From NCBI RefSeq assembly GCF_005503365.1, contig NZ_SCML01000005.1, positions 1 to 64,000 on the forward strand: a stretch of DNA of 64,000 nt, read 5' to 3'. This document shows, one piece after another, positions 1-64,000 of this stretch. The stretch is from Hydrogenophaga sp. 2FB. Lineage in GTDB: Bacteria; Pseudomonadota; Gammaproteobacteria; Burkholderiales; Burkholderiaceae_C. Every line of letters starts with the position of its first letter. The first letter of the stretch is position 1. The position numbers and the translations under genes are program-made. Under the pieces are notes generated by a model, which did not search any database, was not told the origin of the DNA, and saw only the letters and a program-made list of their open reading frames with translations.

Positions 1-48
1 GGAGGTGGGCATGGCAGGGGGTGAAAAGCAGGGTGGCATGATACCGGG

Positions 49-1329
49 ATGACCCTGAAAGAGCGCCTTCGGACCCTTGAAACCCTGGCACGCGAATTGT
101 GGCGCGATGCCTTGAAATTTCCGTGGCGCAACACCGCGCTCACGCTGCGCGAGCGTTTCCGCGAAGACCGCCTGGGCATCACCGCCAGCAGCCTGACCTT
201 CACCACCACGATTTCGCTGGTGCCGTTGTTCACGGTGGCGCTGGCGATCTTCAGCGCCTTTCCGATGTTCGACCGTCTGCAGATCACGCTGCAGCGCTGG
301 CTGGTGCAAAGCCTGGTGCCGCCGGACATCGCCAAGCAGGTGTTCAGTTACCTCAACCAGTTCGCCAACAAGGCCGGGCAGATGGGCTGGCTCGGTGCGC
401 TGTTTCTGCTGGTGACGGCGCTGGCGCTGATTCTCACCATTGACCGCAAGCTCAACGACATCTGGCGCGTGCGCCAGGCGCGTCCACTCACCCAGCGCGT
501 GCTGGTGTACTGGGCCGTGCTTACCCTGGGGCCGCTGCTGCTGGCGGGCAGCCTCACCGTCACGTCCTACCTTGTGACGGCGTCGCGCGGGGTCGTGTCC
601 GCCCTGCCGGGCGGCGTGCGCTTCCTGCTGGAAGCGGTGCAGTTCTCGCTGCTCACCGGCGGGATTGCCGCGCTGTACCGCTATGTGCCCAACACGCGGG
701 TGCGCTGGAGCCATGCGCTGATCGGCGCGCTGTTCGTGGGCGCCGGACTGGAGCTGGCGAAGAAGGTGCTGGCCTGGTACCTCGCGCAGGTGCCGACCTA
801 CTCGGTGGTCTACGGCACCTTCGCCACCGTGCCCATTCTGCTGGTGTGGTTCTACGTGGCCTGGGTGATCCTGCTGCTGGGCGCGGTGGTGGCGGCCTAC
901 CTGCCCAGTTTGATGTCGGGCGTGGCGCGGCGGGGCGACACACCGGGCTGGAGCTTTCAGCTCGCGCTGGAGTTGCTCTACCAGTTGCAGGCCGCGCGCG
1001 ACAGTGCACCCAAGGGACTGAGCCTGGAAGCGCTGGCCCAGATACTGCGGGTCGATGCGCTGCAACTCGAGGAGCCGGTGGCCGTGATGGTCAAGCTGGA
1101 TTGGCTGGGGCGGCTGGACGAAGACGGTGAGCGCTACGTGCTGCTGATCGATCTGGAGAAGACGCCGGTGGCGCCGCTGGTCGAGCGCTTGCTGCTCGCG
1201 CACCAGCCGCACACCGCGCGCTTCTGGGCCGAGAGCCGCTGGATGGACGTGTCGGTGGCACAGGCCGTGGCGAGCACGCCGGCCGCGCAGCCGACGGGGG
1301 CGCAAGACCCCTTGATCGCCGCGGGCTGA
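49..1329 (+). CDS. YihY/BrkB-family inner-membrane protein
   Basis: The 426-residue product looks like the YihY/virulence factor BrkB family, polytopic inner-membrane proteins of uncertain function that were once mis-annotated as RNase BN. A polar N-terminus of about 45 residues is followed by roughly six hydrophobic segments up to about residue 290, including the stretches SLVPLFTVALAIFSAFP and VPILLVWFYVAWVILLLG. The last 130 residues are soluble and contain a winged-helix-like stretch (LSLEALAQILRVDALQLE), an extension found in many betaproteobacterial members. The gene stands alone and converges on the P450 gene with 16 bases between the stops. Family assignment is firm; no substrate can be named. 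Confidence 0.9.
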   Translation: MTLKERLRTLETLARELWRDALKFPWRNTALTLRERFREDRLGITASSLTFTTTISLVPLFTVALAIFSAFPMFDRLQITLQRWLVQSLVPPDIAKQVFSYLNQFANKAGQMGWLGALFLLVTALALILTIDRKLNDIWRVRQARPLTQRVLVYWAVLTLGPLLLAGSLTVTSYLVTASRGVVSALPGGVRFLLEAVQFSLLTGGIAALYRYVPNTRVRWSHALIGALFVGAGLELAKKVLAWYLAQVPTYSVVYGTFATVPILLVWFYVAWVILLLGAVVAAYLPSLMSGVARRGDTPGWSFQLALELLYQLQAARDSAPKGLSLEALAQILRVDALQLEEPVAVMVKLDWLGRLDEDGERYVLLIDLEKTPVAPLVERLLLAHQPHTARFWAESRWMDVSVAQAVASTPAAQPTGAQDPLIAAG

Positions 1330-1345
1330 ACGCCTGCGATGCCGA

Positions 1346-2623
1346 TCACGCCACGCTGAAGGGCGCGCGCAGGAAGCCGCGGAAGCGGGCGCGGCCGCCG
1401 CGCATGGGTGCTTCGGTGAGCTGGTAGTTGGGAAAGCGTCTCAGGAAGCGCCCGATGGCGATGCGCCCTTCCAGCCGCGCCAGGCTCAGGCCCGCGCACT
1501 GGTGAATGCCGAAGCCGAACGCCAGGTGCTTGTTGCCCTCGCGCGCGAGGTTCAGGTGTTCGGGGTCGGTGAACTGCGCCGGGTCGCGGTTGGCCGCGCC
1601 AATGCACAGCGTGACCAGCGTGCCGGCCGGCAGATCGACGCCGCCCACCTGCGTGTCTTGAACGGTGCGCCGGTTGCCCAACTGGTTCGACGACTCGAAG
1701 CGCAGGAACTCGTCGACCGCGCGGCTGAGCACCGCTTCTTCTTCCGCGGCATCGGTTGTTTGCAGCGCGCGCAGCAATTGCGCGCGGGCATCGGGAAATT
1801 CCTGCAGCAGGATCAGCCCGTTGCCGATCAGGTTGGTGGTGGTTTCGTGGCCGGCATTGAGCAGGAAGATGCAGTTCTGCAGCAGCTCCACTTCGCTCAG
1901 TTGTTCGCCATTCGCCTCGCCCTGGATCAGGCGCGTGAGCACGTCGTGCTCGGGGTCGCCGGGGCGCTGCCGGCGCGCGGCCACCAGGGTGCGCAGGTAG
2001 GCGGTCATCTCGCTCACGGCCTGGTTGCCGTTGGCCTGCTGCTGTGGCGTGAGCGTGGGTTCCAGCGCGCCCAGGATGGCGAGCGACCAGGCGCGCAGCG
2101 GGCCGCGGTCGGCGTGCGGAACGTCAAGCAGGTTGCCGATGATTTCCACCGGAATGGCCGAGGCGAAGTCTTCGATGAGGTCACCGCCGCCGCGCGCGTC
2201 CATCTCGTCGAGCAGGCCGTCGACCAGCGCGATGAGGCCCGGCTCCATCCCGGCGATGGCGCGGCGCGTGAGCGCGCCCATGATGAGCCGGCGCACGCGC
2301 GTGTGCAGCGGCGGGTCGTTGAACACCAGGCTGGTGGTGTGGTGCTCGAACAGCGCCGAGCCCGCGCCGTACTTGGGCGCGAACTCCACGTGCTTGTCCG
2401 AGCTGAAGGCGTGCGCGTCGCGGTACACCGCCACCAGGTCGGCGCAACGCGTGAGAAACACCGAGCCATCGGGCATGCGCCGCACCGGCTGGGCTTCGCG
2501 CAGCGCGGCGTACACCGGGTAGGGGTTGGTCAGGAAGTCGGCGGGCAGGGCGCGCAGGTCGAAGTGGTGGGCGATGGCCTGCGCGCGCTCGGCGCTCATG
2601 GGTGGGGTGATCGCGTCGCGCAT
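1346..2623 (-). CDS. Cytochrome P450
   Basis: A 425-residue soluble bacterial cytochrome P450, a heme monooxygenase that needs separate ferredoxin/reductase partners; none is encoded nearby. The I-helix oxygen-activation motif AGHETT lies near residues 257-262, the K-helix ExxR appears as EFLR, and the heme loop FGFGIHQCAG places the axial cysteine at about residue 376. Length and layout match class I CYPs of the CYP107-like type. It is the last gene of a leftward group metY - hydrolase - P450 and starts 13 bases after the hydrolase stop. The substrate is not evident; pairing with a hydrolase suggests oxidation of a small hydrophobic or ester compound (inference). Confidence 0.95.
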   Translation of the reverse strand: MRDAITPPMSAERAQAIAHHFDLRALPADFLTNPYPVYAALREAQPVRRMPDGSVFLTRCADLVAVYRDAHAFSSDKHVEFAPKYGAGSALFEHHTTSLVFNDPPLHTRVRRLIMGALTRRAIAGMEPGLIALVDGLLDEMDARGGGDLIEDFASAIPVEIIGNLLDVPHADRGPLRAWSLAILGALEPTLTPQQQANGNQAVSEMTAYLRTLVAARRQRPGDPEHDVLTRLIQGEANGEQLSEVELLQNCIFLLNAGHETTTNLIGNGLILLQEFPDARAQLLRALQTTDAAEEEAVLSRAVDEFLRFESSNQLGNRRTVQDTQVGGVDLPAGTLVTLCIGAANRDPAQFTDPEHLNLAREGNKHLAFGFGIHQCAGLSLARLEGRIAIGRFLRRFPNYQLTEAPMRGGRARFRGFLRAPFSVA

Positions 2624-2636
2624 GGTGGCGGGGACC

Positions 2637-3455
2637 TCAGCCGGCCAGGAAGTCGCGGATCGCGAACAGCGTGGCGTCGGGGGTTTCGGTCATCTGGTGG
2701 TGCCCCACCAGCAGCGTGACCGTGCTCACCGCCTTGCCGTTGGCCTGTGCTACCTTGATGAGGGGCTGCGCGGCCTTGGTCTGCGTCATCTGGTCCAGGC
2801 CGCCGAGCAGGAACAGCACCGGGCAGGTGATGGCCGCAATCGCCGCTTCACCACCCGCATAGCTGTCGCAAGCCACGAAGCCGCGGTGGAACACGTTGAC
2901 CTTCGCATTGCTGCGCAACACGCGCCGGCCCAGCGCCAGGCTGCTGCCGAACACCCAGGTGCCCGGCCCGAGCGCCGAGGGTGGCGCGGCCAGCGTGCTG
3001 CGCGAGAACACGTTGATCATCTGCAGGCCTTTTTCGGGGTCGTTGAGCGCGGCCTCGATCAGCGCCGGCGAGACTTTCATGGGGTAGGCCGTGCCCACCA
3101 GCACCAGGTGGCTCACCCGATCCTTGAGGCGTGCCGCCGCTTCGAGCGCGATCAGCGAACCCCAGCTGTGGCCGACCAGCGCGGCCTTCTGCACGCCCAT
3201 GGCATCGAGCAGCGCCGCGACGAAATCGGCCGCGGCTTCCACCGAGGCGGGCGCCTCGCCTTCGCTCTTGCAATGGCCGGGCAGGTCGACCGCGAGCACG
3301 TTCCAGCCGTGGTGGGCGAGGTAGCGGCTTTGCAGAATCCACACGCTGTGGTCGTGGAGCACGCCGTGGACGAAGACCACGGTGGGCTTGGCGGCGTCGA
3401 AGGGTTTGCCGCCGGTGTAGCAGTAGGTGTTGGCGCCGTTGACTTGCAGGTACAT
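2637..3455 (-). CDS. Alpha/beta hydrolase
   Basis: A 272-residue alpha/beta-hydrolase-fold enzyme without a signal peptide. The oxyanion segment FVHG lies near residue 28. The nucleophile elbow GHSWGS puts the catalytic serine at about residue 97, the acid is in GGLDQ near residue 221, and the histidine is in GHHQMTE near residue 250, so the triad looks complete. The start codon lies 2 bases after the metY stop, so the two are almost certainly cotranscribed and probably translationally coupled, with the P450 gene following. Likely an esterase, lactonase or C-C hydrolase; the sequence does not tell which. Confidence 0.88.
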   Translation of the reverse strand: MYLQVNGANTYCYTGGKPFDAAKPTVVFVHGVLHDHSVWILQSRYLAHHGWNVLAVDLPGHCKSEGEAPASVEAAADFVAALLDAMGVQKAALVGHSWGSLIALEAAARLKDRVSHLVLVGTAYPMKVSPALIEAALNDPEKGLQMINVFSRSTLAAPPSALGPGTWVFGSSLALGRRVLRSNAKVNVFHRGFVACDSYAGGEAAIAAITCPVLFLLGGLDQMTQTKAAQPLIKVAQANGKAVSTVTLLVGHHQMTETPDATLFAIRDFLAG

Positions 3456-3457
3456 GG

Positions 3458-4768
3458 TCAGGCCCCCGCCTTTTCTGCGGCCTTCAGAGCGCGCTTGAGA
3501 TCGTCGATCAGGTCGTCCGGGTCTTCCAGCCCGATCGAGAGGCGGATCGTGCCCGGGCCGATGCCGCCGGCGGCCAGCGCCTCGTCGCTCATGCGGAAGT
3601 GCGTGGTGCTCGCGGGGTGGATCACCAGCGAGCGGCAGTCGCCCACGTTGGCCAGGTGGCTGAAGATCTTGAGCGCTTCGATGAAGGCCTTGCCCTGCGC
3701 GCGGCTGCCCTTGATGTCGAAGCTGAACACCGAGCCCGCGCCCTTGGCGCCAAAGCGCAGCAGCTTCTCGGCCAGGGCGTGGCTGGGGTGCGTGTCCAGC
3801 ATCGGGTGGCCGACGCGGCCCACGAGCGGGTGGCTGGCCAGGAACTGCACCACCTTCTCGGTGTTGCCCATGTGGCGGTCCATGCGCAGCGACAGCGTTT
3901 CGATGCCTTGCAGGATCAGCCAGGCGCTGTGCGGGCTCATGCAGGCGCCGAAGTCGCGCAGGCCTTCGCGGCGCGCGCGCAGCAGGAAGGCGCCCACGGT
4001 GCTCTCCTCGCTGAACACCATGTTGTGAAAACCTTCGTAGGCCTCGGTGAGCTCGGGGAATTTGCCGGATTTTTCCCAGTCGAAACTGCCCGCGTCCACC
4101 ACCACCCCGCCGATCACGGTGCCGTGGCCGCTCAGGAACTTGGTGGCCGAGTGGTAGACGATGTCCGCGCCGAGCTCAAACGGCTTGATGAGGTAGGGCG
4201 TGGTCAGCGTGGAGTCGACCAGCAGGGGCGCGCCCGCCTCGTGCGCGATCTGCGAGACGGTGGGGATGTCGAGCACGTCCAGCCCCGGGTTGCCCACGGT
4301 CTCGCCGAAGAACAGCTTGGTGTTGGGCCGCACGGCGGCGCGCCAGCCGTCGATGTCGCCCGGCTTCACGAAGGTGGTTTCGATGCCGAAGCGGCGCATC
4401 GTGTAGTGCAGCAGGTTCTGGCTGCCGCCGTAGAGCGCGGTGCTGGCGACGATGTGCGAGCCCGCGCCCATGAGCGTGGCCACGGCCAGGTGCAGCGCGG
4501 CCTGGCCGCTGGCCGTGGCGATGGCGCCAATGCCGCCTTCGAGCGCGGCCATGCGCTGCTCGAACACCGCGTTGGTCGGGTTGCTGATGCGGCTGTAGAC
4601 GTGGCCCGCGCGCTCCAGGTTGAACAGCGCCGCTGCGTGGTCGCTGGATTCGAAGACGAACGAGGTGGTCAGGTGGATCGGCACCGCGCGCGCGCCGGTG
4701 GTGGGGTCGGGCGCGGCGCCCGCGTGCAGGGCCAGGGTGTCGAAGCCGGGGTCGGAATAGCCGGGCAT
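3458..4768 (-). CDS. metY: O-acetylhomoserine aminocarboxypropyltransferase (sulfhydrylase)
   Basis: A 436-residue PLP enzyme of the Cys/Met-metabolism family that makes homocysteine (or methionine) from O-acetylhomoserine and sulfide (or methanethiol). Visible family features are the N-terminal GFDTLALHAG, the substrate/PLP stretch YSRISNPT, and the Schiff-base lysine in SATKFLSGHG at about residue 210. The open frame continues 258 codons upstream, but the start MPGYSDPGFDT at 4768 is right because it follows a GGAGACA ribosome site and the upstream part is antisense to the CBS gene. It is the first gene of a leftward operon with a hydrolase and a P450, an unusual setting for a methionine gene. 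I saw no clear S-adenosylmethionine riboswitch in the upstream 150 bases. Confidence 0.93.
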   Translation of the reverse strand: MPGYSDPGFDTLALHAGAAPDPTTGARAVPIHLTTSFVFESSDHAAALFNLERAGHVYSRISNPTNAVFEQRMAALEGGIGAIATASGQAALHLAVATLMGAGSHIVASTALYGGSQNLLHYTMRRFGIETTFVKPGDIDGWRAAVRPNTKLFFGETVGNPGLDVLDIPTVSQIAHEAGAPLLVDSTLTTPYLIKPFELGADIVYHSATKFLSGHGTVIGGVVVDAGSFDWEKSGKFPELTEAYEGFHNMVFSEESTVGAFLLRARREGLRDFGACMSPHSAWLILQGIETLSLRMDRHMGNTEKVVQFLASHPLVGRVGHPMLDTHPSHALAEKLLRFGAKGAGSVFSFDIKGSRAQGKAFIEALKIFSHLANVGDCRSLVIHPASTTHFRMSDEALAAGGIGPGTIRLSIGLEDPDDLIDDLKRALKAAEKAGA

Positions 4769-4921
4769 GGGGGGTGTCTCCAGTCGAATTGGCGCTGCGG
4801 GAAGGCAGCCCTCATGGGGATGTGACAAGCTGCCACAGCGCGGGATTTTTCCGTGATTGTGGGCTATATTGCACGAACACCAGCCCACGCTGGAGACACA
4901 CAGACCCCGAGGAGAACGGCC

Positions 4922-5389
4922 ATGAAAGTCAGCGACATCATGCGTGTGAAGGGCGGCACCCTTTACACCATCCAACCGCAGGAATCCCTGGAGCGCGCGA
5001 TCGAAACCATGTCGCAGTTCGACATCGGCTCGCTGGCCGTGATGGACCACGGCGAACTGGTCGGCATGCTCACCTTCCGCGAAGTCATCCACACCCTGGC
5101 GCAGAACGGCGGCTCGCTCGGCGGCAAAAGCGTGCGCAGCGTGATGGACGACCACCCCATGACCTGCACCCCCGAGACCGAGCTGGAGCAGGTGCGCCCC
5201 ATGATGCTGGAGCGCCACACGCGCTACATGCCGGTGATGGACAACAAGATGCTCATGGGCGTGATCAGCTTCTACGACGTGGCCAAGGCCGTGGTCGACA
5301 GCCAGAACTTCGAGAACAAGATGCTCAAGGCCTACATCCGCGACTGGCCGGAAGAGGAAACCGGCAAGAGCGAGCCGAATTTCCCCTGA
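4922..5389 (+). CDS. Tandem CBS-domain protein
   Basis: A 155-residue protein made almost entirely of a CBS pair (Bateman module), which usually binds adenine nucleotides and acts as an energy sensor. The first CBS covers about residues 5-60 (ESLERAIETMSQFDIGSLAVM) and the second about residues 75-135 (ETELEQVRPMMLERHTRYMPVM). The start at 4922 is chosen because a GAGGAGAAC ribosome site lies 4-5 bases upstream; an in-frame start further upstream lacks one. It is divergent from metY with about 150 bases between starts, so the two may share regulation. No effector domain is attached, so the partner protein is unknown. Confidence 0.9.
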   Translation: MKVSDIMRVKGGTLYTIQPQESLERAIETMSQFDIGSLAVMDHGELVGMLTFREVIHTLAQNGGSLGGKSVRSVMDDHPMTCTPETELEQVRPMMLERHTRYMPVMDNKMLMGVISFYDVAKAVVDSQNFENKMLKAYIRDWPEEETGKSEPNFP

Positions 5390-5492
5390 GTGCTCAGTCC
5401 TCCAAACAAAACGCCCCGCGAACCACTTGTACCCTAAACATACATAGTGTTTGAGTGCGCGGCCGTAGATGGCTGTCGGTATTGAACTTTTC

Positions 5493-5570
5493 GCGCCGAC
5501 GCATTGCGATGTGAGTACATCGTAGTGCATCGTAATTTTCAAGCGCCGACGGCAACGTCGGCGCTTTTTT
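5493..5570 (+). terminator. Intrinsic terminator with competing upstream arm; possible small-RNA 3' end
   Basis: A perfect 10-bp stem (5542-5551 with 5556-5565) closed by a GCAA tetraloop runs into TTTTTT at 5565-5570, an excellent rho-independent terminator reading rightward. It sits 150 bases past the CBS stop and touches the end of the convergent hydrolase gene. Just upstream is a second stem (5501-5512 with 5517-5528, two G-U pairs, GAGT loop). The sequence GCGCCGACG of the terminator's left arm is repeated exactly at 5493-5501 and could pair with the same right arm. This may end the CBS transcript or an independent small RNA. Confidence 0.7.
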
Positions 5571-6283
5571 CATGTGAGATTGGGTGCCACGTGTAGCCAA
5601 CTGCGCAAAGCGCTCGACACGGCCACTGGTTGTTCTACAGGGGAGAGATGGCCGCAGTCTTCGATGATCTGAAGCTGCGCTGCAGGAACAAGTTTGGCCA
5701 TTTCCTCATGCATCCACACAGGGTTCGCTAAATCCTGGCGGCCACACATAACAAGGGTCGGGCACGAGATGGTCGCAAGCGAAGCACGAGAATCGATGCG
5801 TCCTAGCAAGGCTTGGAGCTGTCGGTGACGCCCCTCGAGGCCAGTCTCCATAGCCATGTCGATGACGAGCTGGCGAAGATGCGGAATTGCGGCGTGGGCG
5901 GGCAGCATCCAACGGCCCGGCAGCAGGTCAACCAGCGCCGAGAACCCTTCGTTCTTCACCATGACGTCGTCATCGACACGCGTTTTCAACCGCTCCGGTG
6001 AGTCCACATCTGCACGGGTGTCAATCAGCGCTAGGCGCTCGACCCGATCGGGCGCTTGACGCATGATCTCCATTGCCACGTGCCCCCCCATAGAAAGCGC
6101 CGCCAGCGAAAACCGCTCAGGCGCCCGCCTGAGCACCGACTGCGCCAACTCCGCCATTGAAACCCCGTCGGTCAACGAGAGGGGCATGCAGTCGACGACA
6201 TCGGTGAGCGCCGCGCACTGCATCGCCCAAAGGGTTGGTGTGCATAGGTGCCCACCAAGCATCACGAGGTAAGGGCGTGGCAT
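5570..6283 (-). CDS. Alpha/beta hydrolase in tricarboxylate-transport operon
   Basis: A 237-residue alpha/beta hydrolase. The nucleophile motif is ALSMGGH (serine near residue 83), the acid lies in CGRQDLA near residue 187, and the histidine is in CGHLSPVEQP near residue 214, so a complete triad is present. There is no signal peptide. It starts 3 bases after the stop of the upstream tctC gene and ends the leftward operon tctC-tctB-tctA-SBP3-tctC-hydrolase. The setting suggests it cleaves an ester, thioester or lactone of the imported acid; this is inference. Its stop codon overlaps the T-tract of the facing terminator. Confidence 0.85.
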   Translation of the reverse strand: MPRPYLVMLGGHLCTPTLWAMQCAALTDVVDCMPLSLTDGVSMAELAQSVLRRAPERFSLAALSMGGHVAMEIMRQAPDRVERLALIDTRADVDSPERLKTRVDDDVMVKNEGFSALVDLLPGRWMLPAHAAIPHLRQLVIDMAMETGLEGRHRQLQALLGRIDSRASLATISCPTLVMCGRQDLANPVWMHEEMAKLVPAAQLQIIEDCGHLSPVEQPVAVSSALRSWLHVAPNLT

Positions 6284-6286
6284 TAT

Positions 6287-7273
6287 TTAGTCGACCTTTG
6301 CACCAGAGTCGCGGACGACCTTGCCCCACACCGCGGTGTCGCGCTGAAGCAATTCTGTTGACTCCACGGGGGTCCGGAAGACCGCTTCGGCTCCGGCCTC
6401 CTCCAATGACTTGCGCATCTCGTCGGAAGTGGCGGCCTTTCGCAGGGCGGTGGAAATCCGGTCTACGACCGGCTTGGGCGTTTTTGCAGGGGCGTACAGG
6501 CCCATCCAGTAGACCACCTCGTAGCCCTTTACCGTGGCCCCGATAGGAGGGACGCTTGGCAAAACGGGCACGGGAACTGCGGTTGTTACACCGAGCGCCT
6601 TGACTCGGCCGGCCTTAATCATTGGCATCGCCTCCAAGTTCGACGCCCAGAACAAATGGATTCGCCCACCAACAAGGTCCGTGATCGCAGCCTGGCTACC
6701 CTTGTATGGCACATGCTGAATATTGGTCCCGGCCATGGATGTAAAAAGAACACCTGCGAGGTGATTCACGGCGCCGTTTCCTGAGGAGCCGAACGACAAG
6801 GTATCAGGCTTCGCTTTCGCCAGAGCCACCAGCTGCGCGACATTGTCCGCAGGCAAACTTGGATTGGCGAGCAATGTGTAGCCCGTTGTCGCGAATGCGC
6901 CTAGCGGCACAAGGTCGCGCTCCGGGTCATAGGAAAGCTTGGGATAGAGGGTGCGGTTGATGGCCAAACTAGATGTGCCCATGAGCAGGGTGTAGCCATC
7001 GGCAGGACTCTGGACTACGGCCTCGGTTCCGATGTTCGTGCCCGCACCAGGCTTGTTTTCCACCACTATGGGCTGCCCCAAGTCGGAAGCCAGCCGCGCT
7101 GCTAGACGGCGGGTTACCACATCGGTAAATCCACCCGGTGGAAACGGCGCAATGATTCGGAGGGGCTTTGTGGGCCAAGAAGGTGCCTGCGCGTAGCTAA
7201 CGCTCGAAACGACTCCGCATACGATGCCAGCCGTCATAACAGCCCATCGACGTGAGTTGCTGATCTTCTGCAT
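6287..7273 (-). CDS. tctC: Bug-family (TctC) periplasmic tricarboxylate receptor
   Basis: A 328-residue Bug/TctC extracytoplasmic solute receptor of a tripartite tricarboxylate-type transporter. A signal peptide (MQKISNSRR, hydrophobic core, SYA) precedes the mature start at QAPSWPTKPLRIIAPFPPGG, the usual first beta-strand and carboxylate-binding loop. The start at 7273 is preferred to the frame's first ATG (7288) because the ribosome site AAGGAGA lies between them. It starts 11 bases after the SBP3 gene stops and is followed 3 bases later by a hydrolase gene. It is one of three tctC genes in this cluster, so it may widen the ligand range of the TctAB permease or act as a sensor. Confidence 0.93.
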   Translation of the reverse strand: MQKISNSRRWAVMTAGIVCGVVSSVSYAQAPSWPTKPLRIIAPFPPGGFTDVVTRRLAARLASDLGQPIVVENKPGAGTNIGTEAVVQSPADGYTLLMGTSSLAINRTLYPKLSYDPERDLVPLGAFATTGYTLLANPSLPADNVAQLVALAKAKPDTLSFGSSGNGAVNHLAGVLFTSMAGTNIQHVPYKGSQAAITDLVGGRIHLFWASNLEAMPMIKAGRVKALGVTTAVPVPVLPSVPPIGATVKGYEVVYWMGLYAPAKTPKPVVDRISTALRKAATSDEMRKSLEEAGAEAVFRTPVESTELLQRDTAVWGKVVRDSGAKVD

Positions 7274-7284
7274 GATTGTCTCCT

Positions 7285-8073
7285 TCATTTTTGGGGGTTG
7301 AAATCAGTTCTTTCGAAGCCTCCTGGCTCCGTCGCAGGTGCGACGGACGCGCCTTCGATACCGTGGCGCGTGAGAGCTTCAGCCACGAAGCCAGAGGCTT
7401 TCATCTCTTCCACAAAGACCGCGAGATACGTCGCCGCATCGGTGCTGCGGCCCTTGGGACAGCCCATGGCCTGCTGGATCAGCATGAAGCGGCCAGGCAG
7501 GATCCGGTGGCCTGGGAAACGGTTCAGGTCCGCTTCCAGTTGCTGTTTCACGCCTGCCGCCACATCGGCCTGCGTTTCCACGAACACATCCACTACTTGG
7601 GGCGAGGTTCGTGCACGCTCGATGGTGGCGGCCTTGAGTTCGCGCGTGAGGTACAGGTCGTAGGCGCTGCCTTTACCAACCACCACGCGGGTGCCCGCGC
7701 GGTCCACGCCCTCCTTCTCCAGCAGCGGCGAATCGTTGCGCACCAAGTAGCTGCCTTCGATCAGCACATAAGGTGCGGTGAATGCGATGCCTTTGCCGCG
7801 CACCGGGTCCACCGCGAAGAAACCGAAGTCAGCCTGCTCGGCCGTCACCACATCGACCGAATCGCCAGCCGTGTCAAACACCACCAAGTCCAGCGGCATG
7901 CCCAAGCGCTGCGCCAGTGCGCGCGCCAGATCCACCGAGACGCCGCCCACTTCGCCGGTGGCCGCGTTGCGGTTCGCGAGGATGGGATTGCCCAGGTTGA
8001 TGGAGGCGCGCATGCGCCCCTGCGGTGCAAGCTCGGCACCGATCGAGGAAGGGGTTTGGATGTAAGACCCCAT
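7285..8073 (-). CDS. SBP_bac_3-fold substrate-binding protein without signal peptide
   Basis: A 262-residue protein with the fold of family 3 extracellular solute-binding proteins (amino-acid receptors and cyclohexadienyl/arogenate dehydratase PheC). It runs from RMRASINLGNPILA through VSVDLARALAQRLG and ADFGFFAVDPVRGKGIAFTAPY to a C-terminal helix region. No signal peptide is present: the N-terminus MGSYIQTPSSIGAELAPQG is polar, so the protein should be cytoplasmic. The start is ATG 8073, with GGAGGA 9 bases upstream; the upstream TTG (8079) is too close to that site. It lies between tctA (2-base gap) and tctC. It could be an SBP-fold enzyme such as an isomerase or dehydratase; no ABC permease is nearby. 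Confidence 0.85.
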   Translation of the reverse strand: MGSYIQTPSSIGAELAPQGRMRASINLGNPILANRNAATGEVGGVSVDLARALAQRLGMPLDLVVFDTAGDSVDVVTAEQADFGFFAVDPVRGKGIAFTAPYVLIEGSYLVRNDSPLLEKEGVDRAGTRVVVGKGSAYDLYLTRELKAATIERARTSPQVVDVFVETQADVAAGVKQQLEADLNRFPGHRILPGRFMLIQQAMGCPKGRSTDAATYLAVFVEEMKASGFVAEALTRHGIEGASVAPATEPGGFERTDFNPQK

Positions 8074-8075
8074 CT

Positions 8076-9587
8076 TCAATCGTCCTCCGAGAGTCGCACA
8101 CCCCGACGGTGGAGCAGGTGCGGGATCATCAATACCAGCGCGGTAACCGCCAGGATGACCGCACAGATGGGCTGCTGGAAGAAAACCAACCAGTTGCCCT
8201 CACTGATCGAGAGCGCGTTGCGCAACTGTCTCTCGGCCATGGGGCCGAGCAGCATACCGATGATGACGGGAGCAATCGGGAAATCGAGTCGCCGCATCGC
8301 CACACCGCCCCACCCGATGCCCAGCATCAACACCAAGTCGAAGGCAGATTGACGCATGCCGTACACCCCGATCGTGGCGAAGACAAGAATGCCTGCGCTC
8401 AAGTACGGCTTCGGGATGGACAATAGCTTCACCCAGACGCCCACCAGCGGCAGGTTCAACACCAGCAGGATCACGTTACCCAGGTAAAGGGAGGCCACCA
8501 AAGCCCACACCAGATCGCCTGATGTCTGGAACAGCAGAGGACCGGGCTGCAGGTTGTAGTTCTGGAACGCAGCAAGCAGGACAGCGGCCGTGGCCGAGGT
8601 CGGTATGCCCAGCGTGAGCAGCGGCACCAACGAGCCGGTCGCACTAGCGTTGTTGGCAGCCTCAGGGCCGGCCACGCCCTCAATGGCGCCACGTCCCTTG
8701 TTTGCCGCGAACTCCTGCGGGAACTTCGTCAATCGTTTCTCGGTTGAGTAGGATAGAAACGTGGGGATCTCAGCACCACCAGCTGGAATCGAACCGAATG
8801 GAAAACCGATCGCCGTTCCACGAAGCCACGCAGGCACTGATCGCTTCCAATCCGAGCGGGTCATCCATAACGAAGTGAGGCGATGGCGCTCGCCGTCTTC
8901 CGCTTGCGGATAGAGAACACTGTAGAGAGCTTCACTGACGGCAAACAGTGCCACTGCGACCAGGACCACCTCGATGCCATCGAGCAATTCGGGAACTTCG
9001 CCGGTGAAGCGCGCCACACCGGAGATTGAGTCAAGTCCAATGAGTCCAATTCCCAAGCCCAAGCCCAGGGAGGTCAGACCTCGCACCATAGACGCCCCAA
9101 GGACAGCCGAGACTGTCGTGAATGCGAACACCATGATGGTGAAGTACTCAGCTGGACCGAACTTCAGAGCGAGATTGGCAATGATGGGGGCAAAGAAAGT
9201 CAGCAGCACCGTGGCGATCGTCCCCGCCACGAAGGAGCCGACTGCCGCCGTGGACAGAGCGGCTCCCGCCCGACCATTGCGAGCCATCAGATTGCCTTCC
9301 AGAGCAGTGACCATGGAAGACGATTCGCCCGGCGTATTGAGCAGGATCGAGGTCGTGGAGCCACCGAACTGAGCGCCGTAGTAAATACCGGCAAACATGA
9401 TCAACGCGCCTGTGGGCTCTACCTTGGCCGTGATGGGTAGCAACACCGCCACAGTCAAGGCAGGACCGATCCCCGGCAACACGCCAATCGCCGTGCCCAG
9501 CAGGCAGCCAACGAAACCCCACATCAAGTTGGTAGGGACGAGGGCTGTACCAAAACCAGCCATTAGGCTGGAAAATATTTCAGACAT
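8076..9587 (-). CDS. tctA: TctA-family large permease subunit
   Basis: A 503-residue polytopic protein of the TctA family, the large membrane subunit of tripartite tricarboxylate transporters, which are secondary, ion-driven importers. The conserved N-terminal half includes [20 protein letters not shown] and a PGESSSM loop, and the second half carries [17 protein letters not shown]; about 11-12 hydrophobic segments are visible. It lies between tctB (15 bases upstream) and the SBP3 gene (2 bases downstream). This is the only TctA in the window, although six TctC receptors are encoded. Confidence 0.96.
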
Positions 9588-9602
9588 GACGGCGCTCCGC
9601 GT

Positions 9603-10112
9603 TCAGATCCATGCGTTGACAAGAGACGGTAGGGTCACGCCCAGACCGGAGGTGAACACCCAGTACACAGGCAGTGCGAGTGCCGCACCGATACCGAGAT
9701 CGCGCACAGGATGTCGACTGCCGAAGCCGCGTGCCGCCATCCCGAACAGCAGCGCGGCGGACAAGACGAAGCCCACAAATGTGATGAGTACGGACATGGC
9801 CATCAGTCCCGCCGAAACCCATGCCGCGCCCATCCGTCCTGAATGAGTTGTCGGATTCCCCGCTGCAAGACGGTGAAATCCCCCGGTCATGGCCTGGTAG
9901 CCGAGTACCGCGCCAACCAGGATCAGGAACACCGCTACGGCATAGGGAATCACTTGGGGACCCAAGATCGAATAGCCCCTCTCGACAGGAAAACGCGAGG
10001 CACCCCAAGCCAGGACACAACCAATCGCGATAACAAAGACCGCGGTGGCAATGTGGGACGGTCTCAGCCGACGAGCCGCCCCTTGTGAAGAGGGACTGGT
10101 AGTGGCGTTCAT
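9603..10112 (-). CDS. tctB: TctB-family small permease subunit
   Basis: A 169-residue membrane protein with four hydrophobic segments, matching the small TctB subunit. Recognisable parts are the first segment SHIATAVFVIAIGCVLAW and the last, ALALPVYWVFTSGLGVTLP, a TctB hallmark. I place the start at ATG 10112, one base past the TGA of tctC; the frame's first start at 10145 would overlap tctC by 32 bases. Genes tctC-tctB-tctA are contiguous and form a complete transporter. Confidence 0.92.
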   Translation of the reverse strand: MNATTSPSSQGAARRLRPSHIATAVFVIAIGCVLAWGASRFPVERGYSILGPQVIPYAVAVFLILVGAVLGYQAMTGGFHRLAAGNPTTHSGRMGAAWVSAGLMAMSVLITFVGFVLSAALLFGMAARGFGSRHPVRDLGIGAALALPVYWVFTSGLGVTLPSLVNAWI

Positions 10113-10113
10113 A

Positions 10114-11079
10114 TCAGAGCAAACCGACTTTGACCAACATCGCACGCAAGCGGGCGTGCTCGTCGTCTACGAATTTGGTGAACTCGTCACCCACCATGAG
10201 GCTGGGGGTCCAGGCGTTTGCCTTCATCTGCTCTTGCCAGTACGGCGTTTTGGTGGCGGCCGCGACTGCATCCGTCAACTCCTTGCGCTGCTGCGGCGTG
10301 ATGCTGGCAGCGCCATATACACCGCGCCAGTTGCCAATCAACATGTCCAGGCCCTGTTCCTTCAGTGTTGGCGCGTTCATGCCTGTCAGGCGTGTGGGCG
10401 AACCGACAGCGAGCACGCGAAATTGACCAGCCTCGATGTACTTGGACAACTCTGCATAGCCGCCTGTAGTCGCCGTGATGTGGCCTCCCAGGGTCGCGGC
10501 GACCACCTCGCCTCCACCACCGAAAGCGATGTAGTTCACCTTGTCAACGGGCACACCGACCTTGCTGGCAATCTCGGCGATGCCGATGTGATCCACCGAA
10601 CCTTTGGAGCCACCACCCCACTTCACTGAGGACGGGTTGGCCTTGAAGTCGTTGATCAGCTCCTGCAAGTTCTTGTGCGGTGAATCCTTGCGCACCGCGA
10701 TCACGTTGTACTCAGTGAACAGGCGAGCAATCGGGGTGACATTGGCCAAGGTGATCTGGGGCTTGTTCTGCACCACGCCACCGACCATGACGGCGCCCAT
10801 GACCATCAGCGCGTTGACCTCACCTTTGCTTGCGTTGGCAAACTGCGCAAGGCCCAGTGTGCCGCCTGCGCCGTTCTTGTTCTCATAACTTGCACCACTG
10901 GCGAGCTTGCCCTCGATGAGCGCTTTGCCCAGGGTTCGAGCGGTCTGGTCATAGCCGCCGCCCGTTGATCCAGGCACCATGAACTTGACGTTGTCGAGTG
11001 CAAAGGCAGGTGCGGCGAAGGCGGTGATCGCCAGCACGAGAGCTGCGCGTCGAGTGGTCTTGCTGATAAATGAAAGCAT
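10114..11079 (-). CDS. tctC: TctC periplasmic receptor, first gene of the transporter operon
   Basis: A 321-residue TctC/Bug receptor with a typical Sec signal peptide (KTTRRAALVLAITAFAAPAFA, cleavage before LDNVKF). The binding loop is VPGSTGGGYDQTARTLG, of the true TctC subtype that travels with tctBA rather than the PYxPGG orphan subtype. It is transcribed leftward ahead of tctB and tctA, so this is the cognate receptor of the complex. The upstream 118 bases contain the palindrome TGTGATCACA at 11129-11138, about 50 bases before the start, a likely binding site of the GntR-type regulator encoded next door. Confidence 0.94.
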   Translation of the reverse strand: MLSFISKTTRRAALVLAITAFAAPAFALDNVKFMVPGSTGGGYDQTARTLGKALIEGKLASGASYENKNGAGGTLGLAQFANASKGEVNALMVMGAVMVGGVVQNKPQITLANVTPIARLFTEYNVIAVRKDSPHKNLQELINDFKANPSSVKWGGGSKGSVDHIGIAEIASKVGVPVDKVNYIAFGGGGEVVAATLGGHITATTGGYAELSKYIEAGQFRVLAVGSPTRLTGMNAPTLKEQGLDMLIGNWRGVYGAASITPQQRKELTDAVAAATKTPYWQEQMKANAWTPSLMVGDEFTKFVDDEHARLRAMLVKVGLL

Positions 11080-11124
11080 GAGATGTCTCCGTGGTGCGTG
11101 AGGGTGTGCGAAACGGTGAAATGA

Positions 11125-11141
11125 TTTATGTGATCACAAAA
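11125..11141. promoter_or_regulatory. Candidate GntR-family operator (site 1)
   Basis: A perfect 10-base palindrome, TGTGATCACA (11129-11138), lies in an A/T-rich context between the gntR stop and the tctCBA operon. A closely related site at 13156-13171 matches the pattern TWAYGTGATCAYAAAA in the same orientation relative to a leftward tctC gene. The form is typical of GntR/FCD operators. The assignment to the adjacent regulator is inference. Confidence 0.6.
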
Positions 11142-11197
11142 GTCAATAGTGGTCGCGGCAAAAGCAGAGCGGACGTCGGCCGATCAATTACATGGGG

Positions 11198-12112
11198 TTA
11201 GAGAACGCCTTTGCCATGAACCTTGGCGCGACGGGCGCCGTCCAGATGGCTGCGCAACAGGTAGGCGGCTTGTGCGTGGTCCAGCTTGGCGATGGCGTTG
11301 AGGATTTCCAGGTGCTCCTGAGCCTGGGTCTGACGGGGCGCTCGCTTGGACGCTTGCTGGTATTCGATCAGGCGCCGCAATTGGTTGACACGCTTCACGG
11401 ACTGCACGATGAATCGGTTGCCAGACCAGCCGGCCAGGGTTTCATGAAAGCGGCTGTTGGCCTCAAACAGTTCGATAGGGGTCATGGACCGAAACCCCCC
11501 CTCCACAATGTGCTGCTGCTCGCGCTGCAACTGTTCGAGTTCGGAGCGAATCACATTGAATGAGGGGCTGAGAATCCCGCTCGGCTCGAGCGCCTGACGG
11601 AAAAAGTAGCTTTCCTCGTAGGCCTCGGGAGACTCCATCATGTTCTGGAATGCCCAGCCATGTCCCACACATTGCTCTATCCAGCCTTCTTCGCTGATGC
11701 GGGAGAGCACCTTGCGCAGGGTGCTGCGCGCGACATTGAAGCGGCGCATCAACTCGGCCTCGCTGACTTCGTCGGGAAGACGGCCAGCTTGACGTTCCTC
11801 TGCAATAGCCAGATACAACGGATCGTCGGGCTGCGAGGAGAAGTTTGCGGCGACGGGCGCCCAGTCTTTCGCGTCCTTCACGATGAAGAATCCGCGGTTC
11901 ACATCCTGTTGCACAAGACCTAACCGGGACAGATGGCGCAAGGCCGCCTGAACGGGTGAGCGGGAGGTACCGATCTGGTCCGCCAGCTGAACTTCTGGCA
12001 GATGCTCACCGGCTCGTCGGCCCTCACGGCGGACCAGAGCGACGATCTCGCGCGCCACGCGGCTCTGCAGGGAGGTGAGTTCGGAAGCCGAAGAAGCGAT
12101 TGACATCAGCAT
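11198..12112 (-). CDS. GntR-family regulator with two winged-helix domains and FCD-type ligand domain
   Basis: A 304-residue regulator. A first GntR-type winged helix spans about residues 12-75 (VQLADQIGTSRSPVQAALRH), and a second helix-turn-helix spans about residues 92-150 (EAELMRRFNVARSTLRKVLS). An alpha-helical FCD-like effector domain follows (FEANSRFHETLAGWSGNRFI). FadR-subfamily members usually have one DNA-binding domain and about 230 residues; the extra domain explains the length. Two starts are possible (12112 and 12106), and neither has a strong ribosome site. It follows tctC (12138-13121) by 25 bases, probably in the same transcript. It most likely controls the tricarboxylate cluster. 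Confidence 0.88.
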   Translation of the reverse strand: MLMSIASSASELTSLQSRVAREIVALVRREGRRAGEHLPEVQLADQIGTSRSPVQAALRHLSRLGLVQQDVNRGFFIVKDAKDWAPVAANFSSQPDDPLYLAIAEERQAGRLPDEVSEAELMRRFNVARSTLRKVLSRISEEGWIEQCVGHGWAFQNMMESPEAYEESYFFRQALEPSGILSPSFNVIRSELEQLQREQQHIVEGGFRSMTPIELFEANSRFHETLAGWSGNRFIVQSVKRVNQLRRLIEYQQASKRAPRQTQAQEHLEILNAIAKLDHAQAAYLLRSHLDGARRAKVHGKGVL

Positions 12113-12137
12113 AGTGTAGGGACCGAGCTTGGTGGCC

Positions 12138-13121
12138 TCAATCTGCCTTGATGTTGAATTGCTTGATCAATTTTTCCCAGCGCGCGTTTTCCTGGCTCAT
12201 CAACTGCGAGAAGGCTTGAGGCGTAGAGCCGATGGGCTGCGTCATTCCACCCAGCAGGCGCTCTGACACTTGAGGCGTTTTCAGCGCGGCCAGCGCGGCT
12301 GAGTTGATGCGATTGACGATGTCGGCTGAAGTGCCCTTGGGAACGACGAAGCCGAACCAGGAAGAGAACTCGTAGCCGGGAACGCCACTTTCAGCAACCG
12401 TCGGCACGTCTGGGAGAGCCATTGCGCGCCTGGCACCAGTGACCGCCAACGCGCGCAGCTTGCCGGACTGGATCAGAGGCATTGCAGCCAATGGGAAGGC
12501 CACCACAGACTGGATGTCTCCTGCCATTGCGCCCACGAGGGCAGGACCCCCTCCCCGGTAGGGGATATGAGCAATATCGATTTTCGCCATCGCGGCCAGC
12601 AGTTCACCAGCGAGGTGATTGGCGCTGCCATTGCCGGCGGTTCCGTAGTTGAACTTGCCGGGATTCTTGCGTGCCAGCTCCAAGAACTCTTTGAGGTTCT
12701 TGGCAGGCACGCTCGGGTTGCAGCAGATCACCAGGTCGATGGAGGCCAGATGTGACACGGGCTCGAACTGCTCAAGCGAATAGCCCGTGGACGGATACAG
12801 GTGCGGATTGAAGGCCATGGTGCCCTGGTTGACAAAGGTCACGGTATAGCCGTCCGACGCTGCCTTAGCTCCGATGGCTGTACCGATATTGCCCGCTGCT
12901 CCGCTGCGGTTGTCGATCACCAGTGGCTGACCCAAGACTTCCTGCATCTTGGGCTGCAGGGTGCGGCAAAAGGCATCGGCATCGCCACCGGCTGGCTGCG
13001 GAACGATCAGGGTGATCGGGCGACTGGGGTATTTGTCCTGCGAGAAGGCCAGGCCCGGCAGAAAGGTCGTGGTGGCCAGGCCAATGGCCTGGAGAGCAGA
13101 GCGACGAGAGAAGTCGGACAT
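12138..13121 (-). CDS. tctC: Bug-family (TctC) receptor upstream of gntR
   Basis: A 327-residue Bug receptor. The N-terminus MSDFSRRSALQAIGLATTT carries a twin-arginine-like motif followed by a hydrophobic core ending at LAFS, and the mature protein begins QDKYPSRPITLIVPQPAGG. The remaining sequence follows the family pattern (NYGTAGNGSANHLAGELL, AHIPYRGGGPALVGAMAGD). It is divergent from the lactonase gene across 108 bases that contain the second TGATCA site, and is followed by gntR. It has no tctAB partner immediately beside it, but could serve the TctAB pair encoded 2 kb away. Confidence 0.93.
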   Translation of the reverse strand: MSDFSRRSALQAIGLATTTFLPGLAFSQDKYPSRPITLIVPQPAGGDADAFCRTLQPKMQEVLGQPLVIDNRSGAAGNIGTAIGAKAASDGYTVTFVNQGTMAFNPHLYPSTGYSLEQFEPVSHLASIDLVICCNPSVPAKNLKEFLELARKNPGKFNYGTAGNGSANHLAGELLAAMAKIDIAHIPYRGGGPALVGAMAGDIQSVVAFPLAAMPLIQSGKLRALAVTGARRAMALPDVPTVAESGVPGYEFSSWFGFVVPKGTSADIVNRINSAALAALKTPQVSERLLGGMTQPIGSTPQAFSQLMSQENARWEKLIKQFNIKAD

Positions 13122-13155
13122 GGTTTGAGCGTCGGCTGGATGTTGACGAATTGTC

Positions 13156-13171
13156 TAACGTGATCATAAAA
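13156..13171. promoter_or_regulatory. Candidate GntR-family operator (site 2)
   Basis: TAACGTGATCATAAAA lies between the divergent tctC-gntR and lactonase-prpF-acnA units, about 35 bases from the tctC start and 60 from the lactonase start. It shares the TGATCA core and 3' AAAA tract with site 1 at 11125-11141. Its position allows control of both divergent promoters. Confidence 0.55.
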
Positions 13172-13229
13172 TACATTCCAGTTCATCGACAAGTCCGTTT
13201 ATCCATCTGATTTCTAGGTAGTTACCCGA

Positions 13230-14273
13230 ATGCTTGCAACCCCATCCTGGCTGGCTTACGTCGGCTGCAGAACCACCCGAGAGCGCCATGCGCAGGGACG
13301 CGGACTGGGTGTCTATCGGGTAGACAGCACTGGGACCTGGAGATTGATTCAACAGGTAGAAGACTTGCGAAACCCATCCTTCCTGTGTCTGCATCCCCAC
13401 CAGCCAAGGCTGTACGCGATTCATGGCGATTTCAGCGAGGTCAGCTCTTTCGCCATTGCTGCGAATGGCCACCTGGAGATGCTCGGCGAGCAGACCACCC
13501 ACGGGTCCAACCCGACTCATCTGGCATTGACCGCTTCAGCGCGGTGGCTGTTGATCGCCAACTACGCTTCGGGCAATGTCGCTTCAATCGCCGTCTCAGC
13601 CCTCGGTGATCTCGGTGCCGGCGCCCATGTGCTGGCGCTACCCGGTTCAAGCGGGCCCCATGCGCAGCAGGACGGATCGCACCCGCATCAGATCTGCTTT
13701 ACCCCGGACGGTCGGTATGCGATGGTCCCTGACAAGGGACTGGACAAAGTCTTCGCACTGGCCTCGGACGACGTAGGTGGCCGCCTGGACATCGCGAATT
13801 CACTAACGATGACGCCTGGCAGCGGACCACGCCACATGGTGTTTCATCCAACACTTTCCCTCGCGTACATCGTTGGTGAACTTGACCGCACCGTGACCAC
13901 GGTCCAGTACGACAAAACCAACGGTCATCTGCACACAACTGCAGTGCGATCAACGGTGCCAACGGGCCATGCGCATGGCTCAGCCGCTGGCATCGTGCTT
14001 TCACCTGATGGCCATCGTCTATTCGTCTCCAACCGAGGCCACGACAGCGTTGCGATGTTTGACGTCGGAACCGACGGTGTCTTGGGTAGCACTGTGTGGC
14101 TACCTGCGGGGAAGACACCCCGTTTCATCACTGTGACCCCCCAAGACGGCCACTTGCTGGTCGCGCGGGAGGATGGTCACTCCATCGCGGCGCACCAAAG
14201 CGCCGACACCTTCAATGAACTCGTTCAAACCGGCAGCCCAGTCTGCATCGTCTTCCAGAAAGAGAAACCATGA
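13230..14273 (+). CDS. Lactonase-family (YbhE/PGL-like) seven-bladed beta-propeller protein
   Basis: A 347-residue protein of the cytoplasmic lactonase family, which includes 6-phosphogluconolactonase YbhE and cycloisomerase-type lactonases. It shows the repeated beta-propeller blades of the family: NPSFLCLHPHQPRLYAIH, NPTHLALTASARWLLIANY, HPHQICFTPDGRYAMVPDKG, GPRHMVFHPTLSLAYIVGE, GIVLSPDGHRLFVSNRGHDS and TPRFITVTPQDGHLLVARE. The HPHQ and RHMVFHP stretches match the usual metal/active-site face. Its stop overlaps the prpF start (ATGA), so the two are translationally coupled. In this cluster it may open a lactone of a tricarboxylic acid before isomerisation; that substrate is inference. Confidence 0.85.
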   Translation: MLATPSWLAYVGCRTTRERHAQGRGLGVYRVDSTGTWRLIQQVEDLRNPSFLCLHPHQPRLYAIHGDFSEVSSFAIAANGHLEMLGEQTTHGSNPTHLALTASARWLLIANYASGNVASIAVSALGDLGAGAHVLALPGSSGPHAQQDGSHPHQICFTPDGRYAMVPDKGLDKVFALASDDVGGRLDIANSLTMTPGSGPRHMVFHPTLSLAYIVGELDRTVTTVQYDKTNGHLHTTAVRSTVPTGHAHGSAAGIVLSPDGHRLFVSNRGHDSVAMFDVGTDGVLGSTVWLPAGKTPRFITVTPQDGHLLVAREDGHSIAAHQSADTFNELVQTGSPVCIVFQKEKP

Positions 14274-15454
14274 TCCAGAAACAAATCAGCATCCGAGCCA
14301 CCCATATGCGTGGGGGCACCAGTAAAGGCGTCTTCCTCGAACCGAACGACTTGCCCGCTGAAGCCCGCGAGAACCCAACGCTGCGCGATGCCGTTCTGCT
14401 GCGCGTGGTGGGTAGCCCGGACCCCTATGGCAAGCACATCGACGGCATGGGCGGCGCCACCTCCAGCACCAGCAAGGTGGTCCTGATCAGCCGCAGCACC
14501 CGAAAGGATTGCGACGTGGACTACCTGTTTGGCGCTGTGGCGATAGAAAGCCCGGTGGTTGACTGGAGTGGCAACTGCGGCAACCTCACTTCGGCCGTGG
14601 GGCCCTTTGCCATCCAGCGCGGCCTTGTCCAAGCTCCCCGCGACGGCGTCGCAACCGTCCGCATCTGGCAAGCAAACATTGGCAAAAAGATCGTTGCTCA
14701 CGTTCCCATGATTGACGGGGAGGTGCAGGAGTGTGGTGACTTCGAACTCGATGGCGTGACGTTCCCGTCCGCAGAGATCAAGCTGGAGTTCATGGATCCC
14801 GGCGCCGACGAGGACAGCGAGGGCGGCGCCATGTTCCCCACCGGCCGAATGATCGACACACTGGACATTCCCGGCATCGGAAAGGTCGAAGCAACCCTGA
14901 TCAACGCAGGCAATCCCACCGTCTTCGTGGATGCTGCGACCTTGGGATTCAATGGTGCCGAACTGCAACCCGAGATCAATGGAGATCTCGCGGCGTTGGC
15001 CCGCTGCGAGACGATTCGAGCCCATGCCACCGTCGCGATGGGCCTGGCCGCTACTCCGCAGGAGGCCACTGAAAAGCGCCCTCACACGCCAAAGTTGGCG
15101 TTCGTCTCCTCGCCAGCCGATTACATCTCGTCCAGTGGAAAGGCCGTAGCAGCGGCGGATATCGACCTGAACGCCCGCATCTTCTCGATGGGAATGCTGC
15201 ACCACGCCATGACGGGCACCGGCGCCGTGGCAATTGCTGTGGCCGCCGCCATACGAGGAACAGTGGTGTCGCGTGTGTTGGCCGAAGGTAGCTTGGAAGA
15301 AGTTCGCTTCGGGCACCCCTCGGGCAAGCTCACCGTGGGCGCAGCCGCATCCGAAAACCAAGGTGTATGGACTGTTGGAAAAGCCACCATGAGCCGAAGC
15401 GCTCGCCGCCTGATGGATGGCCAAGTGTTTGTTCCTGCCGACTACGCCCGCTGA
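14270..15454 (+). CDS. prpF: PrpF-family isomerase/tautomerase
   Basis: A 394-residue member of the PrpF family (diaminopimelate-epimerase fold), which includes 2-methylaconitate cis-trans isomerase PrpF and 4-oxalomesaconate tautomerase GalD. The signature IRATHMRGGTSKGVF is at residues 7-21, with GMGGATSSTSKV near 62-73 and the VDWSGNCGNLTSAVGPFA loop near 100, which provides the catalytic region in this fold. It lies between the lactonase (4-base overlap) and acnA (37 bases). In propionate metabolism PrpF partners AcnD; here the partner is AcnA-like, and no prpB or prpC is present, so the substrate may be an aconitate-type acid instead of 2-methylaconitate. Confidence 0.88.
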   Translation: MIQKQISIRATHMRGGTSKGVFLEPNDLPAEARENPTLRDAVLLRVVGSPDPYGKHIDGMGGATSSTSKVVLISRSTRKDCDVDYLFGAVAIESPVVDWSGNCGNLTSAVGPFAIQRGLVQAPRDGVATVRIWQANIGKKIVAHVPMIDGEVQECGDFELDGVTFPSAEIKLEFMDPGADEDSEGGAMFPTGRMIDTLDIPGIGKVEATLINAGNPTVFVDAATLGFNGAELQPEINGDLAALARCETIRAHATVAMGLAATPQEATEKRPHTPKLAFVSSPADYISSSGKAVAAADIDLNARIFSMGMLHHAMTGTGAVAIAVAAAIRGTVVSRVLAEGSLEEVRFGHPSGKLTVGAAASENQGVWTVGKATMSRSARRLMDGQVFVPADYAR

Positions 15455-15491
15455 TTGCAAACCTTTCGTCAAACATCATCCGAGACGCTCC

Positions 15492-18155
15492 ATGAAATAC
15501 GTTCCTCAGATCGCACAACTGGCTTTGCCAAATCGAACAGTGCACTACGTCTCGATCGCCAACGTGCCCGGTGTCGAGCAATTGCCGTTTTCGCTTCGAA
15601 TCATGCTGGAGAACCTGCTGCGCCAGGCCAGTCGAGGGTCCGACACCACTCCCGAAATCGACGTGCTCATGGAGCGCCAGATTGGTCGCGGCCTGAGCTT
15701 TTATCCGGTGCGGGTGTATGGCCAGGACATTCTCGCGCAGGTGATGCTGGTCGATATGGCCAGCATCCGTGACGCCGTGGCCGACGCGGGTGGCGACCCC
15801 TCCAAGGTTAGTCCGAAAGTGCCGGTGGATGTCATCATTGATCACTCGCTACAAGTGGATCGGTGGGCCAGCCCGGATGCAAGCCGTGTGAACCTGGAAC
15901 GCGAATATCAACGCAACGGCGAGCGATTTTCTTTCCTGCGCTGGTGCAGCAGCAGTTTCGACGGTGTGCGCGTCGTGCCACCAGGCAAAGGCATCATGCA
16001 CCAGATCCACTTGGAGTACATCGGCAAGGTGGTATGGACCGAGGAACGCAATGGTGTTGAGTTCGCCATCCCCGACACCTGTGTAGGAACCGACAGCCAC
16101 ACCCCCATGATCAACGGTCTGGGTGTGCTGGGTTGGGGTGTGGGCGGTATCGAAGCAGAGGCGGTGATGGTGGGCAAGCCGGTGGCAATGGCCCTGCCGG
16201 AAGTGGTTGGGTTTGAGGTCAAGGGTCGGTTGCGTGAGGGCGTTCTGCCCACCGATCTGGTTCTGGCCATTACCGCTCAGATGCGCAAGCTGGGCGTGGT
16301 CGGCAAGTTCATCGAATTCTTTGGCCCGGGCCTGGAGGCGCTATCACTGGGCGACCGCGGCATGATCGCCAACATGGCGCCCGAATACGGCGCTACGGCG
16401 GTGTATTTCCCAATCGACCAGACCACGATCGAATACCTGAAGCTGACCGGACGAGAAGACGAGCAGGTGCAACTGGTTGAAGCCTACGCGCGCGCCCAGA
16501 AACTCTGGCGCGATGCATCCACCTCGGCGCCCCAGTTTGACGCTGTGGTGACTTTAGACTTGGACACCATTCGCCCTTGCTTGGCCGGCCCACGCAATCC
16601 CGAAGACCACCTGGACCTTGAGACCGTAGCTACGGCCTTTCTGCAGCACCACCAGGACATCGCCGGGCGTCCCGTAGACCCTCAGCGTCGCGTACCGGTC
16701 AAAGGAGAAGCGTTCACGTTGCACGACGGTGCAGTCACCATTGCCGCCATCACCAGTTGCACGAATACCGCCAACCCCGTGAACATGATGGCTGCGGGCC
16801 TGGTCGCCAAGAAGGCTGTGGCGTTGGGCCTGAAGACCCAGCCATGGGTGAAAACTTCGTTGGTACCGGGCAGCCACGTGACCGCCGCTGCGCTGGAACA
16901 GGCAGGTCTGCAGGCTGCACTGGACGCTCTGGGTTTCCATATCGCTGGCTTCGGCTGCTCCACCTGCAATGGCGGCTCGGGCCCACTGCCAGAGAACATC
17001 GTCGACGCCATCGAGAGCGAGAAGCTCGTGGTCACCGCAGTGCTGTCGGGCAACCGCAACTTCGAAGGTCGCATCCACCCGAACGTTCGCGCGGCTTACC
17101 TGGGTTCGCCAGCGCTGGTTGTGGCCTATGCACTGGCAGGATCACTAACCATCGACGTGACCCGCGAACCTCTCGGCACCGGCAGCAACGGCCAGCCTGT
17201 TTACCTGCGCGATGTCTGGCCAACCTCACATGAGGTCGCCGCCGCCGTCTCGGGGGCCTATGAGCCGGAAATCTTCCGAGCCAAATACGCCGATCTTTTC
17301 GATGGCGGCAAACCATGGGACGACCTGGCCGGCGAGAGCAGCCAGCGCTTCCAGTGGCAATCGTCAAGCACCTACATTCGCCGCCCTCCGTATTTCGAGG
17401 GCTTGTCGCTCACGCCTCCCCCAATACAAGACATCCAGGGTATGCGCCCCCTGGTGATCCTGGGTGACTCGGTTACCACCGACCACATCTCGCCGTCGGG
17501 TGCGATCAGCCTAGGCACACCCGCAGCGGATTTCCTGTTGTCCAAGGGCGTACAAAAGCCCGACTTCAACAACTACACGACTCGCCGCGGCAACCATGAT
17601 GTAGCGATCCGTGCCACGTTCGCCAACATACGCTTGCGCAATCGCATGACCCCTGGCGTTGAGGGTGGCGTAACCAAACTCTTGCCCGAAGGCACGCAAA
17701 TGCGCGTGTTCGAGGCGGCGGAAGAATACCTGCGCCGCGGCGTTCCATTGGCGGTGATCGCCGGCAGCAACTATGGCAGTGGCTCCTCGCGCGATTGGGC
17801 CGCCAAGGGTGTAGCGCTGTTGGGTGTAAAGGTGGTGATCGCCGAGAGTTTTGAGCGCATCCACCGTACCAATCTGGTGGGGATGGGCGTGCTGCCACTG
17901 CAGTTCCTGCCGGGACAGAATGCAAAGACCCTGCGTCTGGATGGCACGGAAGTCATCGACATTCACGCGCTGGAGCAGAGCGTTGGCGTGGGCTCACAGG
18001 TTTATGCGCAGATCCGTCGCGAACAGGGTGAGATCCTGACGGTACCTTTGACTGTGCGCCTGGATACTCAAGAGGATGTCGAGTACTGGCGTCACGGTGG
18101 CATCATGCCCCGCGTTTGGCGCGACTACGTAAAGGGTGAGGCCCTCATTGCCTGA
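15492..18155 (+). CDS. acnA: Aconitate hydratase, AcnA type
   Basis: An 887-residue aconitase of the AcnA/IRP class. The three [4Fe-4S] cysteines are in TSCTN (about residue 423) and GCSTCNGG (about 489 and 492), with the same spacing as other AcnA proteins. The N-terminal LPFSLRIMLENLLRQ and the C-terminal swivel domain with GSNYGSGSSRDWAAKG are both present. AcnA was chosen over AcnD by length and the N-terminal sequence. I place the start at 15492 (MKYVPQIAQLA), as the upstream 25 codons of open frame overlap prpF. As the last gene of lactonase-prpF-acnA, it probably hydrates the cis-aconitate-like product made from the imported acid. Confidence 0.94.
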   Translation: MKYVPQIAQLALPNRTVHYVSIANVPGVEQLPFSLRIMLENLLRQASRGSDTTPEIDVLMERQIGRGLSFYPVRVYGQDILAQVMLVDMASIRDAVADAGGDPSKVSPKVPVDVIIDHSLQVDRWASPDASRVNLEREYQRNGERFSFLRWCSSSFDGVRVVPPGKGIMHQIHLEYIGKVVWTEERNGVEFAIPDTCVGTDSHTPMINGLGVLGWGVGGIEAEAVMVGKPVAMALPEVVGFEVKGRLREGVLPTDLVLAITAQMRKLGVVGKFIEFFGPGLEALSLGDRGMIANMAPEYGATAVYFPIDQTTIEYLKLTGREDEQVQLVEAYARAQKLWRDASTSAPQFDAVVTLDLDTIRPCLAGPRNPEDHLDLETVATAFLQHHQDIAGRPVDPQRRVPVKGEAFTLHDGAVTIAAITSCTNTANPVNMMAAGLVAKKAVALGLKTQPWVKTSLVPGSHVTAAALEQAGLQAALDALGFHIAGFGCSTCNGGSGPLPENIVDAIESEKLVVTAVLSGNRNFEGRIHPNVRAAYLGSPALVVAYALAGSLTIDVTREPLGTGSNGQPVYLRDVWPTSHEVAAAVSGAYEPEIFRAKYADLFDGGKPWDDLAGESSQRFQWQSSSTYIRRPPYFEGLSLTPPPIQDIQGMRPLVILGDSVTTDHISPSGAISLGTPAADFLLSKGVQKPDFNNYTTRRGNHDVAIRATFANIRLRNRMTPGVEGGVTKLLPEGTQMRVFEAAEEYLRRGVPLAVIAGSNYGSGSSRDWAAKGVALLGVKVVIAESFERIHRTNLVGMGVLPLQFLPGQNAKTLRLDGTEVIDIHALEQSVGVGSQVYAQIRREQGEILTVPLTVRLDTQEDVEYWRHGGIMPRVWRDYVKGEALIA

Positions 18156-18385
18156 ACACCGAACCTGGCTGGTGCAGTAGTGGGCACTGTTTGAGTAGAA
18201 AAGCAATTTCCTGCTGCTTGATGCTTTTAAGGCTTTGAGGTCTAAAGCCCGAGATCGGCTGAAGAACATGGCGCGGCCTCGCTCGACGCTAGAGGCTCTC
18301 TCTGCACCGATCAATCGCATGGACTCTGCGCACCCCTTTTCACCAATCCTCTTGCTTCGTCGGGGGCGTTTTTCATGGGATAGGG

Positions 18386-19597
18386 TCAGCCTTCGCTGGC
18401 GTGGATCATGTCGCGCACGCGCGGGTAGATCTGCTGGTTCCAGCGTCGACCGCTGAACACGCCGTAGTGGCCCACGCCGGTCTGCACGTGGTGCGTCTTC
18501 ATGTACGGGCGCACGCTGGCGCACAGGTCCTGCGCGGCGACGGTCTGGCCGACGGAGCAGATGTCGTCGCGCTCGCCTTCCACCGTCATGAGCGCGGTGC
18601 GGCGGATCGCGGCGGGGTTCACGGTGCGGCCGTTCCAGGTGAGCACGCCGCGTGGCAGGTCGTAGGTCTGGAACACCTTTTCCACGGTCTCCAGGTAAAA
18701 CTCGGCGGGCAGGTCGTTGACCGCGAGGTACTCCTCGTAAAACGCCTGGATCACGCCGGCCTCTTCGGTGCGGCCGGCCTCGAGGTGGTCGTAGATGTTG
18801 CGGAACGATTGCTTGTGGCGGTCCGGGTTCATGCTCATGAAGGCGGTGAGCTGCACGAAGCCGGGATAGACGCGGCGCATCATGCCCGCGTGTGGAAACG
18901 GCACGTGGCTGATCAGGTTCTTCTCGAACCACTCGATCGGTTGGCTGGTGGCGAGCTTGTTGACTTCGGTGGGGTTGACGCGGCAGTCGACCGGGCCCGC
19001 CATCAGCGTGAGGCTGCGCGGCTGGGCGGGGTGGTCGTCCTCGGCCATGAGGGCCGTGGCGGCCAGCGCGGCCACGCAGGGCTGGCACACCGCGATCATG
19101 TGCACACCGGGGCCGATCGTCTCGGTGAAGCGGATCATGTAGCGGATGTAGTCGTCAAGCGAAAAACCGCCGTGGCGCAGCGACACGTCGCGCGCGTTGT
19201 GCCAGTCGGTGATGTAGACGTCGTGGTCCTGCAGCAGGGTGCGCGCGGTTTCGCGCAGCAGCGTGGCGAAGTGGCCCGAGAGCGGCGCCACCAGCAGCAC
19301 CTTGGGCTGCGGCTCCGCGCCTTCCTTGCGGAAATGCAGCAGGGTGCCGAAGGGCAGGGTGAGGGTGGCTTCTTCGACCACCGGATACTCCCGCTCGCCC
19401 ACCGTGACCGCGTGGATCTGGTAGGGCGGGCGCGAGTGGGTGAGGCGCAAGCGCGCGACCACGTCGCAAGCCGCGGCCAGCTTGCGCATCAGGCTGCCTT
19501 CGGTGTCGCGCAGCCACAGGGACGCGCTCAGGTGCTGGGCCGCGAGGCGCAGCGGCGAGATCAGGTCGGACTGGAGTTGGTAGGCCTGATACAGCAT
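18386..19597 (-). CDS. phaZ: Intracellular polyhydroxyalkanoate depolymerase
   Basis: A 403-residue intracellular PHB depolymerase of the PhaZa type, which mobilises cytoplasmic polyhydroxybutyrate granules. The nucleophile is the cysteine of the lipase-box-like VCQPCV near residue 178, as known for this family. The putative acid is in GERDDIC near residue 337 and the histidine in GVGHYGVFSGRRW near residue 370. There is no signal peptide. The start at 19597 (MLYQAYQLQSD) is chosen because the open frame upstream is antisense to the GST gene. Genes next to it are unrelated. Confidence 0.93.
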   Translation of the reverse strand: MLYQAYQLQSDLISPLRLAAQHLSASLWLRDTEGSLMRKLAAACDVVARLRLTHSRPPYQIHAVTVGEREYPVVEEATLTLPFGTLLHFRKEGAEPQPKVLLVAPLSGHFATLLRETARTLLQDHDVYITDWHNARDVSLRHGGFSLDDYIRYMIRFTETIGPGVHMIAVCQPCVAALAATALMAEDDHPAQPRSLTLMAGPVDCRVNPTEVNKLATSQPIEWFEKNLISHVPFPHAGMMRRVYPGFVQLTAFMSMNPDRHKQSFRNIYDHLEAGRTEEAGVIQAFYEEYLAVNDLPAEFYLETVEKVFQTYDLPRGVLTWNGRTVNPAAIRRTALMTVEGERDDICSVGQTVAAQDLCASVRPYMKTHHVQTGVGHYGVFSGRRWNQQIYPRVRDMIHASEG

Positions 19598-19738
19598 GGT
19601 TTTTCTTCCTGAGACAACGTGTCGCACTGCAGGCAAGTTGTGGGCCAGCGGCGAATTGCACCGGGCCGGTGCGGGCAGCATGCACAGCGATGGCACAGCC
19701 CTTGCTCTGAACGTGTGCCCACAAGGAGCACGTTCACC

Positions 19739-20401
19739 ATGGCCAAAGCCCAAGCGGTACTCACGATCAGCAGCAAGAACTACGGCGCCTGGGCCTTGCG
19801 CGGGTGGTTGATGGCGCGCCTGGCGAAGCTGGACTTCACCGAGCATGTGATCTCGCCCGACGATCCAGCGATGAAGGCCGAGATGCTGCTGCTCTCGGCT
19901 TCCATGCGCGTGCCGGCGCTGGAGCACGACGGCATTCATGTGTGGGACACGCTGGCGATTGGCGAGTACCTTCACGAGATCCAGCCCAAGGCCGGTCTGT
20001 TGCCGGCCGACCGCGCGGCGCGCGCGCACTGCCGCGCGATCTGCGGGGAGATGCATTCGGGGTTTTCGGCGCTGCGCTCGTCGCTGCCGATGAACATCAA
20101 GGCCTCGTTTCCGAACTTCAAGCTCTGGTCGCGCGCGCAGACGGACATCGACCGGATCGAGGCGATCTGGAACGAGTGTCTGGAGACCTATGGTGGGCCT
20201 TATCTTTTTGGTGTGAAGCCTTGCATGGCGGACGCGATGTTCGCGCCGGTGGTCACGCGGTTCATCACGTACGAGGTGTTGATTGGCGAGGCTTGTGTGG
20301 CGTATTGCGACACGATCATGGCCTTGCCGGCGATGAAGGAATGGGTGGCGGCTGCGGAGGCGGAGCCGGATGACATCGATGAGCTGGATGCGGAGTTTTA
20401 G
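19739..20401 (+). CDS. Glutathione S-transferase family protein
   Basis: A 220-residue protein with a GST layout: an N-terminal thioredoxin-like domain (ISSKNYGAWALRGWLMARL, SASMRVPALEHDG) and an all-helical C-terminal domain from about residue 88. The usual glutathione-binding ES pair after the VP loop is replaced by DT (HVWDTLAIGEYLHE). The start at 19739 has AAGGAG 10 bases upstream; earlier in-frame starts do not. It is divergent from phaZ and convergent with the cupin gene. A role in detoxification or thiol chemistry is plausible but not shown. Confidence 0.87.
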   Translation: MAKAQAVLTISSKNYGAWALRGWLMARLAKLDFTEHVISPDDPAMKAEMLLLSASMRVPALEHDGIHVWDTLAIGEYLHEIQPKAGLLPADRAARAHCRAICGEMHSGFSALRSSLPMNIKASFPNFKLWSRAQTDIDRIEAIWNECLETYGGPYLFGVKPCMADAMFAPVVTRFITYEVLIGEACVAYCDTIMALPAMKEWVAAAEAEPDDIDELDAEF

Positions 20402-20438
20402 GCTCTCGTCGCTTTTATCGCTTGCACCGCGCGGGGGT

Positions 20439-20472
20439 GGGACACCCGGGCGCTCTGCTCCGCGGGTGTCCC
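20439..20472. repeat. Inverted repeat between convergent genes
   Basis: GGGACACCCG (20439-20448) and CGGGTGTCCC (20463-20472) form a perfect 10-bp stem with a 14-base loop, between the convergent GST and cupin genes. No T-tract follows on either strand, so it is a hairpin that may stall or protect transcripts, not a canonical terminator. Confidence 0.45.
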
Positions 20473-20513
20473 CCGACGCCGAGGCTCCGCAAACCCACAG
20501 GCCGGAAAAAAAC

Positions 20514-20936
20514 TCAAACCCAAGGAGTAGGCTTGGGAATCTCACAAACCGGTTCCACATCGATCGACTTGAAGTCCGCCGGCGACACGATCTCCAGGTA
20601 CTCCATGTCCGGCGAGTAGTCGAACAGAAAATGCGAAATTCCCGGGCGCTGGTGCACGCAGTCGCCGGCTTCCACCAGCGTCTCCTGGTCCTCGTACATG
20701 AACCGGGCCCAGCCCTTGAGCATGATCACGATCTGGAAATCGGCCTCGTGCCGGTGCCAGCCCGTGCCTTCCTCTGGCGGCATGTTCGCCTTCACCAGGT
20801 GCGCGATCACCTTGCCGTGCGTGGCCGCGGCAATGCCCAGATCGCGGTAAAGGAAAAAATCGCGCAGGCCACCGCTCACGTAGTCGCCTTGATCGCCTTT
20901 GACGTGCGAGAACAGGGTGGAGGTTCTCTCAAGCAT
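20514..20936 (-). CDS. Cupin-domain protein
   Basis: A 140-residue single-domain cupin. The first cupin motif is in GTGWHRHEADFQIVIMLKG (metal-binding histidines and glutamate) and the second in AGDCVHQRPGISH. AAAGGAG lies about 8 bases before ATG 20936, which sets the start; the longer open frame is not coding. The overall form resembles the small cupins that bind a metal and act on, or sense, small acids. Function cannot be named. It faces away from aroC with about 190 bases between the starts. Confidence 0.82.
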   Translation of the reverse strand: MLERTSTLFSHVKGDQGDYVSGGLRDFFLYRDLGIAAATHGKVIAHLVKANMPPEEGTGWHRHEADFQIVIMLKGWARFMYEDQETLVEAGDCVHQRPGISHFLFDYSPDMEYLEIVSPADFKSIDVEPVCEIPKPTPWV

Positions 20937-21124
20937 GGGTCGCTCCTTTCTGGGGCTTCGCAGCAAACCATCTGCTGCGCCGCATGACCAAGCACAAAAT
21001 GTTCCTGTACCCCGACGTGCCCGATGGGATGCGTTCGTGCACCAGCCTGGCCCACCCATGCACCGCAAGGGATGCTCTGCGGGGTGACGGGGGGCTCCCA
21101 GGGCCTCAGGGATAATCGGTCCCC

Positions 21125-22225
21125 ATGAGCGGAAACACCTTCGGAACCCTGTTTTGCGTCACCAACTTTGGTGAATCCCACGGCCCGGCCATTGGCTGCG
21201 TGATCGACGGCTGTCCCCCGGGCATGGAACTGAGCGAGGCCGACATCCAGACGGACCTGGACCGCCGCCGCCCCGGCACCAGCAAATTCGTCACCCAGCG
21301 CAACGAGCCCGACACGGTGGAAATCCTGAGTGGCGTGTACGAAGGCAAGACCACCGGCACCCCCATCGCCCTGCTGATCCGAAACACCAACCAGCGCAGC
21401 AAGGACTACGGCGACATCCTGCAGACCTTCCGCCCCGGCCACGCCGACTACACCTACTGGCAGAAATTCGGCATCCGCGACCCGCGCGGCGGCGGGCGCA
21501 GCTCGGCCCGCCTGACCGCCCCCACCGTGGCCGCTGGCGCGGTGGCCAGGAAATGGCTCAAGGAACGTTATGGCGTCACTTTCCGTGGCCACATGACGCA
21601 GGTGGGCGAACTCGCCATTCCCTTCGAGAGCTGGGAACACGTGCCCAACAACCCGTTCTTCGCGCCCGTGGCCGACGTGTCCGCCATCGAGGCCTACATG
21701 AACGAGCTGCGCAAGAGCGGCGACTCGTGCGGCGCGCGCCTTCGCGTCACCGCCCAGGGCATGCCCGTGGGCCTGGGCCAACCGCTGTACGACCGGCTCG
21801 ACGCCGACATCGCCTACGCCATGATGGGCCTCAACGCGGTCAAGGGCGTGGAGATCGGCGCGGGCTTCGCCAGCGTGGCGCACAAAGGCAGCACGCACGG
21901 CGACAGCCTTTCGCCCGAAGGCTTCAAGGGCAACAACGCCGGCGGCGTGCTCGGCGGCATCAGCACCGGGCAAGACCTGGAAGTGCAGATCGCCATCAAG
22001 CCCACGAGCTCGATCCTGATCCCGCGCGAAACCATCGACAAGGCGGGTCAGTCCACCGAAATCATCACCAAGGGTCGCCACGACCCCTGCGTGGGCATCC
22101 GCGCCACGCCGATCGCCGAGGCGCTGTTGGCCCTGGTGGTGATGGACCACGCGCTGCTGCAGCGCGCGCAGTGCGGCGACGTGCAGTTGCCCACGCCGGA
22201 CATCGCCGCGAAGTCCCGGGCCTGA
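21125..22225 (+). CDS. aroC: Chorismate synthase
   Basis: A 366-residue chorismate synthase, which converts EPSP to chorismate in the last common step of aromatic biosynthesis using reduced FMN. All signature regions are present: [18 protein letters not shown] at the N-terminus, [11 protein letters not shown] near residue 45, [13 protein letters not shown] near 125, [12 protein letters not shown]-like [17 protein letters not shown] near 275, and the C-terminal [21 protein letters not shown]. Length is normal. It is a single gene whose stop converges on the EamA gene 6 bases away; the neighbouring aroE and aroQ genes lie in separate leftward operons. Confidence 0.98.
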
Positions 22226-22231
22226 GTCCGC

Positions 22232-23101
22232 TCAAGCGCTGCGCAGGCGCACACCCAGCCAGCCACACAGCGCAATGAGGGCGATGCCGGCGACGGTCCA
22301 GGCATCGGGCGCGTAGCCGAACACCGCCCAGCCGGCCAGCGTGGCAAAGGCGATCTGCGCGTACAGGTAGGGCGTGAGCCGCGAGGCCGGCGCATGGTGG
22401 TAGGCCTGGATCAGCAGGTAGTGCCCGACCGAGCCGAACACCCCCAGCAGGCCTGCCAGCGCCCACAACGTCCCGTCGGCCATGGGCGCCCAGCCCCAGG
22501 GCAGCAGCAGCGAGCAGCACAACAGCCCGAGCAGTCCGCTGTAGAAGTGGATGGTGCCCGGGTCTTCCGTGCGCACCATGCGGCTGGTGAGGATCTGGTA
22601 CATGGCGTTGACCACCACGAGCAACAGCGGCAGCAGCATGGCGCCATGGAAATCGCTGCCCTTGGGGCGGATCACGATCAGCGCGCCCGCCAGTCCGCCG
22701 ACCACCAGCACCCAGGTGAGGGCGGACACGCGCTCGCGCAACATCAGCGCGGCCAGCAGGGTGACCGCCAGCGGCACCAGCATCATGATGGCGGTGAACT
22801 CGCCCACCGGCACGTGGCGCAGGGCGATGTAGGCGACCACACTGGAGCCCAGCATCAACACCCCGCGCGCCAGATGCCAGCCCGGCGCGCGCGTGCGCAG
22901 CAGCGCGCGCCCGCGTTGGGGCCACAGCAGCGCCGTGGTCATGAGGGTCTGGGTGAGGTAACGCAGCCAGACCGCCATCAACACCGGCACGGCAGGGCCC
23001 ACGTACTGCGAGGTGGTGTCGAGCAGGGCGAAGCACAGCGTCGCGCACACCAGCAGCGCGATCCCCAGCGCGGTGTGTCGGGCGGAAGCGGGGGGCGCCA
23101 C
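22232..23101 (-). CDS. EamA/DMT-family transporter
   Basis: A 289-residue protein with ten hydrophobic segments arranged as two EamA repeats (drug/metabolite transporter superfamily). It starts with GTG at 23101, 7 bases after the aroE-like stop, so it is the last gene of the leftward TRAP-aroQ-aroE operon. Members export amino acids, aromatics or other metabolites; in this context it may expel an overflow intermediate. A second EamA gene (31141-32031) occupies the matching position in the other aroE-aroQ operon. Confidence 0.88.
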   Translation of the reverse strand: MAPPASARHTALGIALLVCATLCFALLDTTSQYVGPAVPVLMAVWLRYLTQTLMTTALLWPQRGRALLRTRAPGWHLARGVLMLGSSVVAYIALRHVPVGEFTAIMMLVPLAVTLLAALMLRERVSALTWVLVVGGLAGALIVIRPKGSDFHGAMLLPLLLVVVNAMYQILTSRMVRTEDPGTIHFYSGLLGLLCCSLLLPWGWAPMADGTLWALAGLLGVFGSVGHYLLIQAYHHAPASRLTPYLYAQIAFATLAGWAVFGYAPDAWTVAGIALIALCGWLGVRLRSA

Positions 23102-23108
23102 GCGGGGC

Positions 23109-23942
23109 TCAGTAGCGCAACCGGGCCACGGAGCGCAACACCTCGGCGGTGGTGGTCGGAAAACCGAAGAACTCCAGGTAGGCGGGTATCTGTTCGAAGA
23201 GCATGTCCGAGCCTACCTGAACGCGGCAGCCCCGTGCTTGCGCGGCCAGCAGGAAGGCGGTCATCTCGGTCCGCATCACCACCTCGCCCACGAAGGTGTT
23301 CGGGTCCAGGCGGGAGACGTCCATCGGCAACGCATCGCCTTCGTTCATGCCCATGGGCGTGGCGTTGACCACCAGGTCGAAGCCGGCCGGGTCGTTGCTG
23401 CCGGTGCTCACCGCGATCTCGGGGTAGCTGGTCTGGATGCGCTGGCCCAGGGCCTCGGCCGAGGCGGTGTTCACGTCGTACAGCCCGATCGCGCCAATGT
23501 CCGCGCCCGCGAGCGACGCGGCAATGGCGCTGCCCACACCACCGCTGCCCACCACCAGCACGCGCGCGCCTTGCAGGTTCAGGCCCTTGCGCTGCACGCC
23601 GCGCACGAAGCCCGCGCCGTCGAACATGTCGCCCACCAGGCGGCCTTCGGCCGTGCGCTTGACGGCGTTGCAGGCGCCGGCCACGCGCACCGTGGGGGTC
23701 ACTTCGTCGAGCAGGCCCACGGTGACGACCTTGTGCGGCATCGTGATGAGCGCGCCGCGGATGTTGGTGAGCCTGAAGACCGACTTGAGGAAGTTCGGGT
23801 AGTCCGACGGCTGGCAGCCCATGGGCACCACCACCGCGTTCACACCCACGTGCTCGAAGTACGGGTTGTAGATCATCGGCGACTTGAAGGTGTGTGTCGG
23901 GTAGCCGATGTGGGCAATGAGTTCGGTGGTGCCGTTGATCAT
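23109..23942 (-). CDS. Shikimate/quinate dehydrogenase-family protein
   Basis: A 277-residue member of the AroE/YdiB family. Present are an N-terminal substrate lobe (HIGYPTHTFKSPMIYN), the catalytic-lysine loop ITMPHK (lysine near 68), GACNAVKR, the conserved aspartate in GDMFDGAGF, the nucleotide loop VVGSGGVGSAIAAS and VVNATPMGM. It differs from classical AroE in the C-terminal substrate loop, where VVMRTEMTAFLL replaces the usual YxPxxTPLL-type stretch. It sits next to a dehydroquinase, an oxidoreductase and a TRAP importer, so a catabolic quinate or shikimate dehydrogenase is more likely than the biosynthetic enzyme. The start has only a weak ribosome site. Confidence 0.87.
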   Translation of the reverse strand: MINGTTELIAHIGYPTHTFKSPMIYNPYFEHVGVNAVVVPMGCQPSDYPNFLKSVFRLTNIRGALITMPHKVVTVGLLDEVTPTVRVAGACNAVKRTAEGRLVGDMFDGAGFVRGVQRKGLNLQGARVLVVGSGGVGSAIAASLAGADIGAIGLYDVNTASAEALGQRIQTSYPEIAVSTGSNDPAGFDLVVNATPMGMNEGDALPMDVSRLDPNTFVGEVVMRTEMTAFLLAAQARGCRVQVGSDMLFEQIPAYLEFFGFPTTTAEVLRSVARLRY

Positions 23943-23958
23943 GGTGTGTGGGCCAGGG

Positions 23959-24405
23959 TCAGGTTTTTCGGGCGCGCGCGTGGTTCACCGCGGTGCGCAG
24001 GGCCAGCAGGTAGCTGTCGACGCCGAAGCCCGCGACCTGGCCCTGCACGATCTCGGCGAACACCGAGACGTGGCGAAACGCCTCGCGCGCATGGATGTTG
24101 GACATGTGCAGCTCAACGATCGGGCAGGTCAGGATGGCCAGCGCATCGCGGATGCCGTAGCTGTAGTGCGTCCACGCGCCGGCGTTGATCAATACCGCGT
24201 CCACGTTGTCGACGTAGGCCTGGTGGATGCGCTCGCACATGGCGCCTTCGAAGTTGGTCTGGAAGTTCTGCACTTCCACGCCCAGCTCTTTGCCCAGCGT
24301 GCTCAACTGCTCGTTGATCTGGTCGAGCGTGATGGTGCCGTACTGCTTCGGGTCGCGCTTGCCGAACATGTTGTGGTTGATGCCATGCAGCATGAGAACT
24401 TTCAT
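23959..24405 (-). CDS. aroQ: Type II 3-dehydroquinate dehydratase (TRAP operon copy)
   Basis: A 148-residue type II dehydroquinase, which interconverts 3-dehydroquinate and 3-dehydroshikimate. Family features: MLHGINHNMFGKRDPKQYG (with the tyrosine that abstracts the proton), INAGAWTHYSYGIRDAL, and [18 protein letters not shown] with the catalytic histidine. The usual [12 protein letters not shown] start is altered here to GINHNMFGKRDP. AGGAG before ATG 24405 sets the start. It precedes the aroE-like gene by 16 bases. The catabolic setting suggests a quinate-degrading QuiB-like role. Confidence 0.9.
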   Translation of the reverse strand: MKVLMLHGINHNMFGKRDPKQYGTITLDQINEQLSTLGKELGVEVQNFQTNFEGAMCERIHQAYVDNVDAVLINAGAWTHYSYGIRDALAILTCPIVELHMSNIHAREAFRHVSVFAEIVQGQVAGFGVDSYLLALRTAVNHARARKT

Positions 24406-24433
24406 CGGGGCTCCTGTGGAAATGAAAAGGGGT

Positions 24434-25480
24434 TCAGGCCAGTTCGACCAGGCGGCCGGTCCTGGCGGCCTCGGCAATGCCTTCGGTGACCCGCAGGTTC
24501 TGCAGGCCGTCGCGGGCGGTCACCAGCGGCGCTGCTTCGCCGCGCACGACGGCGCCAAAGTGTTCGATCTGGTGTTTCAGCGGGTCGTCGCGCACCATGC
24601 CCACGGTGCTCACTTCAAACGGCTTCCACCACGAGCGGTCTTCGGGGCGCGGGTAGGTTTTGAGGCGCATGGTCGGCACCGAAAGGCTGCCGTTGGTGCC
24701 GGCGAGGACGTAGCAGTCTTCGTCGTCGTAACTCGGGTAGGCCTTGTTTTCCTGCGAGGTCTGTTCCCAGCTGCGCGGGCTGGCCGCGGTGTCGCTGAGC
24801 ATGAAGCTGCCGAGCGCGCCACTGGCAAAGCGCAGGTTGATGGCCACGGTGTCTTCCACCGGGAACCCGCGCGTGGCGCTCGATGCGATGGCCTGCACGG
24901 TCACGATCTCGCCGCACAACATGCGCAGGTTGTGCACCTCGTGGATCATGTTCAGCAGGATGGGGCCGCCACCGATCTCGCGGCGCCATGGGCCGTCGTC
25001 GAAGTAGTGGTCGGGTTTGAAGAAGGTCGCGCTGCCCATCACGCTGACCAGCCGGCCCAACTGGCCGGACTCGACCACCTGCCGTGCCTTGGCCATGATG
25101 GGGCTGTGCGCGCGGTGGTGGCCGATGAGGACGCTTGCGCCATCGCGCTCGGCCGCCTGCACCAGCGCCTGGCCTTCGGCCACGGTGGTGGCGATCGGCT
25201 TTTCCACCAGCACCGGCAGACCCGCCGCGATGCACTGCAGCGCTTGCGGCACGTGCAAGGGATTGGGCGTGGCCAGCAAGACGCCATCGGGTCGGTCTTT
25301 GGCCAGCAGCTTGTCGATGCTGGTGTACACCGGCACCCCCGCCTGCGCGGCCACCGTCGCGGCGGCGGGCGAAGGGTCCACGACGGCGGACAGGGCGCAC
25401 GTGGGACTGGCGAGCAGCACACGGATGTGGGCCTGACCGATCAGGCCGGCGCCGGCAACAGCAATGCGGGTCTTGGACAT
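24434..25480 (-). CDS. Gfo/Idh/MocA-family oxidoreductase
   Basis: A 348-residue NAD(P)-dependent oxidoreductase. The Rossmann domain begins RIAVAGAGLIGQAHIRVL (about residues 5-22), the family motif VEKPIA lies near residue 95, and the C-terminal alpha/beta domain contains GGPILLNMIHEVHNLRML with the conserved histidines. The start MSKTRIAV at 25480 is chosen over a longer open frame. It lies between dctP (200 bases upstream) and aroQ (28 bases downstream). In this operon it may oxidise a cyclitol or a cyclohexanecarboxylate such as quinate (inference). Confidence 0.9.
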   Translation of the reverse strand: MSKTRIAVAGAGLIGQAHIRVLLASPTCALSAVVDPSPAAATVAAQAGVPVYTSIDKLLAKDRPDGVLLATPNPLHVPQALQCIAAGLPVLVEKPIATTVAEGQALVQAAERDGASVLIGHHRAHSPIMAKARQVVESGQLGRLVSVMGSATFFKPDHYFDDGPWRREIGGGPILLNMIHEVHNLRMLCGEIVTVQAIASSATRGFPVEDTVAINLRFASGALGSFMLSDTAASPRSWEQTSQENKAYPSYDDEDCYVLAGTNGSLSVPTMRLKTYPRPEDRSWWKPFEVSTVGMVRDDPLKHQIEHFGAVVRGEAAPLVTARDGLQNLRVTEGIAEAARTGRLVELA

Positions 25481-25629
25481 GGCGAGGCGAAATGCAACGG
25501 GTGAATGAGAGCCTTGCGAGAGAGAGCGTCCGCACAAGTGCGCGGCCCTGCGAACGCGTGCCAAATCTCCGGCGCGACGTGTCGGCTCCAGGGCACCTGA
25601 GGATCCGGCTCGGCCGGTCCCAGGGTGCG

Positions 25630-25664
25630 CCCCCTTGAGGGGGTGACGGCCCGAGCATCGGGCC
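25630..25664. repeat. Two adjacent hairpins downstream of dctP
   Basis: CCCCCTTGAGGGGG (25630-25643) and GGCCCGA-GCA-TCGGGCC (25648-25664) form two neighbouring stems in the 200-base gap between dctP and the Gfo/Idh gene. The GGGGTGACGGCCC part recurs at about 30421-30433 after another leftward gene. They could be a REP-like element, an mRNA stabiliser at the dctP 3' end, or a partial terminator that lowers expression of downstream genes. Confidence 0.5.
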
Positions 25665-25679
25665 GGCGCAGGGGTGGGT

Positions 25680-26678
25680 TTACTTCCTTACTTTGGCCAG
25701 TTCGGCCTGCAGGCTCTGCACCGTGTCCTGCCCCACCGCCACGGCGTACTTGGCGATCACCGGGCGCAGCTTGTCGCGCAGTTTGTCGGTCTCGGCGGCC
25801 GAGAGTTCGGTCACCTGCATGCCGCCCTTCTTCATGTTGTCCAGCGCCGAGGCGACCTGACCACGCGCCTGTTCGCGCTGGTACTTGGCCGATTCCTGCG
25901 CCGCACCGGCAATGATCTTTTTCTGCGCCGCGTCCAGCGTGTCCCAGAACTTCTTGCTGATGATCACCGACTGCGGGTTGTACTGGTGGTTGCTCAGCAC
26001 CACGTGCTTCTGCACCTCATAGAACTTGTTGGCGTTGATCACGGTGACCGGGTTTTCCTGGCCGTCGATCGCCTTCTGCTCCAGTGCGGCGTACACCTCG
26101 GGGAAGGGCAGGGGCGTGGGGTTGGCGCCCAGGGCCTTGACCCAGTCCACGTTGATCGGGTTGGGGATCACGCGCAGCTTCAGGCCATCGAGGTCCTCCG
26201 CCTTGTTGATGGGGCGCTTGCTGTTGGTGATGGTGCGAAAGCCCAGCTCGTAGTAGGCCAGGCCGATCAGGCCTTTCTCTTGCAGCTTGTCGTGCAGCTT
26301 CTTGCCGAAGGGTCCATCGACAACCGCGTCGGCTTCCTTCGAGTTCGCGAACATGAAGGGGAAGTCGTAGATCGCGAATTCCTTGACCTGGCTGGCGAAG
26401 ATGCCCGAGTTCATCGACGCCATCTCCAGCGTGCCACCCTGGATGGCCGACACGTTGGCCTGGTCGCTGCCCAGCGTGCCGCCGGGGAACAGGTTGACCT
26501 TGATCTTGCCGCCGGACTTGGCCGCGACGATCTCGGCGAATTTCTCCATGCCCATCACGATCGGGTGGCCCTTGGGGTTCTGGGTCGCGAACTTGATGGT
26601 CTTGTCCTGCGCGTGGACGGCGCCAAAGGCGGTCACCGCGATGGCGGCAACGAGGGTTTTGAGCATCAGACGTTTCAT
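25680..26678 (-). CDS. dctP: TRAP transporter solute-binding protein (DctP family)
   Basis: A 332-residue periplasmic TRAP receptor. The signal peptide (MKRLMLKTLVAAIAVTAFGAVHA) is cleaved before QDKTIKFATQN. The body shows the DctP pattern, including ELGFRTITNSKRPINKAEDL with the conserved arginine that binds carboxylates, and LKLRVIPNP. The start at 26678 has a ribosome site GGAGACACC. It follows dctM by 92 bases in the operon dctQ-dctM-dctP-Gfo/Idh-aroQ-aroE-eamA. The adjacent dehydroquinase and shikimate/quinate dehydrogenase suggest quinate, shikimate or dehydroshikimate as ligand (inference). Confidence 0.93.
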   Translation of the reverse strand: MKRLMLKTLVAAIAVTAFGAVHAQDKTIKFATQNPKGHPIVMGMEKFAEIVAAKSGGKIKVNLFPGGTLGSDQANVSAIQGGTLEMASMNSGIFASQVKEFAIYDFPFMFANSKEADAVVDGPFGKKLHDKLQEKGLIGLAYYELGFRTITNSKRPINKAEDLDGLKLRVIPNPINVDWVKALGANPTPLPFPEVYAALEQKAIDGQENPVTVINANKFYEVQKHVVLSNHQYNPQSVIISKKFWDTLDAAQKKIIAGAAQESAKYQREQARGQVASALDNMKKGGMQVTELSAAETDKLRDKLRPVIAKYAVAVGQDTVQSLQAELAKVRK

Positions 26679-26770
26679 GGTGTCTCCAAAGAAGTGATAG
26701 GCAGTGCGCTGGAATCTGAGAACCTCGGCCCGCGGCGCACCACGCACAGGCCGGGTATGGAAAAAGGAAC

Positions 26771-28054
26771 TCAGTTGCCGATCAGCCAGCGCGCCGGCAC
26801 CATGACCAGCGAGGGGAACAGCACCAGCAGGAACATCACCGCCATCTGCACCAGCATGAAGGGCAGCACGCCGCGCGTGACGTCGTCCATGCGCATGCGG
26901 CCCACGCCGGCCACGGTGTTGAGCACGGTGCCCACGGGCGGCGTCACCAGGCCGATCGAGTTGTTGATGATGAACAGCACGCCGAAGTACACCGGGTCGA
27001 TGCCGGCGGCTTTCACCAGCGGCATCAGCACGGGGGTGAGGATCAGGATGGTGGGCGTCATGTCCATCGCCGTGCCCACCGCGATCACCAGCAGCATGAT
27101 GGCCATCATCAGCAGCGTCGGGTTGTCCAGCAGCGGCTGCAGCAGGGCGACGATCTGGTCGGGCAACTGCGCCACCGTGATCAGCCAGGCCGAGACCATC
27201 GCCGCGGCCACCAGGAACATGATCACCGCGGTGGTCTTGGCCGCGTTCAGGAACACCTCGTAGAGCTGCTTCACCGTCAGCTCTCGGTAGATCACGCCGG
27301 CCACGAACAGCGCGTAGACGGCGGCCACCACGGCCGCTTCGGTCGGCGTGAACACGCCCATGCGCAGGCCCACCAGGATGATCAGCGGCAGCATCAGCGC
27401 CCAGCCCGCGCTGCGCATGGCGGCCATCACCTCGCCCGCCGACTTGCGCGGCGGCGGCTCCAGGGCCTCGCGCCGCGTGGTCCACCACCAGGTGGCCCAC
27501 AGGCCCGCCGCCAGCAGGATGCCGGGGAAGATGCCCGCGAGGAACAGCTTGGAAATCGACACGTTGCCCGCGACACCGAAGATCACGAAGCCGATCGAGG
27601 GCGGGATGATCGGGCCGATCACGCCGCACGCCGCGATCAGGCCGCCGCTGCGCGCCTTGTCGTGGCCGGCCTTCACCATCATCGGCAGCAGCAAGGCGGT
27701 GAGCGCGGCCGCGTCGGCCACGGCCGAGCCCGAGAGCGCCGACAGCAGACAGGCCGCGACGATGGTCACGTAGCCCAGGCCGCCGCGCACATGGCCCACC
27801 AGCGCCATCGCGAAGTTCACGATGCGGCGCGACAGGCCGCCGGTGTTCATGATTTCGCCGGCCAGCATGAAGAAGGGCACGGCCAGCAGTGGGAAACTGT
27901 TGGAGCCTTCAATGAGGTTCTGCGCGAGGATCTGCGCATCGAACATGCCCATGTGCAGCATCAGGGCCACACCGCTGAGCAGCAACGCGAAGGAAATGGG
28001 CACGCCGATGGCCATGGCGGCCAGCAAAGCACCGAGGAAGATAGCGATCGTCAT
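26771..28054 (-). CDS. dctM: TRAP transporter large permease (DctM)
   Basis: A 427-residue membrane protein of the DctM/ion transporter superfamily with about 12 hydrophobic segments. Family features: FLGALLAAMAIGVPISFALL at the start, AGEIMNTGGLSRRIVNFA near residue 65, the GSAVADAAALTALLLPMMVKAG loop near 105, and IIPPSIGFVIFG. It starts 18 bases after dctQ. It forms the sodium-coupled translocation channel with DctQ. Confidence 0.95.
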   Translation of the reverse strand: MTIAIFLGALLAAMAIGVPISFALLLSGVALMLHMGMFDAQILAQNLIEGSNSFPLLAVPFFMLAGEIMNTGGLSRRIVNFAMALVGHVRGGLGYVTIVAACLLSALSGSAVADAAALTALLLPMMVKAGHDKARSGGLIAACGVIGPIIPPSIGFVIFGVAGNVSISKLFLAGIFPGILLAAGLWATWWWTTRREALEPPPRKSAGEVMAAMRSAGWALMLPLIILVGLRMGVFTPTEAAVVAAVYALFVAGVIYRELTVKQLYEVFLNAAKTTAVIMFLVAAAMVSAWLITVAQLPDQIVALLQPLLDNPTLLMMAIMLLVIAVGTAMDMTPTILILTPVLMPLVKAAGIDPVYFGVLFIINNSIGLVTPPVGTVLNTVAGVGRMRMDDVTRGVLPFMLVQMAVMFLLVLFPSLVMVPARWLIGN

Positions 28055-28072
28055 GTCAGTCTTCCTGTGCGT

Positions 28073-28609
28073 TCAGGCTTGGGGCTTGCCGGGAGGCGGC
28101 ACGTCTTCGGATTCGCGGATGCCGATGAGCTCGTCCTCGCTCATCTGGCCCGCGAGCAGGCGCCACAGGGTGAGCAGCAGCACGGGCGCGGCCAGCAGCG
28201 CGAACAGCATGCCGCTGGCGTAGAAATAGGCCATCGAGGTCTCCATCACCGCGCTGGTGGATTCCCAGTTGATCTTCACCTGCTCCCATGCGCCCTGGTA
28301 GATCAGCCAGCACACGTACAGCATCAGCCCCAGGCTCGCGGCCAGGCACAGCTTGCGGCCGAGCACCGGCAGGCGCGAGATCAGCGAATCGGTGCCGAGG
28401 TGGGCGCGTTCGTTGAGCGCCACCACGGCGCCCAGAAAGGTCATCCACACGAACAGCCAGCGCGACAACTCTTCGGAGAGGGTGATGCCCGAGTTGAAGC
28501 CGTAGCGCATCACCACGTTGCCAAACACCATCACCACCATGCAGGCGAGAAACAGCACCATCAGCCAGGCGAGCAGCCGGCAGTAGGCGTTGATGAGTTT
28601 CTGGATCAC
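28073..28609 (-). CDS. dctQ: TRAP transporter small permease (DctQ)
   Basis: A 178-residue protein with four hydrophobic segments and the DctQ pattern (VVMRYGFNSGITLSEELSRW, FLGAVVALNERAHLGTD). The start codon is GTG at 28609, with AGGAGACA about 5 bases upstream. It is the first gene of the leftward operon and is divergent from the chemoreceptor gene across about 250 bases that hold a palindromic A/T-rich region. Confidence 0.92.
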   Translation of the reverse strand: MIQKLINAYCRLLAWLMVLFLACMVVMVFGNVVMRYGFNSGITLSEELSRWLFVWMTFLGAVVALNERAHLGTDSLISRLPVLGRKLCLAASLGLMLYVCWLIYQGAWEQVKINWESTSAVMETSMAYFYASGMLFALLAAPVLLLTLWRLLAGQMSEDELIGIRESEDVPPPGKPQA

Positions 28610-28650
28610 GCGTGTCTCCTGGGTTGTTTCGTTCGGTTTTGTTAATGTAC

Positions 28651-28684
28651 GAACTGGTTAGTTTTACGCGAATTGGTAATTACC
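28651..28684. promoter_or_regulatory. Candidate operator region for the TRAP operon
   Basis: The 34 bases hold two related blocks, GAACTGGTTAGTT (28651-28663) and GAATTGGTAATTA (28670-28682), 19 bases apart. The second overlaps a perfect palindrome, GGTAATTACC (28675-28684). This is the only A/T-rich stretch between dctQ and the divergent chemoreceptor. A TetR-type regulator is encoded 1.8 kb away; the link between them is inference. Confidence 0.45.
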
Positions 28685-28858
28685 CTAGGTGAAAACGCCG
28701 GCCATCGGATCGCTCCGTGTGTATGCCCCGCACTCAAGATCGGCGCGAATCAACCGATGTCCACACCAAGCCTGTGCAGGCCGCCCGTCCCGTGACGCGC
28801 CCGATGTCCTGTGCCCGCCCCTTTGTGCCCATCCCATTCCAGAAAGCTTGTTCCCCGC

Positions 28859-30406
28859 ATGAAACTCAATGACATCAAGGTCGGCAGCCGCCTGGCCGTC
28901 GCCTTCGGACTGGTGTTGCTCATCACCGCGCTGATGGCCGGCATCGGCGTCTGGCGGCTGCAGGAGCTGGTCGACACCACGCGCAAACTGGCCACGACCG
29001 AGAACGAAAAACTCCAGCTGGCCGCGCGCTGGCGCCAGACCATCGACATCAACTGGGTGCGCACCCGCGCGGCCATCCTCGATTCCGACACCAGCCGCAT
29101 TCCAACCTGGCAGGCCGCCATGGACGAGACCTCCAAGATCTCGCAGGCGTCGCGCGATCGCATGCTGGAGCTGGTGCATTCGGACACCGGCAAGAAGATG
29201 CTGGCCGACATCGACGCCGCGCGCGAGGCCTACCGCACACCCCGCGGCGCCGTGATGAAGGCGCGCATCGCCGGCGAGGACGTGAGCGTGGCGCTCGACC
29301 GCGACCTCAAGCCCTTGGCCGAGGCCTACATCAACACCATTCTCAAACTGGAGGAGCGGCAGCAGGGCCTGTACGACGCCACGCTGAAAGAGGCGGAAGA
29401 GAACGCGGTCCAGGGCCGTACCATCCTGGTCGCGGGCGGTGTGCTCGCCCTCCTGCTCGGCGCCGCTGCCGCCTTCGTGCTCAGCCGCTCGATCACCGTG
29501 CCCTTGCGCAAGGCCGCTCAGAACGCGCGCCTGATCGCCGACGGCGACCTCACCCAACCGATCGACACCGATGGCCGCGATGAAGCCGCCCAGCTGTTGC
29601 AGGCCCTCAGCGGCATGCGCGACAGCCTCGTGCGTGTGGTGGCCAACGTGCGCGGCAACGCCGAGAGCGTGGCCACGGCCAGCGCCGAAATCTCCCAGGG
29701 CAACAACGACCTGTCGGCACGCACCGAGCAACAGGCCAGCGCGCTGGAAGAAACCGCCGCGTCCATGGAACAGCTGAGCTCCACCGTGCGCCAGAACGCC
29801 GACAACGCGCAGCAGGCCAACCAGCTGGCCAAGAGCGCGTCCACCGTGGCCACGCAGGGCGGCGACGTCGTCGCGCAGGTGGTGGACACCATGAAGGGCA
29901 TCAACGACAGCTCGAAGAAGATCGCCGACATCATCAGCGTGATCGACGGCATCGCCTTCCAGACCAACATCCTCGCGCTCAACGCGGCGGTGGAAGCCGC
30001 GCGCGCCGGCGAGCAAGGCCGTGGCTTCGCGGTAGTGGCGGGCGAGGTGCGCAACCTGGCCCAGCGCAGCGCGCAAGCCGCCAAGGAGATCAAGGAACTG
30101 ATCACCGCCAGCGTGGACCGCGTGGCGCAAGGCACCGCGCTGGTCGACCAGGCCGGCGTGACCATGGCCGAGGTGGTGGGCTCGATCCAGCGCGTGACCG
30201 ACATCATGGGCGAGATCAGCGCGGCCAGCATCGAACAGAGTTCGGGCGTGGCCCAGGTGGGCGAAGCGGTGACGCAGATGGACCAGGCCACGCAGCAGAA
30301 CGCCGCGCTGGTGGAGGAGAGCGCCGCGGCGGCCTCCAGCCTGAAGACGCAGGCGGCTCAGATGGTGGATGCGGTGGCGGTGTTCAAACTCGCCCACCAC
30401 GCCTGA
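28859..30406 (+). CDS. Methyl-accepting chemotaxis protein
   Basis: A 515-residue chemoreceptor. A first membrane segment ([18 protein letters not shown]) is followed by a periplasmic four-helix-bundle sensor domain of about 150 residues. A second membrane segment ([20 protein letters not shown], near residue 190), a HAMP linker ([21 protein letters not shown]) and the signalling domain follow, with the hairpin tip [20 protein letters not shown]. There is no C-terminal NWETF-type pentapeptide. The start at 28859 skips 16 codons without a ribosome site. Its position opposite a TRAP/quinate-like operon suggests the cell may swim towards the same compound; that is inference. Confidence 0.93.
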
Positions 30407-30433
30407 GTTGGCGCGGCTTGGGGGTGACGGCCC

Positions 30434-31114
30434 TCAGGCGCGCACGTAGCGCACCACCATCTCGGTGATGGCGGCGCGGCGCGCGGCCATCGCCTTCGCA
30501 TCGGCCATGTCGAGCTTGAAGATCAGGCCGAAGGTGTGGCGGTTGGACACGTTGAAGAACGTCAATGCCGAGATGGACGCATGGATGTCGATGGCGTTGA
30601 GCCCCGGGCGGAACACGCCGGACGCCACGCCACGCTCGTACAGCTTGCGGATCGACGAAATCGCCGGCACGTTGAGCTGCTGGATGCTCTGGCTCTGCGC
30701 CAGGTACTGGCCCCGGTTCATGTTTTCCGACATCACCACCCGGATGTAGTTCTCGTGGGTGGCGTGGTGGTCGAAGGTGAACTCGACCAGCTTGCGCAGC
30801 GCCGCCTCGGGTTCGAGGTCTTCCAGGTGCTGCTGGCTCTCGATCTCCCGCATCTGCCGGTACGACTCTTCGAGCACCGCGAGGTACAAGCCCTCCTTGC
30901 TGCCGAAGTAGTAATAGATCATGCGCTTGCTGGTCTGCGTGGCGGCCGCGATCTCGTCGATGCGCGCGCCCGCCAGACCCTTCTCCGCGAACTCGGTCAT
31001 GGCCACTTCCATGATGTTGGCCATGGTCCGCTCCGGGTCGTTGGTGCGGGTGGTTTCCTTCGCGGGCGCGGCGCTTCTGGCGCTCCGTCGTCTGGAATGT
31101 ACCGTTTCGTTCAT
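30434..31114 (-). CDS. TetR/AcrR-family regulator
   Basis: A 226-residue TetR-type repressor. A basic, disordered N-terminus of about 30 residues precedes the helix-turn-helix (MEVAMTEFAEKGLAGARIDE, then TSKRMIYYYFGSKEGLYLAV, near residues 36-80), followed by an all-helical ligand domain. The start at 31114 (MNETVHSRRR) is chosen over the long upstream frame, which is antisense-type noise in the EamA gene. It is the last gene of aroE-aroQ-eamA-tetR, 26 bases after eamA. It probably senses an aromatic or alicyclic acid and controls these operons (inference). Confidence 0.9.
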   Translation of the reverse strand: MNETVHSRRRSARSAAPAKETTRTNDPERTMANIMEVAMTEFAEKGLAGARIDEIAAATQTSKRMIYYYFGSKEGLYLAVLEESYRQMREIESQQHLEDLEPEAALRKLVEFTFDHHATHENYIRVVMSENMNRGQYLAQSQSIQQLNVPAISSIRKLYERGVASGVFRPGLNAIDIHASISALTFFNVSNRHTFGLIFKLDMADAKAMAARRAAITEMVVRYVRA

Positions 31115-31140
31115 TTCCGCAGTATAGGCCGGGAAACCCC

Positions 31141-32031
31141 TCAAGGTGTTGGTGTGGCGGGCCACCAGCGCCGCAGTGGGTTGAACCCCGTCACCAGGGC
31201 AGAGGCCACCAGCACCAGCGCGCCGCCCACGAAGATGCCGGGCGACAGCGCTTCGCCCAGGAAGAGGTGGCCCCAGGTCACGCCGAACACCGGAATCAGG
31301 AAGATCGGGCTCAGCGCCGCGACCGGCGTGACGTGGCGCACGATGCGAAGGTGCAACCAGTACGCGATGCCCGACGTGACCACGCCCATGACCAGCACCG
31401 AGCCCAGCGCCGCCGGCGTGAACCGGGCTTCGGGCAGGCCCCAGAGGGTGCTCGGCAAGAGCAACACCATGGCCACCAGGTGGATGCCCGCCGCAATCGC
31501 CAGCGGCTGCATGCGCGTGGTGGCGCGCTTCATGAGCGGCGTGGCGAAGCCAAAGCTGGCTGCGCCCAGCACGCAGGCCAGCGCCGCGGCCAGCGTGGTG
31601 GCATCGGGCTGCACCGGCCCCAGCCGCACGATCAGGCCCACGCCCACGAGCCCCAGCACGCAGCCCAACAGCTTGCGCCGGGTGAGCGTGTCTTCCTTCA
31701 TCCACGCCGACGAGAGCGTGCCGAACAGCACCGCCGTGGTGTTGAGCAGCGCGCTGTAGCCCGAAGGCAAGTACAGCCCGGCCCAGGCGAACACCATGAA
31801 CGGCACGGCCACCGACAACGCGCCGAGCACCAACAGTTCGCGCCAGTGTTGCCACGGCCAGCGTTCGCGCAGGGCTCGCATGATCAGCACCAGCGTGATG
31901 CTGGCCAGCGCCGCGCGGCAGCCCGCGAGCACCCACGGCCCCATCGCCGGACTGGCGATGCGAATGAACAGAAACGATGCCCCCCACAGGGCCGAAAGGC
32001 CCACGATCTGTGCGAACTGGCGGGCCTGCAC
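31141..32031 (-). CDS. EamA/DMT-family transporter
   Basis: A 296-residue protein with ten hydrophobic segments in two EamA repeats. The start codon is GTG at 32031, 6 bases after the aroQ stop, and tetR follows 26 bases after its end. It is the counterpart of the EamA gene at 22232-23101, which also sits beside an aroE/aroQ pair. A metabolite exporter of unknown substrate is the best reading. Confidence 0.88.
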   Translation of the reverse strand: MQARQFAQIVGLSALWGASFLFIRIASPAMGPWVLAGCRAALASITLVLIMRALRERWPWQHWRELLVLGALSVAVPFMVFAWAGLYLPSGYSALLNTTAVLFGTLSSAWMKEDTLTRRKLLGCVLGLVGVGLIVRLGPVQPDATTLAAALACVLGAASFGFATPLMKRATTRMQPLAIAAGIHLVAMVLLLPSTLWGLPEARFTPAALGSVLVMGVVTSGIAYWLHLRIVRHVTPVAALSPIFLIPVFGVTWGHLFLGEALSPGIFVGGALVLVASALVTGFNPLRRWWPATPTP

Positions 32032-32037
32032 CGGGCG

Positions 32038-32508
32038 TCAGCCCGCTGCTGCTGCTGCTGCGACCTTGCGCACCAGGCCTTCGATGGCCAGCGTGTAGCC
32101 ATCGGTGCCGAACCCGACCACGATGCCCGCCGCCGCTGGCGACACATAGGAGTGGTGGCGGAAGGCCTCGCGCGCGTGCACGTTGGAGATGTGGATCTCG
32201 ATCACCGGCAAGGGCTTCACGCCGCTGATCGCGTCAAAGATTGCCACCGAGGTGTGCGTGAACGCGCCGGGGTTGAACACCACACCCGCCACCTCGCCCG
32301 TCTTGAAGCGCTTGCCCGCATCGTGGATCTTGTCGATCAGCGCGCCTTCGTGGTTGCTCTGAAACGCCTCCAGCTCGTACCCCAGGCGCTGCGCGGTCGC
32401 GCGGCATTGCGCTTCCACATCGGCCAGTGTGGTCGCGCCGTACACGCCGGGTTCGCGTGTGCCCAGCAGGTTGAGGTTGGGGCCGTTGAGCAGCAAGAGG
32501 GTCGCCAT
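32038..32508 (-). CDS. aroQ: Type II 3-dehydroquinate dehydratase (second copy)
   Basis: A 156-residue type II dehydroquinase with the canonical signature [20 protein letters not shown], then [17 protein letters not shown] and [19 protein letters not shown] with the catalytic histidine. It differs from the TRAP-operon copy mainly in its classical N-terminal loop, so this one may be the biosynthetic or the better-conserved copy. A run of alanines ends the protein. The start at 32508 lies 44 bases after aroE. Confidence 0.95.
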
Positions 32509-32552
32509 GGGTGTCTCGTGTGTTTCGTGTGTAGGGGTGTTTGGAATGCAGC

Positions 32553-33377
32553 TTAAACCAGCGGCACGGTGAGCTGTGCCAGCACGGCGGCGGTGTCGGG
32601 CCGCACGCCGCGCCACCACAGAAACGCCTCGGCGGCTTGCTCCACCAGCATGCCCACGCCGTCGGCCACGCGCGCCACGCCAGCGGCCTGCGCCTGCTTC
32701 AGGAAAGGCGTGAGGCCTTTGCCATAGACCATCTCGTAAGCCAGTGCGCCGGGCGCGAACAGGCCATCGGGCAAGGGCAGCGCGTCTTGCGACAGGCCGG
32801 TGGACGTGGCGTTGATGACCACGTCGAACGACTGGCCCAGCAGCGTGTCGTAACCACCGGTTTGCAATGGCACGTGCGCCGCGAAGTCGTGCCGCAACTG
32901 GTGCGCCTTGTCGGGCGTGCGGTTGGCCACGGAGAGCAGGGCGGGACGCTCTGCCGCGATCGGCAGCAGCGCGCCGCGCGTGGCGCCACCTGCGCCCAGC
33001 AGCAGCACACGCTTGCCGGCCAGGGGAAAGCCCAGGTTGCGCTGGATGTCGTTGACCAGGCCCACGCCGTCGAAGTTGTCGGCCAGGATGCGGTCGCCGT
33101 CGACGAACTTCAGGCAGTTGGCCGCGCCGGCCAGGCGCGCGCGCTCGGTGGGCTCGGTGGCGATCTCGAAAGCCTGCAGCTTGAACGGCAGGCTCACGTT
33201 CACGCCGCGCCCGCCGCTGGCTCGAAAGGCCAGCACGGTGTCGGCAAAACCATCGAGCGGTGCTTCGATGGCGGTGTAGTGAATGTCTTGCCCCGTGGCC
33301 TGGGCAAACTGGGTGTGGATCAGCGGCGATTTGCTGTGGCCAATGGGGTGGCCAAGAACGGCGTAGCGGTCGGTCAT
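32553..33377 (-). CDS. aroE: Shikimate dehydrogenase (classical AroE)
   Basis: A 274-residue shikimate dehydrogenase. It carries the substrate loop [16 protein letters not shown], the catalytic-lysine loop NVSLPFK (lysine near 65), ADNFDGVGL with the catalytic aspartate near 101, the NADP loop [13 protein letters not shown] followed by [10 protein letters not shown], and [13 protein letters not shown]. All classical motifs are present, unlike the paralogue at 23109-23942. It is the first gene of aroE-aroQ-eamA-tetR and is divergent from the DsbA-family gene, with 85 bases between starts. Confidence 0.95.
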
Positions 33378-33462
33378 GGGATGGGCTGCGTTGGGAAGCT
33401 GCCATTGTGGCGCAAGCCCCTGGAGGGCCTGCGGACATGAGGCCCGGCCTACCATCGACGCC

Positions 33463-34128
33463 ATGAACACCACCAACACCCCTCTCAAGATCGATTTCGT
33501 GTCCGACGTCTCCTGCCCCTGGTGTGCCGTGGGCCTGGGCGCGCTGGAAGAAGCGCTGCAGAAACTGCAAGGCGAGAACGTGCAGGCCGAACTGCACTTC
33601 CAGCCCTTTGAACTCAACCCCAAGATGGGCGCGCAAGGCCAGGACATCGGCGAGCACCTGGCCGAGAAATACGGCTCCACGCCCGAGCAGCAGGCGCAGA
33701 TCCGCAACACCATCCGCGCGCGCGGCGCCGAAGTCGGCTTTGCCTTCAACCCCGAAGGGCGCGGCCGCATCTGGAACACCTTTGATGCGCACCGGCTGCT
33801 GCACTGGGCGGGCGAGGAGGGCGCACCCGGTCAACAGCACGCGCTGAAGAAAGCGCTCATGGCCGCCTGCCACACCCGCAGTGAGGCCATGGGCCACCAC
33901 GACGTGCTGCTGGGCTGCGTGCGCGAGGTCGGGCTGGACGAAGCGCGGGCCAAAGCCATTCTGGCCAGCGACGAGTTCGCGCAGGACGTGCGCGAGCGCG
34001 AAGCCTTCTACCAGAGCCACGGCATCCACTCGGTGCCAGCGGTGATCATCAACGACCAGCATTTGATTTCGGGTGGGCAGCCGGCAGCGGTGTTCGAACA
34101 GGCGCTGCGGCAGATTGCGGGGGCGTGA
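33463..34128 (+). CDS. DsbA-family (FrnE-like) oxidoreductase
   Basis: A 221-residue cytoplasmic DsbA-fold protein of the FrnE/DSBA-like type, with the redox motif SCPWC near residues 16-20 and the cis-proline loop SVPAVIIND near residue 185. No signal peptide is present. The start at 33463 skips an upstream extension of 29 codons that overlaps the aroE promoter. Members act as thiol oxidoreductases or isomerases; the substrate is unknown. Confidence 0.92.
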
Positions 34129-34201
34129 GCCCCGACGTGGTCAGGCTCCCGTACATTAGCCAACGGTGGCAATGTCGCCACCGACTTTGGCCGATGTCCA
34201 G

Positions 34202-34936
34202 ATGACTTCATCACTTGCAAAACTCGGTGGCCTGCTGTTGACTTCCCTGGTGCTCCTGCTGGGTTGCGCCAACCGTCCCGCTCAGCCCGTCGAAGCGGAG
34301 GTGATTCGGCCCGTGCCGCAAAAGCTTGCGCTGGTCGCCGTGATGGAGCCGCCGCGATTGACCATTGAAAACCGGGGCAGCGCTTGGGGCGTCCTCGCAG
34401 TGCCCGGGTTCCTGATCCAGCGCAGTATCGAAAGCGGTCGCGCCGACAGCCTCACCCAGGCGATGCGCGCTCAAGGCTTGCACCTGGGGGAAGAAATGAC
34501 CGCCGCGCTCGGTGAAGAGCTCATGCGTCTGGGCTACACGGTGGAGGTGATCCGGAACGTGAAGCGACCCAAAGACGATCCGGAAAGCGTGGTTCTCGAG
34601 AGTATCGAAACGGATGCGGACGCCATCGTCACCGCACGGTACTTTGGCGCCGGGCTCTATGCCGGCCAGTTTTCGACCAACTACCTGCCCAGGCTGAACG
34701 TCGACATCGACGTGGTCAGCAAAGCCGATCAGTCTGAACTGCACTCGCATTCCATCTACTACGGTGCCGACGCGCGCGAGCGCACAGACGATCAGATTCC
34801 GGCCGCTCCCCAATATGCCTATGCCTCTTACGACCAGGTGTGGGACAAACAGCGCGAAGTCTCCGAAGGCTTCCGGCTTGGTGTGCGGCAGATTGCCGCG
34901 CAGGCTGCCAGGCAACTGCAGAAAGTCGGACGCTGA
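34202..34936 (+). CDS. Putative lipoprotein of unknown function
   Basis: A 244-residue protein with a lipoprotein signal: MTSSLAKLGGLLLTSLVLLL ends at the lipobox LLGC, with the cysteine near residue 23. The start at 34202 gives a proper signal; an earlier ATG at 34166 adds 12 polar residues. The mature part is alpha/beta, with ALGEELMRLGYTVEVIRN and a region that may form a hydrophobic groove (VLAVPGFLIQRSIES). I do not recognise a family. It stands between the FrnE and LysE genes. Confidence 0.8.
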   Translation: MTSSLAKLGGLLLTSLVLLLGCANRPAQPVEAEVIRPVPQKLALVAVMEPPRLTIENRGSAWGVLAVPGFLIQRSIESGRADSLTQAMRAQGLHLGEEMTAALGEELMRLGYTVEVIRNVKRPKDDPESVVLESIETDADAIVTARYFGAGLYAGQFSTNYLPRLNVDIDVVSKADQSELHSHSIYYGADARERTDDQIPAAPQYAYASYDQVWDKQREVSEGFRLGVRQIAAQAARQLQKVGR

Positions 34937-34972
34937 CCTTTCCTTCCGTATGCACAGCCGGATCACCAAGCC

Positions 34973-35608
34973 ATGATCGAAACCCTCATCCTCTTCGCCG
35001 CCGTCTCCTTCGTCGCCATCGCCACGCCGGGGCCGACGATGCTGCTGGCCTTGTCCAACGGCTCGCGCATGGGCGTGAAGGCCGCCTTGCCCGGCATGCT
35101 CGGTGCGGTGCTGTCGGACTTCCTGCTCATCGCCGCCGTGGCCCTCGGACTGGGCGCGTTGCTGGCGGCGTCGGAGTTCTGGTTCTCGGTCGTGAAGTGG
35201 GTAGGCGTGGCGTATCTGGCGTACCTCGGCGTGCGCATGCTGCGCTCCACCGGCACGCTGGCGCTGCCGGCCGAGGGCGAGGCCGCCATGGTTACTGGCG
35301 AACCCACACGCCGGGCGATCTTCCTGCGCAGTTTCCTGGTGGCGGTGACCAACCCCAAGGGCTACCTGTTCGTCTCGGCCTTCCTGCCGCAGTTCATCAA
35401 CCCGGCCGAGCCGCAGTGGCCGCAGTACGTGGCACTGGCCATCACCTTCGCCGCGATCGATTTCGCGATGATGCTCAGCTACGCCGCGGCCGGTGCTCAG
35501 GCCATCCGCCGCCTGCGCGCCAACGGTGTGCTGTGGCTGGACCGGGTGTGCGGCGGGGCGTTGCTGGCGCTGGCGGGGTCGCTGGCGTTTTATCGGCGGA
35601 GTGCTTGA
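34973..35608 (+). CDS. LysE-family translocator
   Basis: A 211-residue membrane protein of the LysE/RhtB amino-acid exporter family. The signature ATPGPTMLLALSNGSRMG lies near residues 16-33, and FLVAVTNPKGYLFVSAFLPQ lies near residue 122. About six hydrophobic segments are visible. It starts 36 bases after the lipoprotein gene. The substrate is probably an amino acid or derivative, as for the family. Confidence 0.93.
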   Translation: MIETLILFAAVSFVAIATPGPTMLLALSNGSRMGVKAALPGMLGAVLSDFLLIAAVALGLGALLAASEFWFSVVKWVGVAYLAYLGVRMLRSTGTLALPAEGEAAMVTGEPTRRAIFLRSFLVAVTNPKGYLFVSAFLPQFINPAEPQWPQYVALAITFAAIDFAMMLSYAAAGAQAIRRLRANGVLWLDRVCGGALLALAGSLAFYRRSA

Positions 35609-35637
35609 CGGGTGTCGTCAGGCGCCGGCGCGCTGCG

Positions 35638-35907
35638 TCAGCCTTTGTATTCCTCGCTCGTTCGCTTCACTGTCGAGAGCTGATCGTCCAGCGACTGGCG
35701 GTACCTCACACAGCCCCGCATGAACTGAGGCCACGCCGGCACTTCGAGCGCGGGCGACACCTTCTCGGGCAGCAGTGACCAGAGACCGGGGTGGTGCCAG
35801 CACAGCGCGTGCCCCGTGGCGTCTCTGTGCGTGCGGATGGCGTTGCGCAGTTTTGTGATCTCGGTGACCAGCTGCTCGCGCGACAGCGTTTCCAGGTCTT
35901 CGTCCAT
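35638..35907 (-). CDS. Small conserved protein of unknown function
   Basis: An 89-residue cytoplasmic protein beginning MDEDLETLSREQLVTEI, with a short coiled-coil-like helix and a striking stretch HALCWHHPGLWSLLPE. The start at 35907 is set by GGAGG 5 bases upstream; the frame runs 20 codons further without a ribosome site. I recall similar short proteins as conserved hypotheticals in proteobacteria, but no function. It is a single gene between LysE and the autotransporter. Confidence 0.75.
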   Translation of the reverse strand: MDEDLETLSREQLVTEITKLRNAIRTHRDATGHALCWHHPGLWSLLPEKVSPALEVPAWPQFMRGCVRYRQSLDDQLSTVKRTSEEYKG

Positions 35908-36068
35908 ACGGCCTCCAGAAGATTGGGCAGCGGCTCTCATCGTATGAACATGGAACAAGGCGGTCAACCGAGGCCATTTCCGGGCAATGCCGCAGCGGCG
36001 TTGGCGTATCGTTTCCGAGGTGGCGCAGTGCGCGCCGACCCGATTCGAACTTCATCGACCGACCCCTC

Positions 36069-37775
36069 ATGAAATACACCTTTGGACGCGCCACTGCCCG
36101 CCTGGCCAGCCGTCGCCCTGTGTCCGTGTGTGCCTTATCCACGCTGACGGCCTGCCTCCTGATCGCTCGAGCCGAGGCCGCACCCCTCACCTGCACGCCC
36201 GATGCCGACGTGACGGTCAACTGCTCGGCACTGGTCATCAACAACCCGAACCAGACCATCACGGTTGGCGCGGGGGTGACGCTGGACACCTGGAACTCGA
36301 TGAGTGTCTGGTTCAAGCCATCGGCCACGGGCATCACCTTCATCAACAACGGCACGATCTCGTCCAGCGACGAAACGCTCTTCAACCAGGGCAGCATCAC
36401 CGAGTTCGTCAACAACGGCACCATCGGACCGGGTTTCCACTTCTACAACGTGGGAACCATCGGCACGCTGACCAACATGGGCACGATCACGGGCCAGTTC
36501 AGGTCGATCTACAACACAGGACCGATCCACACGCTGAACAACCGCCAGGGCGGCAACGCGCCGCTGGCCATGAACCAGAGCGTGCTGCCGACGAACTACA
36601 ACATCGTCATCCTCAGCCCCAGCGACTACGGCAAGTTGTCCGCCGTGTCGAGCGGCGGCAGCATGAACGTCGGCATCTACACCGGCTCGGTGGTCGCCCC
36701 GGGCACGTATGAAGACGTGTTCACTGGCCTGGACGCCACCCAGTTGAACAACACCTCGGGCACCTACGGCGGCTACGCGTGGACGTTGAACTTCGATGGT
36801 GTCAACTACGACCTGGTGTTTGCCTCGGCCCTGCCGCCCGGCCCGACAGCGGTCGACACGCAAAGCGCCATGCGCGTGAACGCGTCCGGTTTGCGCAGCG
36901 CGTTCGCCGTGCAGACGGCCTACCTGAACCCCGGCATGAGCTACGACTGCGCACTCTTCGACAGCAAAGGCGTGTGCGTGGCCGCCAGCGGCAGAAGCAC
37001 GTCGGTGCAAGGACCGGCCGACACGGCGCTGTCGGGCATCGTCACGCTGTCCTACCGCGTGCGGCCCACGCTGCGGCTGGGTGGTTATGTGGAGCAGACC
37101 CTGAATGCCACGGGCGACGCGAACGTGCGCATCCGCCGTGGCAACCCCGATGTGGGCCTGTTCGCCGTCTGGAACGCGCAGGCCGATGGGGATGGGGCGC
37201 AGGTCAGGCTGGCCCACCGACAAGGCCAGAAGAAGGTCGACATCACGCGCCCGGTGGTGGCGAGTTCGGAGCCGGGCAGTGGCACCGCCGATCTCAGCTC
37301 ACGCGGTACGCAACTCACCTTCAGCCACGGTGTCCGTGTGAACGACACCTGGCGCATCAGCCCGTACGTGGGTGTGCGGGCCATCCAGATCGAACGGAGC
37401 GCGTACGCCGAGGCCGCGTCGGCCAGCGTCACGGCGCCGCTGTCGTATGGTGAACTGAAGGAGCGTTCGGTGTCCGTGTTGCTGGGTTCCCATTTCGCGG
37501 GACGCATGGCGCCGCGGCTCACGCTCACGGGTTTCCTGGGTGTCGAACACGACCAGTCGCGCAAGTCCAGCGACTACGGTGCCCTCGGTGTCACCGCTCT
37601 GCAGTCGTTCGATTTCAACGACAAGGTGCGCAAGACCCGCCCGGTCGCGTCGCTGGGGTTCCTGGTCGACTTTGACAAGACTCACCAGCTCAGCGCGCAG
37701 TGGGTCTATCGCAAGGAGGCCTTTACGTCGACGGCCACGAACACGGCGCTGGTGACGTACGCAGTGGGTTTCTGA
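36069..37775 (+). CDS. Autotransporter-domain outer-membrane protein
   Basis: A 568-residue autotransporter. A signal-like N-terminus (LASRRPVSVCALSTLTACLL, then ARAEA) is followed by a short passenger of about 230 residues with beta-helix-type repeats (FINNGTISSSDETLFNQGSI, FVNNGTIGPG, LTNMGTITGQF), and then a beta-barrel domain from about residue 290. The last residues TYAVGF end in the terminal phenylalanine expected of outer-membrane barrels. Two cysteines (YDCALFDSKGVC) may form a disulfide. The passenger is unusually short, so an adhesin, or a barrel with little passenger, are both possible. Confidence 0.85.
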   Translation: MKYTFGRATARLASRRPVSVCALSTLTACLLIARAEAAPLTCTPDADVTVNCSALVINNPNQTITVGAGVTLDTWNSMSVWFKPSATGITFINNGTISSSDETLFNQGSITEFVNNGTIGPGFHFYNVGTIGTLTNMGTITGQFRSIYNTGPIHTLNNRQGGNAPLAMNQSVLPTNYNIVILSPSDYGKLSAVSSGGSMNVGIYTGSVVAPGTYEDVFTGLDATQLNNTSGTYGGYAWTLNFDGVNYDLVFASALPPGPTAVDTQSAMRVNASGLRSAFAVQTAYLNPGMSYDCALFDSKGVCVAASGRSTSVQGPADTALSGIVTLSYRVRPTLRLGGYVEQTLNATGDANVRIRRGNPDVGLFAVWNAQADGDGAQVRLAHRQGQKKVDITRPVVASSEPGSGTADLSSRGTQLTFSHGVRVNDTWRISPYVGVRAIQIERSAYAEAASASVTAPLSYGELKERSVSVLLGSHFAGRMAPRLTLTGFLGVEHDQSRKSSDYGALGVTALQSFDFNDKVRKTRPVASLGFLVDFDKTHQLSAQWVYRKEAFTSTATNTALVTYAVGF

Positions 37776-37799
37776 GGGTTTGCTCGTCTCAGGGGTTGT

Positions 37800-38720
37800 C
37801 TAACGAACGGCCCGCACCAGGCGTTGTTCCAGCTGCTCGACAAAGGGCAGCATGGGCACGTCGCGCAAGGTGATCAGGTTGATCCACGACGCAGGGAAGA
37901 CGCAGTCCACGCGCACCGGGCGCACGCGGTCCGCCGCCTGCCGGTAGGCGCTTTCGGGCACCGCCGCCACCATCTGGCTCGCGCCCACCACCGCGATGCA
38001 AATGTGCGGCGAATCGGTTTCCACCTGAGGCTCGGGGGGCATCAGCCCGGCCTGGAGGAATTTCCGCTCCAGCGCCTGGCGGTTGGCGCTTTGCCCGGCC
38101 ATAAGAAGCCAGGGGTGTTGCAGCAGATCCTTCAAGCTCACCTTGCGCCGGCGGGTCAGCGGGTTGTCCTTGGCCGCCACGATCAAGACGGGCTCTTCCC
38201 ACAGATTGCGCACGTGCAGGCGTTCGCCGTCCGGCACCGCGGCGCGGCTGGTGTCCAGGCTGCAGATCACGCAGTCCACCTCACCCGCCTGCAGCATCGC
38301 CAACAACTCGCCAACGGTCCCCACCCTCAGCACCAGCCTGGGCATGGTGTCGTCGGCTTCCAGATCGGCCACGAGGCGGCACAGCCGGTCGGTGCCCACC
38401 AGCGGCAACACGCCCAGGCGAACCACGGGCTTGGGCTCGCGGTATTGCAGGGCAACGGAGACACCGTCCAGGGCACCCAGCGCGATGCGCAGACGCTCCA
38501 GCGCGATGGACCCGGCCGCGTTCAGCCGTGTTCCGCGCGATGACCGTTCGAGCAACGCACAGCCCAAGGCGTCTTCCATCTCGCGCAGCATGTTGGTCGC
38601 GCGCGGCTGGCTCACGCCGATGGCCGCCGCTGCCGCACTCAAGGAACCCAGCTTCTCGATGCGGTCCAGCAATTGCAGATGGCGTATCTGCAGGCGGTTG
38701 ATGCGCGCGGAGCTTGTCAT
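37800..38720 (-). CDS. LysR-family regulator
   Basis: A 306-residue LysR-type regulator. The winged helix is at the N-terminus (LQIRHLQLLDRIEKLGSLSA, AAAIGVSQPRATNMLREMED), followed by a periplasmic-binding-like effector domain (VVRLGVLPLVGTDRLC). It is divergent from a tctC gene across 88 bases, the usual layout for a LysR protein that controls its neighbour. The start at 38720 gives the expected N-terminus; the longer open frame does not. Its effector is probably the acid or CoA ester handled by the tctC/CoA-transferase pair. Confidence 0.92.
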   Translation of the reverse strand: MTSSARINRLQIRHLQLLDRIEKLGSLSAAAAAIGVSQPRATNMLREMEDALGCALLERSSRGTRLNAAGSIALERLRIALGALDGVSVALQYREPKPVVRLGVLPLVGTDRLCRLVADLEADDTMPRLVLRVGTVGELLAMLQAGEVDCVICSLDTSRAAVPDGERLHVRNLWEEPVLIVAAKDNPLTRRRKVSLKDLLQHPWLLMAGQSANRQALERKFLQAGLMPPEPQVETDSPHICIAVVGASQMVAAVPESAYRQAADRVRPVRVDCVFPASWINLITLRDVPMLPFVEQLEQRLVRAVR

Positions 38721-38808
38721 ATCGGTTCCGAATGGCCGGTTTCGTATTGGATATTTCCAGATTATGGGCGCCGTGCCTACCATCTCCTCACAACCACAAG
38801 GAGACAAG

Positions 38809-39840
38809 ATGACAACGATGTTCACGTCACCGGCCCCATCGGCAGGGCCCAGCATGAAACGGCGCCAACTGTGCCTGGGCGCCTTGGGCACCCTGGGCGC
38901 GGGCCTCATGGCCAGCAGCGCGGCGCATGCCGCCGACAACTACCCCTCGCGCCCGGTGCGCATCATCGTGCCCTATGCCGCTGGCGGAGGCCCGGACGTA
39001 CAGATGCGTCAGCTGGCGCCCAGCCTGGGCGAAGCGCTGGGCCAGCCCATCGTGGTCGAGAACAAGGTCGGTGCGGGTGGCGTGCTCGCCGCGCAGTACG
39101 TGGCCCAGGCGCCCGCCGACGGCTATACCGCGCTCATGGGTTCGAACTCGCACCTGATCCAGAAGGCGCTCCAGCCCAGCCTCAAGTTCGACCCGGTCAA
39201 CGATTTCACGCCCGTCACGGTCGTCGGCACCTCGCCCAGTGTGCTCGTCGTGGCGGCCGATTCACCCTACCGCACCGTGCAGGACCTCATCGCCGCGCTG
39301 CTGGCCCAGCCCGGCAAGATGAACTACAGCTCGGGCGGCATCGGTTCAGCGGCCCACCTGGGCGGCGCCACCCTGGTTTCGCTGCTGCGCGCAAGCGCGG
39401 TGCACCTGCCCCTGAAAGGATCGGTCGAAATACCGCTCTCGCTGCTGCGAGGCGACAGCGCCTTCGCCTTCACCATCGCCGGCACGGCGATCCCGCAGGT
39501 CAAGGGTGGAAAACTGCGCGCACTGGCCGTGACCAGCGCGGCACCCATGGCACAGCTGCCGCAGGTGCCCACCTTGCAGTCGGTGCTGCGCAGCGACCTG
39601 GCCGTGCAGGAGTTCTGGTTTGGCCTGTGGCTGCCGGTCAAGTCGCCGGCCGAAGCGGTCAACAAGCTCTACGCCGCTGCCACGCAGACGCTCAAGTCAC
39701 CGGCGATCGCGGCCCAGTTCGAAGCGTCCGGCAACAGCGTGACCCAGAGCGCGAGCCCGCAGGCCGACGCGGCCTTCGTCCGCGGCGAATTCCGCAAGTG
39801 GGCCGACATCATCAAACTGACCGGCATCACCGCTGGTTGA
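38809..39840 (+). CDS. tctC: Bug-family (TctC) receptor next to a CoA transferase
   Basis: A 343-residue Bug receptor. The start at 38809 has AAGGAGACA just upstream; the signal peptide really begins at MKRRQLCLGALGTLGAG and ends AHA, so a later start is possible. The mature form begins ADNYPSRPVRIIVPYAAGG. No TctA or TctB gene is near. It is followed 16 bases later by a class III CoA transferase and preceded by a divergent LysR gene. It may bind the organic acid that the transferase activates. Confidence 0.92.
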   Translation: MTTMFTSPAPSAGPSMKRRQLCLGALGTLGAGLMASSAAHAADNYPSRPVRIIVPYAAGGGPDVQMRQLAPSLGEALGQPIVVENKVGAGGVLAAQYVAQAPADGYTALMGSNSHLIQKALQPSLKFDPVNDFTPVTVVGTSPSVLVVAADSPYRTVQDLIAALLAQPGKMNYSSGGIGSAAHLGGATLVSLLRASAVHLPLKGSVEIPLSLLRGDSAFAFTIAGTAIPQVKGGKLRALAVTSAAPMAQLPQVPTLQSVLRSDLAVQEFWFGLWLPVKSPAEAVNKLYAAATQTLKSPAIAAQFEASGNSVTQSASPQADAAFVRGEFRKWADIIKLTGITAG

Positions 39841-39856
39841 ACGAAAGACAGGCACC

Positions 39857-41110
39857 ATGTCCAAACCACTTGAAGGCATCCGTGTTCTCGATCTCTCGCA
39901 CGTGATCGCGGGGCCCCTCACGTCGTTCTACCTCGCGCAGCTCGGCGCCGAAGTGATCAAGGTGGAGCCGCCCATTGCCGGTGAAGTCATGCGCTCCATG
40001 AAGGGCGGCGAAGACACCGACACGCCCACGGGGTTTTCCGTGATCAACGCCGGCAAACAATCCCTTGCGCTGGACATCCGCACGGCGGCTGGTGCCGAGT
40101 TGATCCGTTCGCTGGCGGCGTCCACGGATGTGTTCATCGAGAACTTCCGCCCTGGCGTGGTGGCGCGCTACGGCCTGGACTACGCGTCCATCAAGGCCGT
40201 GAAGGAAGACATCGTCTACTGCTCGATCTCGGGGTTCGGCCAGCAAGGCAGCTGGGCACAGCGCGGCGCCTACGACCACGTGGTGCAGGCGCTGACCGGG
40301 ATGATGATGATGTCCGGCGAGGGCGAGGATGCACCGCCCCTCAAGGTCGGTTTTCCGGTGATCGACGTGGCGGTCGGCATGCTGGGCGCGCTGTCCATCG
40401 TGGCCGCGCTGCACCGCAAGGCCCGGGAAGGCAGCGGACAGTACATCGACGCCTCGATGGTCCAGGCCTCGCTGATGCTCATGTACCCCAATACCTGCGC
40501 CTATCTCACCGATGGCACCGCGACGCGGCGCGTGGGCAACCGTGGTTACACCGGCAGCCCCGCGGCAGACACCTACCAGTGCGCGGACGGCTGGATCGCC
40601 GTGGCGGCGAACACGCCTGCCCAGTTCCGCAGGCTGGCAGCCGTACTCGGCGTCGAAGCCCTGTGCGAAGACGCGCGCGCGCTGGACCTGAAGGCGTTCA
40701 ACGCGCCCAATGGCTTCGTGGTGCCCAACGACCGCGACTATGTCGCCGCTCAACTGCAAGCCGCCTTTGCGCTGCGCAGCGCGGCGCCACTGGAAGACGC
40801 CCTGGCCAGCGCCGGCGTGCCCGCTGGCCGCGTGCGCAAGCTTGAAGAATTTTTGCAGGAAGTGGACGACACCGGTTGCGTGAACCTGCCCGATTACCGC
40901 TTTCGGCAGGACGGGCGCGAAGTGCGCACGCGGGGCATCGGCTTTGCGGCGGAGCAGGATGGTGGCGCGAGCGAAGCGGGCGCACCGGCGCTGGGGGAGG
41001 GCAGCCATGCGGTGCTGTCCAGGGCTGGATTGAGCGACGAGGAGATTGCCGAGCTTGAGCGGGCGGGGATCATCAAGACCGCGCCGCTCAAATCCGCGGC
41101 TCTGGCTTAA
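39857..41110 (+). CDS. Class III (CaiB/BaiF) CoA transferase
   Basis: A 417-residue CoA transferase of the CaiB/BaiF family, which moves CoA between carboxylic acids. Features: GIRVLDLSHVIAGPLTSFYL at residues 8-27, LGAEVIKVEPP, NAGKQSLALDIR, and the catalytic aspartate region IDASMVQASL near residue 197. The family catalytic aspartate is usually in the form NxxD near residue 170; here I see the DVAVGMLGALSIVAALHRK region that carries it. It is likely cotranscribed with tctC. The substrate is not evident. Confidence 0.92.
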   Translation: MSKPLEGIRVLDLSHVIAGPLTSFYLAQLGAEVIKVEPPIAGEVMRSMKGGEDTDTPTGFSVINAGKQSLALDIRTAAGAELIRSLAASTDVFIENFRPGVVARYGLDYASIKAVKEDIVYCSISGFGQQGSWAQRGAYDHVVQALTGMMMMSGEGEDAPPLKVGFPVIDVAVGMLGALSIVAALHRKAREGSGQYIDASMVQASLMLMYPNTCAYLTDGTATRRVGNRGYTGSPAADTYQCADGWIAVAANTPAQFRRLAAVLGVEALCEDARALDLKAFNAPNGFVVPNDRDYVAAQLQAAFALRSAAPLEDALASAGVPAGRVRKLEEFLQEVDDTGCVNLPDYRFRQDGREVRTRGIGFAAEQDGGASEAGAPALGEGSHAVLSRAGLSDEEIAELERAGIIKTAPLKSAALA

Positions 41111-41156
41111 GCCGTGTGTCCCCAAAAGCCCTGACATCGAAGCTCACGGCGCATCT

Positions 41157-41510
41157 TCAGGGGACTCGCTCATCCGCTAGCGAGAGGGAGCCCACCACAC
41201 CGGCGCAGGCGCACAGTGCATCGGTGGTGTGCGCCAAGGCTTTCACCTGCCGCTGCATGTCGGCGTTGAGGGCGTGTTTCAAGACGAGCAATTGCGGCAG
41301 CGGCGCGAAGAGCGCCGCCTTGTCTTCTTCGTTCTCGGGTTCGAGCATGCTGTCGAGAAAGGCTTGGGTGTCCAGCGTGGTGGACAGGTGGGACACCTGC
41401 TTGGCGGCTTGATGGGCCAGCGTGAAGAGGTGAGGGGCGAGTGGTGCGGTTTCGGCGCGCGTGCATACGTTGCTTGGCGCGGTAGTGGTTGCATCGTTGG
41501 GCGATCTCAT
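41157..41510 (-). CDS. 117-residue protein of unknown function, divergent from an XRE regulator
   Basis: A 117-residue protein with a polar N-terminus and a mostly helical body (LFTLAHQAAKQVSHLSTTLD, then LLVLKHALNADMQRQVKAL). AGGAGG 3-4 bases before ATG 41510 strongly supports the start. I do not recognise a family. It faces away from the small XRE gene across 96 bases that hold a GCAAACT/AGTTTGC inverted repeat, so the two are likely coregulated. It could be an antitoxin-like or regulatory partner, but the sequence does not show it. Confidence 0.65.
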   Translation of the reverse strand: MRSPNDATTTAPSNVCTRAETAPLAPHLFTLAHQAAKQVSHLSTTLDTQAFLDSMLEPENEEDKAALFAPLPQLLVLKHALNADMQRQVKALAHTTDALCACAGVVGSLSLADERVP

Positions 41511-41561
41511 GGTCCTCCTGGGTTGCGTGACACGAAGTCAAAAATCCCTCACATATGAGTA

Positions 41562-41594
41562 GCAAACTCCGTAGATGCAAATATATCAGTTTGC
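41562..41594. promoter_or_regulatory. Inverted repeat in the divergent 117-aa/XRE promoter region
   Basis: GCAAACT (41562-41568) and AGTTTGC (41588-41594) are exact inverse copies, centred 26 bases apart in an A/T-rich stretch just before the XRE start. The form suits a dimeric XRE-type autoregulator (inference). Confidence 0.45.
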
Positions 41595-41606
41595 AATCCT
41601 CGCAAG

Positions 41607-41861
41607 GTGTCTGCAAAACCAACACCTCCCAAGAAGAAGCCCGCAAAAAGTGATCTGAGAGGAACACTTGCGTGGCATGTGCGCACGCTGAGGGTTGAGA
41701 GGGGATGGTCGCAGGAAGCACTGGCTCATGCTTGTGAGCTGGACAGGACGTATGTGTCGGCTATCGAGCGCAGCGTCTGGAATGTGTCGCTGGGCAATAT
41801 CGAGCGTTTGGCGGATGCGCTTGGGGTGGAGGCTTGGGAGCTACTGAGGCCCACCAGCTAA
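41607..41861 (+). CDS. XRE-family helix-turn-helix regulator
   Basis: An 84-residue, single-domain XRE/Cro-CI-type DNA-binding protein. A short basic tail (PPKKKPAKSD) precedes the domain with LRVERGWSQEALAHACELDR, TYVSAIERSVWNVSLGNIER and LADALGVEAWELL. The start is GTG at 41607, preceded by a weak AAGG. It is divergent from the 117-aa gene and 295 bases upstream of the two DUF2971-type genes. It resembles the solitary controllers found beside restriction, toxin or phage genes, and may control either neighbour. Confidence 0.88.
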   Translation: MSAKPTPPKKKPAKSDLRGTLAWHVRTLRVERGWSQEALAHACELDRTYVSAIERSVWNVSLGNIERLADALGVEAWELLRPTS

Positions 41862-41888
41862 ATCCCATCTTGAAGCCTACCGTTAGCT

Positions 41889-41900
41889 GAAAGCGCTTTC
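41889..41900. repeat. Perfect palindrome after the XRE gene
   Basis: GAAAGCGCTTTC is a 12-base perfect palindrome 28 bases past the XRE stop. The remaining gap up to 42156 also holds a short hairpin (CGTCT-GAA-AGACG, 41957-41969) and a doubled ACAGGC. No gene is evident between 41862 and 42156. Possible operator or processing site. Confidence 0.35.
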
Positions 41901-42156
41901 GGACCCTGCGTGGCAGTGCTGGCACCTGCCCCTGTGGCACTTCTCGAGCCGACATCCGTCTGAAAGACGTCCAGCGTTTACAGGCATACAGGCGTCGTCA
42001 AGCGATGTACAAGCTTGCTCTGCAATCAATTGGGTATCGCAGAATCACTTGAAACAATAGCGTAGAACGAAGGGTACTCGGTCCGTGATATTGCATGCTC
42101 GAACTACCGATACGCGCGAGCCGCACAGCCCATCACATACTTAAGGAACACAACGG

Positions 42157-43026
42157 ATGCGAATTCGCCAGCAAGCTGACGCACTTTATGCCATTCCCGC
42201 GCCACAGCGTCTTTATCACTACACGTCCTTGGACAGCGTATTGTCAATTCTCACCAAAGGACAATTGTGGGCATCTGAGATCAGGTTTATGTCAGACGCA
42301 CAGGAGTTAAAAAATGCCTGTGACCTGTTGGTACAAGCATGTGATATTCAATCGAAGCATGAGAGTGCTGGTGAAGCGGTTTTTTATCAAATGATTGATT
42401 GGATTCGTTGGCGCTTGCTTGAAGGTTCCTCACAGTATGTCGTCTGCTTCAGTGAGCGAGGAAACCAGCTTAGCCAATGGAGGGGTTATTGTCCAGATGG
42501 TAAAGGTGTCAGTCTCGGTTTTAATACTGAGCATCTAAAGAATCTTGATCAAACCTTCCAGCTTGGAAAATGCATCTATGAGCGAACCGCGCAAAAGGCT
42601 ATTGCTGGCCGTGTCGTTCGGGCAATCGCTGACCATGCTCTTGAGTTTGGAAGGACGGTTAGTTGTCCTCATGGGCAAGACTACTATCCAGCTTTTGACC
42701 TCACAGAAAGAGATCTCTTCAGAATTGCGGCGCTGTTAAAGAATGCTGCCTTTCACGAGGAATGTGAATGGCGCTTGGTTTCCTCGCTTCAACCCGGCCC
42801 CGTGCGAGCAGGTACAGGGTATCGCATGGGCGCCTCCATGTTAGTGCCGTATATGGCACTGGATTTGCCTCATGATGCGGGTGGGAAATTCTGCATTGAT
42901 GAAGCATATTTGGGACCAACGGTTCACACTAACCTTTCGATGCGATCATTCCAAGAGTTTTTTTCTCCCAAAGTTTCTGGAATGAATACTGTGCAAAATT
43001 CTTCAATTCCCTATCGGCCATGGTGA
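42157..43026 (+). CDS. DUF2971-type protein, first of a tandem pair
   Basis: A 289-residue protein with the pattern of DUF2971: LYHYTSLDSVLSILTKGQLW at residues 19-38, then FMSDAQE, VVCFSERGNQLSQWRGY near residue 95, and EECEWRLV near 201-208. The start at 42157 has AAGGAAC about 9 bases upstream. The codon use is far A/T-richer than the chromosome around it, suggesting horizontal transfer. The family has no established biochemical function that I know of. The arrangement of an N-terminal H-Y followed by a late E-x-E-W-R resembles ADP-ribosyltransferase-like folds (H-Y-E), which is my inference only. Confidence 0.85.
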   Translation: MRIRQQADALYAIPAPQRLYHYTSLDSVLSILTKGQLWASEIRFMSDAQELKNACDLLVQACDIQSKHESAGEAVFYQMIDWIRWRLLEGSSQYVVCFSERGNQLSQWRGYCPDGKGVSLGFNTEHLKNLDQTFQLGKCIYERTAQKAIAGRVVRAIADHALEFGRTVSCPHGQDYYPAFDLTERDLFRIAALLKNAAFHEECEWRLVSSLQPGPVRAGTGYRMGASMLVPYMALDLPHDAGGKFCIDEAYLGPTVHTNLSMRSFQEFFSPKVSGMNTVQNSSIPYRPW

Positions 43027-43064
43027 TGGATTAGGTGGCGTGCGTAACTATTGCGTCTCGATAG

Positions 43065-44063
43065 ATGCGATCGACAGAAGAAATAAACCTGGGAAAAAAT
43101 CGAATGATTGTGAATGTCGACCGAATGAATGCTATTTTTTATCCCTATGCTTGGGAGAAGTTCAGCAACATCCGTAGTCATGGCGCGCGCTTTGTTCACT
43201 ATACAAGTGCCGAAGTGGCCATGTCTATACTTCGCAAGGGGGAGGTATGGATGCGCAGCACCACACTCATGAACGATTTTCGAGAGGTTGAGCATGGATT
43301 GGACTGTCTGACTAATACCTACAAATATACCGATGTTGGCAAAAGGTTCCAATCCTGTTTGAATTTGATTTCCCCCAAATTACGAGCTGCGGTAGAAGAA
43401 TCTTTTGATGCATGGAGACCCCACTTTCAAACCCAAACATACCTCACGTGCTTTTCTGAGCATAGAAGCAGTGAAGATGAGCTTGGGCGGCTTTCAATGT
43501 GGCGTGCTTATGGAGGTAAAACAGGCGTTGCTATTGTCGTTAATGGTGGTGTTTTGGCTAGGGAGTCCGATGCTCTGCAGATTTATTCGAATCCTGTCCT
43601 CTACGCAGATCGTGAAAATTTTACGAAGCATTTTGCATCGATTGTCGACAATGTGAATAATGAACTTGAATATCTGCGCGAGGTGGGTAGCAGTGCTCTT
43701 CAGGGCTGGATATTTCAAATGTTTCGAACGGCCGTGCTTTGTACTAAGCATCCAGGCTTTGAAGAGGAGATGGAATGGCGCGTCGTCCATTCCCCTGTGC
43801 TCGAAAAATCAGATAGGCTTGCCTGTTCGGTTGAACTAGTCGGCGGTACTCCTCAAGTTATTTATAAGATTCCCTTAAAGGATTTTCCAGAGGAAGGATT
43901 GTTCGGTTTGGAAATACCAAAATTTCTTGATCGCATCATCATTGGACCGACCAATCATCCGCGAGAAATGGCAAAAGCATTTTATAAACTTCTCGAAGAG
44001 GCTGGAGTTCCTGAGCCTAGAGATAAGGTCGTGATGTCTCGCATACCCCTTCGGCACAACTAG
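43065..44063 (+). CDS. DUF2971-type protein, second of a tandem pair
   Basis: A 332-residue protein sharing the layout of its neighbour: FVHYTSAEVAMSILRKGEVW (histidine near residue 45), LMNDFREVE, YLTCFSEHRSSEDELGRLSM followed by WRAYGG, and EEEMEWRVV near residues 233-241. The two proteins are clearly related but far from identical, so they look like old paralogues or two acquired members. It starts 38 bases after the first gene and is equally A/T-rich. The first ATG (43065) lacks a good ribosome site; ATG 43104 or 43125 are alternatives. The function is unknown; effector, toxin or defence role is possible. Confidence 0.82.
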   Translation: MRSTEEINLGKNRMIVNVDRMNAIFYPYAWEKFSNIRSHGARFVHYTSAEVAMSILRKGEVWMRSTTLMNDFREVEHGLDCLTNTYKYTDVGKRFQSCLNLISPKLRAAVEESFDAWRPHFQTQTYLTCFSEHRSSEDELGRLSMWRAYGGKTGVAIVVNGGVLARESDALQIYSNPVLYADRENFTKHFASIVDNVNNELEYLREVGSSALQGWIFQMFRTAVLCTKHPGFEEEMEWRVVHSPVLEKSDRLACSVELVGGTPQVIYKIPLKDFPEEGLFGLEIPKFLDRIIIGPTNHPREMAKAFYKLLEEAGVPEPRDKVVMSRIPLRHN

Positions 44064-44171
44064 TAAAGAATTTCGCGGTGAGTTGTATAACCACCAATCT
44101 AAGCAAATTCTGATCAAATCTTCCGAAAGCTGAACTTTCACCATGGAAATTGGAGGTTGCCATGCAAGGTG

Positions 44172-46112
44172 TCAACCTCTCTCTTGCAACTCCAACGCCC
44201 TCTCCACAAACCGCTTCTTCACCCGCGTGCGCGGCACCGGCTCATGCAAGTGACTGAACCACCCCCGCACATCCTCATCCAGCCCGATCCCGTGCATGTA
44301 GTTGTAGATCGCCTTGCGAAGCCCGACGCCCAGCGCATCGTGGTCCACGCCGGTGGGGTCGATGAAGCCGATGTCGTTCTTGGCAAACGTCACCTCGGGC
44401 AGCGGTATCAACTCGATGCCGTACGCGGCCGGATCCAGGCCCACGGGTGAGTGCACGGTGCAGGAGAAGCGGTGGAAGAAGCCGCTCTGGATGCAGCCGT
44501 TTTCGAACAGCTGGCGCACGTATTCGAGCGAGTCCACCGTGTCCTGCACGGTCTGGGTGGGGAAGCCGTACATGAGGTAGGCGTGCACCAGAATTCCCGC
44601 GTCGGAAAACCCCTTGGTGACGCGCGCCACCTGTTCGATGGACACGCCTTTCTTCATCAGCGTGAGCAGCCGGTCGCTCGCCACTTCGAGGCCGCCGCTC
44701 ATCGCGATGCAGCCGCTGTCGGCGAGCACCTGGCACAGCTCGGGCGTGAAGGTTTTTTCAAAGCGGATGTTGCCCCACCAGGACACCGGCAACTGCCGGC
44801 GCAGCAGCTCGTCGGCCAGGGCCTTGAGCGCCTTGGGGGGCGCGGCTTCGTCCACGAAATGGAAGCCGGTCTGGCCGGTTTCATTGACGATGGCTTCCAT
44901 GCGGTCGGCCAGCGTGGACGCGGACGCGGTTTCGTAGCGGCTGATGTAATCCAGGCTCACGTCGCAGAAGCTGCACTTCTTCCAGTAGCAGCCGTGCGCC
45001 ACGGTGAGTTTGTTCCAGCGCCCGTCGCTCCAGAGGCGGTGCATGGGGTTGAGCATGTCGAGCAGGCTCAGGTATTTGTCCAGCGGCAGACCGTCCCAGG
45101 TGGGCGTGCCGATGTCTTCGAAGGACACGTCGGGCTCGACGAAGTTGATGTAGCGCACGGCACCGGTGTCTTCTTCGCGCACGAAGGTGCGCACCAGCCT
45201 CTGCTTCGACCGTTTGCCCTGCAGATGCTCCAGCAGCGCCAGCAACGGCCGCTCGCCCGCATCCAGCGTCACGTAGTCCACAAAGTGAAACACGCGCGGC
45301 TCGGCGAGTTCGCGCAGTTCGGTGTTGACGAAGCCACCGCCGAGCGCAATGGTGATCTGTGGGTTGTGCGCCTTGATGGTCTGCGCGATGCGCAGCGCTG
45401 CGTACAACGCACCCGGGAAAGGCACGGAGAGCAGCACCACGTCGGGCTTGTGTTCGGCCAGCGTGGCGAGCGTGAGCGTGTGCAGCACCTCGTCCACCAG
45501 CGTGAAGGGCGCGGCAAGGGCATCGGCCATGGGGTCGAAGCTGGGCTGGCTGCTGGCGAGCGATTCGGCGTAGCGCACGAAGGCGAAGCGCTCGTCCACC
45601 GCGTCGCGCAGCACGTCGGCCAGGTCGTTGAGGTACAGGGTGGCGAGGTGGCGCGCCTTGTCCTGCACGCCGAGGGCGCCGAAGGCCCAGGCGAGTGGAT
45701 CGCCGCCTTCTTCGCCAAGTTCGGCGTCCACGTACACCTCCAGCGCGTTGAAGCGCGGACCTTCGGGCAGCAGTTCGCGCGCGGCGATGCGGTGGGCCAG
45801 GGTGGAGTCGCCGCCTTGCAGGAAGCGGATGACGGGGGCGATGGTGCTGCGGTAGCGCGCGAACTGGTCCAGGAAGGCGTGCACGCTGCCGCTGCGATCG
45901 GCTTCGGGTTGGGCCAGGGCGCGCTCGCGGATGGCGTCGAGGCCTTTGGCGGTGAAGAGCTGGAGCACCAGCGCCAGCGCCAGGTCGGCCTGCACGGCGT
46001 CAACCCCGCGCGTGCGCAGGAAGCCGGTGATGTAGGCGGTGGAGGGGTAGGGCGTGTTGAGCTGCGTCATCGGCGGGATGAGGCTCAGCACGCGGGGGGA
46101 GGAAGTGTTCAT
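44172..46112 (-). CDS. B12-binding-domain radical SAM protein
   Basis: A 646-residue radical SAM enzyme. An N-terminal B12-binding-like domain (PYPSTAYITGFLRTRGVDAV, then PDVVLLSVPFPGALYAALRI) is followed by the radical SAM core, where the cluster motif CYWKKCSFC (CX4CX2C spacing) lies near residue 375. A glycine-rich stretch, MSGGLEVASDRLLTLMKKG, follows. This looks like a large class with a CYWxKC-type motif; the reaction is unknown. It stands alone, convergent with the second DUF2971 gene, and its codon use is back to the high-GC norm. Confidence 0.88.
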   Translation of the reverse strand: MNTSSPRVLSLIPPMTQLNTPYPSTAYITGFLRTRGVDAVQADLALALVLQLFTAKGLDAIRERALAQPEADRSGSVHAFLDQFARYRSTIAPVIRFLQGGDSTLAHRIAARELLPEGPRFNALEVYVDAELGEEGGDPLAWAFGALGVQDKARHLATLYLNDLADVLRDAVDERFAFVRYAESLASSQPSFDPMADALAAPFTLVDEVLHTLTLATLAEHKPDVVLLSVPFPGALYAALRIAQTIKAHNPQITIALGGGFVNTELRELAEPRVFHFVDYVTLDAGERPLLALLEHLQGKRSKQRLVRTFVREEDTGAVRYINFVEPDVSFEDIGTPTWDGLPLDKYLSLLDMLNPMHRLWSDGRWNKLTVAHGCYWKKCSFCDVSLDYISRYETASASTLADRMEAIVNETGQTGFHFVDEAAPPKALKALADELLRRQLPVSWWGNIRFEKTFTPELCQVLADSGCIAMSGGLEVASDRLLTLMKKGVSIEQVARVTKGFSDAGILVHAYLMYGFPTQTVQDTVDSLEYVRQLFENGCIQSGFFHRFSCTVHSPVGLDPAAYGIELIPLPEVTFAKNDIGFIDPTGVDHDALGVGLRKAIYNYMHGIGLDEDVRGWFSHLHEPVPRTRVKKRFVERALELQERG

Positions 46113-46229
46113 GGGGAGCGTTGATCTTACGGCGTGGGGCTTGTCCGGGGGCGCTGTGTGGAGTGGACGCCGCCACGGCCGAGGTCTAGCATGCGCGGAT
46201 CAGGGTCGGACGTTCACGAGGAGAACGAC

Positions 46230-47081
46230 ATGGCTGGCTGCAACAGGTGGTGGAGCGTGGGGTGGTTGGGCGTGCTCGGGCTGATGGCGGCGTCGACGGC
46301 GAGCGCGCAAGGCTTGCGGCCCGACGTGATGACCAGCTTTGGCGGGCGTTACGCGGTGGACTGCGCGCGACCCGATTCGCCGCGGGTGCTGGTGCAGGAG
46401 CGGCAGATGCTGATCGAGCAGGGCAACCAGCGCATGACGGTGGCCAACCTGGACTCGGCGTTCAGCTATTTCGGCAACAACCCGCCGCCGGAGTTCCGCG
46501 TGGCGCTGCTGGGGCAGGTGCAAGGCAAGTTCGATGTGATCGCCTCGGTCAATGCCGACGCCAGGGGCCAGTTCATCCAGCTCGATGGCGACCCGGCGGT
46601 CATGAAGAATCTCGGAGCGCTGGGCAAGGCGAAGTTCCGCCACTGCAACGCTGCCGCCAACCAGCAGGCGGTGGCGCAGCAGCAAGAGGCGAAGCAGGCC
46701 GCGGCAGCGGCCCGGGCACCCATCGCGTCCGGCACGGCCAGGCACCCGTCGGAGCTGATCCGCGATCCGGCGTTCAAGCCGTCCTACATGAGGGCCCTGG
46801 GGCCGCTGGCGCGCACGCCCTGGCTGGCCGAGATGAACGGCCCCGCACCGGACCTCACGCGCCAGCGCATCGGCGGGGTGGACTACACCGTGGCCGCGTT
46901 CTGCATGCCGCACGACTGCGGCGACAACAACGCGGTGCTGCTATACGACGCGGCGCAGGGCCGCGTGTATGGGTTGGTGCACCAGAACAACCGGGAGCAG
47001 AGTTTTGGCCAGCCGCCCGGGCCGATGCTGATCGACCTGAACGCCATCTGGCGCCGCCAGTGGCGCGCGGGCGGCAAGTGA
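46230..47081 (+). CDS. Secreted protein with C-terminal Ivy-type lysozyme-inhibitor domain
   Basis: A 283-residue exported protein. The signal peptide (MAGCNRWWSVGWLGVLGLMA to ASA) precedes a domain of about 110 residues of unknown family, an Ala/Gln-rich linker (QQQEAKQAAAAARA), and a C-terminal domain of about 110 residues. The last carries CMPHDCGDNNAVLLY at residues 225-239, matching the CKPHDC loop by which Ivy proteins block the lysozyme active site. The start at 46230 is set by GAGGAGAAC just upstream. Ivy proteins are usually about 155 residues with no N-terminal domain, so this is an enlarged form. It converges on gcvP with 10 bases between. Confidence 0.8.
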   Translation: MAGCNRWWSVGWLGVLGLMAASTASAQGLRPDVMTSFGGRYAVDCARPDSPRVLVQERQMLIEQGNQRMTVANLDSAFSYFGNNPPPEFRVALLGQVQGKFDVIASVNADARGQFIQLDGDPAVMKNLGALGKAKFRHCNAAANQQAVAQQQEAKQAAAAARAPIASGTARHPSELIRDPAFKPSYMRALGPLARTPWLAEMNGPAPDLTRQRIGGVDYTVAAFCMPHDCGDNNAVLLYDAAQGRVYGLVHQNNREQSFGQPPGPMLIDLNAIWRRQWRAGGK

Positions 47082-47091
47082 ACCGCCGGGC

Positions 47092-50001
<2,910 letters not shown>

Positions 50002-50031
50002 GAAAGGCTCCGGCGGCTGGGGTGGTTTCTC

Positions 50032-50403
50032 TTACTGCCCTGCGGCAAACGTGTTGTAGGCGGTCTCGTCGAGCAGTGCGTCGACTTGCGCGGGGTCGGA
50101 CAGCTTGACCTTGAAAAACCAGCCGGCCTTGAGCGGGTCGCTGTTGGCCAGCGACGGGTCGGCGCGCAGGGCTTCGTTGACTTCGGTGATTTCGCCGCTG
50201 ATGGGCATGTAGACGTCGGCCGCGGCCTTCACGGACTCGACCACGCCGGCCACGTCTTTCTGCGCGAAGGTCTTGCCGACTTCGGGCAGGTCGACGAACA
50301 CCACGTCGCCCAGCGCGTCCTGCGCGTGCACGGTGATGCCGACGGTGGCGATGCCGCCGTCAACGCTGATCCATTCGTGGTCTTCGGTGTACTTGATCGT
50401 CAT
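50032..50403 (-). CDS. gcvH: Glycine cleavage system H protein
   Basis: A 123-residue H protein, the lipoyl carrier of the system. The lipoylated lysine is in [14 protein letters not shown] near residue 63, with the N-terminal YTEDHEWI and the C-terminal [17 protein letters not shown] typical of the family. The start at 50403 has AAGGAG about 7 bases upstream. It lies between gcvT (53 bases) and gcvP (30 bases). Confidence 0.98.
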
Positions 50404-50456
50404 GAGGAGGCTCCTTGAAATAAGAGGAAGAAAAACGGAAAGACGGAAAGGAATTC

Positions 50457-51581
50457 TCAGCCGCGGTAATAGCGGGTGGGCACGAACGGCATGGCGCTCA
50501 CTTCCATGGGCACGGCCTTGCCGCGCACGATGGCCTGCACGCGCGTGCCGATGGCCGCGTGCGCCGGACTCACATAGCCGATGGCCACGGGCTTGTCGGC
50601 GCTGGGGCCGAGCAGGCCGCTGGTGACTTCGCCAATGGTCTCGCCGTCCATGCTTTGCAGTTCGGTGTGTTCGCGCACCGGCACGCGTTCGAGCGCAACC
50701 AGGCCCACGCGCTTGCGCGGCAGGGCTTCGGTGCCGTCGAGCTGCGCCAGCACGCGCGCCGCGCCTGGGAAGCCGCCCGCCCGCGCGCCACCGGTGCGGC
50801 GCACTTTCTGCATGGCCCAGTTGAGCGCGGCTTCCACCGGGGTGGTGGTGGTGTCGATGTCGTTGCCATAGAGGCACAGGCCGGCTTCGAGGCGCAGCGA
50901 GTTGCGCGCGCCCAGGCCGATGGGCATGACCTCGGACTGGCCGAGCAGGGCGCGGGCGAAGGCGTCGGCGCGGTCTCCAGGCACGGAGATCTCGAAGCCG
51001 TCTTCGCCGGTGTAGCCGCTGCGGGTGATGAACAGGTCGGCGCCTTGCCAGGTGAAGGCACCACCGGTCATGAACACCAGTTTGTCGACGCCGGGCACGA
51101 GGCGTTGCAGCGCGTCCACCGCCAGCGGGCCTTGCAGCGCGAGCAGGCCGCGGTCGGGCAGAGGGATGACCTGGCAGCGCGAGCCGATGCGGGCCTGCAT
51201 GTGCGCGATGTCGCCGACCTTGCACGCACCGTTGACGATGACAAACAGATGATCGCCGCGGTTGACGAACATCAGGTCGTCGATGATGCCGCCCTCGTCG
51301 TTGAGCAGCAGGCCGTAGCGCTGCTTGTTCACGCCGAGATCGATCACATCGACCGGCATGAGCGATTCGAAGGCCGCCGCGGCGTCGGGGCCGACGAGCT
51401 TGAGCTGGCCCATGTGCGAGACGTCGAACAGGCCGGCGGCCTTGCGGGTGTGGAGGTGTTCGGCCATCAGGCCCGTGGGGTATTGCACCGGCATCGAATA
51501 GCCGGCGAAAGGCACCATGCGGGCGCCGAGTTCGAGGTGGAGGGCGTGCAGCGGGGTCTGGAGGAGTTCGGCGTCGGACAC
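50457..51581 (-). CDS. gcvT: Aminomethyltransferase, T-protein
   Basis: A 374-residue T-protein, which transfers the methylene group to tetrahydrofolate. Features: [20 protein letters not shown] near residue 15, LFDVSHMGQ near 55, [10 protein letters not shown] near 180, and the C-terminal GYVSPAH. I place the start at a GTG (51581), beginning [14 protein letters not shown], because this is where family homology begins and a GAGAG site lies upstream; another GTG at 51626 would add 15 unrelated residues. The gene is first of gcvTHP and is led by a tandem glycine riboswitch. Confidence 0.95.
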
Positions 51582-51647
51582 GGAAAGCTCTCGGGCAAAG
51601 GGGCAGGCCCCGGTGGGGCGAAACACGGTTCATCCGTGCGCTGCCCC

Positions 51648-51846
51648 ACTGTCCGCTTTACCTGAGAGATTCACGCGGGCGATGCCGCGTTTGCTCCTTC
51701 GGTGGGCCGCTTCGAGGAGCGGCCTCTCTCCAGGGGGGTACACGGGCTTCGCAGCCCATGTTTGCCAGTCCTTTTGCCTGAGCGTTCAGGGCTGCGTGAG
51801 CAACCTCCTGCGCCTTCGGCGGCCTCCGCAAGGGAAGCGCTCTCCT
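51648..51846 (-). promoter_or_regulatory. Tandem glycine riboswitch upstream of gcvTHP
   Basis: Read on the minus strand, two glycine aptamers follow one another. Aptamer I runs from GGAGAGCGC (51845) to the GCTCAGGCAAAAGGAC end near 51766. Aptamer II runs from CTGGAGAGAGGC (about 51732) through CACCGAAGGAGCAA to ATCTCTCAGGTAAAGCGGACAG (ends about 51648). The CCGAAGG and CAGG-AAAG cores are diagnostic of this class. Below it, GGGGCAG (51647-51641) can pair with CTGCCCC (51606-51600), competing with the GCCCC/GGGGC hairpin (51619-51607): a likely expression platform that exposes or hides the gcvT start. In this class glycine usually turns gcv expression on. Confidence 0.93.
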
Positions 51847-51931
51847 GACCGATGGGATTCTAGTTCACGGGAACGGGCGTGGGTGGCCGCTCGACTACGA
51901 TGTCTCCTCCTGAGCTTGTCACCCGGAAGCC

Positions 51932-52396
51932 ATGCAGAGCGGAACAACAGCCGAACTTCAAATCATCCTGGTGCTCACGGCGGTCCCATCCGGGGTCCTG
52001 TTTGCCGTGCAGCACGGCCGCGATGGCCTGCTGCCGCCGTACACGTCGACGGCGGAGTCCCTATCGTTCGCCATCACCATGCCTCTCGGGCCCGCGCTGG
52101 CGGACGGATCGTTCAACTTCCGCGGCCCGTTTGCGCAAGGCATACCCGCCGACCGCTTCATCTATGTGAATTCCGGGACCTATGCGGGCCAACCGGATAC
52201 GCATTGGGCTCGAAGAGCGAAGATCAAGCTGGCCGGCATCCCGCGGGGCTTGGTGGAGACCGCGGCGGGCGACTCAAACTGCGCCATCGAAGGCCGCATC
52301 CATGGCACGGCACGGGATGGCGGGCCATTGTGCGCGACCATTGATTCCCTTTCGATCAGTTGGTCCCTGGCCCGGCGCTCCTTGCGGATAGAGTGA
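51932..52396 (+). CDS. DUF5990-family protein
   Basis: A 154-residue small protein resembling DUF5990 proteins, which have no known function. Matching features are AVPSGVLFAVQHGRDGLL, the glycine-containing PFAQGIPADRFIYVNSGTYA and RRAKIKLAGIPRGLV near residue 100. No signal peptide or motif for catalysis is visible. It stands alone, 85 bases past the riboswitch's 5' end on the opposite strand, and converges on the SWIB gene. Confidence 0.8.
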   Translation: MQSGTTAELQIILVLTAVPSGVLFAVQHGRDGLLPPYTSTAESLSFAITMPLGPALADGSFNFRGPFAQGIPADRFIYVNSGTYAGQPDTHWARRAKIKLAGIPRGLVETAAGDSNCAIEGRIHGTARDGGPLCATIDSLSISWSLARRSLRIE

Positions 52397-52430
52397 TGAT
52401 CACTCCCACCGGGCCGATCGCCGCCTTGGG

Positions 52431-52688
52431 TCAGCTCAGGTGCTTGCCCACCAGCCCGGTCATCTCGAACATGGTGACTTCATCTTTTCCGAAGACGGCC
52501 TTGAGCTTGGCGTCCGCCAGGATGTTGCGCTTGTTCGCCGGGTTCTGCAGGTTGTTGGCCTTGATGTATTCCCACATGAGCTTCACAACTTCGGTGCGGG
52601 GTTGAGGCGTCGAACCGATCACGGCGGCCAGCGCGGGGCTGGGCGTGAGGGCACGGTTGAAGGCGGTTTGTTTCTTGGCAGTGGTCAT
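52431..52688 (-). CDS. SWIB/MDM2-domain protein
   Basis: An 85-residue protein made almost entirely of a SWIB domain (PRTEVVKLMWEYIKANNLQN, PANKRNILADAKLKAVF, VTMFEMTGLVGKHLS). SWIB proteins are best known from eukaryotic chromatin complexes, chlamydiae and many betaproteobacteria; in the latter they usually carry a Lys/Ala-rich tail, here reduced to MTTAKKQ. They may bind DNA or the nucleoid. The start at 52688 is chosen over a longer frame without a ribosome site. Confidence 0.9.
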   Translation of the reverse strand: MTTAKKQTAFNRALTPSPALAAVIGSTPQPRTEVVKLMWEYIKANNLQNPANKRNILADAKLKAVFGKDEVTMFEMTGLVGKHLS

Positions 52689-52785
52689 CGGTGTCTCGTC
52701 AGTTGAAACCCGGATTCTAGGGCGTGCTTCCGATCCCTCTGTAACCACTTGCCACCGAGCAAGGCGGGTTCCCCTCACCCGCCGT

Positions 52786-53283
52786 TCAGGACGTCTCCAA
52801 CGCCGACTCGGGCAGCAGCCGCGCGAGCCGCTCGCGGATGCCCTCGGCGCGTTCGCTGCCGGCCATGCGTTCCACGTCGGCCGTCATCTCGCGGCTGACC
52901 GCGAGCATGGCGTGCAGGTCGCGCGCTTCGCGCAGGGCATCGCGGTAGCGCTGAGCCATGGCCTTGTCGCGCGGGGCGAACATGCGCTCGCTCAGGTCGA
53001 ACAGGAACATGCGCGCGCTGGCCATCGAGCGTGGGCCGGAGAAGGCATCGGCCGACACGGCGGGCCGCTGCGGGGCAGGGGCGGGCGTGGGTGTTTCCTC
53101 GACGAGGTAGCCGCGCGCCAGCAAACCCGCGACCAGCGCGGGGCCGTGCTCGTCGAACAGGGCGAAGAGGTCGGCATCGGGTTTGCGGCCATCGGCCATG
53201 AGCAGCACCGCGCGCTCGCGTTGTGTGAGGCTGCGTTGCCCGGGCTGCAACTCGGCACGGCCTTTCTCGGTCTTGTTGAGCAT
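52786..53283 (-). CDS. Uncharacterised 165-residue protein
   Basis: The frame encodes a cytoplasmic, mostly helical protein beginning MLNKTEKGRAELQPGQ, with SLTQRERAVLLMADGRKPDAD near residues 20-40, a helix-turn-helix-like part, and a Pro/Ala-rich linker (EETPTPAPAPQRPAVS) before a C-terminal helical region (RYRDALREARDLHAMLAVSR). I recall similar small proteins of unknown function in Burkholderiales, sharing the KGRxxL opening. The start is uncertain: ATG 53283 lacks a clear ribosome site and a GTG lies 24 bases upstream. It lies downstream of the IclR/SMP-30 gene by 74 bases, same strand. Confidence 0.65.
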   Translation of the reverse strand: MLNKTEKGRAELQPGQRSLTQRERAVLLMADGRKPDADLFALFDEHGPALVAGLLARGYLVEETPTPAPAPQRPAVSADAFSGPRSMASARMFLFDLSERMFAPRDKAMAQRYRDALREARDLHAMLAVSREMTADVERMAGSERAEGIRERLARLLPESALETS

Positions 53284-53357
53284 CTCGTCCACGGCATCGT
53301 TCACGAAGCCCGCACTGTGGCCGGCTTGTGTGACGCTGCCGTGAACGGGCCCGGTGT

Positions 53358-55070
53358 TCAGCCCGCGAAGGTGGTTTCGGGCAGGCCGCGCACGCCCGGC
53401 ACTTCCAGCGCGAACAGCGCGCCCGACAGCGGCGCGCTCGCCAGCGCCTGCGTGCCCAGCCGCACCGAGGCGCTGGTGACGTAGAGCGTGCCGAGATCGG
53501 CGCCGCCGAAGCAGCAACTGGTGGGGCGTGGCACCGGCAGGCGCACGCGCATCAGCTCGCGGCCATCGGGCGCGAAGCGGGCGAGTTCCCAGCCGTCCCA
53601 CACCGCGACCCAGAGGCAGCCTTCGGCATCCACCGTGAGGCCGTCGGGCTTGCCGTCGGCCGCGCCGAACACCACGAGCGGGCGGCGGTTTGCGATGGTG
53701 CCGGCCGCGAGGTCGAAGTCGTATTCGTAGATGGTCTTGCGGAAGGTGTCGGTGAAATACATCCGCGTGTTGTCCGGGCTGAAGCCCAGGCCGTTGGGCA
53801 CCGTGAAGCCGCTGTCGACCTTCTCCCAACCGCCGTCCGGATCGACGCGGAACAGGTTGCCCCGGTTGGCCATGGCGCCCATGTCCATCGAGCTGATCCA
53901 CAAGCGGCCGCGCCGGTCGCACTTGCCGTCGTTGTAGCGGTTGCCCGGGCGGGTGGATTCGGGGTGGGCGAACAGCGTCATGCGGCCGGAGTCGGGCGCC
54001 ATCGCCATCAGGCCCGCGGGTGTGGCGAGCAGCAGACCGCCCGAGGCCATGGGCACGACCATGCTCACCATCGACCCCAACCGGGTCTCGCGCAGCGCGC
54101 CGCTGGCGGCGTCGAGCTGGTGGATGGCGGGTGCGAGGATGTCCACCCAGTACAGCGCGTTGTCGCGCGGAGACCAGACCGGGCCTTCGCCCAGCAGCGC
54201 GTGCGCTTCGCCAATCGCGCGCACTTCGGGCGTGGGTGCGTTCGGCGGTTCGGGGTGCTCCAGCAGCGACATCGGCTGGCCGCCCGCGCTGTGCGTGATG
54301 GCGCGGGCCGCGCCAATGAGTTCGGCCGAGAGGCCGTGCGCGCGCCGCGCGTCGAGTTGCGCGGCGTTGGCCGTCACGGCCACCGCGCCAATGGGCCGGC
54401 CTTCGTAATCGAACACCGGCGCGGCCACGCTCACGCGCCCGGCGTCGTATTCGCCGACTTCCAGCGCGTAGCCACGCGCGCGGGTGAGGTCGAGTTCGGC
54501 GCGCAGCGCCTGCTCGTCGACGATGCTGTGTTCGGTGAAGCGCTCCCGTGGCGAGGCCGCGAGCAACTGAGCCTGCTGCGCGGGCGCCAGGTGGGCGGCG
54601 ATGGCCTTGCCCGCGGCGCTGGCGTGCATGGGCAGGCGCAGCCCCACTTTGGAAGCGGCCTGCGGTTCGCGGCTGGCGTCTTCGCCGGCCACCACCACCA
54701 TCTGCTGGCCGCTCAGCACCACGAGTTGCACGCTCTCGTCGAACGCGTTGCGCAGGCGCACCAGCTCGTCTTGCGCGGCCACGCGAAGGTCGAAGTCGCT
54801 CCAGACCTCGTGCGCGAGTTCCAGCAAACGGAACCCGAGCTGGAAGGTCTTGTTGTAGCTGTCGTGGCGCAGCAGGCCTTCGTTCACCAGCGTGCCGAGC
54901 ATGCGGTGCAGCGTGGCCTTGGGCAGGGCCGAGGCGCGCTGCAGTTGCGTGAAGGTCATGGGCGCACGCGCCGCCGACACGAGGTTCAGCACGGCCATGG
55001 CCTTTTCCAGCACCCCGAGGCCCGGGGTGTTGGTGGCGGAAATGGAGGCGGTGGGTGCGGCGTCTGACAT
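53358..55070 (-). CDS. IclR regulator fused to SMP-30/gluconolactonase
   Basis: A 570-residue protein joining two families in one frame. Residues 1-265 are an IclR-type regulator: winged helix MTFTQLQRASALPKATLHRM near 38-58 and the effector domain with LRLPMHASAAGKAIAAHL. Residues 280-565 are an SMP-30/gluconolactonase propeller, with the metal and catalytic positions intact: glutamate in LLGEGPVW, asparagine in NRYNDGKCD, asparagine in VPNGLGFSPDN and aspartate in KPDGLTVDAEG. The fusion is not an artefact I can break: no frameshift or internal start with a ribosome site is visible. It faces the sugar-acid operon. It may both sense and hydrolyse an aldonolactone. Confidence 0.9.
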   Translation of the reverse strand: MSDAAPTASISATNTPGLGVLEKAMAVLNLVSAARAPMTFTQLQRASALPKATLHRMLGTLVNEGLLRHDSYNKTFQLGFRLLELAHEVWSDFDLRVAAQDELVRLRNAFDESVQLVVLSGQQMVVVAGEDASREPQAASKVGLRLPMHASAAGKAIAAHLAPAQQAQLLAASPRERFTEHSIVDEQALRAELDLTRARGYALEVGEYDAGRVSVAAPVFDYEGRPIGAVAVTANAAQLDARRAHGLSAELIGAARAITHSAGGQPMSLLEHPEPPNAPTPEVRAIGEAHALLGEGPVWSPRDNALYWVDILAPAIHQLDAASGALRETRLGSMVSMVVPMASGGLLLATPAGLMAMAPDSGRMTLFAHPESTRPGNRYNDGKCDRRGRLWISSMDMGAMANRGNLFRVDPDGGWEKVDSGFTVPNGLGFSPDNTRMYFTDTFRKTIYEYDFDLAAGTIANRRPLVVFGAADGKPDGLTVDAEGCLWVAVWDGWELARFAPDGRELMRVRLPVPRPTSCCFGGADLGTLYVTSASVRLGTQALASAPLSGALFALEVPGVRGLPETTFAG

Positions 55071-55120
55071 GGTGGGATGCCGGAATTCTAGGGGAGGTCG
55101 ACTCAGGGTAAGTACCGATG

Positions 55121-55179
55121 AATGGAACTTGCGCGCCGAATTTTGGATGGTCTACAATAAAAGTTCCATTCAACGGAAC
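55121..55179. promoter_or_regulatory. IclR-type operator and promoter of the sugar-acid operon
   Basis: Three half-sites lie between the divergent IclR/SMP-30 and DapA-like genes: AATGGAAC (55121-55128), its inverse GTTCCATT (55163-55170), and GGAAC (55175-55179), so that GTTCC-N7-GGAAC forms an inverted repeat. Between them, TTGCGC (55129-55134), 18 bases, TACAAT (55153-55158) make a fair sigma-70 promoter for the rightward operon. The operators would bracket it, covering the -35 edge and the start point. The regulator is inferred to be the adjacent IclR fusion. Confidence 0.65.
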
Positions 55180-55208
55180 AAATTAACCAAACGAACTGGA
55201 TCGACGAC

Positions 55209-56141
55209 GTGACCTCTCCTGCTTCCCTCTCCGGGGTCTTCCCCGTGCTTCCCACCCCTTTCGATACCGCTGGCCAGCCCGATGAGAAGGCGCTGCGCGG
55301 TTTGGTGCGCTACCTGCTGGAGGCCGGTGTGGACGGCATCACCTACCCGGGCGTGGCCAGTGAAGTCGGCCAGCTCAGCGTGGCCGAGCGCCTGTCGCTG
55401 ACCGCGGCCGTGCTGGACGAAGTGGCGGGCCGTGTGCCGGTGGTGGCGGGTGTGTCCAGCGCGCAGGCAGCGACCACGATCGAGCTGGCCAAGGCCGCGA
55501 TCGCGCAGGGCGCGGTCGGTCTGATGGTGGCCGTGCCGCCGGACCGCCCCACGGCGGCCCAACAGATCGCGTACTTCCGCGAAGTCGCCACGGCCGTGCC
55601 GAGCGCCGTGCTGGTCCTGCAGAACGTGCCCATGCCCGTGGGCGCGGGCCTGGACCCCGAGGCGATCGTGGAAGTGGCGAAGGCCGTGCCCGCGATCCGC
55701 TACGTGAAGGAAGAGACCCTGCCCAGCGGCCAACGCCTGACGGTGCTGCGCGAGCAAGGCCCGGCCACGATGGTGGGCGTGTTCGGTGGCGCGGGTGGCC
55801 GCTACATCACCGACGAGCTGCGCCGTGGCGCAGCCGGCACCATGCCGGCGATCGAACTGGCCGAGGTGCACGTGGCGCTGTTCAAGGCGCACCGCGCGGG
55901 CGACGAGGCGCGCGTGCGCGCGCTGTTCACGCGCATGCTGCCCATCCTGAACGTGCAGGCGGTGTTCCGCTGGTCGCTCACCAAGTACGTGCTGAGCGCG
56001 CGCGGCCTGTTGAGCAGCGAGAACCAGCGCGCGGCCGGCCCGCGCCTGGACGCGCTGGACAAGGCCGACGTGGACGCCTTCCTGGGCGACCTGCAAGACC
56101 TGTTGTTGCCGACGCACCCGCTGCGCCGGAACGCGAGATGA
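55209..56141 (+). CDS. DapA/NAL-family lyase
   Basis: A 310-residue class I aldolase-family protein (dihydrodipicolinate synthase/N-acetylneuraminate lyase). The Schiff-base lysine is in IRYVKEETLP near residue 163. The usual YNxP tyrosine is replaced by glutamine in LVLQNVPMPVG, and the TTGE loop is VASEVG, so it is unlikely to be the lysine enzyme DapA. In sugar-acid clusters such proteins act as 2-keto-3-deoxy-acid aldolases or dehydratases. It is the first gene of the operon, its stop overlapping the next start by 4 bases. Confidence 0.88.
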   Translation: MTSPASLSGVFPVLPTPFDTAGQPDEKALRGLVRYLLEAGVDGITYPGVASEVGQLSVAERLSLTAAVLDEVAGRVPVVAGVSSAQAATTIELAKAAIAQGAVGLMVAVPPDRPTAAQQIAYFREVATAVPSAVLVLQNVPMPVGAGLDPEAIVEVAKAVPAIRYVKEETLPSGQRLTVLREQGPATMVGVFGGAGGRYITDELRRGAAGTMPAIELAEVHVALFKAHRAGDEARVRALFTRMLPILNVQAVFRWSLTKYVLSARGLLSSENQRAAGPRLDALDKADVDAFLGDLQDLLLPTHPLRRNAR

Positions 56142-57325
56142 GTTCCGGGTCGCGCATCGCCGCGGTCGAGACCTGCATCGTCTCGCTGCCACGCGACACG
56201 CCCTACCTCGGCCCTCTGGGCGAGGGCGAGCAGGTGAGCTCGCGGGGTTACCTGGTGCGCCAGGGCAACCGCACGATCTATCCGAGCAGCGACATGTCGG
56301 TGCTGATCCGGGTGACGGCCGAAGACGGCACCTACGGCTGGGGCGAGACCTACGGGATCATCGCGCCGGACGCGGTCACGGCCCTCATCGACGACGTGCT
56401 CGGCCCGGTGATCGTCGGGCGCGACCCGCGCGACGCGACCGCGATCCACGAAGACCTGTACGACCTCATGCGCGTGCGCGGGGCTTCGGGCGGCTACTGG
56501 GGTGACGCCATCGCCGGCATCGACATCGCGCTGTGGGACCTGGCCGGCAAGCTCGCCGGCCTGCCCGTGGCCAAGCTGCTGGGCGGCCAGCGCGCGTCGC
56601 AAGTGCCGGCCTACATCTCGGGCCTGCCGGGCAAGACGCTGGACGACAAGGTGAAGATCGCGCGCGATTTCGCCGCGCGCGGTTTCACCGCGTTCAAGTA
56701 CGCGGCGGCCGTGTCGTTCGACGGCATCGTCGACGAGATGCGTGCGCTGCGCGAAGCGCTCGGCCCACGCGCGAAGCTGATGGTGGACCTGCACTGGAAG
56801 TTCGACGCGGGCGAGGCGATCCAGCTGATCGACCAGCTCGCGCCCTTCAACCCGTACTTCGTCGAAGCACCGTGCGCCGCTGAAGACATCGAAGGCCAGG
56901 CGCGCGTGGCCGCCGCCGCGCGCGTGCCGGTGGCGCTGGGCGAAGAGTGGCGTTCGGTGCACGAGGCGCTGCCGCGCTTCGAACGCCGCGCCATGTCCAT
57001 CGTGCAGCCCGAGATGGGCCACACCGGCATCAGCCAGTTCATGCAGATCGGCCGCATGGCCAACGCCTTCCACATGCGCGTGATTCCGCACGCGAGCATT
57101 GGCGTGGGCATCTTCCAGGCCGCGAGCCTGCACGCCTCGGCCTCGTTGCCCAACGTACCCATGCACGAGTACCAACACTCGGTGTTCGACCGCAACCTGC
57201 AGTACGTCGACACCACCATGCGCTGCGACAACGGCGCGTTCATCCTTCCCGAAGGACCCGGCCTGGGCATCGAGCCCAAGGCCTTGCTGTGGTCCTTCCT
57301 GCGCAAGAAAGCCCAAGTTCCATGA
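56138..57325 (+). CDS. Mandelate racemase/enolase-superfamily sugar-acid dehydratase
   Basis: A 395-residue enolase-superfamily enzyme. Metal ligands appear as MVDLHW (aspartate near residue 211, with the histidine two later), FVEAP and VALGEEW; the general-base histidine is in VIPHASIG near residue 313. The DxH arrangement is typical of the galactonate/mannonate dehydratase subgroup. Residue SIVQPEMGHTG carries a glutamine where many have aspartate. The stop overlaps dgoK by 4 bases. With dgoK and dgoA next, a galactonate-type dehydratase giving 2-keto-3-deoxygalactonate is likely, but related aldonates are possible. Confidence 0.88.
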   Translation: MSSGSRIAAVETCIVSLPRDTPYLGPLGEGEQVSSRGYLVRQGNRTIYPSSDMSVLIRVTAEDGTYGWGETYGIIAPDAVTALIDDVLGPVIVGRDPRDATAIHEDLYDLMRVRGASGGYWGDAIAGIDIALWDLAGKLAGLPVAKLLGGQRASQVPAYISGLPGKTLDDKVKIARDFAARGFTAFKYAAAVSFDGIVDEMRALREALGPRAKLMVDLHWKFDAGEAIQLIDQLAPFNPYFVEAPCAAEDIEGQARVAAAARVPVALGEEWRSVHEALPRFERRAMSIVQPEMGHTGISQFMQIGRMANAFHMRVIPHASIGVGIFQAASLHASASLPNVPMHEYQHSVFDRNLQYVDTTMRCDNGAFILPEGPGLGIEPKALLWSFLRKKAQVP

Positions 57326-58242
57326 CCGCTTCCCCCTCCGCCTTGATCGCCATCGATTGGGGCACCTCCAACCTGCGCGCCAGCCTGCTTGATGCGGGCG
57401 GCGAGACCATCGAAACGCGCGCCGCGCCCGGTGGCGTCATGGCCGTGAAAGATGGCCAGTTCGCCGAGGCGCTGCTGTCGCTGTGCGGCGACTGGATCGA
57501 GAAGCGCGCGGGCGCATTGATCGCCAGCGGCATGGTGGGCAGCCGCCAGGGCTGGAAAGAGGCCGCGTACCTCAACTGCCCCGCAGGTGTCGAAGAGGCC
57601 GCCGCGCAGCTCACGCGCGTGGACGTGCTGCCGGGCGTGCCCCTGCACATCGTGCCGGGCCTGACCTGCCGCAATGCCGACGGCCAGGACGACGTGATGC
57701 GCGGCGAAGAAACGCAGATGTGGGGCGCCGATCTCGCGCCCAACAGCATCTGCATGCTGCCCGGCACGCACGCCAAATGGGCCTGGATCGGCGACACCGC
57801 CCAGGTCACGCGCTTTTCCACCTACATGACCGGCGAGCTCTACGGCCTGCTGACCAAGCACGGCATCCTCGGCCGCCTCATGACCTTTGGCCAGTCCGCG
57901 CCCGAGGCCTTCGAAGCCGGCGTGCGGCTGGGCCTGGAACAGAGCGACAACGCCACGCACGTGATCTTCGCGGCGCGCACCGCGGGCCTGATGGGCCGCG
58001 TCGCGCCCGAGGGCTTGCCCGACTACCTCTCGGGCATCCTCATGGGCATCGAGATCGCGAGCGCCACACGTGCCGAACGACCGCGCACGGTGGTGCTGCT
58101 GGGCGACGACGAGCTGTGCGACCGCTACGCGAAAGCGCTGGCGCTCGCCGGCATCGCGAGCACGCGCGCACCCGATGGCGCGACCACGCGCGGCCAATGG
58201 CGCGTGGCGCAACAGGCCGGTTTGCTGGGGCACGCGCCATGA
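57322..58242 (+). CDS. dgoK: 2-Dehydro-3-deoxygalactonokinase
   Basis: A 306-residue DgoK-family kinase of the actin-like ATPase fold, which phosphorylates 2-dehydro-3-deoxygalactonate. Features: the phosphate loop IAIDWGTSNLRASLLD at the N-terminus, ASGMVGSRQGWKEA near residue 70, VMRGEETQMWG near 125, and the LPGTHAKWAW stretch near 145. The start at 57322 overlaps the dehydratase stop; the stop overlaps the dgoA start. All four genes here are tightly coupled. Confidence 0.93.
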   Translation: MTASPSALIAIDWGTSNLRASLLDAGGETIETRAAPGGVMAVKDGQFAEALLSLCGDWIEKRAGALIASGMVGSRQGWKEAAYLNCPAGVEEAAAQLTRVDVLPGVPLHIVPGLTCRNADGQDDVMRGEETQMWGADLAPNSICMLPGTHAKWAWIGDTAQVTRFSTYMTGELYGLLTKHGILGRLMTFGQSAPEAFEAGVRLGLEQSDNATHVIFAARTAGLMGRVAPEGLPDYLSGILMGIEIASATRAERPRTVVLLGDDELCDRYAKALALAGIASTRAPDGATTRGQWRVAQQAGLLGHAP

Positions 58243-58880
58243 GCGATGAGCACGACGTGAGCGAACGGGTGGCGCAGGCCCTCGCGGCCCAGCCGCTGGT
58301 GGCCATCCTGCGCGGCATCACGCCACCCGAAGCGGTGGCCGTGGGCCTGGCACTGGTCGACGCGGGCATCCGCGTGCTCGAGGTGCCGCTCAACTCGCCA
58401 TCGCCACTGGAGAGCATCCGCCTGCTGGCCGACGCGCTCAAGGGCCGGGCGATCGTTGGCGCGGGCACCGTGCTGCGCGAGCTGGAGGTGGACGCCGTGG
58501 CGGCCGCGGGCGCACAACTGGTGCTCTCGCCCAACTTCAAGGCGCCCGTGGTGCGCTGCACGAAGGCGCATGGCCTGTATTCGATGCCGGGCGTGGCGAC
58601 GGCCAGCGAGGGCTTCGATGCGCTCGAGGAGGGCGCCGACGCGCTCAAGCTGTTCCCCGGGGATCTGCTCGGCCCGCCGGTCATCAAGGCCTGGCGTGCG
58701 GTGTTTCCGAGCACCACGCCGATGTTCAGCGTGGGCGGCGTCAACCTGGAGAACCTGCCGGACTTCAAGGCCGCGGGTGCGAGCGGCGCGGGCATTGGCT
58801 CGGCGCTCTACGCGCCGGGCCGGTCGGCCGCCGAGACCGCGAGCCGCGCGCGCGAGTTCATCGCACGTTGGCGGGTCTGA
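58239..58880 (+). CDS. dgoA: 2-Dehydro-3-deoxy-6-phosphogalactonate aldolase
   Basis: A 213-residue KDPG/KDPGal-aldolase family enzyme, which splits the phosphorylated keto acid into pyruvate and glyceraldehyde 3-phosphate. It shows VAILRGITPPEA, the IVGAGTVL loop, LVLSPNFKAPVV, YSMPGVATASEG and the Schiff-base lysine in DALKLFPGDLLGP near residue 134. The DgoA form (KLFPGDL rather than KFFPAE) matches the galactonate enzyme. It is the last catabolic gene before the two tctC genes. Confidence 0.93.
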   Translation: MSDEHDVSERVAQALAAQPLVAILRGITPPEAVAVGLALVDAGIRVLEVPLNSPSPLESIRLLADALKGRAIVGAGTVLRELEVDAVAAAGAQLVLSPNFKAPVVRCTKAHGLYSMPGVATASEGFDALEEGADALKLFPGDLLGPPVIKAWRAVFPSTTPMFSVGGVNLENLPDFKAAGASGAGIGSALYAPGRSAAETASRAREFIARWRV

Positions 58881-58947
58881 GGGGCATTCGCCGCGCCGCC
58901 CGTTTTTTGTTTTTCTCATGTACGACGACAAACCAAGGAGACACGCC

Positions 58948-59952
58948 ATGACCCTCAAGATGACCCGCCGCACCCTGGCCGCGGTGCTCGCGCTCGGCGC
59001 AACCGCGTTCGCGAGCGCGGCCCATGCCCAGGCCACCAACGCGGCGCAGAGCTACCCTTCGCGCGCCGTGAAGTTCATCGTGCCGGTGCCCGCGGGCGGC
59101 GCGGCCGACGTGATGTCGCGCATGATCGCCAACCACCTGCAGGCCAAGCTCGGCCAGCCCTTCGTGGTCGAGAACCGCCCTGGCGCGGGCTCCAGCCTGG
59201 GCATGGACGTGGTCGCCAAGGCCGCGCCCGATGGCTACACCATCGGCATGGGCAACATCGCGGCCAATGCGATCAACCCGGCGGTCAGGCCGGGCGCGTT
59301 TCCGTACCAGCCGGTGAAGGATTTCGCCGCCGTGTCGATGGTGGGCGTGACGCCGCTGATCCTCGTGGTCAACGCCGAGAAGGTGCAGGCCACCAGCGTG
59401 CCGGCCTTCATTGCCTACCTCAAGGCCAACCCGGGCAAGCTCAGCTACGGTTCCTCCGGCGTGGGTTCGTCGCTGCACCTGGCGATGGAGCTGTTCATGA
59501 TGCGCACAGGCACCCAGATGGCCCACGTGCCGTACAAGGGCTCGGCACCGATGGTCACCGAGCTGATCGGTGGCCAGATCGAGGCTTCGATCGACGCGGC
59601 CACCACCTCGTTGCCGCAGGTGAAGGCCGGCAAGCTGCGCGCGCTGGGCGTGTCGACCAAGGAGCGCGCCTTCTTCGCCCCCGAGGTGCCGCCCATCGCC
59701 GACACCGTGAGCGGCTTCGACGTGAGTCCCTGGCACGGCGTGGTCGCGCCCGCGGGCACGCCGCAGGCCATCGTCGACAAACTGTCGACCGAGATCCAGG
59801 CCTTCTTGCGCCAGCCCGACACCGAGGCCAAACTGCGCGATGCAGGCGTGGTGCGCGTCGGCTCCTCCGCGAAGGACTTCCAGCAGGCCATGCAGGCGGA
59901 TTTCGAGCTCTACACGAAAGTGGTGAAGGACGCCGGCGTCAAGGCGGACTGA
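58948..59952 (+). CDS. tctC: Bug-family (TctC) receptor in the sugar-acid operon, first copy
   Basis: A 334-residue Bug receptor. The signal peptide (MTRRTLAAVLALGATAFASA to AHA) precedes the mature start QATNAAQSYPSRAVKFIVPV with the PAGGAADVMSRMIA loop. Start 58948 has AAGGAGACA just upstream. No tctA or tctB is nearby. It follows dgoA by 67 bases and is followed by another tctC, suggesting it binds an aldonate or uronate and works with a permease encoded elsewhere. Confidence 0.92.
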   Translation: MTLKMTRRTLAAVLALGATAFASAAHAQATNAAQSYPSRAVKFIVPVPAGGAADVMSRMIANHLQAKLGQPFVVENRPGAGSSLGMDVVAKAAPDGYTIGMGNIAANAINPAVRPGAFPYQPVKDFAAVSMVGVTPLILVVNAEKVQATSVPAFIAYLKANPGKLSYGSSGVGSSLHLAMELFMMRTGTQMAHVPYKGSAPMVTELIGGQIEASIDAATTSLPQVKAGKLRALGVSTKERAFFAPEVPPIADTVSGFDVSPWHGVVAPAGTPQAIVDKLSTEIQAFLRQPDTEAKLRDAGVVRVGSSAKDFQQAMQADFELYTKVVKDAGVKAD

Positions 59953-59996
59953 GACACACCCATCGCGCAACGTTTTTTGACATGGAGATGAAACTG

Positions 59997-60971
59997 ATGA
60001 ACCCACAAATCAACCGCCGCACATTGCTCGCGGCTTCTGCCGCCGCGGTGGCCTCGGGCGCGCTGCCCAGCGCTTTCGCGCAGGGCACCTGGCCCACCAA
60101 GAACATCACCGTCATCGTGCCCTTCGCACCTGGCGGTGCGGGCAACGGCTCGGTGCGCATCCTGGCGGACATCATCGGCCCGAAGATCGGCCAGCCGCTG
60201 GTGGTGGAAAACCGCGCCGGTGGCGGCGGCATCCCCGGCACGCAGTACGTCACCAACAGCAACGACGACCACATGCTGCTGATGGGCAGCACGTCCATGA
60301 CCATCCTGCCCGCGTTGCGCAACGACCTGGGTTATGACGTTCAGAAGGACCTCAAGCCCGTGGGCATGATCTCCTCGCAGCCGGTGGTGTTCGCCGTGCC
60401 CGCGAACTCGCCCATCAAGACGCTGGACGACCTGATCGCGCGCGCCAAGGCCGGTGAAGTCACGGCCGGCAACAGTGGCGTGGGCACGCTCTCGCACCTG
60501 ACCACCGAACTGCTCAACCGCAAGCTCGGCCTGAAGCTGCTGGCCGTGCCGTACAAGGGTGATGCGCAACTGATCCCCGATGTGGTGGCCGGGACGATCC
60601 AGATGGCCGTGATGAACCTGCCGGTGGCGCTGCCGCTGATCCAGGACGGCCGCTTGCGCGCTGTGGCCGTGACATCGAAGGAGCCGGTGGCTTCGTTGCC
60701 CGGTGTGAAGACGCTCAACACCCTGGGCCCCGAGTTCGTGATCTCGGGTTGGGCCGCGTTGTTCGCAGGACGCAACGTGCCCGCTGCGGGTGTGGAACGC
60801 TTCGCTGCGCAACTGCGTGCGGCGCTGCAGCAGGAGAGCGTGCGCGAGCGTTTCGCGGGTTTCGGCGTCACGCCCGAGATCGCCACGCCAGCGCAAACGC
60901 GCGATTATGTCGCGGCCGAAATGGCGCGTTGGGCCGACGTGGTGAAGAGCCGGGGTATCAAGCTCGAATAA
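59997..60971 (+). CDS. tctC: Bug-family (TctC) receptor in the sugar-acid operon, second copy
   Basis: A 324-residue Bug receptor. The N-terminus [20 protein letters not shown] carries a twin-arginine-like RRTLLA motif, followed by the cleavage region SAFA and the mature start QGTWPTKNITVIVPFAPGGA. The start at 59997 is preferred because GGAGA lies 7 bases upstream, within the longer frame that starts at 59982. It is distinct from its neighbour, so it is not a recent duplicate. A strong terminator follows. Confidence 0.9.
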   Translation: MNPQINRRTLLAASAAAVASGALPSAFAQGTWPTKNITVIVPFAPGGAGNGSVRILADIIGPKIGQPLVVENRAGGGGIPGTQYVTNSNDDHMLLMGSTSMTILPALRNDLGYDVQKDLKPVGMISSQPVVFAVPANSPIKTLDDLIARAKAGEVTAGNSGVGTLSHLTTELLNRKLGLKLLAVPYKGDAQLIPDVVAGTIQMAVMNLPVALPLIQDGRLRAVAVTSKEPVASLPGVKTLNTLGPEFVISGWAALFAGRNVPAAGVERFAAQLRAALQQESVRERFAGFGVTPEIATPAQTRDYVAAEMARWADVVKSRGIKLE

Positions 60972-60989
60972 GGGCGGCGCACTTCTGCC

Positions 60990-61023
60990 AAAAAAATGCC
61001 TCGCGATTGCGAGGCATTTTTTT
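60990..61023. terminator. Bidirectional intrinsic terminator
   Basis: A 9-bp G/C-rich stem (ATGCCTCGC 60996-61004, GATT loop, GCGAGGCAT 61009-61017) is flanked by A6-7 on the left and T7 on the right, so it can terminate in both directions. It separates the end of the rightward sugar-acid operon from the end of the leftward ETF-QO gene. Confidence 0.9.
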
Positions 61024-61052
61024 GCTCCCTCCCCGCTGGGGGAGGGGCGAAT

Positions 61053-62738
61053 TCACATGCCCGCGTAGTTCGGGCCGCCGCCACCTTCGGGCGTGACCCA
61101 CACGATGTTCTGCGTCGGGTCCTTGATGTCGCAGGTCTTGCAGTGCACGCAGTTCTGCGCGTTGATCTGCAGGCGGTCCGAGCCGTCTTCGTTCTTCACG
61201 AACTCGTACACACCCGCGGGGCAGTAGCGCGACTCGGGGCCGGCGTACTTGGCCAGGTTGATCTTCACCGGCACGCTCGGATCTTTCAGCGTGAGGTGGG
61301 CCGGCTGGTGTTCTTCGTGGTTGGTGTTGCTCACGAAGACGCTGCCCAGGCGGTCGAAGGTGATCTTGCCGTCGGGCTTGGGGTACACGATCTGTTCGCA
61401 CTCGGCCGCGGGCTTCAGGTAGAGGTGGTCGGCCTTCTCGCGGTGCAGCGACCAGGGTGGCGCCTTGAAACCCAGGCGCGGCAGCAGCCAGTGTTCGATG
61501 CCGACCATGAGGCCGCCGACGATGTTGCCGTACTTGAACCAGGACTTGAAGTTGCGCGAGGCCTCCAGCTCTTCCTTCAGCCAGCTCTTGTGGAAGCCGA
61601 CCGGGTAGGCCTTGAGTTCGTCGTGCTGGCGGCCGGCCTGCACGGCTTCGAACGCGGCTTCCGCGCAGAGCATGCCGCTCTTGATCGCGGCGTGGCTGCC
61701 CTTGATGCGCGCACCGTTGAGGTAACCCGCGTCACAACCGACCAGCGCACCACCGGGGAAGGTGGTTTGCGGCAGGCTCATGATGCCGCCGGTGGTGATG
61801 GCGCGCGCGCCGTAGCTGATGCGCTTGCCGCCTTCCAGGAACGCCTTGATGCGCGGGTGCGTCTTCCAGCGCTGCATTTCCTCGAACGGGCTGAGCCAGG
61901 GGTTGCTGTAGTTCAGGCCGGTCACCAGGCCCAGCGTGACCTTGTTGTCTTCCAGGTGGTACATGAAGCCGCCGCCATAGGTGTCGTTCTTCATGGGCCA
62001 GCCGGCGGTGTGGATCACCAGACCGGGCTTGTGTTTCGTGGGGTCGATTTCCCAGAGTTCCTTCACGCCGATGGCGTAGGCCTGCGGGTCCTTGCCTTCG
62101 TCGAGGTGGAACTTGGCAATGAGGCGCTTGCCCAGGTGGCCTCGCGAGCCCTCGGCGAACACGGTGTACTTGGCGTGCAGTTCCATGCCGAGCTGGAAGC
62201 TCTCGTTGGGCTCGCCGTCCTTGCCGATGCCCAGGTTGCCCGTGGCAACGCCCTTGACCGAGCCGTTGTCGTTGTACAGCACCTCGGCGGCAGCGAAGCC
62301 GGGGAAAATCTCCACGCCGAGGGCTTCGGCCTGCTGGCCCATCCACTTCACGACGTTGCCCAGGCCCACGACGTAGTTGCCTTCGTTGTGGAAGTTGTTG
62401 GGGATCAGGAACTTGGGCGTGTCGATCGCGCCGGTTTCGGTCAACCACAGCAGCTTGTCGTCGGTCACCGGCTGGTTCAGCGGTGCGCCGTCTTCTTTCC
62501 ACTTCGGCAGCAATTCGGTGATGGCCTTGGGGTCCATCACCGCGCCGCTGAGAATGTGCGCGCCGGGTTCGGAGCCTTTTTCGAGCACGCAGACGTTGAT
62601 CTCGCTGCCTTTTTCCGCGGCAATCTGTTTGAGGCGGATCGCGGTGGCCAGGCCGCCTGGGCCGCCTCCGACCACGACCACGTCGTACTCCATGGCTTCG
62701 CGTGGGCCGTAGGTGCTCAGGATCTCTTCGGGCGTCAT
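61053..62738 (-). CDS. Electron transfer flavoprotein-ubiquinone oxidoreductase
   Basis: A 561-residue ETF-QO, the membrane-associated flavo-iron-sulfur enzyme that passes electrons from ETF to ubiquinone. The FAD loop VVVVGGGPGGLATAIRLK lies near residues 19-36, the quinone/membrane region follows (AHILSGAVMDPKAITELLP), and the C-terminal [4Fe-4S] site is CPAG with NCVHCKTCDIKDP near residues 505-545. Length is full. It is a single gene divergent from the dehydrogenase gene. Confidence 0.97.
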   Translation of the reverse strand: MTPEEILSTYGPREAMEYDVVVVGGGPGGLATAIRLKQIAAEKGSEINVCVLEKGSEPGAHILSGAVMDPKAITELLPKWKEDGAPLNQPVTDDKLLWLTETGAIDTPKFLIPNNFHNEGNYVVGLGNVVKWMGQQAEALGVEIFPGFAAAEVLYNDNGSVKGVATGNLGIGKDGEPNESFQLGMELHAKYTVFAEGSRGHLGKRLIAKFHLDEGKDPQAYAIGVKELWEIDPTKHKPGLVIHTAGWPMKNDTYGGGFMYHLEDNKVTLGLVTGLNYSNPWLSPFEEMQRWKTHPRIKAFLEGGKRISYGARAITTGGIMSLPQTTFPGGALVGCDAGYLNGARIKGSHAAIKSGMLCAEAAFEAVQAGRQHDELKAYPVGFHKSWLKEELEASRNFKSWFKYGNIVGGLMVGIEHWLLPRLGFKAPPWSLHREKADHLYLKPAAECEQIVYPKPDGKITFDRLGSVFVSNTNHEEHQPAHLTLKDPSVPVKINLAKYAGPESRYCPAGVYEFVKNEDGSDRLQINAQNCVHCKTCDIKDPTQNIVWVTPEGGGGPNYAGM

Positions 62739-62932
62739 GTGATGGTCTCTCTCTGGCGGGGAGAATGTCCCCGGGGGATGTTCAGGATGGCGTGGCCGTG
62801 GGACATGCCGGTATCGTGGTCATCAGGGATTTTAATGGGCCATGACGCACAATGATGTCGGGCAGGCAGTCTGGCCGCCGTGGCACCCCAGTCACCAGCA
62901 AATTCCACAGACGTGAAAGAGGAGGTTCTCTC

Positions 62933-63715
62933 ATGGCATACAGCCTGGATCTCGCGGGTCGCGTGGCCCTTGTCACGGGTGCATCGGGTGGCCTTGGCGA
63001 GCAGTTCGCCAAGACGCTCGCGAAGGCCGGCGCGGCCGTGGTGCTGGCCAGTCGCCGCACCGACCGGCTCATGGCGCTGCGCGCCCACATCGAGGCCGCC
63101 GGCGGCGATGCGCATGTGGTGGCCATGGACGTGACCGACCACGCCTCGATCAAGGCGGCGGTGGCGCATGCCGAAACCGAGGTCGGCGCGATCGACATCC
63201 TGATCAACAACTCGGGCGTGAGCGCCACGCAGCGGTTGCAGGACGTGAGCGAAGAAGACTACGACTACATCTTCGACACCAACACCAAGGGCGCCTTCTT
63301 TGTCGCGCAGGAAGTAGGGCGGCGCATGCTGGCGCGCGCCAACGGCGCGGCGCCGGGCACCTATGTGGGGGGGCGCATCGTCAACATCGCGTCCATGGCC
63401 GGGCTCAAGGTGCTGCCGCAGATCGGTGTGTACGCCATGAGCAAGGCCGCGGTGGTGCAGATGACCAAGGCCATGGCGACGGAGTGGGGGCGCTTTGGCA
63501 TCAACGTCAACGCGATCTGCCCGGGCTACATCGACACCGAGTTGAACAACCACCACTGGAAGACCGAGCAGGGCCAGAAGCTCATCAGCATGCTGCCGCG
63601 CAAGCGCGTGGGCGCGCCCACGGATCTGGATGCCCTGCTGGTGATGTTGTGCGCCACCGAGAGCCATTTCATCAATGGCGCGGTCATTGCGGCGGACGAC
63701 GGATTCGCTGTCTAG
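62933..63715 (+). CDS. Short-chain dehydrogenase/reductase
   Basis: A 260-residue SDR. The cofactor loop VTGASGGLGEQ lies near residues 14-24, NNSGV near 92, and the catalytic S-Y-K in IASMAGL and YAMSKAA near residues 148-168. ASRRTD after the second strand suggests NADP preference. The start at 62933 has AGAGGAGG upstream. It is divergent from ETF-QO; 3-hydroxyacyl-CoA-type or keto-acid reduction is possible but unproven. Confidence 0.92.
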   Translation: MAYSLDLAGRVALVTGASGGLGEQFAKTLAKAGAAVVLASRRTDRLMALRAHIEAAGGDAHVVAMDVTDHASIKAAVAHAETEVGAIDILINNSGVSATQRLQDVSEEDYDYIFDTNTKGAFFVAQEVGRRMLARANGAAPGTYVGGRIVNIASMAGLKVLPQIGVYAMSKAAVVQMTKAMATEWGRFGINVNAICPGYIDTELNNHHWKTEQGQKLISMLPRKRVGAPTDLDALLVMLCATESHFINGAVIAADDGFAV

Positions 63716-64000
63716 CCTCGCGCGCATTCACGCCGCATCGCGCGAATTCCGACGCGCGAAACAGCGCTCGGCCAGCATGCCATTTATCGATGGCACTATG
63801 AAAAAGAATAATTCGCCGTTATGACCCTTCTCCCGCAAACTGCCGCGGTCGAAGAGTTCAACGGCGGGTTTCATCCGCGCAATGGATCTCGCATGTGAAC
63901 CGTCGTTGGCGTGAATGCGCCAAGCGGGGATCGGCGATTGCCTGGGTTGTGTCTCGCGCTCTTCGAGGATTCGGAATACCCGAATTCGATCTCTCGACGA
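63716..64000. other. Gene-free window end
   Basis: The last 285 bases show no convincing gene, repeat or RNA. An open frame of 25 codons near 63820 has no supporting ribosome site. The region is probably the promoter side of a gene beyond the window. Confidence 0.4.

Follow-up and report, generated by a model that had tools for sequence, protein, structure and literature searches.

A putative TetR-controlled TRAP operon for hydroaromatic acids beside a biosynthetic aroE-aroQ pair in Hydrogenophaga sp. 2FB

Two aroE-aroQ sets and their layout

Analysis of a 64,000-nt stretch of Hydrogenophaga sp. 2FB DNA (the window) indicated that two neighbouring gene sets probably differ in function, set 1 being best read as a TetR-controlled catabolic operon for a hydroaromatic acid, with quinate and/or shikimate as the likeliest substrates, and set 2 as biosynthetic. 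Gene identities, gene order, clades, catalytic residues, downstream genes and a regulatory site with its uniqueness were computed. The sequence-only reading had proposed one catabolic and one classical set side by side; we infer the same from context, namely the separate AroE1 clade and the dehydratase, protocatechuate and transport genes near its orthologs, while the part of that proposal concerning AroQ1 did not stand.

Set 1 spans 22232-28609 and set 2, with tetR included, 30434-33377; all genes named for both sets lie on the minus strand, and the previously described pair of aroE-aroQ-eamA sets, one with dctQMP and a Gfo/Idh gene, is present as reported. Set 1 encodes an uptake system, a full TRAP importer with quinate/shikimate as putative substrate, made up of the small permease DctQ (28073..28609; PF04290, 3.8e-26), the large permease DctM (26771..28054; PF06808, 1.6e-122; TIGR00786 above cut-off) and the solute-binding protein DctP (25680..26678; PF03480, 2.2e-91; TIGR00787 above cut-off), whose closest solved structure is 4p47. 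These are followed by genes for a Gfo/Idh/MocA oxidoreductase (24434..25480; PF01408, 6.5e-28), the type II 3-dehydroquinate dehydratase (DHQase) AroQ1 (23959..24405; PF01220, 1.7e-52; TIGR01088 above cut-off), the shikimate dehydrogenase (SDH)-family enzyme AroE1 (23109..23942; PF08501, 1.6e-14) and, as the last gene, an EamA transporter (22232..23101; PF00892, 4.2e-26). Set 2 comprises aroE2 (32553..33377), aroQ2 (32038..32508) and an EamA transporter gene (31141..32031; PF00892, 1.8e-31), and is followed by tetR (30434..31114; PF00440 and PF17938).

The two sets are parted by a methyl-accepting chemotaxis protein gene on the plus strand (28859..30406; PF00015, PF12729, PF00672), located between tetR and dctQ, and the plus-strand chorismate synthase gene aroC (21125..22225; PF01264, 1.4e-127) is convergent with set 1 and abuts it. 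The sequence-only reading was silent on both genes.

AroE1 and AroE2

Searches of the genome detected two proteins with an SDH substrate-binding domain, AroE1 and AroE2, both encoded in the window. The phylogenetic tree showed that AroE1 belongs to a 36-member clade apart from biosynthetic AroE (SH-aLRT 99) while AroE2 clusters with E. coli AroE, in line with the division proposed earlier. These separate positions and the identity of 31% between the two proteins, together with the full importer and conserved operator of set 1, argue against both sets being biosynthetic paralogs from a chance duplication, a reading that is hardly credible even though AroQ1 and AroQ2 both appear to be sound DHQases. 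AroE2 is the only canonical SDH detected in the genome (NF001310, 342.7 bits against a cut-off of 221) and retains all five residues that we take to be expected in canonical biosynthetic AroE, S14, S16, N59, R150 and Y215; because of this sole canonical SDH, set 2 is an ordinary biosynthetic pair (AroE2-AroQ2) and its assignment as a catabolic set was ruled out.

The altered motif VVMRTEMTAFLL, already noted in AroE1, was found. Equivalents of K65, N86 and D102 occur in all 36 AroE1-clade sequences sampled, as expected of the SDH superfamily; Lys65 and Asp102 (E. coli numbering) are presumably the catalytic pair, with Asn86 counted with them. An Asp stands at the N149 position in 36/36 sequences, which we take to mark AroE1 as NAD-type. 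The carboxylate end is remodelled across the clade (S14 to F in 35/36, N59 to L in 36/36 and Y215 to M in 35/36), and the window AroE1 has F, S, L, V and M at S14, S16, N59, R150 and Y215, a pattern unlike that of canonical AroE. Since three carboxylate-end residues are missing, the substrate of AroE1 may, judging from its residues, be other than quinate or shikimate.

Profile searches placed AroE1 below the cut-off of all NCBIfam models among the matches listed (25), including the QsuD-type NAD quinate/shikimate dehydrogenase model NF010631 (93.5 bits, cut-off 515) and the YdiB quinate/shikimate dehydrogenase model NF009390 (89.4 bits, cut-off 349). Among solved structures, 4k28 ('Shikimate dehydrogenase family protein', 206.5 bits) comes closest to the AroE1 profile. 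We take it to be a P. putida KT2440 protein with NAD; it also lacks equivalents of S14, N59, R150 and Y215 but is distant and falls outside the AroE1 clade.

It is unlikely, in our estimate, that the operon degrades another cyclic polyol or hydroaromatic compound, such as an epimer, an ester or an analogue lacking the carboxylate, to which AroE1 and Gfo/Idh would be adapted, and that this route enters the quinate pathway only at dehydroquinate or dehydroshikimate. Such a substrate would accord with the remodelled carboxylate end, with the presence of 7cok, an SDH-family 5-ketofructose reductase, among the AroE1 matches, with the additional Gfo/Idh enzyme, and with the DHQase of the Rhizobium leguminosarum cluster, in which F replaces the active-site His. 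Against it, AroQ and dehydroshikimate dehydratase recur across the loci, and some AroE1 orthologs directly adjoin a gene homologous to the MHS carrier that resembles shikimate transporters (loci L075, L079, L082 and L043), L082 and L043 also having QuiC and a further SDH paralog.

Gfo/Idh oxidoreductase

The Gfo/Idh protein is 47% identical to an oxidoreductase of the R. leguminosarum CB782 cluster, and its best NCBIfam match is inositol 2-dehydrogenase, under the cut-off. A Gfo/Idh gene lies near AroE1 in 15 of 63 loci with AroQ and in 0 of 46 without it (Fisher p 0.00014, kinship ignored), while a kin-aware paired test had no more than 4 or 5 supported pairs; since the former count ignores kinship and the latter test is too small, the link to AroQ is only a lead. 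A role of the Gfo/Idh enzyme as a quinate dehydrogenase is speculative. Gfo/Idh accompanies the DHQase operon in some genomes, that of the window included.

Dehydroquinate dehydratases

Searches of the genome detected three type II DHQases, AroQ1 and AroQ2 in the window and AroQ3 on contig 67, and no type I DHQase. The altered loop GINHNMFGKRDP of AroQ1 was confirmed; the nearest structure, 6cv6 (3-dehydroquinate dehydratase, 246 bits), has this loop as well, as compared by structure entry alone. AroQ1 and AroQ2 retain the type II active-site Asn, Arg, Tyr, Asn, His, Glu/His and Arg, whose roles in type II dehydroquinase we assume. AroQ1 scores above family cut-offs with its catalytic residues present, indicating that the cluster has its DHQase, and loss of function through the altered loop was unsupported as these residues are retained. 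The divergence of AroQ1 had also been taken to mark a purely catabolic enzyme, and this was not borne out: the catalytic positions are kept and the AroQ1 clade contains the sole DHQase detected in a number of genomes.

AroQ2, the biosynthetic type II enzyme, scores above the NF003806 cut-off with a family match far above chance (profile search, 1.1e-58), and clusters in an 8-row clade whose remaining 7 rows are of the same genus or named Hydrogenophaga. AroQ3 has an altered active site (H to F, R to Y) and lies beside genes for an IclR regulator, DctP (identified by eye), DctQ and DctM; on account of these neighbours and residues it was dropped as a biosynthetic candidate.

In 17 genomes the only DHQase detected is near AroE1, in 12 of the 17 on the same strand and behind homologous dctQMP. 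Type I DHQase was undetected in 17 of 18 tested relatives with a single type II DHQase near AroE1, so that in a number of relatives the operon-linked enzyme should, on this genomic evidence, double as the biosynthetic one.

TetR, operator and chemoreceptor

An imperfect palindrome, ACTAACCAGTTCGTACA (28646..28662, minus strand; half-sites ACTAAC / GTTCGT), lies upstream of dctQ as a conserved operator/promoter site and putative TetR site. It is unique in the 6.31-Mb genome with up to 2 mismatches allowed, and was absent from the 19.5 kb around the contig-35 dehydratase gene of the same genome with up to 3. Among the regions upstream of dctQ orthologs, 67 of 76 carry it with 0-3 mismatches. Of the 64 loci having the operator, 58 have a TetR ortholog no more than 250 bp away from it. 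The TetR ortholog itself immediately precedes dctQ in 52 of 59 TRAP loci. The sequence-only reading had assigned tetR to the second set; the operator before dctQ and the orthologs tracking the TRAP operon instead indicate that tetR belongs with set 1, as its putative regulator, with the palindrome beside a candidate regulated promoter. An efflux or resistance role for the tetR set was rejected because the TetR orthologs follow the TRAP operon.

In the window the chemoreceptor gene separates the operator from tetR. Among 89 loci, only that of the window has a methyl-accepting chemotaxis gene at 9 kb or less from AroE1; speculatively, the product of this gene could be a receptor for the operon substrate. 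Scans of 22100-33600 gave no sigma-70 promoter (chance expectation 0.7) and 8 terminators against 6.1 expected.

Related loci and downstream pathway

Loci with AroE1 orthologs, 59 with TRAP and 30 without the homologous TRAP pair, were compared; the orthologs occur in Limnohabitans, Hydrogenophaga, Ramlibacter, Polaromonas, Rhodoferax and others, many adjoining dehydroshikimate dehydratase, DHQase, protocatechuate or transport (shikimate-carrier-like) genes. Two annotated plasmid loci carry an AroE1 ortholog, L042 with a QuiC fusion, DHQase, Gfo/Idh and pcaBGHCD, and L043 with pca genes, QuiC and an MHS carrier resembling shikimate transporters, below cut-off; three further plasmid orthologs lie in looser settings. 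AroQ is present in 39 of the 59 TRAP loci. Adjacent dehydratase is lacking in 13 (the window included) and adjacent AroQ in 20, and 10 of the 30 loci without the TRAP pair have neither gene.

Outside the window cluster, contig 35 carries a dehydroshikimate dehydratase homolog with an HPPD-like neighbour, 90% and 91% identical to the operon-adjacent pair in genome G114. Each of these genes corresponds to one half of NCBIfam QuiC, the dehydratase scoring 162.2 against 1200, a cut-off set for the fused protein, and by our reading of the alignment it retains 9 of the 10 active-site residues named for QsuB. Protocatechuate ring cleavage is also present, with TIGR02792 above cut-off on contigs 42 and 37 and PmdA and PmdB homologs, the protocatechuate 4,5-dioxygenase PmdAB lying on contig 42. 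From these homologies, the putative pathway can be completed by genes elsewhere in the genome (contigs 35 and 42).

It is very improbable that set 1 instead scavenges quinate/shikimate for aromatic amino-acid biosynthesis via AroE2 and AroC rather than for carbon. Set 1 of the window is indeed flanked by aroE2 and aroC and includes no dehydratase gene, in a number of relatives no DHQase other than the operon AroQ was detected, and a quinate-to-chorismate route is proposed for a rumen bacterium in PMC10054779; however, the dehydratase gene (split or fused) of 46/59 TRAP loci would divert dehydroshikimate to protocatechuate, pca genes stand beside some orthologs, and the window genome has both a dehydratase and PmdAB.

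In the preferred catabolic reading, DctQMP would take up the hydroaromatic acid, for which quinate and/or shikimate are the best candidates, AroE1 (perhaps with Gfo/Idh) would oxidise it with NAD to 3-dehydroquinate or 3-dehydroshikimate, and AroQ1 would convert dehydroquinate to dehydroshikimate. The dehydratase (on contig 35 here, beside the operon in most relatives examined) would then give protocatechuate, whose ring PmdAB would open, and TetR would act on set 1 through the palindrome. Substrate, flux direction, TetR binding and repression, and the Gfo/Idh step are the putative elements of this scheme.

Comparison with known systems

The locus resembles qsuABCD/QsuR of Corynebacterium glutamicum, which, as outlined in PMC11971909 and PMC11258901, is an operon of the dehydratase QsuB, the DHQase QsuC and the quinate/shikimate dehydrogenase QsuD. 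It differs in its chorismate-responsive LysR-type QsuR, where set 1 has TetR, and in its QsuD-type dehydrogenase, AroE1 scoring below the cut-off of the QsuD-type model; the four qsu genes named there include no Gfo/Idh. Expression of qsuC supports shikimate-directed flux according to PMC11971909, a partial precedent for shared DHQase use. The contig-35 genes match both halves of the two-domain QuiC1/QsuB dehydratases (PMC7442255), which are fused, whereas the halves are separate genes in the window genome and 45/59 TRAP loci, and fused in 2/59. A TRAP quinate/shikimate operon is undescribed among the matches listed (open-access titles and abstract starts, with subscription journals mostly outside), which is weak evidence of novelty. 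QsuA is presumably a transporter of another kind than TRAP. The passages of PMC10054779 on quinate and on TRAP concern different organisms.

Implications

A wider combined proposal is tentative and, taken whole, somewhat unlikely: that a range of Comamonadaceae shares one DHQase, inside a TetR-controlled TRAP operon, between aromatic biosynthesis and plant-acid breakdown, that Gfo/Idh would be a quinate dehydrogenase of a new type, related to inositol dehydrogenase and supplying that DHQase, and that the AroE1 clade would form a new SDH subgroup binding its substrate although the customary carboxylate anchors are missing. If true, the single shared DHQase implies that a repressible catabolic operon is never fully silent. 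The 17 genomes whose only detected DHQase lies near AroE1 raise the question of how a biosynthetically required enzyme stays active while its operon is switched off. Quinate and shikimate are plentiful in plants, and the operon, if correctly read, would give many Burkholderiales access to them and yield a testable regulator-operator pair.

Gene organization of the two sets

Analysis of the window confirmed that the two leftward gene sets described by the sequence-only reading at 22232-33377 were present as claimed. Set 1 (22232-28609, minus strand) is ordered dctQ, dctM, dctP, a Gfo/Idh gene, aroQ1, aroE1 and eamA, and set 2 (30434-33377, minus strand) aroE2, aroQ2, eamA and tetR. A chemoreceptor gene with MCPsignal, HAMP and 4HB_MCP_1 domains (28859-30406) lies between them on the opposite strand, and aroC, coding for chorismate synthase (21125-22225), is convergent with set 1. 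Searches of the whole genome (6.31 Mb, 126 contigs, 99.99% complete, 2.28% contamination) revealed three type II dehydroquinases (DHQases) and no type I DHQase, and the substrate-binding domain of shikimate dehydrogenase (SDH) was found in two proteins, both inside the window. The two sets differ in kind, set 2 being biosynthetic and set 1 most likely serving the catabolism of quinate or shikimate.

The third DHQase, AroQ3, is encoded on contig 67 (L161:4069-4476 and following), flanked by a divergent IclR gene and a second TRAP set. It carries F at the active-site His of AroQ1 and AroQ2 and Y at a conserved Arg. F or Q occupies the same His position in AroQ relatives from loci L042, L221, L220 and L239, those of the last two being located about 1 kb past the start of a dctP-like gene. 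These are possibly AroQ proteins with a new function.

Phylogeny and residues of the AroE proteins

The sequence-only reading had proposed a tree of the AroE paralogues. In the 84-row SDH tree, built by a quick method and with long branches flagged in parts outside the AroE1 clade, AroE1 and its orthologs formed a single clade of 36 (SH-aLRT 99) separate from biosynthetic AroE, while AroE2 grouped with E. coli AroE. AroE2 scored 342.7 bits against NF001310 (cut-off 221), retained S14, S16, N59, K65, N86, D102, R150, Y215 and Q244 (E. coli numbering is used throughout) and was the sole canonical biosynthetic SDH found in the genome; set 2 is biosynthetic.

AroE1 matched 29 NCBIfam models and stayed below the cut-off in all 25 of those listed. 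Its closest solved structure was 4k28, and its nearest named relatives, among the matches listed, include Hydrogenophaga, which makes the host probably a member of that genus or of a neighbouring one. The equivalents of K65, N86, D102 and T61 were invariant in all 36 clade members. Changes at the carboxylate end were S14 to F (35/36), N59 to L (36/36) and Y215 to M (35/36), the last position falling in the loop VVMRTEMTAFLL singled out previously; S16 was A in 18 of the 36. Asp at the N149 position generally confers a preference for NAD, and since Asp replaces N149 in 36/36 members, the alignment points to NAD as the AroE1 cofactor.

A second SDH-family protein (L043:8973-9935) adjoins AroE1 on the plasmid of Comamonadaceae OTU4NAUVB1 and is placed near the AroE1 clade; it has neither of the carboxylate serines, nor the T61 equivalent, and has relatives in L082, L085 and L086.

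Conservation of the operon

An AroE1 ortholog (57% identity or more across most of the length) was present in 57 of 200 family genomes, and one further genome carried a fragment. Loci were assembled from up to 20 kb around 40 AroE1 loci of 39 of the 57 genomes, from 80 named loci (the best 80 of at least 539 confirmed) and from five annotated regions out of 175 plasmid records with a match; after identical AroE1 sequences were dropped, 128 loci remained, 89 of them with long flanks. Homologous dctM and dctP occurred in 59 of these 89 (TRAP loci). The TRAP loci further contained a separate dehydroshikimate dehydratase gene (45/59; separate or fused, 46/59), an HPPD-like gene (45/59), an AroQ within 4.5 kb (39/59; 33 AroQ1-type and 6 AroQ2-type), an AroE2-type gene within 9.9 kb (19/59) and a Gfo/Idh gene (9/59). 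The other 30 loci had a dehydratase in 12, AroQ in 15 and neither in 10.

On the plasmid of Rhizobium leguminosarum CB782, a QuiC fusion, an ABC transporter, a DHQase, a Gfo/Idh protein 47% identical to that of the window, AroE1 and pcaBGHCD are found together. The OTU4NAUVB1 plasmid combines pca genes, two SDH paralogs, QuiC and an MHS carrier, for which shikimate transporter was the second-best NCBIfam match, below cut-off. In the Methylobacterium, Ponticoccus and Terrarubrum plasmid loci AroE1 lies in looser settings, which argues against a uniform AroE1 function. Quinate/shikimate catabolic operons are a kind of system already known; the combination of TRAP import, TetR with its site, the AroE1 clade, split QuiC, Gfo/Idh and a shared DHQase was not found in the open-access literature searched.

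Of 63 loci with AroQ, 15 had a Gfo/Idh gene within 4.5 kb of AroE1, versus 0 of 46 without AroQ, a difference for which kinship may account; in 13 loci the gene directly adjoined AroQ. As a lead only, the pairing fits a dehydrogenase that would yield dehydroquinate. In the same-genus genome G114 the operon showed no Gfo/Idh ortholog.

TetR and the candidate operator

The assignment of tetR to set 2 in the sequence-only reading did not hold, since an ortholog lies on the same strand directly before dctQ in 52 of the 59 TRAP loci and a conserved site is linked to tetR; on this evidence we assign TetR to set 1. TetR orthologs were present in 57/59 TRAP loci, and the window is one of seven exceptions to the order.

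In 76 regions upstream of dctQ orthologs, some genomes being counted twice, the site ACTAACYAGTTCGTACA occurred with 0, 1, 2 and 3 mismatches in 42, 13, 5 and 7 regions and was absent in 9. The window copy is exact (28646-28662, minus strand), and no other match with two mismatches or fewer occurs in the genome (control 0). Among 123 loci, again with some genomes counted twice, 62 had site and TetR, 2 the site only, 21 TetR only and 38 neither; the reversed-sequence control of this comparison gave one match in 2.2 Mb. No more than 250 bp lay between site and tetR in 58 of these 62 loci. In the window they are separated by the chemoreceptor gene, a layout that one of the listed distances, 1791 bp, fits. 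An imperfect palindrome makes up the first 14 bases: agreement at 5-7 of 7 positions was seen in 58 of 69 sites, versus about 1% expected for random bases, the 69 being akin to one another and selected by likeness. A different TRAP set comes after tetR and the site (one mismatch) in Hydrogenophaga flava (L167) and L188, so that in these two loci the site goes with tetR and not with dctQ. A second copy lies directly before aroQ in Malikia spinosa (L181) and L182/L051, and L065 has a variant ahead of AroQ1.

Upstream of dctQ, the alignment of 67 sites revealed a further conserved block, GGgt....cc, that begins about 22 bases before the candidate operator (window, about 28675-28684, minus strand).

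The window is the only one of 89 loci in which such a chemoreceptor gene was located near AroE1; the gene encodes a 4HB sensor domain with weak matches to solved domains. Since PcaY_PP of Pseudomonas putida is described as binding quinate and shikimate tightly (PMC5449446), the window chemoreceptor may, by analogy, sense the set 1 substrate.

Proposed completion of the pathway

Judged by homology, the pathway downstream of set 1 can be completed within the genome. A dehydratase and its HPPD-like neighbour on contig 35 were 90% and 91% identical to the operon-adjacent pair of G114 and covered positions 6-270 and 290-466 of the NCBIfam QuiC model, below a cut-off set for the fused protein. Alignment by eye matched the dehydratase to nine of the ten active-site residues given for QuiC1/QsuB in PMC7442255, S206 being A. 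Contig 42 carries homologs of protocatechuate 4,5-dioxygenase alpha and beta; a second, lower-scoring alpha/beta-like pair was observed on contig 37 (L247:1342-2673).

AroQ1 and a probable shared DHQase duty

The altered AroQ1 loop noted earlier is real, but it does not mark a purely catabolic enzyme, since the loop retains Asn, Arg and Tyr, the remaining catalytic positions are also kept, and members of its clade are the sole DHQase found in some genomes. In the AroQ tree, which has few columns, long branches and unsure inner forks, the AroQ1 clade of 60 (support 99/98) comprised 57 copies within 4.5 kb of AroE1, 2 elsewhere and the window's own. The AroQ2 clade (support 100/95) contained 8 rows, belonging to the same genus and to one named Hydrogenophaga; an AroQ2-type protein is the sole type II AroQ of G205, G207 and G208, encoded within about 1 kb of the SDH gene.

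Among 20 chosen AroE1-bearing genomes, 12 had a single type II DHQase beside AroE1, on the same strand behind homologous dctQMP, 4 a single one elsewhere and 4 several. Altogether 21 genomes carried a single type II DHQase, encoded at most about 2 kb from AroE1. The nine added to the 12 include some whose TRAP set is a different or a divergent one and some in which none was found. A search for type I DHQase in 18 of the 21 (all but G040, G186 and G194) found one in G097 and none in the other 17, each at least 97% complete. G114 is among the 17, and its sole DHQase is 88% identical to AroQ1 of the window. The interval from aroE2 to eamA in G114 yielded no aroQ2. At that place an open frame of 401 codons was observed on the opposite strand (L047, about 3160-4370); read by eye, it holds the motif FGDSLSDTGN and is presumably GDSL-esterase-like.

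A partial precedent for a DHQase shared between breakdown and biosynthesis is QsuC of Corynebacterium glutamicum: qsuC of the qsu operon is described as supporting flux towards shikimate, and QsuR as answering to chorismate (PMC11971909, PMC11258901). Its residues and distribution suggest that AroQ1 is a functional DHQase, with double duty in relatives. Because the AroQ1-like protein is the sole DHQase found in G114 and no aroQ2 was found there, it should carry biosynthesis in that genome, unless an unknown enzyme does.
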